From Sipunculus nudus (Eukaryota > Annelida > Sipuncula > Golfingiida > Sipunculidae), in the NCBI GenBank assembly GCA_026874595.1, contig CM049316.1, positions 59,529,676 through 59,593,675 of the forward strand: 64,000 nt of DNA. The letters run 5' to 3'. Shown here piece by piece: positions 1 to 64,000 of the stretch (its first letter is position 1; each line of letters begins with the position of its first letter). The position numbers were made by a program, and so were the translations under genes. The notes beneath the pieces were generated by a model. It saw nothing but the letters and a program-made list of their open reading frames with translations. It was not told the DNA's origin and ran no database searches.

Positions 1-312
1 TACCAGCTGTGGGACTGTAATTAAACGCTCAGAATGAATAGTCTGTGCGCAGTCCATGAACTGTGAAATGTGTATACACTGCGAGAGATTGAGAATTATA
101 GAACTCCGTGAATACAGGACAATGATACATACTCAGTGTTATGTGTTTGTGCCAAATGTTTAGGAACTGAGTGATCAAGAACTTTGTTGTTTACCTTCAT
201 GATTGGACTCATGACTCATGATTGTATTTATATGATTATATACAATATTGGTGTAAAGGGGGCGCCTCTTCAGAGAATATAAGTATTTTTATAAATATAA
301 ATCTACTGGCGT
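1..312. other. Unannotated, no gene seen
   Basis: AT-rich non-coding sequence. No long reading frame, repeat or RNA gene was recognised here. Confidence 0.5.
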
Positions 313-660
313 TGGTGCTGTCGTAGGCTGTCACTAGGAGACGTAGGTTGTCGTCAGTGCTGTCACGGGTTGTCGTTACAGGGCCCATCATTGTTTCCGG
401 CAGTACAGCTAGGGTCGAGACTCGTCGTAGCTTGTGGCGAATGGATATAGCATGAATTCAGGTGTCGTATGTTGTCGCCAATGTAGTCGTTAGTGATCGT
501 AGGTGATGTCGTGTGTGATTGCCCTTTGTCACGACGATTTCGTCGCAAGTTGTCGACAGCTTACCATAGCTTGACGTCAGGTTGGCGTCAAGTTGTTGTA
601 GCTTGTCGTAGATTTTGTCGTAGGAGGGTCCTGTCGCGCGACTTGCCACGACTATGACGA
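313..660. repeat. Degenerate GTCGTA-type short tandem repeat
   Basis: The stretch is dominated by diverged copies of the word TTGTCGTAG (variants GTCGTAGGTTGTCG, TCGTCAGGTTG, GTCGTTAGTG). The short minus-strand reading frames across it are by-products of the missing stop words and are not considered genes. It looks like an old minisatellite with a period near 9-15 bp. Confidence 0.6.
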
Positions 661-1530
661 TCGACAGCAGTCGCCTAAAAAGTCGCCCAAGTGGAAAAGT
701 CTATTACCTATGACTCTCTAATTGTCATCAAGTTCCAAGTATTCTAATTGGTCCATCCTTACAAGGAAGATTGGTTTCCGTCCCTAAGGCGAGATTTCTT
801 GGAAGGGCTTTCCCCGGTTTACCCTAAGGACAAGGCGGGGTGGATTCAAATTTTAATAGTGGGATGCTACAAACTGTGTGTTACAGAGTGGTTTTCCTGT
901 ATGCTTTATATCATGTTCGACTCTGCATGTGCACACACACACACAGACATACTCACAAGGGGCCAACCTGGAAGAGTTATTATACCTTTTAAATACATAT
1001 TTTGTTTAGCGCGTCCTGCATTATGAGTCTGTGTATATTTGGAGCGCATAAATCATAGGTTCCTGTCGTAATACCTTACAGAGTAGGCGTCCCTTGTAAC
1101 TATTTAAGTTCTGTACAACTATACATAGTGTTTCGGTAATTATCACAGGAATGTGCGTGCCTGTACTCCTTTAAAAAAAATTTAAAGAAAAACACAAGAA
1201 AAAATACTTTTGTTCATCCAGTCAGGTTTAAGTATAATCAGCATTGTTTTCACCAGGGACACTCTCTCGAGGAAAACAATCGGCAATAACAGGCCTGCTT
1301 TTACCGGTAGACAGACATAACAAAATGCCGAGTTCACGAATTCTTTTACGGTAGTTAGCTGTCTGGTTCAAACAGGACACTAAGTCTATTTTCTGGGAAA
1401 ATCAATTAGAATGGCTAAAGAAAGGTCATCAAATGAGGTATATCTTGCCTCTGTGCAAAGTTATCTCTTCCATTATCATTTTAATTTATAATTTTGACAC
1501 CTAGTCGAAAAGCGTCTGTGTGTTCTCCAG
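661..1530. other. Unannotated intergenic, one short ORF
   Basis: A plus-strand frame of 92 codons (748-1026) matches no family I recognise. It contains a short CA run near 930-945, so I do not call it a gene. The rest is AT-rich with no visible structure. Confidence 0.4.
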
Positions 1531-1725
1531 CCTTCGGTCCGTAGAAATTTTGCTTCATGCACTTCAGACTGTCACGTGATATTCCTGTGTTGGGCTGACA
1601 GAACTTGGCAAGTTTTATCGCTGAAGGGAGCAGCTCGGCCTCGCCGTAGACATCGTGGCTTCATAATCAGTGAAACTGCCGCCAAGGATTACGACATCAG
1701 TCAGGGATGCCGCTGGTATTTTGAA
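1531..1725 (-). pseudogene. Decayed last exon of an enoyl-CoA isomerase (copy E0)
   Basis: Read on the minus strand, the first part gives SLTDVVILGGSFTDYEA. After a deletion of roughly 20 bases the second part gives AELLPSAIKLA, CQPNTGISRDSL and MKQNFY in another frame. These match the last exon of the isomerase copy at the right edge (63442-63733: SLSDVAILGRRFTGPEA, CQPSTGISRDSL). The splice acceptor is gone: an intact AG precedes the other copies, while here the sequence reads GTGGATTC before the exon. No other exon is nearby. It is an isolated pseudo-exon, closer to E6 than to E1-E4. Confidence 0.75.
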
Positions 1726-1779
1726 TCCACAATAAAACGGATACGGTAACGATACTGGTGTCTCTGAGATAAAGGAAAC

Positions 1780-2225
1780 ATCACACAGGAAAATTGGTTG
1801 AATGATATATCAAACTGAAGAAATTAACGGAGGATACATCATACAGAAAGAATTGGGAAAATGGATATACAAAATAGAAGAAACTGGTTTAGGAATGTAT
1901 CAAACCATAGAAGAGTGTTGAATGATATAAAGGAAACCAGAAGAAATTTGTTAATGGTTATATAAAAATGAATAATTAATCGAAAAATACATCAAATAGA
2001 AGAAATTAGTTTACGGATTACATCAGACTGATTGGTTGACAAATATATCAAACAGATGAAATTAATTGAAATATGCATGAAATAGAAAAAAAAAGGATTC
2101 AAGTTTACATAAACAGAAAAATGGATTAAATGGAATATTCACTTTGAATCAATCAGTTGAAGAATGAACAGAAGAAATAGTTGATAAATACATCAAATAG
2201 AAGAAATTGAATATATCGATCTATA
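1780..2225. repeat. Diverged A-rich tandem repeat, period about 35-40 bp
   Basis: Recurring phrases of the type ATACATCAAATAGAAGAAATT followed by AGTTTACGGA/GGTTGAATGATA occur about a dozen times with many substitutions. The array is non-coding and is not seen elsewhere in the window. Confidence 0.55.
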
Positions 2226-4056
2226 TTTAAAGACGCCAATTTTAGCTAACAAATTTTAAATGTGAACCTGGCATATAAATGTAAGGAAGGACGTTAGGCT
2301 GGAGTTGGGGGGGGGGGGCAGTTGATACGGCCATCCCGTACGTACGGAGTCCTGAATATCACTGTAACACATAAAAATATTTAACAGAAGAAGCAAAGAA
2401 AAGTCCAGTCAAATCCGGCACGCATAAAGGGTTGTTTCCATGTACGCGTATATACGTATATGCGTGAAAAATGCTTATTTGATTTGCAACATGGAAGCAT
2501 GCCTTCATAAATCCATAATGAATCTTTCTTTGGAGCGTCTGCCGAAGTCCACCGTTCTCTTTTACAGTTAATTACTAATCATGTGACCTCTCATTGGCCG
2601 GTTCATCTCGTTTTTGTCATTTGATAAACACAAACAGAGCCAGGTCGTTTCACGAGGGAATGGTGACAGCGTCAGGTCAGGCCATTGAATCCAATAGTGC
2701 TCTGATAGCGGGATGCTAAGAGCTGATATACGGAATATATAAAGAAAATGATCATTTACATATAAACACGTGTTTTCATGCTGTCGTAATTATCACATGC
2801 GATCTGTTAACGGACGGTTGATGTAGTTATGGTTCCCGCACTCAGCCATGGTCAGGTGGGAACGTATGAGGGTTAGGATTATGCCTGCAATTTGAAATGA
2901 ATTCAGATCTTTTGTTGAGTCTATGTGACTTCGGGACAGTTATACGAGTATAAGAGACACAAATACAATGTCACATGTTTTCGGGAATACATTTGCAAGT
3001 TGGCATTCTTCCTTGATCACAGCTTCGTTTTGCATGCATGGCAAATCTATAGCTAAACTAAATGAATTTCACGCAGAGAAACTTTCTAAACTGGATGCAG
3101 ATCATTTGACAACTTCTCTGCCATATCAGATCGGGTAAGGTTCATGTACATTCCTGTAAAACGTGTAAAACATCAAAGCCTATTAAACCCGTCATTGTGT
3201 GCGTTCTTCTTGTCCCTACCAGCGCAAGTGCTAGCGCCATTTCGGCCCTAAAACATGAGAGAGTCTACTACCAGGATACTGGCTGTCAGGGAGCCGTAAA
3301 TCCTTCAACGAGGAACGCACTTAAAGACTATGAGGATGCAAATATTTTCTTCATTTTGACAATGTCTAATTACCTACAGAACGCTGTTACTTGACATAAA
3401 CCAGACCAATCGTTAGTTTTTGTATACTTTTCAACAACACCTACCATGACCGGAATAAATTCGTTTTAGCTCAATATATTGGTATAACCCTCTGCATTTT
3501 TGTTGAATTTCTGAAGCCATAAAAACTTAATTTACTTTGCCGTCTTGAACTCAAAACACACTGTCGCGGGAATTTTGTGGAATTTTGTTGATTCGTTGTG
3601 GACAATCTTGGTATTATTTTGTATGTATATATCAGTTCGGAATTATATATGTACATACATGAGAGACTATACTACAATAAAAAAGTGTAAATTTAAAGCA
3701 TTTTACTATATTTTGACAAAAATAATACTGATATAATGTACCAGAAATCCCCACACGGAAAACGGCAAAAATCGCTCAGTGAGCCGAAATTCGCTGCGTG
3801 GCCGCCCTCTTGCAGCCCGCTCCAGTGCTTTTTTAGCCTATTTGGACTTGGCCCCTAATAATAAGTCAAACTTAATTTATTTGTTCCTTTTTCATTGAAA
3901 TGGGAAAAAAACGCCGCAGTTTCCTTCATAGAGTTAAATATACCACACAAAAAGTGACTGGCATTAGCAAGTAAATATTGGTGCACAGTCTTTAGCCAGA
4001 ATGACATGGTCGTTTATTTAATGTATAGAATATGCTGGCCTTTGGCCCTCATTTAC
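2226..4056. other. Unannotated intergenic
   Basis: Contains a 12-base G run (2307-2318) and a 65-codon plus-strand frame (3197-3394) with no recognisable family. Nothing else is supported. Confidence 0.4.
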
Positions 4057-4974
4057 AAGGCCACCATAGGTTTTTTTTTTATTCGCGAGGGCTTTAAATT
4101 CGCGCTATCCACGAAAGGGAAATTATCGCGAAAAGAAAACCTTCGTAACCAACAAGTCGCACCGTGGAAGTTAAAGATATTTAATATTAATCATAATAGT
4201 TCTTGTATGTTAAAAATTGCTATTATAAATGATCTCAGATAATTCATCATTAATGAAAACTAATTTAAACTCATATGAAGTTCCCTTGGGTTCAGCCCAA
4301 GTATTTAAAGTTTGCGCATATATTATTTGATAATTATTTCATAAAATAATGATGGTTTACTTCGTGTAGGATTTTAATCAAGTGAGATCGCGAAAATGAG
4401 AACCTCGCATAACACTAATTAGTGGAAATCGCAAAATTTTAACCACGGGAATACGTAGCCATCGGAAGAAGAAACTATCTTACCTAAAAGAAATGAAGGT
4501 AAAATTTTAATAATATTTGTTAGCCCTCGATTTTTTGGCCTTTACACTGCTGTTGGCTTATATCCGCCGTGTTGAATTTTCGCATTTTTCTCTTTTTTTT
4601 ATGTTTCTTGAGGATTCGATTCTCGCGATCTCATCATACAGAAAACTTACACAGAGTACAATTGTTTTAATATGAATTATATCAAATAATATGAGCGCAA
4701 AAATCTGGGCAATTGCACTGGAAACCAAAATAACATCGACTTAGTGGAAATTAATTATCGCTATTGGCATATAATTTGAAAGAAATGATATAATTTATAG
4801 TAGCAATCTTTGAATATACAACATTTATTATTATTCATAATATCAACCTTTTATACCTCTCTACTTTCCTTCCATTTCGACGATGGGACCTCTTCTTCGC
4901 GAAGGTTTAATTTCTCGATAATTCCCTTTCGCGAATATCGCTAATTTGAAACCCTAGCGAACAATAAGGCCACC

Positions 4975-4975
<1 letters not shown>
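4057..4975. mobile_element. Foldback (long inverted repeat) element with 10-bp target duplication
   Basis: The two halves are imperfect reverse complements. The left arm runs from about 4080 to 4440 and the right arm from about 4570 to 4965. Matching landmarks include CGCGAGGGCTTTAAATT against the reverse of AATTTGAAACCCTAGCG, ATATTATTTGATA against TATCAAATAATAT, and GAGATCGCGAAAATGAG against CTCGCGATCTC. The direct repeat AAGGCCACCA flanks it at 4057-4066 and 4966-4975, giving an element of about 899 bp (4067-4965). There is no transposase frame. A 9-11 bp duplication and long arms recall Mutator-like foldbacks, but the family assignment is inference. Confidence 0.8.

Positions 4976-4977
<2 letters not shown>

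Positions 4978-5038
<61 letters not shown>
4978..5038. repeat. (TA)n microsatellite
   Basis: An uninterrupted TA run of about 61 bases begins two bases after the right target duplication of the foldback element. Confidence 0.97.
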
Positions 5039-5041
<3 letters not shown>

Positions 5042-6043
5042 ATACTTCTCCTTCCGGACAACTCTCTATAACGAGTACTTCTCTTCTATGAACACCCGAG
5101 ATCGGTAAGAATTTACAATTAGAGGTTTTCAACCTCCATAAAATGGGCAGACTTGTGTTTGTTTATATACCAACCGTTCCCTGCTGCAACTGCGGGGATC
5201 GGAAACGTCAACATTCTTCTTCTAAATTTCCCATATAGTATTGTTAAGTTTTCTTTAGCGACTTTTGTTAAAATGATCTTAGCCAGTACACATCGATTTC
5301 ATTACAATAGACCTTGCGAACAACAACGCTGCTATTTGTAATGGGATACCTTTAAACAAGATTATACTTATATACGGTAACTACCGCCTTTTGCTTTTTG
5401 GTGCCATCAAGTAACGTTGAACGATTCAGAAGTTTAAGATGTCTATCATTTCTATCAATCGTTAGCTTTAATCATATTTCAGCCCAAAGCAGTGAAACGT
5501 TATATATCCTGTTGGCAATCCCTTTAAAATTATAAGAATATAAAGAATATACAAAGGAATTATCCAGTTTCAATGCCTTACTCAAACGTTTATAGGTATC
5601 ACTTAATGACCACGAGGTCGCGCTGAGTTGCAATAACGGGTTAACTGTAAAAATAATGAAGACAAATTTTGAGATACCTATTTAATATTCAAAAACGTTC
5701 AGGATGTTCCATTACAGCTTATGGAAAATTAAGCAATTAAAGTTTAAGTATTCAGAGTCTTTTATATAGACCACCGAAATCTTCAATAACACTTGATAAG
5801 GCCTGAACCACCTAGAGTCACATGCGAAGTACAGGTTACACATGACTAATGATGGGTCTTTTAAACAAGTGTTAATAATTATTTTACTCTTTTGCCCTCT
5901 CTCTGTCTGTCTCTGTCTCCGTCTCTCTGTCTCTTTCTCTCTCTTTGACAAACACCGGTAACGAATACACCATTATACTTTAGCAGAATACTGGCACTTG
6001 ATGTTTTTTGTATTACAAATAATTACCTTCAAGATGGTGTTTT
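5039..6043. other. Unannotated intergenic with CT-rich tract
   Basis: A pyrimidine-rich CTCTGTCTGT-type low-complexity tract lies at about 5888-5945. Other short frames have no recognisable product. Confidence 0.4.
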
Positions 6044-6300
6044 ATGCTGGGTTCACATATTCAGAAATTGACGAAAGCAAAAGCTCGCAATCACGGGTCT
6101 CGAGCTACTGTGCGTGATAATTTAGTCGTCCCTAAACATAAAACTCATTATTTGAAAAAGTCTTCATTATTCGCTAGGCTGAAGGTCTGGAAAAGTTTAT
6201 CAAGTAAAACTAGATCAGCCACATCATGTGCTTCTGTCAAGAAACGAATTAAACGATAAATTTTAATGAATTTATCGGCTACATGACATGTGGTATAGTT
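6044..6300 (+). mobile_element. 3' tail of a non-LTR retrotransposon (LINE) ORF2
   Basis: The plus-strand frame 6044-6259 contains HGSRATVRDNLVVP and, near the end, TRSATSCASVKKRIKR. This is the terminal signature of CR1/L2/Jockey-like reverse transcriptases in invertebrates (tRa..L.vP, then a Ser-rich stretch and FKkrik). A homologous, longer fragment lies at 21230-21612. The reverse-transcriptase core is absent, so this is a 5'-truncated dead copy. Confidence 0.65.
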
Positions 6301-7149
6301 ACATATTTTGTGTTTAGCACTCTTTTTACTTAGTCATTGATTATATAAGAATTATATTAAATTCATTGTCACGGTTGTATCAGTAGCTGCGGGGAATGGC
6401 TAACAATTAATTAGGGTTTCCGTTAATGTTGACATGTGTACAATAAACGATTCATACAAGAAATTTTTATTTATATATCATTCATATATGGCCTTATATG
6501 CTCCCCGAAAGTATTATTTTGTTTGATCGGTCTTAATATTATGCATGTTTGATACATAAAGATCCGTGAATGTTTTAAGGGCATACTAGTATATATGATA
6601 TGAGCAATCTTTTTTTTTATATTGAATACATGCATGTTATTATTAGGAGAGCAGGGCACATATGTTAATGTGGTTTTATTGATGGCGAAATTCATCGATC
6701 GTGCGCACTCTGTACGAGATAAGTTGCGATAAATGAATGAAATTGTAAACGTGTGAAGGACTTTGTTACATCTGACTCTTCACTGTTTATTTTCATCCTT
6801 TTGGTTAAAAATAAAGGTGATTCTCAATAAGTATATCGACAAAAATTTACAATTCATTTATATCGGTACTCTTCATTGATAGCTAAATAAGCATACCGTA
6901 TATTGCTTTCAGGTGGTGTATGTACACGATAAGTACAGAAACGAATTACCGGAAAATCATTTATTGGTTACCGTTTAAGCCTGTGTAACTTTTATACGTC
7001 TGCAACTCATAAAAATCTTTTTTTATTATCTGAAAACAAGTGAACATCATTTTACAGCGACAAAGCTAAAGCGCAAAGAAGATCAATGTTTATCAATTAA
7101 TATCGTTCCTTTTTGCCTGCTGGCAGTCCATTCTGAAAATATACATGTA
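6301..7149. other. Downstream flank of LRR gene, unit 1
   Basis: Non-coding and conserved with 21600-22340 in unit 2. Several short minus-strand frames are diverged between the two copies and are not considered genes. Confidence 0.5.
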
Positions 7150-7155
7150 TTTATT
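7150..7155 (-). terminator. Polyadenylation signal AATAAA for LRR gene, unit 1
   Basis: TTTATT on the plus strand reads AATAAA on the minus strand about 30 bases after the stop codon of the last exon. The same hexamer sits at the same place in unit 2. Confidence 0.5.
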
Positions 7156-7183
7156 TACACCATTCATGTGACAGTATATCCAG

Positions 7184-7575
7184 TTAATGATCAGACGAAT
7201 TAAATGAATTATTTGATGAAATTGTACTTGATGACGATACTGTGGCATTCGTTGTTGCTGTCGGAAGTGTAGCGAAGATCTGTGACGTCCTATCCGTGTC
7301 CGACGTCACACTGCTGTTACCTCCCTCAGTGCTTTGACTTGGTGGAGCCGGCAGGGCTCGTTGCCGTTGTGATCGTGGAACATCGAAATCAGAATCATGT
7401 CTGCGTAATATTAACACGTGGACGAACAGGATGATCATCATAGATATAGGGAATACTGTTGTGGAGATGCCTATAGAAAGCGCAAATAAAAAGGGCCACT
7501 TATTGTCATTGTGGTTATCGCTTGTACCAGCGCTACCTCTTGTTCCACGTAAGGTTCGTTGGTCGAAATCTTTGG
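7184..7575 (-). pseudogene. LRR receptor last exon (transmembrane and tail), unit 1
   Basis: The frame is open from a candidate acceptor TTTATTTAAG to the stop. It encodes a short juxtamembrane part, a hydrophobic helix ending FVHVLIL followed by RRH, and a cytoplasmic tail rich in Pro, Ser and Thr. It aligns throughout with 22375-22775, but three residues after DVP are deleted and the YATL of unit 2 is FATL here. The exon itself is intact. Its upstream first exons (B and A) both carry a stop codon, so the gene as a whole is probably dead. If a rescued transcript exists, this would be the membrane anchor. Confidence 0.75.
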
Positions 7576-7689
7576 CTTAAATAAAGCAAAAAACCACATT
7601 CGTGTCAGAAAGTAAATTACCATAATGTCCATTGTTGGAATATTTATGGTGAAAGATATGGAATTCCATTTAATTTTCTTAGGTATAAA

Positions 7690-10600
7690 CACATATTATA
7701 CATGTTATGCACGATACGCACGATGTTAGTCGTGCATTACATTTATAATAAAAAATAGTAAAGATACACACCGCGTATCGTGCATTACATGTATAATAAA
7801 GAAAATACAATAATAGAGATGCCGCGTTTCATGCATAACAAGTATAATAAAGAAAAAAATAGTAGAGATACACAACACAACGCGAATCATGCATAACATC
7901 TAATATAAAGAAAATACAATAGTAGAGAAACACACCGCCTATCGTGCATTACATTTATAATAAAGAATATACAATAGCAGAGATATCATCCATCAAAATT
8001 TTCCCCGCTCAGTCCACTCTGAAGAACCCTTTTGGGTTCTACCTGGAACCCTTTTTTCTTAATGTTTGCATAATATGTATAATGAAGAACAGGCAATAAT
8101 AGAGATACACACCGCCTATCTTGAACAACGTGTTTAATAATAAAGAAAAAAAAAATAGTAGAGATACACACCGCGTATCGTGCATAACATGTTTAATAAA
8201 AAAAAATAGTAGAGATACACACCGCGTATCGTGCATAACATGTATAATAAAGAACAGAAAATAATAGAGATACACACCGCCTACCGTGCATAACATGTTT
8301 AATAAGGAAAAAAATAGTAGAGATACACACCGCGTATCGTGCATAACATGTTTAATAAAGAAAAAATAATAGAGATACACACCGTGTATCGTGCATAACA
8401 TGTTTAATAAAGAAAAAAAAATAGTAGAGATACACACCGCGTATCGTGCATTACATGTATGATAAAGAACCGACAATACTAAAGATACACACCGCCTACC
8501 GTGCATAACATGTTTAATAAAGAAAAAAATAGTAGAGATACACACTGCCTACCGTGCATAACATGTTTAATAAAGAAATAATTAGTAGAGATACACACCG
8601 CCTACCGTGCATAACATGTATAATAAAGAACAGACAAGAGAGATACACACAGCGTATCGTCCATAACATGTATAATAAAAAACAGACAATAGAGATACAC
8701 ACCGCCTACCGTGCATAACATGTAAAATAAAGAATAGACAATAATAGAGATACACACCGCGTATCGTGCATAACATGTATAATAAAGAACAAACAATAAA
8801 GATACACACCGCCTACCGTGCATAACATGTATAATAAAGAACAGACAATAGAGATACACACCGCCTACCGTGCATAACATGTATAATAAAGAACAGACAA
8901 TAGAGATACACACAGCGTATCGTCCATAACATGTATAATAAAGAACAGACAATAGAGATACACATCGCCTACCGTGCATAACATGTAAAATAAAGAATAG
9001 ACAATAATAGAGATACACACCGCGTATCGTGCATAACATGTATAATAAGGAACAAACAATAAAGATACACACCGCCTACCGTGCATAACATGTATAATAA
9101 AGAACAGACAATAGAGATACACACCGCGTATCGTGCATAACATGTATAATAAAGAACAAACAATAAAGATACACACCGCCTACCGTGCATAACATGTTTA
9201 ATAAAGAACAGACAATAGAGATACACACCGCGTATCGTGCATAACATGTATAATAAAGAACAAACAATAAAGATACACACCGCCTACCGTGCATAACATG
9301 TATAATAAAGAACCGACAATAGAGATACACACAGCGTATCGTCCATAACATGTATAATAAAGAACAGACAATAGAGATACACATCGCCTACCGTGCATAA
9401 CATGTAAAATAAAGAATAGACAATAATAGAGATACACACCGCGTATCGTGCATAACATGTATAATAAAGAACAGACAATAGAGATACACATCGCCTACCG
9501 TGCATAACATGTAAAATAAAGAATAGACAATAATAGAGATACACACCGCGTATCGTGCATAACATGTATAATAAAGAACAAACAATAAAGATACACACCG
9601 CCTACCATGCATAACATGTATAATAAAGAACAGACAATAGAGATACACACCGCGTATCGTGCATAACATGTATAATAAGGAACAAACAATAAAGATACAC
9701 ACCGCCTACCGTGCATAACATGTATAATAAAGAACAGACAATAGAGATACACACCGCGTATTGTGCATAACATGTATAATAAAGAACAAACAATAAAGAT
9801 ACACACCGCCTACCGTGCATAACATGTATAATAAAGAACAGACAATAGAGATACACACCGCGTATCGTGCATAACATGTATAATAAAGAACAAACAATAA
9901 AGATACACACCGCCTACCGTGCATAACATGTATAATAAAGAACAGACAATAGAGATACACACAGCGTATCGTCCATAACATGTATAATAAAGAACAGACA
10001 ATAGAGATACACATCGCCTACCGTGCATAACATGTAAAATAAAGAATAGACAATAATAGAGATACACACCGCGTATCGTGCATAACATGTATAATAAAGA
10101 ACAGACAATAGAGATACACATCGCCTACCGTGCATAACATGTAAAATAAAGAATAGACAATAATAGAGATACACACCGCGTATCGTGCATAACATGTATA
10201 ATAAAGAACAAACAATAAAGATACACACCGCCTACCGTGCATAACATGTATAATAAAGAACAGACAATAGAGATACACACCGCGTATCGTGCATAACATG
10301 TGTAATAAAGAACAAACAATAAAGATACACACCGCCTACCGTGCATAACATGTATAATAAAGAACAGACAATAGAGATACACACCGCGTAGCGTGCATAA
10401 CATGTATAATAAAGAACAAACAATAAAGATACACACCGCCTACCGTGCATAACATGTATAATAAAGAACAGACAATAGAGATACACACAGCTTATCGTCC
10501 ATAACATGTATAATAAAGAACAGACAATAGAGATACACACCGCCTACCGTGCATAACATGTATAATAAAGAACAGACGATAGAGATACACACCGCCTACC

Positions 10601-10775
10601 GTGCATAACATGTATAATAAAGAAATTAAACAGTAGAGATACAGAACGTATCGTGCAGAATATGTATATTAATGAAAAGACAATAGTAGAGATACGCACC
10701 GCGTATATATCGTCCATAACATGTATAATAAAGAAAGGTTTGTAAAGATTCATACCGCGTAAAGCATGTATAATA
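7690..10775. repeat. 52-bp satellite array, about 58 units
   Basis: The unit begins AGAGATACACACCGCCTACC and continues through GTGCATAACATGTATAATAA to AGAACAGACAAT, 52 bases in all. Units alternate between a CGCCTACCG and a CGCGTATCG type, giving a 104-bp dimer. A longer period of 630 bp is visible: blocks around 9280-9600 recur around 9910-10230 with the same private variants, such as CAGCGTATCGTCC. The left end (7690-8550) is more diverged than the centre. Overlapping minus-strand frames of about 100 codons run through the array because it lacks stops in some frames; they are not genes. It lies in the intron of the unit 1 LRR gene. Confidence 0.95.
7983..8060. other. Non-satellite insertion with hairpin inside the array
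   Basis: The satellite rhythm is broken by about 75 bases that include the perfect hairpin AGAACCCTTTTGGGTTCT (8023-8040), followed by ACCTGGAACCC. Such GGGTTCT/AGAACCC hairpins occur in short hAT-type elements of animals. That link is inference. Confidence 0.4.
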
Positions 10776-11440
10776 TAAATGTTTTTTTTTTTAAATTGAG
10801 TACCGAGAAAAACATTAAAAAAATGCTTGATACATGCTTGTTTCCATCTATTTACAGATACTGTGCGTGGCATAGTACCATTAACTATGAGCACATAAGA
10901 AGATCTGTAAAAGATAAGATTGTGCTAGAAAAGTTGATATGTAAAAATAAATACTCGACATCAGTCGAATCTTATAAATACAGGGTGATGCAAATGACAA
11001 AATTTGATTATTAAGGTATCATCCTGAAAACATAACATGATAAAATATCACGTTCACATTATATGGCGATATGCACAATAACGGTAACACGTTAAAGATG
11101 TTTGGATATGTTGTAGACAAATTTAGATATGCATTATTATAACAGGGCACCTGTTAGCTGTTCTGATTCGGTTATCCTGGTGACATCAAAAGCGTCTTGA
11201 CGAATTAAGATCTATAAATGCATGTTGTATAAATACATAATCAAATAGACATTGGTTTTCTATTAAACCTAAATTTGACGACCCATGTAATAAGACGGAC
11301 ATAAATTGGTCAGTTTCTTGTCTGCCTGATTTTACACGAACGAAGATATGATATCTGGAATAAAGCCACAGGAACTGTTTGCGGTGCAACCTTTGGACAA
11401 ATAAGAAAAAAAAGAAATCATAATGTGGACAGTATGCTCC
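10776..11440. other. Conserved flank of satellite, no gene recognised
   Basis: Homologous to about 24085-24750 in unit 2. Open stretches on both strands (10766-11014 plus; 11186-11464 minus) are not preserved between copies and match no family I know. Confidence 0.4.
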
Positions 11441-11907
11441 TAAGGTCAAGTAAACGTATTCCAAAATTCATTATATTATCATATAACATAATTGCCTATG
11501 AATAAAATATTAATATAGATTTTACATAAAATAAGCCCAATTCCTGGAGGAAAAAATATTTTGTCTATCTATTTTTCCACTAAAAGCATGAGATTGTGTG
11601 ATTTGTTCAAAAACTATTGGCACATCTATGAGCACTGTCAACTCGGCAGTGACGTCACACACTGGGAAATCCCCTGTGACTAAAAATTCTAGATCTCAGA
11701 TAAAGTACAGTATTTCTGCCTCTGTAAGTCCTAAATTTTCAGCAGAGAATAAAAACAACATGCATTACTAGATCTGAGTTGTTGATAAAATTCAGTCCAT
11801 GATGTCACATGTGTACCAGCCAATCAAAACAGGGCAAAGTCTTGGATCTGGGTGAAATCCTCCCATCACACGACAAACGCACATGGAATAGGTTTACTTA
11901 ACCATAA
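11441..11907. mobile_element. Harbinger-like MITE with TAA target duplication
   Basis: The ends are inverted repeats: GGTCAAGTAAACGTATTCCA at 11444 and the reverse complement of GGTTAAGTAAACCTATTCCA ending at 11903. TAA flanks both sides (11441-11443 and 11905-11907). Unit 2 has the uninterrupted site at about 24748, where CTCCTAACGCAGCAG is continuous. The element is 461 bp and has no coding capacity. A TWA target and GG-starting ends fit the PIF/Harbinger superfamily. Confidence 0.75.
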
Positions 11908-12499
11908 CGCAGCAGTTATACACTGTAACGTTCCCAGATATCCCCTCATGTAACCGCTGCTTTGTTTATCAAGTTTTCTGGGTTTCAACACCAGGGTGCG
12001 CATAGATTAAAGAATTGTAATCAGACCAATGAGAGCGTTGTATTGTATTGTGCATCCAGCTCCAAATATAACACATGCGACACCCGCTCTCGATGGTCTG
12101 ATTTCACCAGAACCTGCTGCTGCTTGTCTGTTTCTTGGCCCTGTGCCAGAGAGCTTTATTGGTTTTATGTTTTCGTAAAACTTAACCCGGTTATAATCTT
12201 TGCTCTTGAACTCAACTCGAGACATATAGAAGCGTTGTAAAACCGGACATCCTATACTTAAATCAGAAGAGCTTTGTATCATTAGTCTTTTCTTCAATTG
12301 TCTCTCGATTTTTCGGTCCAAGGTTTTCCAAAATAGGAATGGGCTCTTATCAATGAAGTGAATTTGAAACTAGAATTGTAAAATGCTTCATTTGAATGAT
12401 TTCCCCTTACATCAAAACCATTGACTAGCAAAATTTTGCGTTCTAGAGAATACAGAATGTCTTGCATTTCCTAATGAATTTCTGACATCTGAGAAGATA
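11908..12499. other. Conserved non-coding block shared with 24745-25330
   Basis: The two copies are clearly related. Open frames exist on both strands in each copy, but they end differently after indels. The block is relatively GC-rich with CCAAT-like ATTGG words. It could be an old exon or a regulatory region; no product is recognised. Confidence 0.4.
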
Positions 12500-13460
12500 A
12501 ACTGACATGATAACCCCAAAGTTTCTTGATAGGTCGAAAATGTGTAGGTTACTTAATCAAACTCCGATTGTAGTTCCTTTTTTTCTTAGTGTCAGAAATT
12601 TGAAGGGGCCAATCACCTATAAAGCATGTTGAATTATCATAAAAAATAGTTTCTTCACTTAAAATAAACTTGTACCTGTCAAAATATTGCCTTGAAACCG
12701 TTTGCTTACTCCGGTAAACGAGTGTTGAAACAGTTGACGGGCACAATCACACGTGTCAACATAAAGACAGCGCGTGGGACTCGGTGCATCGCTGAGCAAA
12801 ACACCTGCCAATCATGAGGTGCTCTGACTGACTAGGCATAAAAAATGTAATACATGTTCCCGCTGGCTGAGACATCGCGTGCTTTGGCTAACAATCGGAC
12901 CCCCGGTCACGCGGCCTTTTAATGGCAATCAAACACACATGGACTGTGTTTACAAACACACAGAGCCATAACAAGGTATTGAACAGCCGTTTGCAAGGTA
13001 CTGAGACTGCTGGGATGGTTTCTTGGAAACTTTTGTTTGAAGCAAAACTGGACTGATAGTGTGAAAGAACAGGCATAATATCGCGCCTGATTATGTCCCT
13101 TTAGGTTTGGAATTCTTTAAAACAACCTTTCATAAGGACAGAAATATTGTTGTGAGAAGTGTTTGGATATTCCATTTCAACAGTTCCTCTGAACTGTTGA
13201 ATATGTATGGATAAATATAGACGAATGATAGATCAATAGCATGTACATATTTTGGGTCAGATAACGGTGAAGGTCCCATGCTTCAAATAGAAAAAAAATT
13301 GCAAATTAGGCTGTTACAACTCCAGGGAGTGCTTGAAGGAGCTCTTTAGTAAAGTGTGAGAAAGAATGTACAGCGTTGTTTTCTACTTGGTGTATCATGA
13401 AACATGAACTAATTAACAGCCCTGCTAAGAATGTGACAGCCGAAATAAACGATCATATTT
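12500..13460 (-). pseudogene. Decayed LRR first-exon fragment (unit 1), split by an insertion
   Basis: On the minus strand, 13103-13460 matches the 5' half of the LRR exon. The words reversed in CATTTCAACAGTTCCTCTGA and GACAGAAATATTGTTG correspond to the LRR copies at 19.7 kb. Then 12500-12604 matches the following LRR (the CTTAGTGTCAGAAATTT word). Between them a ~498-bp foreign segment interrupts the match at the same place as in unit 2. Many stops and frameshifts are present. It predates the unit duplication because unit 2 carries the same structure. Confidence 0.65.
12605..13102. mobile_element. ~498-bp dispersed insertion inside the LRR pseudo-exon
   Basis: The segment starts GGGGCCAATCACCTATAAAG and ends GCCTGATTATGTCCCTTT. 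The termini are weak inverted repeats (AAGGGGCC..AATCA against AAAGGGACATAATCA). A homologous copy is at 25439-25925, and a third partial copy, starting GGCCTAACCGCCTATAAAG, is in unrelated context at about 55080-55325. Repetition at an unlinked site argues for a mobile element and not an intron. No coding capacity. Confidence 0.6.
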
Positions 13461-13464
13461 TGCC

Positions 13465-13718
13465 ACCATCATTTTTATAATAAAGCACATGGGAGCGGAA
13501 CAGTTGTCAAGGCTGCTGAAAACTGAGTTTTCTGTATAATAACTTAAAAGAAAGGAAAGGAAATATATTTCATAACCACATATATTTATTAGGAACTAAT
13601 ACTTCTGAACAAATAAAATTCTTCCATAGGATCAACACACTTAAACATTAGGTAATTTGGTTGTCTGTGGATATATTTCATAACCACAAATATTTATTAG
13701 GATTTAATACTTCTGAAC
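13465..13718. repeat. Short tandem duplication, ~108-bp period
   Basis: The phrase TATATTTCATAACCACA followed by TATTTATTAGGA and ACTTCTGAACAAAT starts at about 13564 and again at about 13672. The same pair is present in unit 2 at about 26405 and 26510. The breakpoint of the 3.1-kb duplication lies in the second copy. Confidence 0.6.
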
Positions 13719-16700
13719 AAATATAATTCTTCTATAGGACCCACTCACTTATACATTAGATAATTGGGTTGTCAGTGGATATAAACATATGATAAAATAA
13801 TGCCGGGTTCTTTACTTTTTTTCACAAGAAAAAAAGGTACGTTCATCAGGATGCATTTGGCAATATGGGCTACATTATCTTACAATTATACAATAATACA
13901 ATTAACCCAGACTTAGATCCAAATAGGAAACAAATTAATATACCAGGAGGTTTATGTGCATGTTGACATCACTTTATGATATCAGTTGATTAGGTGATAT
14001 ATCGGTGCATATTATTTACTCGATCTCAGTAACTATTCTTGCTACATGAATTTACTTTAATATGCAGTACTGAGGGACATGCTTATTATCATGTGTAGAG
14101 ACGTTACATTTTAATCTTTAAATACATGAAACATATGTTGCCAAGTGGATATTTGTTTCAATATTTGACTTTTAGCCAGCGATCATATAGGCTAGTTTAT
14201 AAAACAATGAATTTTAGCCGAGTGACCTTAACAGAGAGGCCCACATGTTTATTCACTTGTCCCTGTAACTTTTATCAATTTATCAGGACAGATTTCGACA
14301 CCTTCTTTTCATTTTTACCAATTTTATTTAATATTTCTTGAGATTCCCTAATTAGAGTGCCGGTATATTATGAGAGAATTAATAATAGTCCTGAAATTTT
14401 GCACGTATTTTTATCAAGGACAGTTTCATCAGTTAAACTTGGCTGTCGATGTCACCTACACATCCCTCTTACTTATATCTTTGAAATTGCTAGATAACAG
14501 CAAATGTACCAGTTTGTCAGCAACTTAGTGGATTACCCTGAGAGATATACTTTCCCCTTTGAAGCGGCATCGCCAGGTCCCGGCAGTGACGGTCGTTGTA
14601 CTTTGAGCAAAACTTGAGCATCAATTTGTACTCATTCCGAGTAAAAATACCCTCAGCATAGGGAGCTTGTTTAAACAAGACGGGGCCAGTTTTCCTGTGA
14701 TGACTAACATGGTTTCTTGACCAAAGCATTAGTACTTATCACACCTGCACTGACAGATGAACTGTGGGGAGGGCCTTCTGGTAATTATTTTGACCCGAGC
14801 CGGGAAAACCCCGTTAATTAGCTTACCAAAAACAGTCATGGGCCGTGAGCGTGGATAATGAGGCGATAAGCAGATACTAATAACTTTGTGTAATAGAGAA
14901 TTGATAATTATTTTGTCGTTTATATCAAATTATTACTATATGCCCCATCGCGAAAATTAAACCCCGTGATATCATGAAAAAATGCCTGAGCGCGAAAACT
15001 TAGCCCCGTAAATTCAAAGCCAACCGCTGTATATTTAATGAACATGTTAAGTTTCGTTTGATCCACTGAGTTAAATCATCCAAGATAAATATGTACTCCT
15101 TTGCCCATCGTCCTCAAAGTTTGTAGTCAGGCTTTATCTTGTGTGTCTGCATGAATACTGGCAGAATGCTTTACTACGAAAACATTCTCGCTTCATCGTC
15201 AAACCATTACTATTGTCATGATGTTCCGTTTAACCCCTACAATAATGCGTTTATTTACCCCTTCTCTCATGTGAGTAAGCATCCATTTGTTTCTATGAGT
15301 AAAGCAGCCTCGTGGATGATGTCCCACTTTTTGTAAGCCATATGGTTTGATGAAAATCAGGCTTGTTAAGTTATACTTTGTTCTCTGTTCATGGTTCTAT
15401 TCTCAATATAATTACTCCGTCAGACAAGTTTCCATATGTCAGCCTGCATAATATTAGTAATACCACAAAGAAAATATAATTCTTTACCTTTATATATTTT
15501 ATACCTATTTATTAATGATGGAGCTGGCAACCAGAGCTTTACGAATAAACTATGAAACTTCAGTGTATCGCAGGGCATAATTCTTTGTGTAATTGAAACA
15601 GTTCCCAAATCATAAAAGGACCTTAATGATCAAGGTAGGAATCCAAAGATGAAACATACAGAACATATAGGATTTCTGATCGGTAAAATATATATAGATA
15701 AAGATTAGATTTATTAACAGGAGATATCTGAATGCAATACTTTTTCTTTTAATAATAGAATACTAAGGAATTCGGATTAAGAAAGGAGACACCAAATATT
15801 ATATAGTTGCCTTTCCCTTAATGCCTAATTGACCACCTGACTGTTTGTACTGTGAGGAATATTCATGCAGCTTTCATTCGTAGTTTGTTTTATATAACCC
15901 GATTATTTTATGATTATACTTACGAGGTTTAATGGTTCCATTTGAACTAAAAGCGAGACAATCAGAACCGTCGTAAACGGTAGTTTTCCTGCATTTAAGT
16001 TCAAAGAGCTTTGAATCATTAGCAACTTCCACAATAATTTGTTGGCGCAGGTTCCCTAAGAACCGAGCTTTCATCGAAGAAGTGTCGTTAGGACAAGAAG
16101 TATAATATGGTTTGTTTTGGTAATTGGTCTTAATGTCAGTGTGTTCGATTGTAGAATTGATGCAGTTTCGCGAAAACATCATATGTGTGTCTTCTTGTGT
16201 TAGCACGTGAGAAGGAGCACTGACCTTTTTCCCCCAAAGCCAGAATCCAACGGAGATGTTTAAACCATTTCCGCAAACACAATATATATTTTCTAATAAC
16301 CCGGCTTCTTCAACAATACACGACACCTCGCCAAAGCCCCTTTCACGTAAATCTATGGATAGAGCTTGAATGGTTTCAGGCAGTAAAAGATCATAGGTTA
16401 TACAGTATAGGCTGTTTCAAGAGATGTTGAAAACTTTTCAATGTTTCAAATGAACAAATAAACTGCTTGTCATGTGGTTTATCATATTTCTTGAGACGTC
16501 CAACATGATAAGATTGCCCAATCCAGTGAAGTACTCTGGTTTTAGTTCTGTTATAGACTTATTTCTCAGTGTTAGAAATTTAAGGCTTGGTATTCCTGCG
16601 AAGGAACCATTCATGAGGACAGAAATATTGTTGTTAGAAATGTTCAGAAGTTCAATCACTAAAGATCCTCTGAATTGTTGAACATTTATGGATGAAAGGT

Positions 16701-16849
16701 AGTTGAAGGATAGGTCAATGGCACGCATATATTGTAGATCCGCGAACGGGGAAAGTCCCATGCTTCTTATTGAACAGTTGGTCAGTGTGAGGGATGTTAG
16801 TCCTTGAGCAAGTTCAAAAATTGAAGTGTTAAGATGAATGAATGAGATC
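13719..16849. repeat. 3,131-bp tandem duplication, left copy
   Basis: Nearly every base matches 16850-19980, with scattered substitutions and one- or two-base indels. The junction at 16849/16850 reads AATGAGATCA directly followed by AATATAATTCTTC. It fuses the middle of the LRR exon to the sequence that begins at 13719. Unit 2 carries this region once. Confidence 0.95.
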
Positions 16850-16850
16850 A
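15924..16850 (-). pseudogene. LRR receptor first exon, copy A (5'-truncated)
   Basis: Same sequence as copy B from residue 34 on, so it lacks the start codon and signal peptide, which were cut off at the duplication junction. Two in-frame stops occur: TGA at 16438-16440 (Leu->stop, private to this copy) and TGA at 16417-16419 (Trp178->stop, shared with copy B). Downstream the frame stays open to the donor CTC|GTAAGTATAA at 15924. The remaining part shows five LRRs and the Cys-rich segment ending in a YDGSDCLAFSS motif. It is certainly non-functional as a receptor. Confidence 0.9.
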
Positions 16851-19800
16851 AATATAATTCTTCTATAGGACCAACTCACTTATACATTAGATAATTGGGT
16901 TGTCAGTGGATATAAACATATGATAAAATAATGCCGGGTTCTTTACTTTTTTTCACAAGAAAAAAGGTACGTTCATCAGGATGCATTTGGCAATATGGGC
17001 TACATTATCTTACAATTATACAATTATACAATTAACCCAGACTTAGATCCAAATAGGAAACAAATTAATATACCAGGAGGTTTATGTGCATGTTGACATC
17101 ACTTTATGATATCAGTTGATTAGGTGATATATCGGTGCATATTATTTACTCGATCTCAGTAACTATTCTTGCTACATGAATTTACTTTAATATGCAGTAC
17201 TGAGGGACATGCTTATTATCATGTGTAGAGACGTTACATTTTAATCTTTAAATACATGAAACATATGTTGCCAAGTGGATATTTGTTTCAATATTTGACT
17301 TTTAGCCAGCGATCATATAGGCTAGTTTATAAAACAATGAATTTTAGCCGAGTGACCTTAACAGAGAGGCCCACATGTTTATTCACTTGTCCCTGTAACT
17401 TTTATCAATTTATCAGGACAGGTTTCGACACCTTCTTTTCATTTTTACCAATTTTATTTAATATTTCTTGAGATTCCCTAATTAGAGTGCCGGTATATTA
17501 TGAGAGAATTAATAGATAGTCCTGAAATTTTGCACGTATTTTTATCAAGGACAGTTTCATCAGTTAAACTTGGCTGTCGATGTCACCTACACATTCCTCT
17601 TACTTATATCTTTGAAATTGCTAGATAACAGCAGATGTACCAGTTTTTCAGCAACTTAGTGGATTACCCTGAGAGATATACTTTCCCCTTTGAAGCGGCA
17701 TCGCCAGGTCCCGGCAGTGACGGTCGTTGTACTTTGAGCAAAACTTGAGCATCAATTTGTACTCATTCCAAGTAAAAATACCCTCAGCATAGGGAGCTTG
17801 TTTAAACAAGACGGGGCCAGTTTTCCTGTGATGACTAACATGGTTTCTTGACCAAAGCATTAGTACTTATCACACCTGCACTGACAGATGAACTGTGGGG
17901 AGGGCCTTCTGGTAATTATTTTGACCCGAGCCGGGAAAACCCCGTTAATTAGCTTACCAAAAACAGTCATGGGCCGTGAGCGTGGATAATGAGGCGATAA
18001 GCAGATACTAATAACTTTGTGTAATAGAGAATTGATAATTATTTTGTCGTTTATATCAAATTATTACTATATGCCCCATCGCGAAAATTAAACCCCGTGA
18101 TATCATGAAAAAATGCCTGAGCGCGAAAACTTAGCCCCGTAAATTCAAAGCCAACCGCTGTATATTTAATGAACATGTTAAGTTTTGTTTGATCCACTGA
18201 GTTAAATCATCCAAGATAAATATGTAGTCCTTTGCCCATCGTCCTCAAAGTTTGTAGTCAGGCTTTATCTTGTGTGTCTGCATGAATACTGGCAGAATGC
18301 TTTACTACGAAAACATTCTCGCTTCATCATCAAACCATTACTATTGTCATGATGTTCCATTTACCCCCTACAATAATGCGTTTATTTACCCCTTCTCTCA
18401 TGTGAGTAAGCATCCATTTGTTTCTATGAGTAAAGCAGCCTCGTGGATGATGTCCCACTTTTTGTAAGCCATATGGTTTGATGAAAATCAGGCTTGTTAA
18501 GTTATACTTTGTTCTCTGTTCATGGTTCTATTCTCAATATAATTACTCCGTCAGACAAGTTTCCATATGTCAGCCTGCATAATATTAGTAATACCACAAA
18601 GCAAATATAATTCTTTACCTTTATATATTTTATACCTATTTATTAATGATGGAGCTGGCAACCAGAGCTTTACGAATAAACTATGAAACTTCAGTGTATC
18701 GCAGGGCATAATTCTTTGTGTAATTGAAACAATTCCCAAATCATAAAAGGACCTTAATGATCAAGGCAGGAATCCAAAGATGAAACATACAGAACATATA
18801 GGATTTCTGATCGGTAAAATATATATAGATAAAGATTAGATTTATTAACAGGAGATATCTGAATGCAATACTTTTTCTTTTAATAATAGAATACTAAGGA
18901 ATTCGGATTAAGAAAGGAGACACCAAATATTATATAGTTGCCTTTCCCTTAATGCCTAATTGACCACCTGACTGTTTGTACTGTGAGGAATATTCATGCA
19001 GCTTTCATTCGTAGTTTGTTTTATATAACCCGATTATTTTATGATTATACTTACGAGGTTTAATGGTTCCATTTGAACTAAAAGCGAGACAATCAGAACC
19101 GTCGTAAACGGTAGTTTTCCTGCATTTAAGTTCAAAGAGCTTTGAATCATTAGCAACTTCCACAATAATTTGTTGGCGCAGGTTCCCTAAGAACCGAGCT
19201 TTCATCGAAGAAGTGTCGTTAGGACAAGAAGTATAATATGGTTTGTTTTGGTAATTGGTCTTAATGTCAGTGTGTTCGATTGTAGAATTGATGCAGTTTC
19301 GCGAAAACATCATATGTGTGTCTTCTTGTGTTAGCACGTGAGAAGGAGCACCGACCTTTTTCCCCCAAAGCCAGAATCCAACGGAGATGTTTAAACCATT
19401 TCCGCAAACACAATATATATTTTCTAATAACCCGGCTTCTTCAACAATACACGACACCTCGCCAAAGCCCCTTTCACGTAAATCTATGGATAGAGCTTGA
19501 ATGGTTTCAGGCAGTAAAAGATCATAGGTTATACAGTATAGGCTGTTTCAAGAGATGTTGAAAACTTTTAAATGTTTCAAATGAACAAATAAACTGCTTG
19601 TCATGTGGTTTATCATATTTCTTGAGACGTCCAACATGATAAGATTGCCCAATCCAGTGAAGTACTCTGGTTTTAGTTCTGTTATAGACTTATTTCTCAG
19701 TGTCAGAAATTTAAGGCTTGGTATTCCTGCGAAGGAACCATTCATGAGGACAGAAATATTGTTGTTAGAAATGTTCAGAAGTTCAATCACTAAAGATCCT

Positions 19801-19980
19801 CTGAATTGTTGAACATTTATGGATGAAAGGTAGTTGAAGGATAAGTCAATGGCACGCATATATTGTAGATCCGCGAACGGGGAAAGTCCCATGCTTCTTA
19901 TTGAACAGTTGGTCAGTGTGAGGGATGTTAGTCCTTGAGCAAGTTCAAAAATTGAAGTGTTAAGATGAATGAATGAGATC
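16850..19980. repeat. 3,131-bp tandem duplication, right copy
   Basis: Second copy of the block described at 13719-16849. Its right edge continues without a break into the 5' end of LRR exon copy B, so this is the ancestral position and the left block is the added copy. Confidence 0.95.
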
Positions 19981-20081
19981 ACCCTATCCGTGTCCCTTGG
20001 ATATCCATTTGGACACGAACAGTTTATGAGACCCGTCACCACTGCAATGACACAGAGGACCATTTCAGATCTTGTAGCCAT
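19055..20081 (-). pseudogene. LRR receptor first exon, copy B, nonsense at codon 178
   Basis: The exon begins with ATG at 20081, encoding a hydrophobic signal peptide (MATRSEMVLCVIAVV..) and ending at a canonical donor CTC|GTAAGTATAA. It is exactly as long as the intact copy C (1,027 bases). A single TGA (19548-19550) replaces the TGG of Trp178 at the end of the LRR block; apart from it the frame is open. The truncated product would be a secreted 177-residue LRR fragment. The only last exon downstream is at 7184-7575, leaving an intron of about 11.5 kb that contains copy A. Classed as a pseudogene because of the stop, but a soluble product or readthrough cannot be excluded from sequence. Confidence 0.85.
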
Positions 20082-20371
20082 GGCTAACCAAATGTTAAAA
20101 AATAGGTTTCAGTGAGACTGGATTTAGAGTTCCCTGGGTGGCTGAATATAGGGCTATAACAAGGAAGAGTCATAAGCTTAAATAAATACGCAAAACATCC
20201 TGAAACACAATTTACTGATTAACTATTGGTATGCCGTTTTACAGACGTGTTACATTATATATTATATTTATATACGTTACTGTGTAATTATATCTCGGTT
20301 CTTCAGTTAATTATCTTATCACTATTGTAGTGTTAACTTGTCATGCTGTAGGAATGTTTGCCTATGTCATG
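20082..20371. other. 5' flank of LRR copy B
   Basis: Homologous to the 5' flank of copy C (29345-29700). The TATATATTTA word upstream of copy C is changed to TATATTCA here. No gene. Confidence 0.45.
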
Positions 20372-20587
20372 GTAATGTATGGTGGCTGATTTAGGATTTC
20401 AATAACATTTCGAGATCTCGAGATAATATTTGAAAAACTCGAAATAACATATCGAGGTCTCGACATAAATTATCATAAAAAAATATTTTGCTGCAGAACT
20501 CGACATCTGGAGATCTGAAGATGACATCTCGATATCTCGAGGTACATATTATTTTTCTGTGTCCTAAATCAGCTACCGTAGTAATGT
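20372..20587. mobile_element. 202-bp inverted-repeat MITE with 7-bp target duplication
   Basis: Ends are GGTGGCTGATTTAGGA on the left and the reverse complement of GGTAGCTGATTTAGGA on the right. GTAATGT flanks both sides (20372-20378 and 20581-20587). The interior is made of repeated palindromic words such as GAGATCTCGAGAT and CATCTCGATATCTCGAG. The homologous flank of unit 2 (about 29685-29715) lacks it. No coding capacity. Confidence 0.85.
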
Positions 20588-20744
20588 CTCTTTTATAAAA
20601 CGAGACGAAGCAATTATCTATGAAATTAACTGAGGTATTAAGTTCAGAGAACCCTGACTGCTCTCTTACATTCATTGACTGCCTTAGCTAAATTGCAAGA
20701 CAGAATAATGAAACTAATGTTTTATTTATAATGTACACATTTAT

Positions 20745-20845
20745 ATCTTTGATAATACCAGCGTCCTTTACCTCTGGGCCGGTAAAGCGACCACCGGAGG
20801 ACTACTATATCAGTCAGGGTCGACTTCGGTATTTTTTTCTGCTGA
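20745..20845 (-). pseudogene. Isomerase last-exon fragment between the LRR units
   Basis: The minus strand reads IPKSTLTDIVVL and then, after a one-base shift, a frame corresponding to SRFTGPEVKDAGIIK. It matches the E1 and E3 last exons. Only the first third of the exon remains and no other isomerase exon is near. It shows that the isomerase and LRR clusters have exchanged sequence or once overlapped. Confidence 0.75.
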
Positions 20846-21023
20846 GATAACAAAGTTTCTTTCAGAATACAAACAGGGTTTGCTATGTCGGAACTTGAAA
20901 AACTGACCGGACAATTAGAGAAAACCTTGGTCTTATGGGATGTGACCCAAGATACAAGGACTCTTGTAAACATTGCATTGATCATGTTAAACTTTCCTGA
21001 GCGTAACGTTTACTTTTAATGCA

Positions 21024-21612
21024 GTGAAATTATTCAGAATCGTGCTTTTCAAGTTACATTACATTTCCATGTATTGGTATCGTAAGAAGTACACAAACTT
21101 AGTAAGACTACTTGATAATTCAAAAAGGACTGCTGATCAGAAACTCCAGATATCAATATTGGATTCACCCTTACCTTCTTCTGATGAGACTAATTTATCG
21201 TATATCAAGCTATCTTTCCTTAGCATCTGGGATTGCTCCTTATCTATGTCTACTAACAATATGGTACAACAGAAAACAAAACAGTGCTGCCCGAGTTATA
21301 ACCAAAATCTACGACAGAAATGTAAATTCGATGTTGCTAGTAAGTGAACTGGGATGGATGAATGTACATCAACGATATATAAATTCTATTGCAGTGCTGA
21401 TGTATAAATGTGTTTGCTTAATGCTTCCATGTCCACAAGGGGATAGTTTTCATTCTGTTAATGAAGCTCACAATCATGAGACTCGAGCGGCTGTGAGTGA
21501 TAATTTAGTCGTTCCTAAACCTAAACTAACTATTAGAAAATGTCTTCATTATTTGCTTGGCCAAATAGTTTATCCCGTACACCTAGATCCGCCACATCAA
21601 TTAACAATTAAT
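21024..21612 (+). mobile_element. Non-LTR retrotransposon (LINE) reverse-transcriptase C-terminal fragment
   Basis: The frame 21112-21615 contains QNSAARVITKIYDRN, LLVSELGWMNVHQRY and MYKCVCLMLP, then HETRAAVSDNLVVP. These are the ordered C-terminal landmarks of CR1/Jockey-like ORF2 proteins (iQNrAaRiit, LgW.tv..R, mYK). The catalytic YxDD region and endonuclease are missing. It shares its tail with the shorter copy at 6044. The homology ends where the LRR unit begins, so the LINE marks the unit boundary. Confidence 0.75.
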
Positions 21613-21615
21613 TAG

Positions 21616-22340
21616 GGTTTCCGTTAATTTTGACATGTGTACAATAAACGAATCACACAAGATATTATTATGTATTTATCATTCATATATGCCCTTAAAC
21701 GCTTCCCGAAAGTATTATTTTATTCGACCGGTCTTAATATTTTGCATGTCTGATACATAAAGATCTATCAATGTTTTAATGGCATACTAGTATATACAAT
21801 ATAAGCAATCTTTTTCTTATATTGAATACATGCATGCTATTATTAGGAGAGCAGGGCACAAATGTAAATGCGGTTTTATTGATGGCGAAATTCATCGATC
21901 GTGCGCACTCTGTACGAGATAAGTTGCGATAAATGAATGATATTATAAACGTGTGAAGGACGTCTGACTCTTCACTGTTCATTTTCATCATTTTAGTTAA
22001 AAATAAAGATGATTCTTAATAATATATCGACAAAAAATTACAATTCATTTATATCGGTAATATTCATTGAGAGCTTAATAAGCATACCGTATATTGCTTT
22101 CAGGTGGTGTATGTACACGATAAGTATATATAGATTGAAATAATCGGAAAATCATTTATTGGTTACTTTATAAGCCAGTGTAACTTTTATACGTCTGCAA
22201 CTGAAAGGATGCAGAACTCTCTTTTAAACTCATATAAACAAGGTTTATCAATTAATATCGTTCTCTTTTGCCTGCTGGCAGTCCATTCTGAATTTTATTG
22301 TAGAGGCACGTGATTCTGTCTCGTAGAAAATATACATATA
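21616..22340. other. Downstream flank of LRR gene, unit 2
   Basis: Non-coding, matching 6400-7150. No gene is supported. Confidence 0.5.
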
Positions 22341-22346
22341 TTTATT
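22341..22346 (-). terminator. Polyadenylation signal AATAAA, LRR gene C
   Basis: AATAAA on the minus strand about 29 bases past the stop codon of the last exon, conserved in unit 1. Confidence 0.55.
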
Positions 22347-22374
22347 TGCACCATTCACGTGACAGTACATCCGG

Positions 22375-22775
22375 TTAATGATCAGATGGATTCAATAAAT
22401 TATTTGATGAAATTGTACTTGATGACGATACTGAGGCATTCGTTGTTGCTGTCGGAAGTGTTGCGTAGATGTGTGACGTCCTATCCGTGTCCGAAGTCAC
22501 ACTGCTGTTACCTCCCTCAGTGCTTTGACTTGGTGGAGCGGGCAGGGCTCGTTGCCGTTGTGATCGGATCCCAAGTGGAACATCGAAATCAGAATCATGT
22601 CTGCGTAATATTAACACGTGTACGAACAGTGTGATCAACAAAGAAACAGAGAATACCGTGGCGGAGATGCTTATAGAAAGTTCAAATAAAAAGGGCCACT
22701 TTTTTTCATTGTGGTTATCGCTTTTTACAGCGCTTCCTCTTGTTCCACTTAAGGTTGGTTGTTCGGAATCTACGG
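22375..22775 (-). CDS. LRR receptor gene C, last exon (transmembrane helix and cytoplasmic tail)
   Basis: The acceptor TTTATTTTAG precedes the exon, and its phase (two bases) completes the one base left by the donor at 28318. It encodes residues 343-475: a short linker, a hydrophobic helix at about 370-399 (FLFELSISIS to FVHVLIL), a basic stop-transfer RRH, and an ~74-residue tail rich in Ser, Thr and Pro. The tail holds LPAPPSQS and a tyrosine motif YATL at 446-449, of the YxxL type used for endocytosis or phosphotyrosine docking. There is no TIR or death domain, so it is not a Toll receptor. Any signalling would have to run through the tail or partners (inference). Confidence 0.8.
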
Positions 22776-22911
22776 CTAAAATAAAGCATGAAACCACATT
22801 TGTGTCAGAAAATAAATTACAATAATGTCCATTTTTGAAACAGGTTTGGTGAAAGATATGGAATTTCATTTATTTTCTTAGGTATAAACACTTCTCCCAT
22901 GAACCTTCTAA

Positions 22912-23386
22912 GTTAGTTTATACACAGGCGATTGAATCCCTATAAATATGATATATATGGTTTGTCAAGTTATGTTTATCACGATAATAAAGTATTCTGA
23001 CGTGATTTTAGACCTGTGGTGTGAATTAATACGTCTCCTATTTTTTAAAGAAAAGGACGGCTGACAACTCCACCTCGTTGCTTGGTGAGCGATAACAGAG
23101 AAACCTACCGTTCCAGTCCGTAAAATTAAAACAAATCTAGCGTGACTAACATCATATTTGATTTCCCATGCAGGGATTCCCTCACTCAAGGAATGGCTGT
23201 GTACCAAGCAACGAGGCGGAGTAAGCAGCCTTCCTTTTCTTAAGAAAAGGGGGACGTATTCACGCCCGTAGGTTTGACAGCGCGTCAGAATACTTAAGAA
23301 TCATAATATATCTTGACAAACTATATATACCGGGTATATCATCTTTATAGGGCTTGTGTTTATTCAAGCGCCTGTAGTTTAAACTG
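22912..23386. mobile_element. Inverted-repeat (foldback) element in the LRR intron
   Basis: Left arm (about 22912-23095) and right arm (about 23190-23386) are reverse complements with small indels. Paired words include ACAGGCGATTGAAT with ATTCAAGCGCCTGT, GGTTTGTCAAG with CTTGACAAACT, AAGTATTCTGACG with CGTCAGAATACTT, and CACCTCGTTGCTTGG with CCAAGCAACGAGGCG. The total is about 475 bp. Unit 1 lacks it: there the flank passes straight into the satellite at 7690. No transposase; the target duplication was not resolved. Confidence 0.75.
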
Positions 23387-23489
23387 GGTTATTTCGTTTA
23401 GATTGTGCAAATAGTGCCGGTGCACAAATATGTCCTTTCTAAACACACAGTATAGTCATACAATAGACACGTGTATAAACGTAAATTTC

Positions 23490-24085
23490 AGTCGTACAAA
23501 ACATGTATAATAAAAAAATACAATAATAGAGATACAGCGTTTCATGCATAAAAAGTATAATAAAGAAAAAAAATAGAAGAGATACACATCGCGTATCGTG
23601 CATAACGTATAATAAAGAACAGACAATAATAGAGATACACACTGCCTACCGTGCATAACATGTATTATAAAAATAATAGTAAATATACACAACGCGAATC
23701 GTGCATAACATGTATAATAAAAAAAAATAAACATACACACCGCGATTCGTGAATAACACGTATAATAAATAAAATACAATAATAGAGATACACACCGCGT
23801 ATCGTGCATAATATGTATAATAAAGAACAGACAATAGTAGAGATACACACCGCCTACCATGCATCACATGTTAAATAAAGAAAAGACAATAGTAGAGATA
23901 CACAACGCCTATCGTGCATAACATGTATAATAAAAAAAGAAGTAAACATACACACCGCGAATCGTGCATAACATGTATAATAAAGAAAATATAATAGTAG
24001 AGATACACACCGCAAATCGTGCATAACATGTATAATAAAGAAATTAAACAGTAGAGATACACCACGTATCGTGCAAAAAAAAATA
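23490..24085. repeat. 52-bp satellite array, unit 2 (about 11 units)
   Basis: Same unit as 7690-10775 (AGAGATACACACCGC, CGTGCATAACATGTATAAT), but only about 600 bases long and more diverged. It sits at the same intron position, so the fivefold length difference arose after the LRR units duplicated. Confidence 0.9.
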
Positions 24086-24089
24086 TGAA

Positions 24090-25334
24090 TATTTTTTTTA
24101 ATTGAGTACCGAGAAAAACATTTATCAAAAATGCTTGATACATGCTTGTATCCATCTATTTACAGATACTGTGACATAGTACCATTAACTATTAGCACAT
24201 AAGAAGATCTGTAAAAGATAAGATTGTGCCAGAAAAGATGATATTTAAAAATAAATACTCACCATCAGTCGAATCTTATAAATACATGGTGATGCAAATA
24301 ACACATTTCAATTATTAAAGGTATAATCCAGAAAACATAACATGATAAAATATCACGTCCACATTGTATGGCGATATGCACAATAATGTAACACGTACAA
24401 AATGTTAGGATATGTTGTAGACAAATTTAGATATCTATAATTATAACCGGGAACCCTTTAGCTGTACTTACTTGGTTATCTTGTTGACATCAAAAGCATC
24501 TTGACGAATTAAGTTCTATTTATGTATGTTATATAAATACATGATCCAATAGACATTCGTTGTCTATTAAACTTAAATTTGATGACCCATGTCATGAGAC
24601 GGACATTAATTCGTCAGTTTCTTGTCTGCCTGAATTTACACGAACGAAGATATGATATCTGGGAAAAAGCCACAGGAACTGTTTGCGGTGCCAACTTTGG
24701 ACAAATTCGAAAAAAAGAAATCATAATGTGGACAGTACGCTCCTAACGCAGCAGTTATACACTGTAAGTTCCCAAATCTCCCCACATGTAACCGCTGCTT
24801 TGTATATCCATTTTTCTGGGTTCGAACACCAGGGTGCGCATAGATTAAAGAATTGTAATCAGCCAAATGAGAGCGTTGTATTGTATTGTGCATCCAGCTC
24901 CAAATATTACACATGCGACACCCGCTCTCGATGGTCTGATTTTACCAGGACCTGCTCCCGCTTGTCTGTTTCTTGGCCCTGTGCCAGGCACCTTTATTGG
25001 TTTTATGTTTTCGTTAAACTTACCCCGGTTATACTCTTTGCTACTCAACTCGAGACATATAGAAGCGTTGTAAATGCTGGACTTCCTATACTGAATTTGG
25101 AAAAGCTTTGTATCATTAGTTATTTCTACAATTGTCTCCCGATTCTTCAGTCCATGTTTTCCAAGAAACGAACGGCCTCTTATCAGTGAAGTGAATTTGG
25201 AACTAGAGTTTTAACATGCTTCATTTGAATGATTTCATCAAATCCTTTGACTAGCAATTTGTTGCGTTCTAGATAATACAAAACGTCTTGCATTTCCTTA
25301 TGAATTTCTGACATGTGAAAAGATAAATTGACAT
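24090..25334. other. Intron block shared with unit 1 (10.8-12.5 kb)
   Basis: Contains a 168-codon plus-strand frame (24683-25189) and an overlapping 67-codon minus-strand frame. Neither stays open in the unit 1 copy and neither resembles a known family, so no gene is called. Confidence 0.4.
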
Positions 25335-26290
25335 TATAACCCCAAAGTTTCCTGATAGGTCCAAAATGTGTAGGTTACTCAATCCAGTGAATAACTCCGA
25401 TTGTAGTTCTTTAATTTCTTAGTTTCAGAAATTAAAAGAGACCCAATCACCTATAAAGCATGTTGAATTATCATGAAAAGTAGCTTCTTCCTTTTAAAAT
25501 AAACTTGTACCTGCCAAAATATTGCCTTGAAACCGTTTGCTTACTCCGGTAAACGAGTGTTTAAAAAACAGTTGACCGGGCGCGATCACAGGTGTCAACA
25601 TAAACACAGCGCGTGGGACTCGGTGCATCGCTGAGCCAAAACAACTGCCAATCATGAGATGCCATGACTGACTTGGCGCAAAAAATGTTATACATGTACA
25701 TGTTCCCACTGGCTGAGACATCGCGTGCTATGGCTTACAATCGGGCCTCTAGCCACGCGGCCTTTTAATGGTAAGCAGACTCATATTGACTGTGTTAACA
25801 AACACACAGAGCCATTACAAGGTATTAAACAGCCGTTCGCATGCTACTGAGACTGTGTGCTGGGATGGTTTGCTGGGAGTAGTGTGAAAGAACAGACATA
25901 ATATTGCGCCTGATTATGTCTCTTTAAGGTTTGGAATTCCTTTAAAGCAACCTTTCATAAGGACAGAAATATAGGTGTGAGAAACGATTAGATATTCAAT
26001 TTCAAAAAGTCCTCTGTTCTGTTGAATATGTATGGTTAAAATATAGTTGAAGGATAGATCAACAGTTCATACATATTTTGGGTAAGAAAATTAAGGTTTT
26101 TAAGGTCCTATGCTTCGAATAGAACAATTTGCAAATTAGGCTGTTACAACTGCAGTGAGTGCTTGAGGGAGCTCTTTGGTGAAGTGTGAGAAAGAATGTA
26201 CAGCGTTGTAATCTCATTGGTGTAGCATGAAACAGGAACTTGTTATAAGCCCTGCTATGAATGTGACAGCTGAAATAACAGATCATATTT
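25335..26290 (-). pseudogene. Decayed LRR first-exon fragment (unit 2), split by an insertion
   Basis: Same arrangement as 12500-13460. LRR-derived sequence at 25335-25437 and 25926-26290 surrounds the ~490-bp element. Frames are broken throughout. It lies in the intron of gene C. Confidence 0.65.
25439..25925. mobile_element. ~490-bp dispersed insertion, second copy
   Basis: Starts AGACCCAATCACCTATAAAG and ends GCCTGATTATGTCTCTTT, homologous to 12605-13102 and partly to 55080-55325. Confidence 0.6.
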
Positions 26291-26294
26291 TGCC

Positions 26295-27401
26295 ATCATC
26301 ATTTTTATAATAGCACTTAGGGGCGGAACAGTTGCTGATTCAGTGCCAAGGCTGCTGAATACTGAGTTTTCTGTATAATAACTTAAAATAGAGGATAGGA
26401 GATATATTTTATAACCACAGATATTTCATTGGATCTTATACATCTGAACAAATAAAATTCTTCCTTATAATCAACACACTTATACATTAGATAATTGGGT
26501 TGTATGTGGACATATTTCATAACCACAGATATTTATTTGGATCTTATACTTCTGAACTGAACAAATGTTATTCTTCTATAGGATCAACTCAATTATATAT
26601 AGATAATTGGGTTGTCTGTAAAAATATACATATGATAAAATAATACCGGTTTCTTTGCTTTTTTTACCAGAAAAAATGTACGTTCATCAGGATGTATTTG
26701 GCAATATGGGCTACATTATGTTACAATTATACAATTATACCAGACTAAGATCCACATAGGAAACAAGTTAACATACCAGGAAGTTTATGTGCATGTTGAC
26801 ATTATTATATGACAAAAGTTGATCAGGTAATATATCGGTGCATATTATTTACTGTATCTCAGTAACTATTCTTGCTACATGAATTTACTTTGATATGCAG
26901 TACTGAAGGACATGCTTATTATCATGTGTAGAAACGTTACGTTTTAATCTTTAAATACATGAAACATATGTTGCCAAATGGATATTTGTTTCAATATTTG
27001 ACTTTGACCCAGCGACCATTTATAAAACAGGGTATAAACCAGTTTATTAAAAAAATGAATTTACGCCGAGTGACCTATACAGAGAAGCCCACTTGTTAAT
27101 TCACTCGTCCCTGTCACTTTTATCAATTTATCAGGACAGGTTTCGACACCTTCTTTTCATGTTTACCAATTTTATTTAATATTTTTGGAGATTCCCTAAT
27201 AAGAGTGCCAGTATATCATGAGAGAATTAATGGATTTTCCTGAACCTTAGCCGTATTTTTATCAAGGGCAGTTTCATCAGTAAAACTTGGTTGTCGAAGT
27301 CACCTGCTTATTCTTCTCCCCGTGATGTTGCTTTTATCTTTGAAAATGCTAGATTACAGCAGTTGAGCCATTTTGTCAGCAGTGTTTTAGTGGATTGTCC
27401 T

Positions 27402-27455
<54 letters not shown>

Positions 27456-28317
27456 CATGTTAAGTTTCGTTTGCTCCACTGAGTTCGATCATCCAAGATA
27501 AATATGTAGTCCTTTGCCCATCGTCCTCAAAGTTTGTAGTCAGGCTTTATCTTGTGTGTCTGAATGAATACTGACAGAATGCTTTCCTACGAAAACATTC
27601 TCGCATCGTCGTCAAACTATAACTATCGTCATAATGACCCATTTATCCCCTACAATTATGCGTTTATTTCCTCCTACTCTCAGCTTGGTACGCATTCATT
27701 TGTTTTTACGTGCAAAGCGGCCTATAGTGGCTGATGTCCCACTTGTTGTAAGCCATATGGGTTGATGAAAATCAGGCTTAATAAGTTTAACTTTGTTCTT
27801 TGTTCATTGTTCTATTCTCAACACAATTACTCCGTCCGACTAGTTTCCATATGTCAACCTACATAATATTAGAAATGGCACAAAGCAAATATAATACTTT
27901 ACCTTTATATTCTTTATACATACTTATTAATGAGGCAGCTGGCAACCAGAGCGAATAAACTAAGAACTTCTAGTGATCGCAGGGCACAATTCTTGGTGTA
28001 ATTGAAACAATTCCCAAATTATAAAAGGACCTTAATGTTCAAGGTAGGAATCGAAAGATGAAACATACAGAACATATAGGATTTCTGTTCGCTAAAATGT
28101 ATATTGATAAAGAATAAACTAATTTCCAGGAGAAATCTGAATGTAATACTTTATCTTTAAATAACAGAATACTAAGGAATTCTGATTACGAATGGAGACA
28201 CCAAATAATATATAATTGCCTTTCTGTAAATGCGTAATTGACAATATGAGGAATATTCATGCAGCCTTCATTCGTACTGTTTTTTATATAAAGCGATTAA
28301 TTTATGGTTATACTTAC
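26295..28317. other. Intron of LRR gene C with (TA)n
   Basis: Aligns with 13500-15920. A TA microsatellite (27404-27451) sits exactly where unit 1 has about 500 bases (14530-15045) that are missing here. No gene. Confidence 0.5.
27404..27451. repeat. (TA)n microsatellite at a deletion point
   Basis: About 48 bases of TA. The flanks match 14528 and 15043 of unit 1. Confidence 0.95.
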
Positions 28318-29344
28318 GATTTTCAAACGTTCCACTTGAGCTAAAAGCGAGACAATCAGAACCGTCGTAAACGGCAGTTTTCCTGCATTTAAGTTCGAAG
28401 AGCTTTGAACCATTAGCAATTTCCACCATTATATGTTGGCGAAGGTTCCCTAAGAACCGAGCTCGCATCGAAGAAATGTCGTTAGGGCAAGAAGTATAAT
28501 ATGATTCGTTTTGGTCGTTCGTCTGAATGTGAGCGTGTTCGATTATAGAATTGGAGCAGTTTGACGAAAACATCTTATGTGTGCCTTCTTGTGTTAGCAC
28601 GTGAGAAGAAGTACTAACATTGTTTCTCCAAAGCCAGAATCCAACGGAGATGTTTAAACCATTTCCACAAACACAATATATATTTTCAAATACCCCGGCT
28701 TCTTCAACAATACACGACACCGCGCCAAAGCCCGTTTGACGTAAATCTATGGATAGAGCTTGAATGGTTTCAGGCAATAAAACATCATAGGTTATGCAGT
28801 ATAGGCTGTTCCAAGATATGTTTAAAACTTTTAAATGTTTCAAATGAACAAATAAACTGCTTGTCATGTGGTTTATCATATTTCTTGAGACGTCCAACAT
28901 GATAAGATTGCCCAATCCAGTGAAGAACTCTGTTTTTAGTGCTGTTATAGAATTATTTCTCAGTGTCAGAAATTTAAGGCTTGGTATTCCTGCAAAGGAA
29001 CCATTCATGAGGATAGAAATCTTGTTGTTAGAAATGTTGAGTTGTTCAATCACCAAAGATCCTCTGAATTGTTGAACATTTATGGCTGAAAGATAGTTGG
29101 AGGATAGGTCAATAGCACGCATATGTTGTAGGTCCGCAAACGGGGAAGGTCCCATGCTTCTTATTGAACAGTTGGTCAGTGTGATGGATGTGAGTCCGTA
29201 AGCATGTTCAAAAAATGAACTGTTTAGATGAATGAATGACTTCACCTTATCCGTGTCCCTTTGTAATCCCTTTGGACACAAACAGTTTGTAACCCCCATC
29301 ATCACTGCAATGACAGAGAGGACCATTTCAGATCTTGTAGCCAT
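28318..29344 (-). CDS. LRR receptor gene C, first coding exon (signal peptide, LRRs, ectodomain)
   Basis: ATG at 29344 is chosen because a hydrophobic signal peptide follows immediately (MVLSVIAVMMGVTNCLC). The in-frame extension upstream is not hydrophobic and is not needed. Five 24-residue LRRs run from about residue 51 to 170 (e.g. LKFLTLRNNSITAL, LIMLDVSRNMI), capped by LKVLNISWNSLYC. A Cys-containing ectodomain follows (CVCGNG, NCSNS, SCPND, ELKCRK, SDCLAF) with several N-glycosylation sequons. The exon ends at donor ATC|GTAAGTATAA with one leftover base that matches the phase of 22775. The spliced product is 475 aa, a type I single-pass membrane protein probably exposed at the cell surface. 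A role in recognition or adhesion is inference from the LRR architecture; the family was not identified further. Confidence 0.85.
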
Positions 29345-29404
29345 GTCTAAACAAATGTAAAAAATAGGCTTCAGTGAGACTGGGTTTAGAGTTCCCTGGG
29401 TGGC

Positions 29405-29414
29405 TAAATATATA
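29405..29414 (-). promoter_or_regulatory. Possible TATA box of LRR gene C
   Basis: TATATATTTA on the minus strand about 60-70 bases upstream of the ATG. Copy B has a disrupted version. A pyrimidine-rich TTTACATTTGTTTAG just before the ATG could alternatively be a 3' splice site for an upstream non-coding exon. Confidence 0.3.
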
Positions 29415-29847
29415 GGGCTATAACAAGGAAGAGTCATAAGCTTACACAAACACGCAAAACATCCTGAAACACAATTAACTGATTAACTATTGGTATACCG
29501 ATTTACAGACGCGTTATCTGATATATAATATTTATATACAGAATTAAACCGTAGTCATATGCAGTACAGTGTAATTATACCGCGGTTCTCCAGTTAATTA
29601 TCTTGTCACTATTGTAGTTTTTCCTTGTCATGGATGTATATCAATACATGGCTGTAGGGAAGTTTGCCTACGTCATGATAATGTTTTTATTAGTGGCTAT
29701 TATAAAACGAGACAACGCAATTATCTAGGAAATTAACTGAGGTAACATTGAGCATTATTTAGTTCAGAGAACGTTGACAGCTCTCTTACGTTCAGTGTCT
29801 GCCTTAGCTCAATTTCAAGACAGGTAGTGAAACTAAAGTTTTATTTA
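29415..29847. other. 5' flank of LRR gene C
   Basis: Non-coding, matching the flank of copy B (20140-20735) without the 202-bp MITE. Confidence 0.45.
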
Positions 29848-31257
29848 TTATGTATATGTCACAGGACAAACTCCAATCCAGTAGAATCGTCGATCTTACT
29901 AGGACAAAGTCCGATCAGACTTTCTACTTGAAGAAACTCCGATCGGACTTTCTACTGGTAGGATCAGCGATTCTAATAGGACAAACTCTCATCATTGCCT
30001 TTACTGAGACAAACTCCGATAGACCAGAGACCATAACATAATAAGACTTTCTACTAGTAGAATCGGCGATTCTACTAGGACAAACTCCGATCGTTGTCTC
30101 TACTAGGACAAACTCCAATCATATATACATGTAATAGTTGGATCAGAGCTTCTGCTAGGACAAACCCCGATTGTGGTCTCTACTAGGACAAACTTACCAT
30201 AATGGTCTAATTTCTGAAACCTGAGATTATGAATAAATTAAACACAGTAATATGGTAACCAAAAGTTTTATTTATGATTATACATAATATGACTTTATTT
30301 ACTGTTGGATGTATATATTGCAATTTTTCTCTGTGATTTTAGAACAGGATGTGAATGAGATACTTTAGATCTATCCTTAAATTAAGGAATTTTACAATTA
30401 TACAAGTAGATAAACAGTTTGTGCTTATATGTGCTTTTATTTGAATTTTTTAGAAAATGAACTTTTATAAATTGTACTTAACCAAGGGATGTGTATTTCT
30501 GAGAATCAAAGTTCTATTTGAAAATACCTACATTTTGTATCAGTGGTTTAATTGATAAACGTAAGTACAGGTGGATGTATATATTGCATTTTTTTGCTGT
30601 GAATTTAAGACAGGATGTGAACGAAATATTTTATATCAATATTAAGGACTTTTACATATATACAAGTAGATAAACAGTTTGTGCTTACATGTGCTGGTGC
30701 TTGTATTTGTAATTTTTTTTATCAAATAAAATTGTATGAATATGTTTGAATGAAACATTTAGATGTATATCTGTGACTTGTATATGTAATCGTAGGATAT
30801 TGTGTTTTATCATATGTGCTTGTATTTATTTTTCTTTATTTTTTCAAACACATAAATAAAACATTTGGTTAAAATATTACTATTTTTTATTTAGTTTTAA
30901 TCTTAGGTTTCAGAAATTAGGTAAATTATGTTAAGTATCTCCTTGTAGAGACTACAATCGGAGTTTGTCCTGGTAGAGACTACTATCAGAGTTTGTCCCA
31001 GTAGAGGCCACGATCGGAGTTTGTCCTAGCAGAATCGCCGATTCCACCAGTAGAAAGTCTAATTATGTTGGGGTCTCTGGTTGATCGGAGTTTGTCCTAG
31101 TAGAGGCTATGATCGGAGTTTGTACTTGTAGAATCGCCGATCCTACTAGTAGAAAGTCTGATCGGAGTTTCTCCTAGAAGAAAGTCCGATCGGACTTTGT
31201 CCTAGTAAGATCGATGATTCTACTGGATCGGAGTTTGTCCTGTGACACATTTATGTA
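29848..31257. mobile_element. Foldback element with ~350-bp sub-repeated inverted termini and 7-bp target duplication
   Basis: Flanked by TTATGTA at 29848-29854 and 31251-31257. The left terminus (29855 to about 30215) and the right terminus (about 30930-31250) are reverse complements over some 320-360 bases, starting TATGTCACAGGACAAACTCC and ending GAGTTTGTCCTGTGACACAT. Each terminus is built from repeated words such as ACTAGGACAAACTCCGATCG, GACTTTCTACTAGTAG and GAATCGGCGATTCTAC. The interior (30215-30930) is AT-rich with a ~267-bp direct duplication (about 30304 and 30571, both containing AAGTAGATAAACAGTTTGTG). No transposase frame: a non-autonomous foldback transposon. Confidence 0.9.
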
Positions 31258-31293
31258 AGATATAGAACAAGAATACACAAAAAAAGTCGGATA

Positions 31294-31365
31294 ACCCCGT
31301 ATGGGAATAGAACCCATGACCCTTCGATTGCCGGTCATCTGCTCTACCACTTAGCTAACAGGGAT
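31294..31365 (-). ncRNA. tRNA-like sequence (degenerate tRNA or SINE head)
   Basis: Minus strand, 72 bases. A D-arm/A-box TAGCTAAGTGGTAGAGC and a T-arm/B-box ATGGGTTCTATTCCCAT are present, with a perfect 5-bp T stem. The acceptor stem pairs at only five of seven positions, and the anticodon stem does not form well (no clean 5-bp helix, no T33). This fits a decayed tRNA gene or the head of a tRNA-derived SINE. A functional tRNA is unlikely. Confidence 0.55.
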
Positions 31366-31523
31366 CCCCAACTTTCTCTGTGTATCAGCTCATTTTCATA
31401 GGAACCAGCGAAGTGAATTCACTACTGTGACTGGTATTATACATACTATGTGTGTCGACACAGCGACTTTGCATGCAGCAGTGATAAACTGATGGCCTTT
31501 TATTGTGTGCATCAAATATGATA

Positions 31524-31584
31524 TAGAAAGATGTTGAATGGCAATTTGTTGAAATGTGATTGAATGGCATTCAACATCTTTCTA
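31524..31584. other. Perfect 17-bp hairpin
   Basis: TAGAAAGATGTTGAATG at 31524-31540 is exactly reverse-complemented at 31568-31584, with a 27-base spacer. It could be the ends of a tiny element or a palindromic scar. No function is assigned. Confidence 0.6.
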
Positions 31585-32013
31585 CATTTATGTAAATTTA
31601 TACTTTGTTTTCTCTTAACAGTATATAGATTACCTAGGTTTATCTTAATTAGTTATCATATTCAGTCTACAACTTACAACTCAGCTGTCCGACAGTCCAT
31701 TAAGCGGGCATAAATCGTAACCGTTGAACCTGGAAACTTCCAACTTAACATCTAGTTATGTCCTGGACAAATCTTCGTGCAGACCAAAAATTAAGTTAAG
31801 CTGACATAAATATTCTGCGAGGTACGGGGGAAAACATTTTCACACCTCCCGTCATAGATATTACATAACAGGTTTTATGGTTATGGATGCTTAAGGCCGG
31901 GCAAGAAGGATACTCTTTAGTAAACTGGATTCTTTCTGTCCGTTTAACGCTCTATTCACCCTTTGACTGTATGTCCATCTCTCAATCTCAATAATTGCAC
32001 AAAGTGTCACAAG
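31585..32013. other. Unannotated intergenic
   Basis: No gene or repeat recognised up to the point where homology with 46915 onward begins. Confidence 0.4.
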
Positions 32014-32312
32014 AACTGGGCTAAGAATTGATCTGAAAGTTTCCATGACGATTGGTTCCTAAAAGGACGTTTGCCATTGAATTTGAAAAGTCGCTAAGAA
32101 TCATGTGGAATATTGCCGCATAAATTGATTCAAACCAACGTAAGGTTCAATACACTTTAGCAATTCTATAGAGACTGGAGACCTCTGAGCTACATACTCG
32201 GAAATCAGTTTGCAGACTGTGCAGGTTTACCTTGTTATGCATTCCTCAGTTGCGGCAAAAAGGTCGTTATAGACTTGCATATTAATAAGAGGTAACTTGT
32301 AGTTAGACCAGC

Positions 32313-34525
32313 GGCGTACCTGGCCTCATTGCCGCCCGGGGCGGTCTTTGAAATTGCCGCCCCTCTCACAAAACATTACAAAACTGGATCACATATTGAA
32401 ACATATCGTGTCAAATGCCCTTGTCACAGGCTTGTATTTGACAACAACGCAATTATATGGATGAATTCATTGGCAGGGAATTCTTCCGCCACATATTAAA
32501 GAGCAGACATATCTTTGCTAATGTAAAACAAAAGATGGTTCGAAACGAGTATATTTCATTATGAAGTGAACAGAAAGGAATAAAACGAATAAATTGAAAT
32601 TATAAACAGATACACTGCAGGATACACATATAATGTGAGAAATTGATCTTTCATCATTCATGTAAATACGATTTTATGATTACTTTCTACTCAACTTGGG
32701 AAAAAAACTTTATTTGGTGAGTGTTATTCCATTCAAAACGCATACAAATGCCTTGTTACATCTATAATTCTACCTCTTGTTATCGCATATGACAGCAGGT
32801 ACACCTAATAGAGCTATTGAGATATGCATGCAACTGCTGCATGCAAGGCACTTTAGTCTTTACTTCAAAAGCGTAATTCATGAGTTAATCCTATATATGT
32901 AGGCAGGGTTTGTTTAATATTTTCACATAAAAAATCTAATGTATGGACAAACTGACTTTTTTAATCAAAATATCCTCAAAGTTAAAAGCATACTTTAATT
33001 CAAGGCTACATCAAAATTATTTTTGAATTATAGTGATTATGCACTTTGCGAGGTTTTATTTATGAAATTATGACTATTTGTTATTCAAAAAAGTATCTAA
33101 ATAAATTTCAAGTTTTGATATTATTTAAATATATATTATAATTTAATTTCAAATGATTTGTCACAATATACAACAACTGTCTGTAGGTTGTGAATCATTA
33201 AACTGTTAATAACAGAATTAACAGTCCAGGTAAATTTATCTTTAATTTAAGTTTTGAACTCTAAAAGTCAAAACTGATACTTTATTCGTATTTTGAAAAT
33301 GTGGCTAAGCGGCCAGGGGGGTTTGTCCCGCCGGACAGTTATAATAGAATAATATCTTAAAGTTAAAATAATTCCTACATAGGTCTGGATGTTTATTGTT
33401 TTTATCCAAGTTACATAAAAGATCATGCAGGCCATATTGGTTAATCAAAAGACACAGGCATTTATTAGTACTCATTATATACACGATAGTGTAAACGTGT
33501 GTATTTTAACGAGACTGATGTTTGAGTATGAAGAATCATGGAAAAAGGGCATTTCAGGTTGTTTCAGGCTGTTTAACTAACCTGGAATTTCGGGAATTCA
33601 AGGGTTCAAGAATGGAAATTCTTAATACTTTCCAAGGCAAGAGCAACACAATTCGTCAAAATATTTTTCGCACGATGTGTACGACAGACCCCACCCCCAC
33701 CACCGGGGGTCATTAGTCTTCTGGTGGGGTTTTTCCCTGGTGATTATCAGGTGCTGCTAGGGATTTCTGTAAACGACGACCGTCCTTAAATGCAGGCTTT
33801 TTGCATGACTGGTCAGTTTATCGATGGCGTTCTGACATTGCAAGACCACAGATCTAACAAAGATAGAGATCGTCCGCAAATAATTTGGTTGGTTTCACTG
33901 CCCAGTATTTAATCCCTGAAATTCTTGAAGAGGGACAAAAAGGCCAAATTTGAACTTTTTGAGGAACTCCTTATGCCACTGATTATACTTAATCCCAGAA
34001 ATGCCGCCCCCATAAATGTACAATTCGTTCGCTAATCATTCTTTAGGTTCCACTGTCCAGTTCATAATCCCTGAAAGACTTGAACATGGGCCTAAAAGGC
34101 CGAATTTAATTTTTAGGAATTCCTTGTGCCACTTATTATACGAATTCACTGAAATGCCGCCCCAAAAAATGTACAAATCGTTCGCTAATCATTTGGTAAG
34201 TTCCATTGACAAATCGTTCGTTTATCATTTCATTTGGTATGTTCCATTGTCCAGTTTATAATCCCTGGAATACCTGAGGAACTCCTTATGCCACTGATTA
34301 TACTAATTCACTACCCCCCCCCACCCCCCCACAATTTGTAAATCGTTCGCTTATCATTTTGTAGGTTCCACTACCCAGTTGATAATCTCTAAAATACTTA
34401 AAATGTGACAAACAGGCCAAATTTTTATTTTTATAGGAATTCCTTGTGCCACCCATTATACTAATTCTCTGAAATGCCGCCCCAAAAATGTGCCGCCCGG
34501 GGCGGGGCCCTTACGACCACCCCAC
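32313..34525. mobile_element. Probable hAT-type element remnant
   Basis: The left end CAGCGGCGTACCTGGCC, followed by GCCGCCCGGGGCGG, resembles hAT termini (CAGnGGCGTA). The same GC-rich palindromic word GCCGCCCGGGGCGG recurs at the other end (about 34490). Unit 2 lacks the whole block: after GTAGTTAGAC it reads on into different sequence. The right terminus is unclear because homology with unit 2 resumes within CACCCCACTATCACG. No transposase frame was found. Confidence 0.5.
33860..34500. repeat. ~155-bp tandem repeat, four copies
   Basis: Each copy carries ATCGTTCGCTAATCATTT, GGTTCCACTGTCCAGTT, ATAATCCCTGAAAT, AGGCC, GAATTCCTTGTGCCACT and GAAATGCCGCCCC in the same order. Copies are diverged, and one carries a C-rich run near 34313-34330. 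Lies inside the hAT-like block. Confidence 0.75.
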
Positions 34526-34529
34526 TATC

Positions 34530-34944
34530 ACGCCTACCAACGATAAGACGGTCAAATTTTTGTCCCTAACTAATATCAATCATCATAAAGACCTCCCTTC
34601 AACACGACCAACCCGCTAACAAGACAACTTTGGCTTCTCCCGCAGGTGGTCGTGGTACTGAAATTTCACTGTTCATAATAAACGTGAACATTTTAAATTA
34701 CGATTAATAACATGCAAATATTACATTTATATCTGAAACGTTAATGAGGGTTTGGATAAAAAAAATGGAGAATACCAGAATTAATGCCTACATAGGAAAC
34801 AATATGTTTCACACCATGCATAATCAATAAACATTTTCATGAATTATTGTCTCCACATTCTTTTTATTCCGCAAAAGGAAGTGGGTTAAGGAAGAATTAT
34901 ATATAGGCCTCGGAATAGTATGTTATCACTATAGTATTTCCCAG
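34530..34944. other. Non-coding block shared with 47500-47860
   Basis: Paralogous to unit 2 (TGTTTCACACCATGCATAAT in both). No gene. Confidence 0.5.
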
Positions 34945-35045
34945 TCTGGTCAAGTGCGTCCATTTTCTGTGTTATACTTCCTATATTTAGTCAGCTAGTC
35001 CGTTATCACCATGGTGACGCAGCCTCTCTTACCGGTCTGAACCTT
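34945..35045 (-). pseudogene. Scrap of isomerase exon 1
   Basis: The minus strand reads CVTMVITD and then, in a shifted frame, MDALDQTGK. It matches the beginning and end of the isomerase first exon (CVTMEITD, MDALDQAE). The ATG codon is lost and stops intervene. It is the unit 1 counterpart of the E3 first exon; the E3 middle exons are absent here. Confidence 0.65.
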
Positions 35046-35049
35046 CTTT

Positions 35050-36696
35050 AGTCACCAGTGCACATGAGCAGGTAAAAAAGAAAAGAGGTGAAAAGTTGTG
35101 TATAATATATACTATAAGTATACTCTTGATATGCATATGTCGTTATTGTGGGACTTTTCAGGAATTTATAACTTGAATTTGAAACACAAGTTTACTTAAG
35201 AAAAATACACTTGTGTTTAATTTCTGGCATGAACAATGATGAACAGTCTATATGCAAGGACTATTAAATTTGAGTATCTTTTTGTACGTGTGTTACGCGG
35301 ATTGCTGAATTTTAAAGCGGAAACTAAACAAATCTTTAGAGTTAGGGTTAAGGGGTTAATTATTCAAGGGTGTACCTATTTTGGAAAACAACCTATCCCT
35401 TTGGCTTATACGTCTTCTGTGAAACCTCACAGATAAGGTTTGGATAAGGGTTCAGCGATTTCAGGGAGGTCATTTATATTACTCCTTTACCGAGTTTAAG
35501 ATGTGACATACATAAACAGAAAGACCACAGACATGCATTGTGGTATAGACAGGTACTTATCTCTATGATATTAGACGATGCCACCAAAGCGTTGTGACAC
35601 AACTCAGAAATGCTTGTTGTTTGGTCTTTAAGTTTTGGAAAAGATGCCTGAGGACTTCTACAATATTTGAAAAGTTTCTAGAACTATCTATTGCAGCGCC
35701 ATATATCAGAAAGTACGCCAGTGTATATCAAGGAGGTGGACTCGTCCCATGGAAAAATCATCCCCAGACGATCTTGGACTAAGTCCCATCGTATAAAAGA
35801 CCGGTCGAAAATAAGTAGATTATAGTATAAAGAATAAATATTATACCCATATCTTTAAAATATTTGATGCACAGGGAACCGACAAATTTAGTTTCACTGA
35901 ACTGTGGCCAACGAGAAACGTAACAAAAATCCTTGGCGTTTTATGAATTATGTTAACGGAGTAACAGCTAAACAAATCAACAAACTCTTTGAAACAAAAA
36001 CTCCCAGAACTAATAAATAAGTATGAAAAATTGATTGTCACATTTATTAAAATTCAATTTTCATATAAATGGGAGGAATGAATTAAACACACATCAGAAA
36101 CACTCCGTCAGGTGTAATGGATATATCATACGTCGGTTACCCCCCTCTGCCACTTCCCCTTTTATATACATGGTACATTGTGATATCGTGTTATATGCAC
36201 CTGATGCACTGATTCACCCCTGCACATAAAGTTTAAATTTACATTATTGACTCGTTATGGCAGTACACGACTGAAATGGACCAATGCAAATGAAATAACC
36301 CATTTAAATGTATCTGCCAAATTTATATAATAATAATACTAATAATAATATTTTATTTTGTAAAGCGTTAAATCCACAGTATTTTCCTCTAAAACGCTAT
36401 TACAAGCAAGCAATTGTATTAAATGACTATGAGAAAAAATATGCATTAATAAAAATTAAGACAAACATTTAGATGTTACTTAGGCTAAATTAAACAGGCA
36501 CATAATCCAGTAATATACATTAACTATGGTACTAAACCAATAAAATATATTATACCCATAAAAATTAGTTAAAATAACGGTACGGGATTGAAAATCTGCA
36601 CATATGCAAAATCACAGCTTATATTACCTAAGTACTTGAATTTGCATTTAATTGATTGACGAACATTTCCCGCCATTTCCTTGTGAATTATTACAT

Positions 36697-36749
<53 letters not shown>

Positions 36750-37545
36750 AACGTATGCTGCACACTCGGATTAAACGCACTTATTTTCAGACACTCCTAA
36801 ATGCAACGATGAATATTCATAACGAAATCAAACTCCACTCCTATTTTTAGTGTAACCTTACATCACACTTTCGCATTACATTCCCAAATTTTTTTTCAAT
36901 GGAAATCCTTCACAAGAAAAATACTGATCACGCCACATTGCCAACAACAGCTAAATAGTATTACGTTTTATAGATATATAACAATATGTAGAATAAAATG
37001 TTGAATGCGTTAATCTTATGCAAGAGCATGTACATGTACACTCTGCCGATCTTTATAACAGTCTTGTTATAACATAGGTTTACTGTATCTTATTATCCTC
37101 CGCCTGGTGGGTATGCGATAATTCCCGTTCGTGAGTTTGTCTGTTTTGTGTGAATGTGTTTGTTCACATTATAACTCATAACCTGTAATCATGAACAGAA
37201 TCTCATGAAATTTTCAGGGCGCTTCGGGAAAGCGTTCTGGAAGAATCGATCAGATAATGGTGTTGATCCAGCATCTGAGACGGATTCTGGAGCGTAATCA
37301 AGGAATACACACTAATATATGGTCATTTATGGCACGTATGGACCTAGGAATATGGGCAAAATAATAAGTGAATGGACAGAAGCTCTAGCCTCATGGGCTG
37401 CGCATTGCGGCTCGGCCACCTGTTCTGGTTACGGTCGAGCGTCCAGCATATCGTAGTGACGGTGTCCAGTGTTTTTGCAGAGCGTTTTTTAAACTTGTGC
37501 TCCCATGGCGGAGGCAAATATCCATTGGGATGTAGATTTCTAGTG
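35050..37545. other. Duplicated non-coding block 3' of isomerase E1
   Basis: Matches 51250-53170, and part of it matches 58272-58835. Contains (TA)n at 36701-36747 and a dispersed-repeat phrase at 37090-37290 (TTCACATTATAACTCATAAC to GATCCAGCATCTGAGACG) that recurs at 52930-53120. Short frames have no recognisable product. Confidence 0.5.
36701..36747. repeat. (TA)n microsatellite
   Basis: About 47 bases of AT. The paralog at 52550-52590 has only short broken AT runs. Confidence 0.95.
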
Positions 37546-37834
37546 TTATAATCTGGATTTGTCTTCCAGATCTTTCATTTTTTCTTGTACAGAAATCATA
37601 TCCTGCTGATAAGCTCGGACAACGCTGTCATAAAAGCCCAGCTTTATGTTTCTCAGGCTGTCTCGCTTTATCCCTGAGCTGGGCTGGCAGCCTTTAGCAA
37701 GGTTTACTGCCGCCGACAGCAGCGCCTCCTGGCTGTAGACAGCTTTGATTATTCCAGCGTTCTTTGCCTCTTGTCCGGTAAAGCGAGAGCCGAGAACAAC
37801 CATATCAGTCAGGGTCGACTTCGGTACTTTACAT
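37546..37834 (-). CDS. E1 exon 4 (C-terminal helix region, PTS1)
   Basis: Acceptor TATTTTCAG, then the phase-completing A. The exon reads CKVPKSTLTDMVVLGSRFTG through AGIIKAVYS to KSRL and stop. SRL fits the peroxisomal consensus [SAC][KRH][LM]. The coiled C-terminal helix (YQQDMISVQEKMKDLEDK) fits the crotonase trimerisation end. Confidence 0.75.
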
Positions 37835-38919
37835 CTGAAAATATTTCAAATTAAAATTCCTGTTTGAAAACATAACTAAGACGAATAACTAAGACGAAAC
37901 AAAGAACATGCAGGATGAATGTACACAGATACATTCATCGTGGCCCATCACCAGGGGAGCGTGTATTATTGCGCAGTGTCAAGCGTTCAAACATGGCTCA
38001 CACTGCGCAGAATCGCACTTCTAGGAGTAAGCTGAATGCACAGGGGCTTCTATAAACACCAGCTATGTAGGTATAAATGTAGTGAAAAGTGTTATGTTAT
38101 CTGTTCAGATATGTTGGATAAGAATTGTTGCAAGGCAAATTACATGAACATGGACGTTTTTGTGGTAAGAACTTGGAGTGAGTAGGCTACGGAGCCCGGG
38201 AGACGACATGGTGAAAAATATTTATTAATTCGTGCGCACGAATTACTAATCCGTGCGCACGAAATACTAGGTGTGAAAAATATATTTCCAAGGTGGGAAA
38301 AATATTTATTAATTCATGCGCACGAATTATTAATCCGTGCGCACGAATTACTAATCCGTGCGCACGAATTAGTGACCAATGAGAACAGCTCTCTTATGTT
38401 GCTGGCTCAATGCTCATTGGCTACTAATTCGTGCGCACGAGTTATTAATTTCGTGCGCACGAATTACTAGCCAATGAGAAGCAAGCACACATCGACTCTG
38501 TCTAGGCAGAGGTTGGCAGTTTCAACGGGCACACACGGTTGTCAAAATGGAGCCCAGCCTCTTCCGACAATTTCATGACTTCCTACCTTGGAAGTTGCCG
38601 TGCATGGTGGAAAATTTCTAAGGCTTTCTCTTGTAAAACCAAACAACAACGAACCTTATAATCGTTGGGCATAATGGGCACATTATTATAGATAAAGCCG
38701 GCTGAAATTTTTAACAGTTATTTTGCTTCACAAAGTAACTACAGTTACAGTTCTCAACCGCCATTGACGATGATGCTAAATTGCAAATAACGAATAAACT
38801 AGGTGAAATGAACTTCACAGAACTTCTCATGTCATATTTGGAATTCGCTTTCCTGACAGGAACACATAAACATGATATGTTTGAAAGCAAATAAGCTTTT
38901 GGAAATTTTGAAAAAAATT

Positions 38920-39600
38920 ATAAATTCCATTTCTCTATGAAAGTTTTAGATCGTATGTACGAATCATTAATACGTTTAGTACTGGAGTGTGGTGCTTTAA
39001 TATTTAACAATTGTGCTGTCAGACAGTCATACCAGCTGGAGAGTATACAACGGAAAGCATGTTTAACATGTACTGGAGCGCTCTCGACTTCCAGCACTGG
39101 AGCTATGGTAAACGAGCTATAAGGGTCAAGTATAAAAATAAGAAGAGAGCTGGCTATACAATCCACATTTTATTAAATGATTAACGGACTAGCTCCAGAT
39201 TATCTGCTAATATATTAACTCAAGCTCTGTCTCATGCTCAGCCCTATACAGTCCGCGCAAATCGCATTTGCTTAAGATGCCGAGGTTCACACGGAAAGAC
39301 TGTCGCTTTTCTTTCCTTACAATTTTCTTTTCTTTCCTTTAAATAGCCTGCAAACTTTTGAACAGTTTCCTATAATTCAGTCTATTTCAATCGATTCCTT
39401 TAAGGAAAATGTTCGTGACTATTTAAACCCTGCCTCTCCAGAAATATGCAGTTATTATTGCGACAAACATCGTCAACATGAAATTAACCATACTCGGTTA
39501 CGACTAGGTGCCAGTTACTTAAATCAATACCTATTTTCAATTGGAAGGACTGATGGTTATAATCTAATCGATATGCTCGATATGGACTGAGACGTTTATT
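38920..39600 (+). mobile_element. Decayed LINE reverse-transcriptase C-terminus inside the foldback
   Basis: Plus-strand reading in shifting frames gives MKVLDRMYESLIRLVLECGA, NNCAVRQSYQLESIQRKACL, then ALSTSSTGA, later MINGLAPDYL, then NHTRLRLGASYLNQYLFSIG. This is the ordered C-terminal pattern of invertebrate non-LTR ORF2 proteins (IRp.LEya..vw..c, L..iQ..A, INGLAPdYL, TRLRLG.S.LN). Stops and frameshifts abound. It belongs to a different subfamily from the 21.2-kb fragment. Confidence 0.75.
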
Positions 39601-39688
39601 TTTATTGTATTACGCCTAACAGTAATAATATATGTATAAATATCAGTGTATGTGGAATGTCAATCTGTATTAACGTATTTTATGTATC

Positions 39689-39711
39689 TATATATATATA
39701 TATATATATAT
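39689..39711. repeat. Short (TA)n
   Basis: About 23 bases of TA just 3' of the LINE remnant. Confidence 0.85.
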
Positions 39712-40477
39712 CTTATCGTGTGTGAATATATGTGATCTTTTCTAATCTGATCATTTATATATACATTATATATATGTTAATTTTTCACTTTCTTTTAATT
39801 CATATGCAGGAGAGCAGTTGCATTAGCCTTATCGGCTACTTTGTTATCCTATTGAAATAAATATTTTTCCCTTTGGAAATATATTTTTCACACCTAGTAA
39901 TTCGTGCCCACGGATTAGTAATTCGTACGCACGGATTAGTAATACGTGCGCACGAATTAATAAATATTTTTTCCACCTTGGAAATTTATTTTTTCACACC
40001 GAGTAATTCGTGCGCACGAATTAGTAATTCTTGCGCACGAATTAGTAATTCGTGGCCACGAATTAGTAATTCGTGCTCACTTATTAGTAATTCGTGCGCA
40101 CGAATTAATAAATATTGTTTCCACCTTGGAAATTTATTTTTTCACACCGAGTAATTCGTGCGCACGAATTAGTAATTCGTGCGCACGGATTAGTAATTCG
40201 TGCGCACGAATTAATAAAAATTTTTCACGATGTCGTCTCCCGGGCTCCGTAGTAGGCCTACATGGAATTAGTAATATTTTTTGATGAGGTGAGGAAGTAC
40301 CGGAAGTAACGTCATAAGATACGTGAAATCTGAACACATGGTTTGACAGCTGTCTGTTAATTAAAATAAAATTCATGTTATAACTGTGCTAGTCACAAAT
40401 GCAATAACTATACACTTACTCGAAACATATTAAATTTTAGCTCTTGATAAAACATTTCAATTATTCGAGACTTATAC

Positions 40478-40613
40478 CTCATTATTTCAGCAGCCATTCC
40501 CGTAATAGTCATATCAAGGTGAACCTCGTTAAGGGAGAGCCATCCCCGGTCCTGTGTCATCAGCCGATGGTCATGTTACATTACGAGTATTACACCACCC
40601 CCATACACGTGAC
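40478..40613 (-). pseudogene. E1 exon 3 with in-frame TAA
   Basis: Acceptor CTTGCAG and donor ATGAG|GTATAAG are canonical and the length (136) equals E2 exon 3. It reads HVYGGGVILVM, then a stop, then HDHRLMTQDRGW and NEVHLDMTITGMAAEIM. The catalytic Glu is kept. Confidence 0.8.
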
Positions 40614-41184
40614 CTGCAAGAAAAATATTTTACTGAATCAGCGTTAGCTACTTTATCATTCCCCACCTCTTCTGCTATTTAAGTATCGCACATTTATCCT
40701 TGGGTATGTCATGCATGCACTATAAGAATCTTTTTATTAATAGCGTAAGGCGATTTTTTTTTAATTTTCCGTATATCCTCTGATACCGCCGTACGGATTA
40801 TCGTGATTTTTGACATACATATGCTCAGTGTTTGTCCGAAGAGATTCCACCCACTTTTATTGGCAATATTTGTGTTTTACTTGCATAATAAATAGGTTTA
40901 ATATTTGTTCCCCCGAGGGCGCCCCTATTCATTGTGCGTTCGGGCCTGGTTACACAACGGCCATATATATAGTGTGTGATGCCGGGACAAAGCTCTCTCT
41001 GGGGGCTCTATGTGGGGTATTCATACATTTTGCGTTCGCTGGCCTGAAATTATCCGCATTGATAATCTCTTCTCAAAAGGAAACCTGCTTGGAGGTCTAA
41101 TGTGCCCAAGGAGATCTCGCGCGAGAAGAATGCTCAAAAGGGGGGACTTTAAAAAAATCAAAATTACCCGAACGGGAGCGAATG

Positions 41185-42095
41185 CAGGGCAGTGTGTAAA
41201 ACCCGGACCCCACGGACTCCGGACCCAAAAAAAACAATGTCCTCATTTTCTGATAAAAGAACAGAGCAACGTCCCTTAATGTTGCAGCTTTGTGAATGAT
41301 CGTTTCACTGAAAGAATTAACTTTACAAATATATTTCGATGAAGACGGACCTCATTTACTTAACGTTGATGACTGTTCCATTTTGACGGACCCCAGTAAC
41401 CACCTCCATATTTTTATTTATGACTCAAATAGGAGAAAAATAGCATTTTGGTCACACATTTAATATAATTATTTGTTATTTTAAATGAAAATATAATAGT
41501 GCGGGCACACTGCGGGAGAATTATTTGAAGTGCACCACCTGTCGTTGCGGACCTGAGACTGATATATCTCTGAGCTCTTCCACACAACAACAGGTATCGT
41601 GTTCCATTCATAACAACCATGCAAGAAATTGTTGATTACTTGCAATACAAGCAACTCGAGGTTCCAAATAATGATTTTGTATTTTTTTTAATTATTATAC
41701 TTTTTAAAATGATACACAAATGAAATAAATAGAATCTAAATAAAATATTGAATAAAAACCGAGACAAAAATGTAAAACACCATACTATATCATATTGGTG
41801 TTATGGCTAACCGTGAGGTGAAAATATATACCAAAGAAATGGCCAAACAACGAGTAAAAGGGGTCCGTGAGATCCATGAGGTCCGTGCGCCAGGGTCCTT
41901 AGGTGTTAATAAGCAAACTTTGTTGCAAAACATACTATTTTTTATGTTTTTAACCAAACATAATATAAAATATGTCTTTAAATACGTTCTGCTAAAATAC
42001 TTGGAAAAATTATCATAAGAGTTTTAAGAATTACAAATTTTTCTTGTGGTCCGGGATCCGGGGTCCAGGGGGGTCTGGGTTTTACACACTGCCTG
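41185..42095. mobile_element. ~0.9-kb element with CAGGCAGTGTGTAAAACCC inverted termini
   Basis: Left end CAGGGCAGTGTGTAAAACCC and right end the reverse complement of CAGGCAGTGTGTAAAACCC. The similarity continues into C- and G-rich words (GGACCCCACGGACTCCGGA). No clear target duplication was found. CAG-starting termini suggest hAT or CACTA-like affinity. The interior frames (41414-41620 minus, 41803-42018 plus) match nothing known. Confidence 0.65.
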
Positions 42096-42467
42096 AACAC
42101 AGTGACTGTCTCATTGGAAAACATTGGCTCAGCTTTCAAACAGGAAACGTCTTTGAAAGTGCGTGATATTTAAAAAAATATACATCCCATAATATAATGC
42201 TACCACGAACCTTTGCGCAGCGGGATTGCCCGACCATATGAGTGCTAGGTTTTTGTTCGTGATAACGGGAATGCATGCATTTATCGAGAACACATCTCAG
42301 CGCTACTGTACTACCATGTAGGATAACAGGTTCCTTTACTGGCGGATTGATGGGCTCACGGGGCAACTTTAAACAGCGATGATCAGCTTAATATATTATC
42401 ATATAAAATGATTTTATTTATCATATTAACGTCTTCGAAACGTTCTCAGGCCAATCTCTTGGCTTAA

Positions 42468-42698
42468 TTAGATTTTTACGCATACCAACATGCATATAAT
42501 GGATCTATAAATTAATAGCGTAACAGGATTTGTGTGATTTTCCGTATCTCCTCTGACAACACCGTACGGATTGCCGTGATTTTCGACATAAATACACTCC
42601 GGATTTGGCCGAAGACATTCCACCATTCGTACAGGAACATATTCGCCCAAGTCATCCAGACTCCGACACATGGTCAGCTCAAAGACAGGACACACCAA
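42468..42698 (-). CDS. Unidentified exon-like ORF with four spaced cysteines
   Basis: A minus-strand frame opens after a candidate acceptor (CCGACAG near 42705) and reads LVCPVFELTMCRSLDDLG, then VRMVECLRPNPECIYVENHG. The composition (Cys, Pro, acidic and polar residues) looks protein-like and unlike the AT-rich noise around it. A partial diverged copy lies at 40739-40850. No start, partner exon or family is recognised. It may be an exon carried by the insertion, or chance. Confidence 0.25.
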   Translation of the reverse strand: MVCPVFELTMCRSLDDLGEYVPVRMVECLRPNPECIYVENHGNPYGVVRGDTENHTNPVTLLIYRSIICMLVCVKI

Positions 42699-42824
42699 CT
42701 GTCGGATTCAAAGATATCTTTTGACGGTAACATTGTACAACCATGACATTCAACTATGAAAGACTATTTGACATCAGAACTGCTTTCCCCAAACCGTGTG
42801 TAGCACGGGTAATTGCTAGTTAAC

Positions 42825-43504
42825 CATGTATTATCCTTTTTGGCGTATTTCATGTCGTTTCTGATAGATGGCTCTTCGATAGCTCCTTGGCGAAAAATGT
42901 CGAATTGCTCGACTTATAGACAATATTAAAAAGACCTCCACCTAGAAAGTCCAAAAAAACGGGCAATTCAGAGGTGTGGCTGCTGAGGAGTTACGCGATA
43001 ATGGTCGAGTGGCACCACCGTCAATAAGATTTCGTGCTTGCAAGTATTAATCAAATAACCATAAGCAGAGTTTCCTTTAAAAATTAACGCTATTCCTTGA
43101 AAAATTTATCAAATTTCGTTCATACCTTTTTGAATTATTTTGCCAACAAACTAACCAACTAACTAATGGCGACGAAAATATGAAGGAGTTATCATCAGCG
43201 ACCCTATTCGGTCATTTACATTTCAATTGACATGGGCATGTCCGCTGTGCTGGGATAGGCTTCTCGAGCATGTTTACAAGGAGTAGGTTAAACAGATGTG
43301 TCCTGATCAAGTGCCGATAACACTCGATGTTTCTCGATTTATGATGGCATCGGGAAACATCGGGACATCGGTTTTCGTTGTGACAACGCTACAGACTGCG
43401 GACACTATTGGCCAGAAGTGAACCCTGTTTGTGGGAGACCATATGTAACCCGCAAACAGAAAAATTAAAAGAGGAAATACTTTACAAGCAAACAAACAAC
43501 TCAC
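42825..43504. other. Intron 2 of isomerase E1
   Basis: Matches 53855-54500. Includes a dispersed-repeat phrase (GCCAACAAACTAACCAACTA, AAATATGAAGGAGTTATCAT) of the kind scattered in invertebrate genomes. No gene. Confidence 0.45.
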
Positions 43505-43683
43505 CATTAATAGCCGCAATGGTGGGTACTGGGAAGGTCATTACCCTCATTTGAAGTTTTAAGAATAATTCGTTGTATTGAAGAGCTGTCATGGAATCAA
43601 CAGATTCCCGCCATTTAACATCCATACCGTTGGAGTAAAACTTCCCAAGTCCTGTTGTCACCAGAGCCTTCACGGAGGGGTCT
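43505..43683 (-). CDS. E1 exon 2 (first oxyanion-hole loop)
   Basis: Acceptor TGCATTCAG, donor ATTAATG|GTGAGTTG. Reads DPSVKALVTTGLGKFYSNGM, DVKWRES and TFPVPTIAAING. Open throughout and in phase with its neighbours. Confidence 0.75.
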
Positions 43684-45563
43684 CTGAATGCACAAGATAA
43701 CATACTGAATAAGGTAATTCTTTTATAAGTTCAGTGCAACCTCTTCTAGGGACAACTCCTTAAAATGGGCACCTCTGTTTATTGGGCAGGTTTTATCATT
43801 CACGTTATTCTCCTGATTATTTCAGTTCTTGTCATAACCTCCACAGAGTTTTATTCTCAATATATAAAGTGGACACTTTTTCCCAGTCCCCCGGTTGTCC
43901 ATATTACAGAGGTGTCACTGTACTTAAGAATATAGGAGTATTCATTATTAACTACAACGACACAATCTTTCTCAACGCTATTTATATTTTTTATTATTTT
44001 TTTTCATGTATACTTTGTGTCATGGATTATGCTACCTTGGTTCCATTTCTCTGCGGACTCATCGCACATTTACTGCGTTCAGAACAGTTCATGATTAATA
44101 GCATTTGTATTTTAATTCGTCCTAGTTCATAGGAGGGATGACCACTATTATTCTTATCTTATATATCTTGGAGTAAGGTGAATTAAGTGAATGAATACGA
44201 ATTCAGTTTAATAACTTTCAAGATGGTTTATTTACGGCAAAATTTCAAATTTTACCCATCGCGTGTTTAGATATATGCAAATGTTATGTCTGGAGAACCG
44301 CAGCTACAAACATAAATTTAAACAGGAATATTGATCATACGACTGGTATGTAATTTAAGCTTCTTTTATGCGACAAGAGAGTATTTACATTTTTTTCAGA
44401 ATACATCATGATAAGAAAAACCTTAACATATAAACATTCATGAAAATGTGTAATTATTTATACAAGTGACCCATCGACCATGACAATTAGCTGACTTTGA
44501 CATACAGGTGATGCATGAATTAATTATTGATGTTATGATCTTCGGAACCTTAAACAATGGGACTTTCAAGGTGCTCAAATCATGTTTTTTTCTATAGCTC
44601 GCAGAATATATTAGTCACAATGACCTCATTTCATGCTTTCAAGGATATTAACCCAGGGCCTCCCTGAATATAACATTTGAGTGTTCAAATCCTTTTTTTT
44701 TTCCTATTGCTCGCAGAATATAATACACGGTCACCTAATTTCATGTTTCCAACGACATTTACTAAGGACCTCCCTGAATGTCAAGTTAAACGATTCTAGG
44801 TACAACGGATGCAATTTGTGTCCATCTGACTCTCATGGTGGTGAAAAATCATTTTATCGGCCAGTGTCTAGCAGAATATGGATCATCATGACCTAATTTC
44901 AGGCTTCCTGGAAGATTTGCGTAGGACCTCCCTGGATGTGCAGGTAGAAGTTTCTGGGTTTAAAGATACAATTTGTACCCTGTCGCACTGTCTGCATGGG
45001 TGCTCAAAATCACAATCCTATTTCTTAATGATATTTGGATTGTTAACATTGCTATAGATAAGATTCTTTAGTGTTCTTTTTTGTGTGCAAATCAATCTTA
45101 GAATGGAAAGCTTTATCCGATAGAAGAGACTTCTGACGCTACCTATAATTATTTTTTTTAATTTTTAATTGCAAGGCGGGTAACAAAATAATTATTTCCT
45201 GACAATTCTCTAAATTAGTGGGGAGCCTTTAAAATTGATTTATTGCCAAGGAATTGAAATAGTATATGGTACAACTGATACCACGGATTTCTAATTATTC
45301 ATGCGTCGGAAGACTATACGAGTCCCTTATTCACTATATATAATTTCCTTTGTATCCCATTTTAGCCTCTGACGCCACTTTACACTAAGAAAATATCGAC
45401 CGAAGTTTAATTCATGGCCCATTTAATTAACAGCCGGTATGATTTAATAATCATGCAAACTGCAGTGACGCAGCATGAATTACAGTTGGGCGGCAAAAAC
45501 AACTAACAATTGTTTGTTGTAAATATCTGATGTCCATTAGAGTTTTTATTGAATGAACGTAAC
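43684..45563. other. Intron 1 of isomerase E1
   Basis: Aligns with 54678-56578. Contains three diverged copies of a phrase around CTCGCAGAATATAATACA.. GACCTCCCTGAATGT (about 44600-44950). No gene. Confidence 0.45.
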
Positions 45564-45706
45564 CTTTCTGCCTGGTCCGGTGCGTCCATTATCTGTGATA
45601 TACTTTCTATGTTCAGTAGGTCTTCTCCTCTATCCATGGTCAGCACGGCCACCCCGTCCGTTATCTCCATGGTGACACAACCTGCCTTACCGCACTGGAC
45701 CGCCAT
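45564..45706 (-). CDS. E1 exon 1 (N-terminus)
   Basis: ATG at 45706 is followed by MAVQCGKAGCVTMEITDGVA, VLTMDRG and a helix ending DQAE. It ends at donor GAAAG|GTTACG, in phase 2 with exon 2. There is no mitochondrial leader, consistent with the C-terminal peroxisomal signal. Confidence 0.75.
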
Positions 45707-46442
45707 TTCTACTATCCGTCTCCGTTACAGGTAACCTGGTAAATGAACGCTATGTGTATTATGTACTGTGATTGTGACATGCGTGTGAATAATTTACCGG
45801 GGTTTATTAGAGCCAGCTATTCACCTACCTTAATTATATATAGCAAATGTGATTTCTGTCTTACTGTGCGTTTATATTGAAGAGCTGCTGTAACTATTTT
45901 CTGCAAGGAAAGGTTCTTACAATGCATCCCTGCTAGATATATGACCTTGTTTATCTAAAACTTGTTAGTAAACACGGAGCATGCCCAATGGTGCAAAAAA
46001 AAAAATAAAATAAATAAACATGTAATTGAAACTGTCGGTTGCATATGTGAGGAATCCGAAAGTCCATTATAGATGCAAAACAACATTTTCACACCTTTGG
46101 TTCGTCTGATCCAGAAGTTTATAACTCCTTGGTCTGACTTGCTCCAGATGTCCTTGTTGAATGTGTCATGGTTATTTTGGAGGGTCCCACATGTTATAAA
46201 CGCATGGATATAAACAAAATGAACAGTATTTTCAACCTGGAATCAACGTTTTCTGCCCTTTTTTATGAACTGTTCAATTGATTATTTTTACTTAATAATC
46301 GTCAGACTTTGGAAAAGGCCCATTGAAACGAGAGTCGCAGGGAGAAACGTTTAAAATGTATGTGTACTTTCTCGGCGAATAATCATCTTGAAATAATTAA
46401 ACAACACAATGACTGAAAGAATGACATTTATGAATAGGTTTA

Positions 46443-46501
<59 letters not shown>

Positions 46502-46834
46502 GTGTGTGAGAACTAATTTTCATATGTGACAGGTTAATATAGTGATTATATATCAACAATCTAATAAGCAATATCAATTTATATATATATATATATATAT
46601 ATATTTCGTGTAATTAAATTAGTCAATTTAATATATTTTAATAGGAAATATTTTAAAAGAAACCTTACTAGACCTATAAAATAAAGGTCTATTTTAGTTA
46701 TTAATGATGTCGACAGATGACGACACATTGACAACTCCAGCAAGCACCACGCTCGTTTGATGAGGCTTACCACATGACTCGGTACGGTATAAATATCTAG
46801 TCATGTGTCATATACCAGCAGTAAGGCAACAATC
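45707..46834. promoter_or_regulatory. Head-to-head intergenic region between E1 and a plus-strand isomerase start
   Basis: 1.1 kb between two divergent isomerase ATGs, paralogous to 56722-58256. Contains (TA)n at 46444-46497 and 46581-46604. A shared promoter is plausible from geometry; no specific motif is claimed. Confidence 0.35.
46444..46497. repeat. (TA)n microsatellite
   Basis: 54 bases of TA. The paralogous run is at 57439-57497. A second shorter run is at 46581-46604. Confidence 0.95.
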
Positions 46835-46981
46835 ATGGTTGAACAGAGCGGAGCCGGTAGGCGGATAGATTTAGAAATAAAGGATGGAGTGGCCCTCCTC
46901 ACAATTATCTCAACAACTGGGCTAAGAATTGATGTGAAAGTTTCCATGACGATTGGTTCCTTTAAGAATGTTTGCAATTGA
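46835..46981 (+). pseudogene. Truncated plus-strand isomerase 5' end (E5)
   Basis: ATG then VEQSGAGRRIDLEIKDGVAL and LTI, clearly homologous to the E1 N-terminus (VTMEITDGVAVLTM) but on the opposite strand and more diverged. At 46915 it runs into the sequence that begins the next duplication unit and stops soon after. Only the first ~24 codons are isomerase. The rest of the gene was removed by the duplication breakpoint. Confidence 0.75.
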
Positions 46982-46999
46982 ATTTGAAATGTCGTTAAA

Positions 47000-48808
47000 A
47001 ATCATGTGGAATATTGCCGCATAAATTTATTGAAACCAACGTTAGGTTTCATACACTTTAGCAAAATTTTGGTGAGTTGAGTGGAGACTTTTGAGCTATA
47101 TACCTGTGCAGGTTTACCTTGTTATGCATTCGCCAGTTGCGGCAAAAAAATCGTTATAAACTTGCATATCAATAAAAAATGTTAATTTGTAGTTAGACTC
47201 TAATACTGAGAAAAACAATTAGCGTTATGGTCTAAATTTTAAAAGCAGTATTATTCTCGATGTAGAAACCAACATTTTTTTTCCAAGGGCTATTTTCACA
47301 AAGAGACCATTTGCAAATGATGCATGCACAGTACTCACAGATATGTAAAAGAGCTTAAGGGTATATTTCACTAATTCTTTAATCATATGGGAATGTTTTG
47401 AAATTAAAAAAAAAGAACTGAGTTTCAAAACTCTGAAGATATCAGGGTTTGCAAATAATAATTGGAAAATCGTGTACAGTGAGATTTCGCCTGATGAGCA
47501 CCTCGCTATCACGACTACCAACGACAACACGATCACTTTTTTGTCCCTAACTTATCTAATGTCAATCATAATAAAAACGTCCCGCTAACCCAACCACCTC
47601 GCTAACAAAACCACTTTGGCTTCTCCCGCAGGTGGTCGTGGTAGTGAAATTTCACTGTACTGTTTATAATTAACGTGAACATTATATATTACGATTAATA
47701 ACATGCAAATGTTACATTTATACCTGAAACGTAAATGAGGATTTAGATAAAAAAATGGTGAATTTCGAGAATAAGTGCTTACATAGGAAACAATATGTTT
47801 CACACCATGCATAATCAATAAAAGTTTTCATAATTTTTAGTCTCCACTGAATATTTGAAAACAGTTCAAATGTGATAACAAGCCTATTTTTTCGACGTGG
47901 GGAGTATTATGGTATACCCACCGTCCGTCCGTTAACGTTAACCTTTAGTGTCTCCGCGATAATTTAACGGTGATTTGATGGATTTTTCGCGAAACTCACC
48001 ATACGCACTGACCATCAAATTATCTCTCCCGAGTTTAAATATGGGCAACGTCCACGCATATTAAATAAGGCCACGGGTCACTCGGCTACTTTGTGGTGTC
48101 GCCGCGATAACTTACGAAGAATATGAAGGATTTTGATAAACCTCATCAGAAATGTTGATCAATAAAATATCTCGTAGAAGTTCGATTTCCAGCGAAATCC
48201 ATGCATATTTTGTGAGGTCAGAGGTCACTGCACTTTGTAGGTACCTTGGTGACTTACAAAAATCCTATGATTTTACATGGACCTCATTATACATATGGTC
48301 GTGAGGTTTGTCATAGACTGTTTGTAAAAATCATGTTTAATATTAAAAAGAACAGTCCATTATTTTTATGTACAAAAACATTTGAGAGACATGTGCAAGT
48401 TCTAAAAGTCCTTGTGATATAAACACATTATAGCAAGCGCAGTACTGGTTGTCTATCATGTAACGATTCTTTATGGTACCTCTCAGTAGATAAAGTGTAG
48501 ATTGGCATTGCATGGATTACAAAACGATTCTCAATAACATAACGTATGTAGAGTCAATGTTATGGCTAGGTTTATTGAAAATCTGCCGTTCAAATAAAAA
48601 CGTTGTTGTTACCATGTGTATGATTCTCATCGAATTCCTACCTCCCTTTCAGATTACATGACTGCTTTGCATGTATATACATAATCCTTCGCCATTGATA
48701 ACCCAAATATGAATTATCTATTCATTATATAGAAAACGACCAATTATCGGTATAACTGATCAGACAGTAGAAAATTGCATCCCATAACCCGGTTTAACTA
48801 TAGTATTG
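47000..48808. other. Non-coding; unit start block and a dispersed repeat
   Basis: 47000-47200 matches 32100-32300 and 47500-47860 matches 34530-34860. At 47890-48260 two or three phrases of the type CGCGATAACTTACGAAGAAT/GATTTGATGGATTTTTCGCG form a dispersed repeat of a kind common in invertebrates. No gene. Confidence 0.45.
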
Positions 48809-51350
48809 TCATAATCTGGCCTTATTTTCGAGGTCCTTCATCTTTCTCTTTATAGAAGCCTTTTCCTGCTGATAGGTGCGGACAGTGCTTTTATAAAAGC
48901 ACAGCTTCATGTTTCTCAAGCTGTCTCGCTTTATATCCCCGAGCTGAGCTGTCAGCCTTTATTCAGGTTTATTGCTCGTGACAACAGCACCCCCTGGCTG
49001 TAGACATCTTTGATTATACGAGCGTCCTTTGCCTCTGGTCCGGTAAGGCGAACGCCGAGGACCACCATATCAATCAGAGTAGACTATAGATATATGCTAG
49101 ACTTCGGTACATTATTTCTGTGGAGATATAAAATTTTCTTTCAGAATACAAAACAGAGTTTGTTATGTCCGAATTTGAAAAACTAAACGGAGAAGTAGAG
49201 ACTATTCGCTAATAAACCTTGGTTACGGGATCTGACCCAAGATACTAAAGGGCATTGCTTTCAGGGATACGTGACATTAGAGCTAATTTGTCTCTGTCCT
49301 TCCTGGCCTGACTTACGCATGAGCTTCTGATCCCAGCTGAATAACTACATATATATATATATAATCAAATCATTACAAGTTCATTTATAGTGAAAGCTGG
49401 GAAGTATACCCTTTCTGAAGAGTAAAATATATTCTGTTTTAAGCTAGTACCAATACTCTAGTAGAATACTTATGTTAGCAATGTTAGCATTGTTCATACA
49501 CCCGGTTGTTTGAATCACGTGAATCTGCATACCTTTACATTTTGGATGATAGTCTGACTTAAACAAATATATTTCTTTTCCTGGTCATTTTTTTTGTTTG
49601 GAAATTGTATTTGCCTGGTTTGCACTTGGTCAAATTTAATTTTACTTGTACTCCCGTAGTCTTTCATCAAGTATGGTAAAATATGTATATTTCTCACTGA
49701 AGCATTTTCAGTCATACTTCAGTTTGACATCTACAAAAAAGTGTATTGGTATGGTACTTATACTTAATGTTCATGGAATTATACTCAAGTAACGATCTTG
49801 GTACACAGAGGCTATAACTTTTGTATTTTGATAGATACCTGCACATGAAGTTTGAATAAAATGTATAATTCTTAAATTACTATACAAATAGTTTCAAGTT
49901 ACTTTTATACCTCATTATTTTAGCAAACATACTCGCAATATTCAAATCAAGAAAAACTTCATTAACAGAGAACCATCCCCGGTTCTGTCTCTTCAATTCT
50001 TGGTTATATGACATTGCAAGCATTACTCCTTCTGCCAAGTCGCAAAATATAATAAGCTTCTTTCCTGGGCCATGCATAATATTTTTTTTTAGATTATATT
50101 TAGAAGATTTTGCCTACAGGCATGTCTGAGAAAAGTAGACAGGCTGACAGACAAACAGACACTACTATATCAATACTTAGCCGTCATAACTCTCTATATT
50201 CAGTTGGTTTCCTCCTCTGTCCATGGTCATCACGGCCATCCCGTCTGTTATCTCGATGGTGACGCAGCTTCTCTCATCGCTCTAGGCCGCCATCTTTCTT
50301 TGGTGCACATGAGCAGTTAAAAAAATAGAAAAGAGGAGAAAAAAGTTAAGTATACTGTGGATAGGCATATGTCGCTATCATGTATCTATTCTGAAATTTA
50401 TAACTGGACATTGAAACACAGGTTTACAGGCATGAACAATGATGAACAGTTACCTATATACAAGGACTATTAGTGTAATAATTAATATTGTTATTTTTAT
50501 AGAACCCTAAATCTACAAACTAGATGTATCAGTGACAAACTTTGTTTTCGTGAACACCTCCCCGTAATAAGCGTTTGACTGTCGTTCCTAATGAAAAGGT
50601 TCCACATTTTGATTTGCGTACAATTGGCATTTTTTCCTTTTTTTTCAAAACTAAACCACATGAACAAGTTTGTATGCGAATCAAGTAATACCCCCCGGAC
50701 TATAAGATAAAGCTTTTGTTCTTATTAATATTGTTTATTAGTTGTTGTATATTGTTTGTCAATGCAACTGACCGACACTTTGATAAAGAACTCTGCATCT
50801 GTAAACAAAAGTTTATACATGACAATTAGCTTTGTTTTGAAATTGCCTACGTATGAGATGAAGTTGATATTCAGAACGAACGTGAAAGGATTCTCTTCCT
50901 CCCCAAACAACAAAATAGTTTATCTCTCCCGGACTGGAGAAATATGACATTAAAAAAAATCATCTACATATAGGATAATATTCCTACTGTGGCGCGTGTA
51001 GGAAGTACAGAGAAAGACTTATCGTGTATGGACGCGATAAATTGCACGAGATACTGTGGCGTACACTTGGGATAATTTTTGCAAGTGCACGTAATACCAG
51101 ATTTATCGTCTTCGCGCAAACATATAATCGCATGCGCTAACTATAATTTTCACGTGCGCAGGCGATAATTAGTCATGCAAGCACAAGACCTCATTTGAGA
51201 AAATATTCCATATTCCAGTCCCCTCTATGTCAGAGAGGTTATCGAACTTTTTATTCTTTAATGTGTTTTCTTTTTGTACGTGTGTTACGCGGATTGCTGC
51301 ATTTTAAAGCGGGTTTCTCTGGTTTGACCTATATTTAATCATATATAACT
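48780..51350. repeat. Inverted duplication, left arm
   Basis: Reverse-complement partner of 59040-61440 throughout, including E3/E4 and the GATAAATTGCACGAGATACT block. The spacer is about 7.7 kb. Confidence 0.9.
48809..50293 (-). pseudogene. Isomerase copy E3 (broken, lacks exon 2)
   Basis: Exon 1 at 50175-50293 starts with ATG but has TAG as codon 4, then reads CVTIEITDGMAVMTMDRGGN. Exon 3 at about 49911-50046 reads EGVMLAMSYNQELKRQNRGW and NEVFLDLNIASMFAKIM. Exon 4 at 48809-49117 has an ~18-base insertion, a stop in the CQPS region and a shift, but still ends in KARL, a PTS1-like tripeptide. No exon 2 lies between exons 1 and 3, which are only about 130 bases apart. It is the minus-strand arm of the inverted duplication with E4. 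Confidence 0.85.
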
Positions 51351-53170
51351 AAAATATATAAAACAACATGTCCACTTGCCTTCCGGCAAAACAAAACAAA
51401 TCTTTAGAGTTCGGGATAAGGGTTAGTTATTCCAGAGTGTACCTATATTGGAAAGAAAAACTTTCCCTTTGGCTTATATATGCATGTCTTTTGTGAAACC
51501 TGAAAGATGTTTAGGATAAGGGTATAGGGATTTCAGGCAGGTCACTAATATTGTATTTTTACCGAGCTTAAGATGTGACATATACATAAACAGAGAGACC
51601 ACAGACATGGTGTTATAGACAGGTACTTAACGAGTAAATCACGATGATATTTGACGTCGCCACTAAATTCTTGTGACACAACTCCTTTGATCAGAAATGC
51701 TTGTTGTTTTGTCTTTAAGTTTTGAAAAAAGATGCCTGAGGACTTCTACAATATTTGGAAGTTTCTAGAACTGTATATTGCAGCGCAGCATATCAGAAAG
51801 TACGCCAGTGTATAGCCAGCCGGTGGACTCGTCCCTGTGGAAATCACTTAAGGGACGATCTTGGGCCAAGTCGCGTATGCCAGCCCCAATGTATAAAGGA
51901 CCAGTCAAAAATAAATATAATAAAGTTTAAAGAATAAATGATATATCCAAATCTGAACCATATATGATACACAGGGAACCAACAAATTTATTTTCACTGA
52001 AGTTGGGCCAACGATAAATTTAACAAAAATCTTTGGCATGTTCTGATTATTGTACACGGAGTAACAGCCAAATAAATCAACAAACTCATTGAATCAAAAA
52101 CTCCAAAACCCATAACTTAAATATGAAAAATTGATTGTCACATTTATTAAAATTCAATTTTCATAAAAATGGGAGGAATGAATAAAACACACATAAGAAA
52201 CACTCCGTCAGGTGTTAAGAACATATATCATACATCGGCTGCTTAGGTCAAACGGTCCCCTCTCCCCTTTGCCACTTCCCCTTTTATATACAACGTACAT
52301 TGTGATATTGTTTTATACGCAGCTGATACACTGATACATCCTTGCATGTAAAGTTTAAATTTTAATTATTGACTCGTTACGGCAGTACATGACTGAAAGG
52401 GACCAAAGGCAAATAAAATAACCTATTTAAACTTATCTGCCGTATTTACATTACCTAGTACTTGAATTTGAATTTGTATTTAATGACATATTATAGAGAT
52501 TAAGGGACATTTCCCATCATTCCATGGTGATTAATTAAATGTATGATAAATTAATATATATAAATGAATATATTGATATATATATAATGTATGCTGCACA
52601 CTCGGATTAAACGCACTTATTTTCAGACACTCCTTAATGCAACGATGAATATTTATTACGAAATCAAACTCCTCTCAGATATTAAGTGCAACCTTACACC
52701 GCACTTGCGCATTATATTTCCATAATTATTTCCAATGGAAATCCGACACAAGAAAATATACTGATCACGCCACATTGCCAACAACAGCTAAATAGTATTA
52801 TGTTAAGTAAGTAAATAACAATATGTAGAACAAAATGTTTAACGCGCCATTTTTATGCAAGAGCATGTACTTGTATATTCTGCCGATCTCCATAACAGTC
52901 GTGTTATAAAATAGGTATACTGTATCTTGTTCGCCTCCGCCTGGAGGGTATGCGATCATTCCAGTTCGTGAGTATGTGTGTTTTTGTGTGAATGTGTTTG
53001 TTCACAGCATAATTCATAACATGTAATCATGAACAGAATCTCATGAAATTATCAGGGCACTTCGGGAATGCGTTCTGGAAGAAAAAAATAGATTATGGTG
53101 TTGATCCAGCATCTTAGACGGATTCTGGAGCGTCAACAAGAAATATACAAAACTGTACGGTCATTTATGG
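50295..53170. other. Duplicated non-coding block
   Basis: 50.3-51.35 kb is part of the inverted duplication. 51.25-53.17 kb matches 35.2-37.34 kb. No gene beyond shadows. Confidence 0.5.
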
Positions 53171-53174
53171 CACG

Positions 53175-53400
53175 ATTGTATACGACCTCTGGCGGAAGGT
53201 TGGGCTTGCGTCCGGGAGTGCCTCATTGTTATTGGTCAAATCTAATGGTTTAAGAATCTTGGCCCAGATTGACAGAATGCCATATGGCGTGATACACGAC
53301 AAATGCTCCATGTGCAAACAGTAGATAAATGAAATGAATCAGAGAAAGGAATGCAATGAGGTCGCTGAGTGCAAGAGAATGCAGCCTACTGAGGAAAGAC
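53175..53400. other. Unit 2 replacement of isomerase exon 4
   Basis: Between the matches to 37340 and 40270 of unit 1, unit 2 has only about 220 unrelated bases. Exon 4 of E2 is therefore absent. Confidence 0.65.
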
Positions 53401-53596
53401 TATTTTCTTGACGCTGATGAGGAAATACCGAAAGTGACGTCATTAGATACGTGAAATCTGAACACAAGGTTGGATAGCCATCTGGTAAAAATTAATGTTA
53501 CAACTGTGCTAGTCACAAATGCAATGACTATGCGCTCACTCTAAATGTATAAAATTTTAGCTCTTGATAAAACATTTCAATTTTCGGGACTTGTAC

Positions 53597-56500
53597 CTCA
53601 TTATTTCAGCAATCATTCCCGAAATAGCCATATCAAGGTGAACCTGGTTAAGGGAGAACCATCCCCGGTCCTGTCTCATCAGCCGATGGTCATGTGACAT
53701 TGCAAGGATTACACCACCGCCAAACACGTGACCTGCAAGAAAAATATTATACTGTATCAACGAAAGCTACTTTATCAACCCCACCTCTCCTGCTATTTAA
53801 GTATCGCACATTTATCCTCGGGTATGTCATGCATGCACTATAAGAATTAACTATGTATTATCCTTTCTTGCGTATTTCATGTCGTTTCTGACTAATGTGG
53901 CATTTCTCGATTTATAGGCAATGTGAGAAAGACCTTTACTTAGGAAGTCCATAAACGGGCATGGCTCCGAGGCGTGGCTGCTGAGGAGTTACTCGATAAC
54001 GGTCGAGTGGCACCACCGTCAATAATAATAAAGATTTCCTGCTTGTAAGCAATCAGCATAGGTAAAGTTCCTTTTAAATTTAACGCTATTCCTTTACAAA
54101 AGTCATCAAAATTCGTTCATAACTTTTTGAATAATTTTGCCAACAAACGAACTAACCAACTACGACGAAAATATGAAGGAGTTATCATCAGCGACCCTAT
54201 TCGGCCATTCACATTTCAATTGGAATGGGCACGTCCGCTGAGCTGGGATAGCCTTCTCAAGCATGTTGACAAGTAGTAGGTTATACAGATGTGTCCGGAT
54301 AAAGTGCCGATAACTCCGATGTTACCTGATATTATCCCGATAGCATCCGGACACATCGGGACACATTGGTTATCGTTGTGACAATGCTACAGACCGCGGA
54401 CACCATTGGCCAGGAGTGAACCCTGTTTATAGGAGACCATATGTAACCCACAAACAGAAAAATTAAAAGAGGAAACACTTTACAAGCAAACTGACAACTC
54501 ACCATTAATAGCCGCAGTGGTGGGTACTGGGAAGGCCATCACCCTCATATAAAGATTTAAGTACAATTCGTTGTTTTTAAGTGCTGTCATGGAATCAGCA
54601 CATCCCCGCCATTTAACATACTATTGGAGTAAAACTTCCCAAGTCCTGTGGTCTCCAGAGCCTTCATGGAGGAGACTCTGAATGCACAAGATAACATACT
54701 GAATAAAATTCTTTTATAAGTTCAGCGCAACCTCTTCTAGGGACAATTCACGTTATTCTCCTCATTATTTTTGTTCTTTTCATAACCTCCACAGAGTAGT
54801 ATTCTCTATAAAGTGGGCACTTTTCCCCAGTCCCCCGGGTGTCCGTCCATATTATAAAGGGTTCACTGTAATTAAGAATATAGGAGTATTCATTATTTAC
54901 TACAACCACACAATCTTTCTCAGCGCCATGTATATTTTTATTTTTTTTTTTTCATGTGTATGGATTATGCTACCTTTGTTCCATTTCTCTGCGGGCTCAT
55001 CGCACATTTCCGGCGTTCAGAATAGTTCGTGAGAGAATGATTTCGTTGATTTTGTAACAGGCTAGTTCCATCATATTTAAAGCGGCCTAACCGCCTATAA
55101 AGCATGTTGAATTAACACGGAAAATAGCGTATTATCTTTGGAATAAATGTGTTACCTGCCGTAGGCTTACTTCTGTACACGAGTGTTAAAAACAGTTGAC
55201 CGGGCTCGATCCCAGGCTTTAATATAAGCACGGCGTGTGGGATTCCATGCATCGCCCGGCCACAATCAGGAGATGTCCTGACTGTCTTGTCCTTAAAAGT
55301 AATTCATGTTCCCGCTGGTGTTATCATCTAATGTTACGGTGATACACGGGCTTACACTGTGCTGCCCGTGCCATTTCAGCTAAGGCACCGTTAAAATCCG
55401 TTGCCACAGGTTCTTCAGTGAGTTTACATTCGGCCCATGGACCGTAATATCTATTAGCAGAGATGTATTAGGGGACATGAAGGTCCATGTATGCCTAGTG
55501 GTGGACTAGTTTGGACTTCTCTTTGTTTAGGGTCTATCGCGCATGCGCGAATTCAGAGCTCCGGTGAGGCGGCCTGGTTTTTTTTAAAGAAATTAGTATT
55601 AACTAAATGAATCCGAATTCAGTTGCATTACTTTCAAGATGGTTTATTCATGGCAAATTTTCATTTCACCCAACGCGTGTTTAGATAAACAAAGTGTAAT
55701 GTCTGGAGCCCCGCAGCTACAAACATAAATTTAAACAGGAATATTGATCACACGACTGGTATGTAATTTAAGCTAGTTTTTTATGCGACAAGAGAGTATT
55801 TCCATTTTTATGAGATTACATCATGATCAGAAAATCTTCACACATAAACATTTATGTAAATGTGTAATTATTTATACAAGTGACCCATGGACCATGACAA
55901 TTAGCTGACATTGACATACAGGTAATGCATGTATTAATTATTGTTGTTATGATCGGGTAAAAAGTAATTATATAGGAACCATGAACAATGGGAAGAATGA
56001 CTTTCATTGTTCTGACTTTCAAGGCGCTTAAATAATGTTTTTTTTTCCCGATAGCTCGCAGAATATAATACATGGTCACTTATTTCATGTTCCCAACGAC
56101 ATTTACCTCCTTGAATGTCACGTTTAAAGATTCTAGGCCCAACAGATACAATTTGTGTCCATCTGACCCTTGGTGTTCCAATTCATGTTTTCTGCCAGTG
56201 GCTCGCAGAATAAGGATCACCAAGACATAATTTCGGGCTTTCTGAGATGCTTGAAAATTTAAGAAAGTTAATTTATTGCAAAGGTATTGAAATAGTATAT
56301 TGCACAACTGATACCACGGATTTTCAATAATACATGCGTCGGAAGACTATACGAGTCCATTAATCATTATATATCATTTCCTTTGTATCCCATTTTTGCC
56401 TCTGACGCAACGTGACAATGAGAAAATTTAATTTATGGCTCATTTAACAGCCGGTTGGTTTTTATAATCATGCTTATCGCAGTGACGCAGCAAGAATTAC

Positions 56501-56721
56501 AGTTGGGGGCAAAATACAACTATCAGTTGTTTATATTCTATCTGAAGTCCCTTAGAGTTTTGATTGAACGAATTTAACATTTCTGCCTGGTCCAGTGCGT
56601 CCATTATCTGTGTTAAACTTTCTATGTTCAGTAGGTTTTCTCCTCTATTTATGGTCACCACGGCCACCCCATCCGTTATCTCCATGGTGACGCCATCTCC
56701 CTCACCGCCCTGGACCGCCAT
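53597..56721 (-). pseudogene. Isomerase copy E2 (frameshift, Glu->Gln, no exon 4)
   Basis: Exon 1 56721-56579 reads MAVQGGEGDGVTMEITDGVA and is open. Exon 2 54677-54503 is 175 bases, four fewer than in E1: GGAT is missing after YSN, which shifts the frame. Exon 3 53732-53597 is open (HVFGGGVILAMSHDHRLMRQ, DRGWFSLNQVHLDM). Its NQV replaces the NEV that carries the presumed catalytic Glu. No exon 4 follows. The splice sites are still canonical or near so (donor of exon 1 is AAT|GTTAAA). Non-functional as an isomerase. Confidence 0.85.
55080..55590. mobile_element. ~510-bp insertion in E2 intron 1, partly the 490-bp element
   Basis: Absent from the E1 intron (44130-44180). Its first ~240 bases match the element at 12605 and 25439 (GCCTATAAAGCATGTTGAATT, ACAGTTGACCGGGC). 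The rest is unrelated to those copies. Confidence 0.6.
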
Positions 56722-57436
56722 TTCTCCCGTCTATCTCCGTTACAGGTAACCAGGTAAATGAATGCTAAGTGTACTATGTACTGTGACTGTGACATGCGTG
56801 TGAATATATTACCGGGTTTTATTAGAGCCAGCTATTCACCTACCTTACTTATATATAAATTGTGATTTCTGTCTTACTGTGCGTTCATATTGATGAGCTG
56901 TAGCTATTTTCTGCCAAGAAACATCTTACAATGCATTTCTGCAAGATGTTTGACTTTGTTTTTTCAACCTGTTAGCAAACACGGAGCATGCCAAAGGTGC
57001 CAAACAGAAAAAAATAAACATGTAACTAAAACTGTTGGTTGCATGCGTGAAGAATTCGAAAGGCCACTTATAGAGGCAAAACAACATTTTCACACCTTTT
57101 GTTCGTCTGACCAAGGACTTTCTTATAAACCCCTTGGTTTGTCTTACTCCAGATGTCCTTGTTGAATGTGTCATGGTTACTTTTGAGGCCCACACATGCA
57201 TGGATATAAACAAAACGAACAGTATTTGCAACCTGGAATCGACGTGTTCTGGCCTATTTTATGAACTGTTCAATTGATTATATTTAGTTAATAGTCCTCA
57301 CACTTTGGAAAAGGCCCCTTGAAACGTTTTAAATATATGTGTGCTTTCTCGGTGAATAATCGCCCAGATGCGAGGGTTTACTCTCGAAATATATAAACAC
57401 GAAATTAATGAAAGAATGACATTATGAATAGGCTTA

Positions 57437-57501
<65 letters not shown>

Positions 57502-57625
57502 GTGTGGGAGAAGTAATTGTCATATGTGACAAACTATTCAAATCAGAGAATTGTAAAGGTAAAAAAGTGACTATTTATCAACAACTTAATAAGCAATATC
57601 AATATATATATTTATAAGCAGCTGG

Positions 57626-57661
<36 letters not shown>

Positions 57662-58256
57662 GTATATATTTATATATGTATATATATATTTACAAATATA
57701 TATATGTATATATTTATATTTATACATGTATATGTGTATGTATAAAATGTAATATTAAGACTTATTTTTAGTAAAAAAATAATTCTATTCTTCCTCTAAA
57801 CAAGGGAAAATTTATTCTTCCACATCAGAGAGATATTATAATTCTTTTTATTCTTGAAGCACGATTCTTTTTTTTCTTTCCAACAAAACAAAGAGTATTT
57901 ATAGCTAACATGAAAAAAATGTACCCTCCAGGCTTCTCAGCATCCACTCCTAAAGTGTGCAGAAATAAATGAAGGCGTGAGACAAGTAATTTTCAATTGA
58001 ATTGTATCAGTCAATTAAATATTTTTTTTGATAGGAAATATTTGAAAAGAAACCTTCTTAGGCCTTTAAATATAAAACTGAAACGTCAAATTATTATTGA
58101 CTTGGGGGAGAGGTCTATTTTAGTTATTAATGTTGCCGCCATATGACGACACATTGACAAAACCAGCAAGCACCACGCTCGTTGGATGAGGCTTATCACA
58201 TGACTCGGTATGGTGTAAATATTTGATCATATGACATATACAGTAAGGCAACAATC
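56722..58256. promoter_or_regulatory. Head-to-head intergenic region, unit 2
   Basis: Paralog of 45707-46834, enlarged by (TA)n at 57439-57497 and a mixed TATATA/TATATTTATA tract at 57600-57740. No gene. Confidence 0.35.
57439..57740. repeat. (TA)n and compound AT microsatellites
   Basis: A pure TA run at 57439-57497, then at 57600-57740 a compound tract of TATATA, TATATTTATA and TGTATATA words. Confidence 0.9.
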
Positions 58257-58328
58257 ATGGTTGAACGGAGGGTTCAGGGATTTCAGGCAGGTCACTTATA
58301 TTGCGTTTTTACCGAGTTTAAGATGTGA
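58257..58328 (+). pseudogene. Truncated plus-strand isomerase start, unit 2
   Basis: The leader GGCAACAATC and ATGGTTGAACGGAG match 46825-46848. At 58272 the sequence switches to the block found at 35448 and 51508. Only five codons of the isomerase remain. Confidence 0.65.
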
Positions 58329-58838
58329 CATACTTAAACAGAGAGACCACATACATGCACGGTGTTATAGACAGGTACTTAACGATTGGATCTCTATGAT
58401 ATTTGACGGTGCCACTAAATCGTTGTGACACAACTCCTCTGATCAGAAATGCTTTTTGTTTGGTCTTTAAGTTTTGGAAAAGATGCCTGAGGACATCTTC
58501 AATATTTGGAAAGTTTCTACAAATGTCTATTGCAGCGCAACATATCAGAACGTACGCCAGTCTATATCCAGCCGGTGGACTCGTCCCATGGAAAATAACT
58601 CCCGGGACGATCTCGGACTAAGTTTCAACGGATGAAAGACCAGTCGAAAATAAATAGAATTACGTATAAAGAATAAATGATTTACCCACATCTGAACAAT
58701 ACTTGATACACAGGGAACATACCAATCTAATTTCACTGAAGTTGGGCCAAATTTCGCAAAAAATCCTTGGCATGTTCTGAATAATATTATCGCAGTAACA
58801 GCCAAATAAATCATCAAACTCTTTGAAAAAAACTGAAA

Positions 58839-58840
<2 letters not shown>
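58272..58840. repeat. Third copy of the 35.45/51.51-kb block
   Basis: GGGATTTCAGGCAGGTCAC through TTTGGCATGTTC-type words, direct orientation, matching 51508-52095 and 35448-36000. No gene. Confidence 0.75.

Positions 58841-58841
<1 letters not shown>

Positions 58842-58897
<56 letters not shown>
58842..58897. repeat. (TA)n microsatellite at the inversion boundary
   Basis: 56 bases of TA between the direct-orientation block (ending 58840) and the inverted arm (from about 59040). Confidence 0.95.
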
Positions 58898-58900
<3 letters not shown>

Positions 58901-59039
58901 ATATAGGACCGAAGTCGACCATGACTGATATTTTTCCAAAATAGGTACATTCTGGAATAATTTACCCTTATCCCCCAACTCTAAAGATTTGTTTTCCCGG
59001 AAGGAAAAGGGACGGGTTGTTATATATATGTTAATTACA

Positions 59040-61440
59040 TCTGATTAAATATAGGTCAAACCAGAGAAAACCGCTTTAAAATGCAGCAATCCGCGTAACA
59101 CACGTACAGAAAGAAAACACACAAAAAATAAAAGTTGGATAACCTCCCTGAGATAGAGAGGACTGGAATATGTATACACCAACCAGAAGTCCTCTTTAAA
59201 ATGAGGCCCTTTGCTTGCATGACAAATTATCGCCTGCGCAGGTAAAAATTCTAGTTGGGGCATGCGATTATATGTTTGCGAGAAGACGATAATACTGGTA
59301 TTACGTGCACTTGCAATAATTATCTCAGGTGAAACGCAACAGTATCTCGTGCAATTTATCGCGTCCACACACTATAAGTCTTTCTCTGTACTTCCTACAC
59401 ACGCCACAGTAGTAAGATTATCCTATTTTTATATGGATATTTTTTTTAAATTGTCATATTTCTCCAGTCCAGGAGAAATAAACCATTTTGTTATTTCGGA
59501 AGGAAGACAATCCTTCACACGTTCGTTCTGAATATCAACTTCATCTCATACGTCTGCAATTTCAAAACAAAGCTAATTATCTGTATAAACTTATGTTTAC
59601 AGATGCAGAGTTCTTTATCAAAGTGTTGCTTTGTCAGTTGCATTGACAAACCGTATGACAACTAATAAACAATAATAATAAAAACAAAAGCTTTATGTTT
59701 TAGTCATGGGGGGGGGGATATTACTTTGATTCGTATACAGACTTGTTCATGTGGTTTAGTTTTGAAAAAGAGGAAATAATGGCAATTGTCCTTGCATATA
59801 AATAACTGTTCATCAATGTTCATGCCAGTAAACCTGTGTTTAATGTCCAGTTATAAATTCCAGAATAGACACACGATAGCGAAATATGCCTAACCACAGT
59901 ATACTTAAATTTTCTCCTCTTTTCTTCTTTTTTCCTTTTTTTAACTGCTCATGTGCACTGGTCATCAAAGAAGGATGGCGGCCCAGAGCGATTAGAGAAG
60001 CTGCGTCACCATCGAGATAACGGACGGGATGGCCGTGATGACCATGGACAGAGGAGGAAATCGACTGAATATATAGAGTTATGACGGCTAAGTATTGCTA
60101 TAGTAGTGTCTGTTTGTCTGCCAGCCTGTCTGGTTTTCTCAGACATGCCTGAAGGCAAAATCTTCTAAATATAATCTAAAGAAATATTATGCATGGCCTA
60201 GGAAAGAAGTTTATTATTTTCTATGCGACTTGGCACAGAGGGAGTAATGCTTGCAATGTCACATGACCAACGACTGAAGAGTCAGGACCGGGGATGGTTC
60301 TCAGTTAATGAAGTTCGTCTTGATTTGAATATTGCGAGTGTGGTTGCTAAAATAATGATGTATAAAAGTAAGTTGAAACTATTTGTATAGTAATTTAGGA
60401 ATAATAAATTTTATTCAAACTTCAGGCGCAGGTATCTATCAAAATACCAAAGTTGTAACCTCTGTGTACTAAAATCCTTACTTGAGTATAATTCCATGAA
60501 CATTAAGTATAAGTACCATACGAATACACCATTTTGTAGATGTCAAACTGAAGTGTGACTAAAAATGCTTCAGTGAGAAATAAACATATTTTACCTTACT
60601 TGTACCTGTAGATGAAAGACTACAAGTAAAATTAAATTTGACCAAGTGCAAACCAGGCAAAAACAAAAATAGACCAGGAAAATAAATGTATATGCTATAG
60701 TCAGACTATCATCCAAAATGTAAAGGAATGCTGATTCGCGTGATTCAAACAATCACGTGCATGAACAATGCTAACATTGCTAACATAAGTATTCTACTAG
60801 AGTATTAGTACAAGCGAAAATACAGTATATATTTTACTCTTCAGTAACGGTACACTTCTCAGTTTTCACTATAAATAATTTTGTAATGCTTTGATTGCAT
60901 GTAGTTTTTCAGTTGGGATCACAAGCTCATGCGTAAGTCAGGCCAGGAAGGACAGAGACAAATTAGCTCTTTAACGTCACGTATACCTGCAAGCTGTGCC
61001 CTTTAGTATCTTGTGTCAGATCCCAGTAAACCAAGGTTTACTAGTCTCTAATTCTCCGTTCAGTTTTTCAAATTCGGACAAAGCAAACTCTGTTTTGTAT
61101 ACTGAAAGAAGATTTTATATCTCCACAGAAATAATGTACCGAAGTCTAGTATATATCTATAGTCTACCCTGATTGATATGGTGGTCCTCGGCTCTCGCCT
61201 TACCGGATCAGAGGCAAAGGACGCTGGTATAATCAAATATGTCTACAGCCAGGGGGTGCTGTTGTCTGGGGCAATAAACCTGGCTAAAAGCTGCCAGCCC
61301 AGCTCGGGGATATAAAGCGAGACAGCTTGAGAAACATGAAGCTGTGCTTTTATAACAGCACTGTTCGCACCTTTCAGCAGGAAAAGGCTCCTTTAAAGAG
61401 AAAGATGAAGGACCTCGAAAAGTTTCCAAAGTATGTCCAA
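59040..61440. repeat. Inverted duplication, right arm
   Basis: Reverse complement of 48780-51350, with E4 as the mirror of E3. Similarity is high but with many small differences, so it is not a fresh palindrome. Confidence 0.9.
59975..61424 (+). pseudogene. Isomerase copy E4 (broken), mirror of E3
   Basis: Exon 1 from ATG 59975 has TAG as codon 7 and TAG after LNI. Exon 3 about 60224-60359 reads EGVMLAMSHDQRLKSQDRGW and NEVRLDLNIASVVAKIM, but its donor AG|GT has become AT|GT. Exon 4 from 61129 has an internal stop near 61315 and shifts, and it lost the PTS1 end seen in E3. Like E3 it lacks exon 2. The loss of exon 2 therefore predates the inverted duplication. Confidence 0.85.
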
Positions 61441-62217
61441 TTAATGAATTAAGATGTTAACATTGATTATTTTGGGATACACTGCCCTTTTAGGCCACTT
61501 AAAGACAACCCCGTCCTTACGCACGGCACCCGCGGACAGGTAGCCTTGAAAAGGGGTAGGGGAATGTAAATGCTTATAGTTCGCCTAATATTTGACAAAT
61601 TCATTTCAAATAAACTGCATTGTGTTCGCAAAAAGTGGGGAAAAGTCGCTGATAACAATAATCAAATAAAGTATTATGTTTTTTTATTGATAAAGCAACA
61701 TATAAAATATCCAAAAAGAAAATTGAATTTAACAGCTTTTTCTTTTAATTTTTCCAAACAGTAGTTTATTTTTGAGATGATGTTGCATTTCCCAATTAGT
61801 GCATAAATACATTAGCTCCTGACATTCTCACAAATTCTGTTGATAAAATTATGAATGTTTGACCATATACACCTGTTATGAATTACCCATTGTTAATTCT
61901 ATTGTTTTATATACCTTGTTTATAAGACGGATGTGGTATTCCATGTTCCTTTCCAGATGCATTGTTTTCCCTGTGATGCTTCCTTGATACTATGAATTGT
62001 TATTTGTCTGAACCAGAAGGTTTTTTTTTTTTTTGGTTTTAAAAATAATGGAAACCCTTTCTTGAGCAATTTTTTTACATATAATAATTTAACCAAAAAA
62101 AAGTCACCTCTTCTGTATTTTATGATAGAGGTATTTTTAGATCCCAAAATATGTCAAATTAAAGAATTTAGATGTTTAAATTGATTATTTTAGGATGCAT
62201 AACCCTTTAATGGAACT

Positions 62218-62257
<40 letters not shown>

Positions 62258-62370
62258 ACCGTGTCATTACGCACAACAACCGCGGACAGGTAGCCTTGAT
62301 ATGGGGGTAAATGCTTATAGCTCGCGTAATATTTGATATATTTACTTCAAATAAACTGTAAAGTCACTGA
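61430..62370. repeat. Local direct duplication with ~720-bp spacing
   Basis: 61430-61640 and 62140-62370 share GACAGGTAGCCTTGA, AATGCTTATAG and AAATAAACTG in order. The second copy carries (GA)n at 62218-62257. Confidence 0.75.
62218..62257. repeat. (GA)n microsatellite
   Basis: About 40 bases of AG with one AAA interruption. Confidence 0.95.
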
Positions 62371-62559
62371 TAGATATAATCATATAGTTTTACTTGTTTT
62401 TGGTGATGAAGTAATTAATTATGATATTAATAAAACATCCTAAAGAAATTTTCACAGATTTTTATTCAAACTTTTCGCTGTTGATGATTTTACAAGACAT
62501 TCTGAATTTCTAGTTTATAAATATATTAGCCCTTTTCAATCCTGAAAACATTAAAAAAA

Positions 62560-62990
62560 TAAAAAATATGTAGACATCAATGACTGATGTAGTGTTATTC
62601 TGTTTTGATCAACCTTTTTATAACGTGTACGAGGTGTTAGGTGTTCCTCTCTCGATGTACCTCGCCGTGACGCCGTGGTCCTGAAGAAAGTGTTAATTAT
62701 CCGAGGAGGGTGTAAGAATTTTCGTAGAAATTGTATTTTGTTAGTAAGAGTAAGTTAACTACGGGCGAAGCCCAAGAATTGTTGAAGAACTGTATTGTGA
62801 GCTTGGAGCAAGTCTACGGCGGTGAAGGCCAATTATGGGACGTGATAAGAATAAACCTGTTTCGTTATACCCTAAACTTGCGTGACCTTTCTGGATTTCT
62901 GCGTGAAAGTTCCCGGGAAATATATGTCCGCTTTGTGTGAAGTGCTGCGTGTGTAGTGTGACACGTGTTTAACAATATTCCAATAAAATT
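62560..62990 (+). other. Unidentified 69-codon frame followed by AATAAA
   Basis: A plus-strand frame at about 62731-62940 reads KLTTGEAQELLKNCIVSLEQ, then LWDVIRINLFRY. AATAAA follows at 62982-62987. The first part vaguely recalls the helical gag domain of BEL/Pao retrotransposons, but this is weak. No ATG, flanking LTR or protease was found. Confidence 0.25.
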
Positions 62991-62999
62991 TACCTTTAG

Positions 63000-63441
63000 C
63001 TTAGATATACAATGTATGTGATTTCTGGCTTGCATGGGTGTTGTATTAATGAACTATAAGTAATTCCTATTCACAAAAGTTCTTATAACGCCTCTGTGAC
63101 GAATGTACGAGTTGTTTACCTAACTGCTGCACAGCAGTGTTGAAAAACCATGTCACCTAATTTGGTTGATTGCTTTTGTGCGCAGTTTTAAAGACCACTA
63201 GCTGTCAAACGCTTTGAAAAACTTTGGTTTCTTCGGACTTGCCGCCAAGTGTCTTTGTTGAATGTGTTTGGTTATGACGCCCCACGTGTTATAAACACAT
63301 GGATATAAACAAAACGAACAAAATGGATGCGGTTTAAGGTATTGTCTACAGTTAATAGATACCAGATATCGGAATAGGCCACTTTAATTAAAAAAAAATA
63401 ATCAATTTGAGCGGTCCAGTGTTAATGAACGGGAGCATTCG
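63000..63441. other. 3' flank of isomerase E6
   Basis: Part (63180-63330) matches 46080-46240 and 57080-57230, another piece of the duplicated isomerase neighbourhood. No gene. Confidence 0.45.
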
Positions 63442-63733
63442 TCATAATCTTGCCGCCTTGCCCAGTCTGTTAACGGCCGTCTGCCTTGCCGTCCTGCCCA
63501 CTTCATTGTTGGCTTTTACGACATTCTCGTAGAAATTTTCCTTCATGCTTCTAAGACTGTCACGTGATATCCCTGTGCTGGGCTGACAGTCCTTGGTAAG
63601 TTTTATCGCTGCAGGAAGCAACTCGGCCTCGCTGTAGACGGCGTTGACTATTCCAGCCTTCACTGCTTCTGGTCCAGTGAAGCGTCGACCAAGGATTGCG
63701 ACATCACTCAACGATTCCCTGGGTGTTTTGGCT
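63442..63733 (-). CDS. Enoyl-CoA delta isomerase E6, last exon (gene continues past the right edge)
   Basis: Acceptor TTTCTGATAG followed by A and then AKTPRESLSDVAILGRRFTG, AGIVNAVYSEAELL, CQPSTGISRDSL, ending GKAARL and stop. ARL fits the peroxisomal PTS1 consensus. The phase (one base completing an Arg codon) is the same as in E1. Intact and open. Exons 1-3 would lie beyond 64000 on the minus strand. It is more diverged from E1-E4 than they are from one another, and closest to the decayed exon at 1531. Best candidate for a working isomerase gene touched by this window. Confidence 0.8.
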
Positions 63734-64000
63734 CTATCAGAAAAGATAACAGAACAGAATGCTTACAATAAAACACAATTCGTCTGTTACAAACGAATTT
63801 AATCATAAGTCTATCGTCAGTGTATGTACCTTCTTATCTGCAAATAAGTTTTTATTCTGATAAGGCTGATAAGTTATATATTTAGGTACACGTGCCCTGG
63901 CGTTTGATCGGCATCTACAAATACACCCTACGCTAGCACTGTATCTATCATATATACATATACCTGTATGTAAATTCAAATATATGGAGCTTACGAATAC
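63734..64000. other. Intron 3 of isomerase E6
   Basis: AT-rich intron sequence running off the window. No further exon seen. Confidence 0.5.

Follow-up and report, generated by a model that had tools for sequence, protein, structure and literature searches.

Two groups of DNA transposons come closest to the element described here, namely the IS3EU superfamily and the Foldback/Galileo-type elements; Galileo itself belongs to the P superfamily and makes target site duplications (TSDs) of 7 bp. IS3EU families have TA..TA ends and usually a 6-bp TSD, as described in the available part of PMC10045372. Fungal IS3EU elements with a TET/JBP gene have TAYGG..CCRTA ends and carry genes for a transposase and an alpha-kinase that point in opposite directions (PMC12730594, available part). 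For Galileo and Tetris of Drosophila, the accessible text of PMC4079207 describes inverted arms with tandem sub-repeats, which are proposed to multiply transposase sites; such extra sites within Galileo tandem repeats set a precedent for function, and the string “palindrom” is absent from the main text of that paper. Since two satellite DNAs are listed under IS3EU in the accessible part of the Pacific oyster satellitome (PMC8268682), tandem repeats linked to IS3EU are already known; the accessible part of a second oyster paper (PMC11136912) does not mention IS3EU.

Here, we analyze an element in a window of Sipunculus nudus DNA (the window being the whole stretch analyzed, 64,000 nucleotides). 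The element is very probably a non-autonomous DNA transposon of the IS3EU superfamily that would be moved in trans by large relatives (“partners”), with arms that would act as phased multimeric sites and exchange with each other. Its family shares with IS3EU/GingerRoot the TAYGG..CCRTA ends, the 6-bp TSD, inverted repeats of more than 30 bp, and an integrase-core transposase accompanied by an oppositely oriented second gene (PMC10045372 and PMC12730594, available parts). It differs in that a 20-bp near-palindrome, repeated in phase, makes up the arms, whereas no palindromic arrays are described for IS3EU/GingerRoot in the accessible parts of these two papers; in addition, partner copies reach 23–29 kb here, and the scanned part of the second gene has no Pfam match, in contrast to the alpha-kinase gene in the fungal elements as partially described. 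With Galileo and Tetris, it shares inverted arms built of tandem sub-repeats. However, the transposase is of the THAP type in Galileo and of the integrase-core type here, and Tetris has sub-repeats of ~220 bp and TSDs of 8–10 bp as opposed to 20-bp units and 6 bp (PMC4079207, accessible text).

Searches of the open-licence literature found no paper containing the unit string, and the matches listed for a 9-letter fragment of the terminus looked unrelated by title. Combining IS3EU with TSDs, palindromes, sub-terminal repeats, or foldback sub-repeats returned no such arrays among the matches listed. What we would call new is the design of near-palindromic phased arrays, together with its consequence for exchange between arms.

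Sequences analyzed

The host genome (G000) comprises 1,426,538,692 bp in 153 contigs, of which those named here are denoted C1, C2, and C3; sampled stretches are denoted by L. We took 16 sequences around unit sites (C1), 20 around termini (C1 and C2), and three short ones (C3), in each case the first places listed as opposed to a random sample. Unit statistics are based on 485 units from 36 sequences, and TSDs were counted in 37 sequences (the first 36 plus the window copy) for end pairs less than 5 kb apart. L001, a contig from a virus collection, and L002–L005, which lie inside L006, were left out of all counts.

Limits and architecture of the element

The element spans window positions 38188–40251 (2,064 bp) and has the termini TACGG..CCGTA. 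Its 20-bp inverted ends, TACGGAGCCCGGGAGACGAC, had been reported in an earlier note on this DNA and are indeed exact at both sides (38188–38207 and 40232–40251), with none expected from 100 shuffles. A scan for ends and repeats places the flanking direct repeat, GTAGGC, at 38182–38187 and 40252–40257. This repeat is 6 bp long as opposed to the 7 bp (AGTAGGC) given previously, because the seventh base belongs to the right inverted repeat, as its terminal A; in other copies with a perfect in-register repeat, the length is likewise 6 bp. Over 83 nt, the arms (38187–38269 and 40170–40252) are 96% complementary.

Both arms are built from a 20-bp unit. Within three mismatches of TAATTCGTGCGCACGAATTA, we found 18 units where none is expected; the left arm holds seven of them and the right arm 11. 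They follow each other with a 21-bp period in blocks of two to five, and the blocks are parted by ~43-bp spacers whose sequence, followed inwards, is much like CTAGGTGTGAAAAATATATTTCCAAGGTGG..ATTTAT. On the plus strand, the left end cap (TACGGAGCCCGGGAGACGACAT...ATTTAT, 38 bp, 38188–38225) is followed by a block of two units (38226–38266), a 43-bp spacer of the type just described (38267–38309), and a block of three units at 21 bp (38310–38371). A promoter-like module (38372–38549, plus strand) then contains a CCAAT box, an inverted CCAAT box, two units (38425–38466), a further CCAAT box, and an ATG at 38547–38549. On the minus strand, the right arm consists of an inner block of three units (39898–39959), a middle block of five (40004–40107), an outer block of three (40152–40213), and an end cap terminating in ...GTCGTCTCCCGGGCTCCGTA (40214–40251). 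The units were previously described as tandem perfect palindromes; the tandem arrangement at both termini stands, but only six of the 18 are perfect over 20 bp, and half of the 12 imperfect ones are altered on one side only, at position 5 or 16.

Between the arms lies a core (38550–39865, plus strand) that is common to most of the sampled 2-kb copies and lacks a long open frame. From a motif, we take it to resemble the 3′ part of a non-LTR retrotransposon; comparison of the core with Pfam and PDB gave no match supporting such an origin.

Copies across the host genome

The earlier note had proposed that many copies with shared ends, TSDs, and varying unit numbers would establish a family, and this is what the genome contains. 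Exact 18-bp unit cores occur 793 times and exact 20-bp termini 318 times (162 on one strand and 156 on the other), compared to none for the reversed pattern of either. Units are present in all 20 stretches picked by the terminus alone (L022–L041), with 3–28 in each. Searches of IMG/VR with the unit and the terminus gave no matches (once, one contig with a single 16-mer), and a search for the unit in genome_contigs gave none, as expected for an animal element.

Perfect 6-bp TSDs flank 20 of the 30 end pairs, corresponding to 19 insertions since L018 gives two pairs; their first base is G in 13 of the 20 cases, and 10 of the 37 sequences have no end pair. The 10 pairs without a perfect 6-bp TSD include two with five of six letters matching (L019 and L022), two with four (L008 and L012), and three with 0–2 in register (L021, L036, and L040). 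Two nested pairs in L035 are probably mis-pairings, and the copy at L010:2933–4991 instead has the 8-bp direct repeat CGTTACCA at its flanks. L018:2827–6826 has a single right end but two left ends in tandem, with CATTGGTA in front of each; the left part of a copy may have been duplicated locally.

Of the 16 sequences L006–L021, 13 match long parts of the window core; L009, L016, and L017 are the exceptions. In an alignment of 11 copies, picked because both ends were seen, the ten copies aligned with the window copy are 88–97% identical to the majority sequence. The longest open stretch in the cores of the aligned copies, in any frame, is 83–142 aa, which suggests that the family most likely spread with its core already defective.

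Large relatives carry an integrase-core transposase

Far-apart end pairs delimit three large partner copies: C2:43565693–43594973 (29.3 kb), C1:62736608–62759538 (22.9 kb), and C3:6708395–6731931 (23.5 kb). All three have unit arrays at both ends. A clean TSD is seen in one of the three only: AATTTA lies on both sides of the 29.3-kb copy, TAAAAC on both sides of the 22.9-kb copy with the left one offset by one base, and the 23.5-kb copy is located in an (AT)n run. Compared with the 22.9-kb copy, the 29.3-kb copy has an insertion of ~5.3 kb, within which a Gypsy element is nested, so that most of its extra length is explained. Where compared, L016 and L037 are 97–98% identical, as are L017 and L038.

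The search for a transposase between the same ends, also suggested by the earlier note, succeeded with these partners. A near-identical transposase exon lies just inside the left end in all three large copies, and transposase open reading frames (ORFs) adjoin the inner side of the left array in L016 and L037. In the 29.3-kb and 22.9-kb copies, the exon 1 ORF is 230–232 aa long and stops before a GTATTT donor. Its C-terminal part matches the Pfam integrase-core model rva_4 above cut-off (E = 2.6e-16 and 4.7e-16), and the next exon of the 29.3-kb copy matches the remainder of the domain just below cut-off (7e-5). The best NCBIfam models are IS481 (6e-5) and IS3 (0.0016) transposases, both far below cut-off; a comparison with PDB found no relative of the transposase.

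Searching the genome with exon 1, with 120 candidates scored, yielded 102 matches. Among them, nine genomic copies cover the whole query at 99–100% identity (one with an internal stop), four more matches are at 95–96%, and several other transposase lineages lie at 46–70%. Many partners also contain an inverted, degenerate copy of the exon ~10 kb further inside, at 85–90% and usually with two TAG codons; C2:43566371 and C2:43576347 are examples. Because the partner is present in highly similar copies with open transposase exons, the model presented below can be tested directly.

A second gene lies just inside the right array on the opposite strand. It starts with MEPNALRQLQFNDFLRERGLSEETISSIENEK and continues after a GTCAGT donor with IDPKVVIEMSEEDL..; in the parts scanned, no Pfam model is matched above cut-off. 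CCAAT-unit-CCAAT modules precede the start codons of both partner genes in the copy displayed (L016/L017). The left arm of the window element likewise has a CCAAT module followed by a start, ATGGAGCCCAGC, which together resemble the promoter and start of this second gene. This similarity suggests that the window element most likely derives from the second-gene side of a related partner.

Proposed exchange between arms and core-less copies

Three short copies, L009 (180 bp), L029 (224 bp), and L042 (138 bp), each have a perfect 6-bp TSD and consist of two end caps plus units, with one spacer in addition in L029; L042 keeps three units. Left arms consist mostly of L-type units with the separator c, and right arms of R-type units with the separator g. 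In L009, the type switches from L to R between the second and third units in exact 21-bp register, while in L029 and L042 the last unit joins the right cap directly. Single polarity switches also occur inside the arms of larger copies (e.g., L025, L031, L032, and L034), although some of these could be point mutations.

Inverted repeats do not normally recombine in a way that deletes the DNA between them; repeats of a palindrome can. Since the units are nearly their own reverse complement, the two arms, although inverted, double as direct repeats of each other, and we infer that the short core-less copies arise by exchange between the arms. This would resemble the formation of solo LTRs, in which recombination between terminal repeats removes the interior. 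In contrast to solo LTRs, however, the terminal repeats are inverted here and act as direct ones only because the unit is near-palindromic, and the product retains both transposon ends. Failure of gap repair after excision may be an alternative source of core-less copies. For the arm-exchange reading, the polarity marks (the outer-side T5C change described below and the separator C or G) allow exchange points to be mapped base by base. To our knowledge, how miniature inverted-repeat copies originate from large DNA transposons is an open question.

We also ran a short-copy pattern (~128–188 bp) over the genome; it requires exact ends, its inner TA anchor misses L042, and L009 is missed too. It gave one exact match, G000:C3:72977773–72977953 (181 bp), with both exact 13-bp ends. 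The displayed part of this copy shows one degenerate unit followed by other sequence, and no pure array.

Units are phased and only partly palindromic

Perfect 20-bp palindromes make up 137 of the 485 units (102 of the consensus, 32 with a GGCC centre, and three others). The commonest forms with a single change are TAATTCGTGCGCACGGATTA (58 units) and its mirror image TAATCCGTGCGCACGAATTA (49 units). At position 5/16, 213 units have a one-sided change and five a change on both sides, the expectation for the latter being 25; palindromy is thus not maintained at this position. Read from the tip inwards, with short copies read from both ends, the T5C kind of change is on the outer side in 199 units and on the inner side in 18. 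The central CG is altered on both sides in 73 units and the dyad is kept in 67 of them, but one centre form dominates, and this dyad-keeping change may therefore be a single old event. As a single-strand hairpin, the perfect unit folds at −5.0 kcal/mol and the T5C variant at −0.9 kcal/mol.

The spacing between units is 21 bp in 317 of 421 cases. Of 98 spacings longer than 30 bp, 61 fall at 61–66 bp, 27 at 71–73 bp, and 10 elsewhere. The three spacing classes (21, ~63, and 73 bp) are thus near two, six, and seven whole helical turns at 10.5 bp per turn. The 98 long spacings have a mean phase of 2.4 degrees with a resultant of 0.80, values that are non-independent because the long spacings stem from few ancestral spacers; as such, individual spacings count as cells and not as events, and the independent evidence consists of the three classes. 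Unit number per arm ranges from 2 to 17.

Candidate roles of the arrays

Our model predicts that the DDE transposase of the large relatives (~23–29 kb, with the same ends) would act in trans on the window element and insert it with 6-bp target duplications. Each unit array would be bound as a multimeric site by a dimeric protein; the transposase is the likeliest candidate, followed by the partner's second protein. These sites may serve both end recognition and control of the two partner promoters, the latter because the units there lie between CCAAT boxes. Exchange between arms would alter unit number and delete the interior, yielding core-less copies of 138–224 bp that have both ends. A more far-reaching version, which we put forward tentatively and would not yet favor over simpler ones, is that this is a new end design: phased near-palindrome arrays would be at once the multimeric end site of the transposase and the operator of both promoters (with copy-number feedback), and the arms, acting as direct repeats, could collapse in one step to mobile core-less miniatures. 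Because the larger relatives carry the transposase gene that probably moves the element, its palindromes lend themselves to study as control sites for jumping.

Among other explanations, the units might bind a host transcription factor, the arrays then being a captured promoter or enhancer and not transposase sites. The CCAAT boxes that flank units beside both start codons agree with this, yet units lie as close as 38 bp to the tips, and the 138-bp copy consists entirely of units and caps, which is more than a promoter needs; we regard this explanation as possible but doubtful. Somewhat less credible is neutral expansion, in which the arrays would have grown in the manner of a satellite and be carried along with the ends without having a function. 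The arm arrays of Tetris expand by unequal exchange (PMC4079207, accessible text), unit number varies as widely here as noted above, and a degenerate unit is the only one displayed for one of the two-ended copies. However, neutral expansion fits poorly with arrays at both ends of all three large partners and in every terminus-chosen stretch, with their regular phase, with the units inside both partner promoters, and with the three units kept in the 138-bp copy.

The palindromes could also act as structure, by cruciform or hairpin extrusion, in place of protein sites, and the earlier note had stressed that every unit can form a cruciform. The folding energy of the perfect unit and the frequent retention of the dyad when the central CG becomes GC are in line with such a role. 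This claim is nevertheless weakened by the commonest variant, the one-sided T5C change, which is frequent and polar and abolishes most of the hairpin energy, and phased spacing has no obvious role in extrusion; we therefore consider it improbable. Frequent, polar hairpin loss and helical phase instead argue that the units are likelier to act by protein binding, and the suggestion of a multimerised protein-binding site, made in the same note as a side remark, becomes the reading that we favor.

Classification

On the basis of its ends, its 6-bp TSD, and the IS3/IS481-like integrase-core transposase of its partners, we file the element as a non-autonomous IS3EU transposon. The termini TACGG..CCGTA conform to the TA..TA and TAYGG..CCRTA patterns, and a 6-bp TSD flanks L042 and the 29.3-kb copy in addition to the end pairs counted above. 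An IS3/IS481-related DDE transposase is indicated by rva_4 above cut-off, with the IS481 and IS3 models below it. The earlier assignment to Foldback/Galileo elements is thus replaced, although structurally the element does work like a foldback element.

That it is a classical Foldback/Galileo-type element of the P superfamily is highly improbable. In its favor, the long inverted arms consist of tandem sub-repeats whose number varies, no long open frame lies between them, and extra transposase sites are reported for Galileo tandem repeats (PMC4079207, accessible text). However, the TSD is 6 bp and neither 7 bp or longer nor the 8–10 bp of Tetris (same source), no THAP match was found among six ORFs scanned, and the integrase core of the partner transposase contradicts it. 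The assignment to IS3EU raises the possibility that IS3EU also gave rise to some of the foldback-like elements whose parentage is uncertain.

Insertion site and other features of the window

The insertion had been placed inside an isomerase intron, with an empty paralog giving a clean boundary. The intron is plausible, with an ECH_1 exon at 37546–37845 and an upstream exon at ~40.48–40.60 kb seen by eye only. The paralog does not supply the boundary: 53039–53847 aligns with 37201–37336 and 40275–40729, and not across the insertion point. Paralogous enoyl-CoA hydratase/isomerase exons lie on the minus strand at 37546–37845 and 63442–63762, the second just below the Pfam cut-off.

Scanning the whole window for additional TA..TA ends bordered by 6-bp repeats revealed no further convincing element; the remaining hits lie in a 52-bp tandem array, in simple TA repeats, or inside the element described here. 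A second foldback-like element at 29854–31250 has arms of 262 nt that are 89% complementary, and its 28-bp sub-repeats contain the perfect palindromes AAAGTCCGATCGGACTTT (31181–31198) and TTCTACTAGTAGAA (30049–30062); a search by eye found no target duplication around it. Related tandem repeat arrays of 52–55 bp occupy 7754–10736 (~50 copies) and 23492–24075. Finally, three similar LRR genes or gene parts at 15874–16875, 19005–20108, and 28268–29482, with LRR domains examined in the last, are probably recent duplicates.
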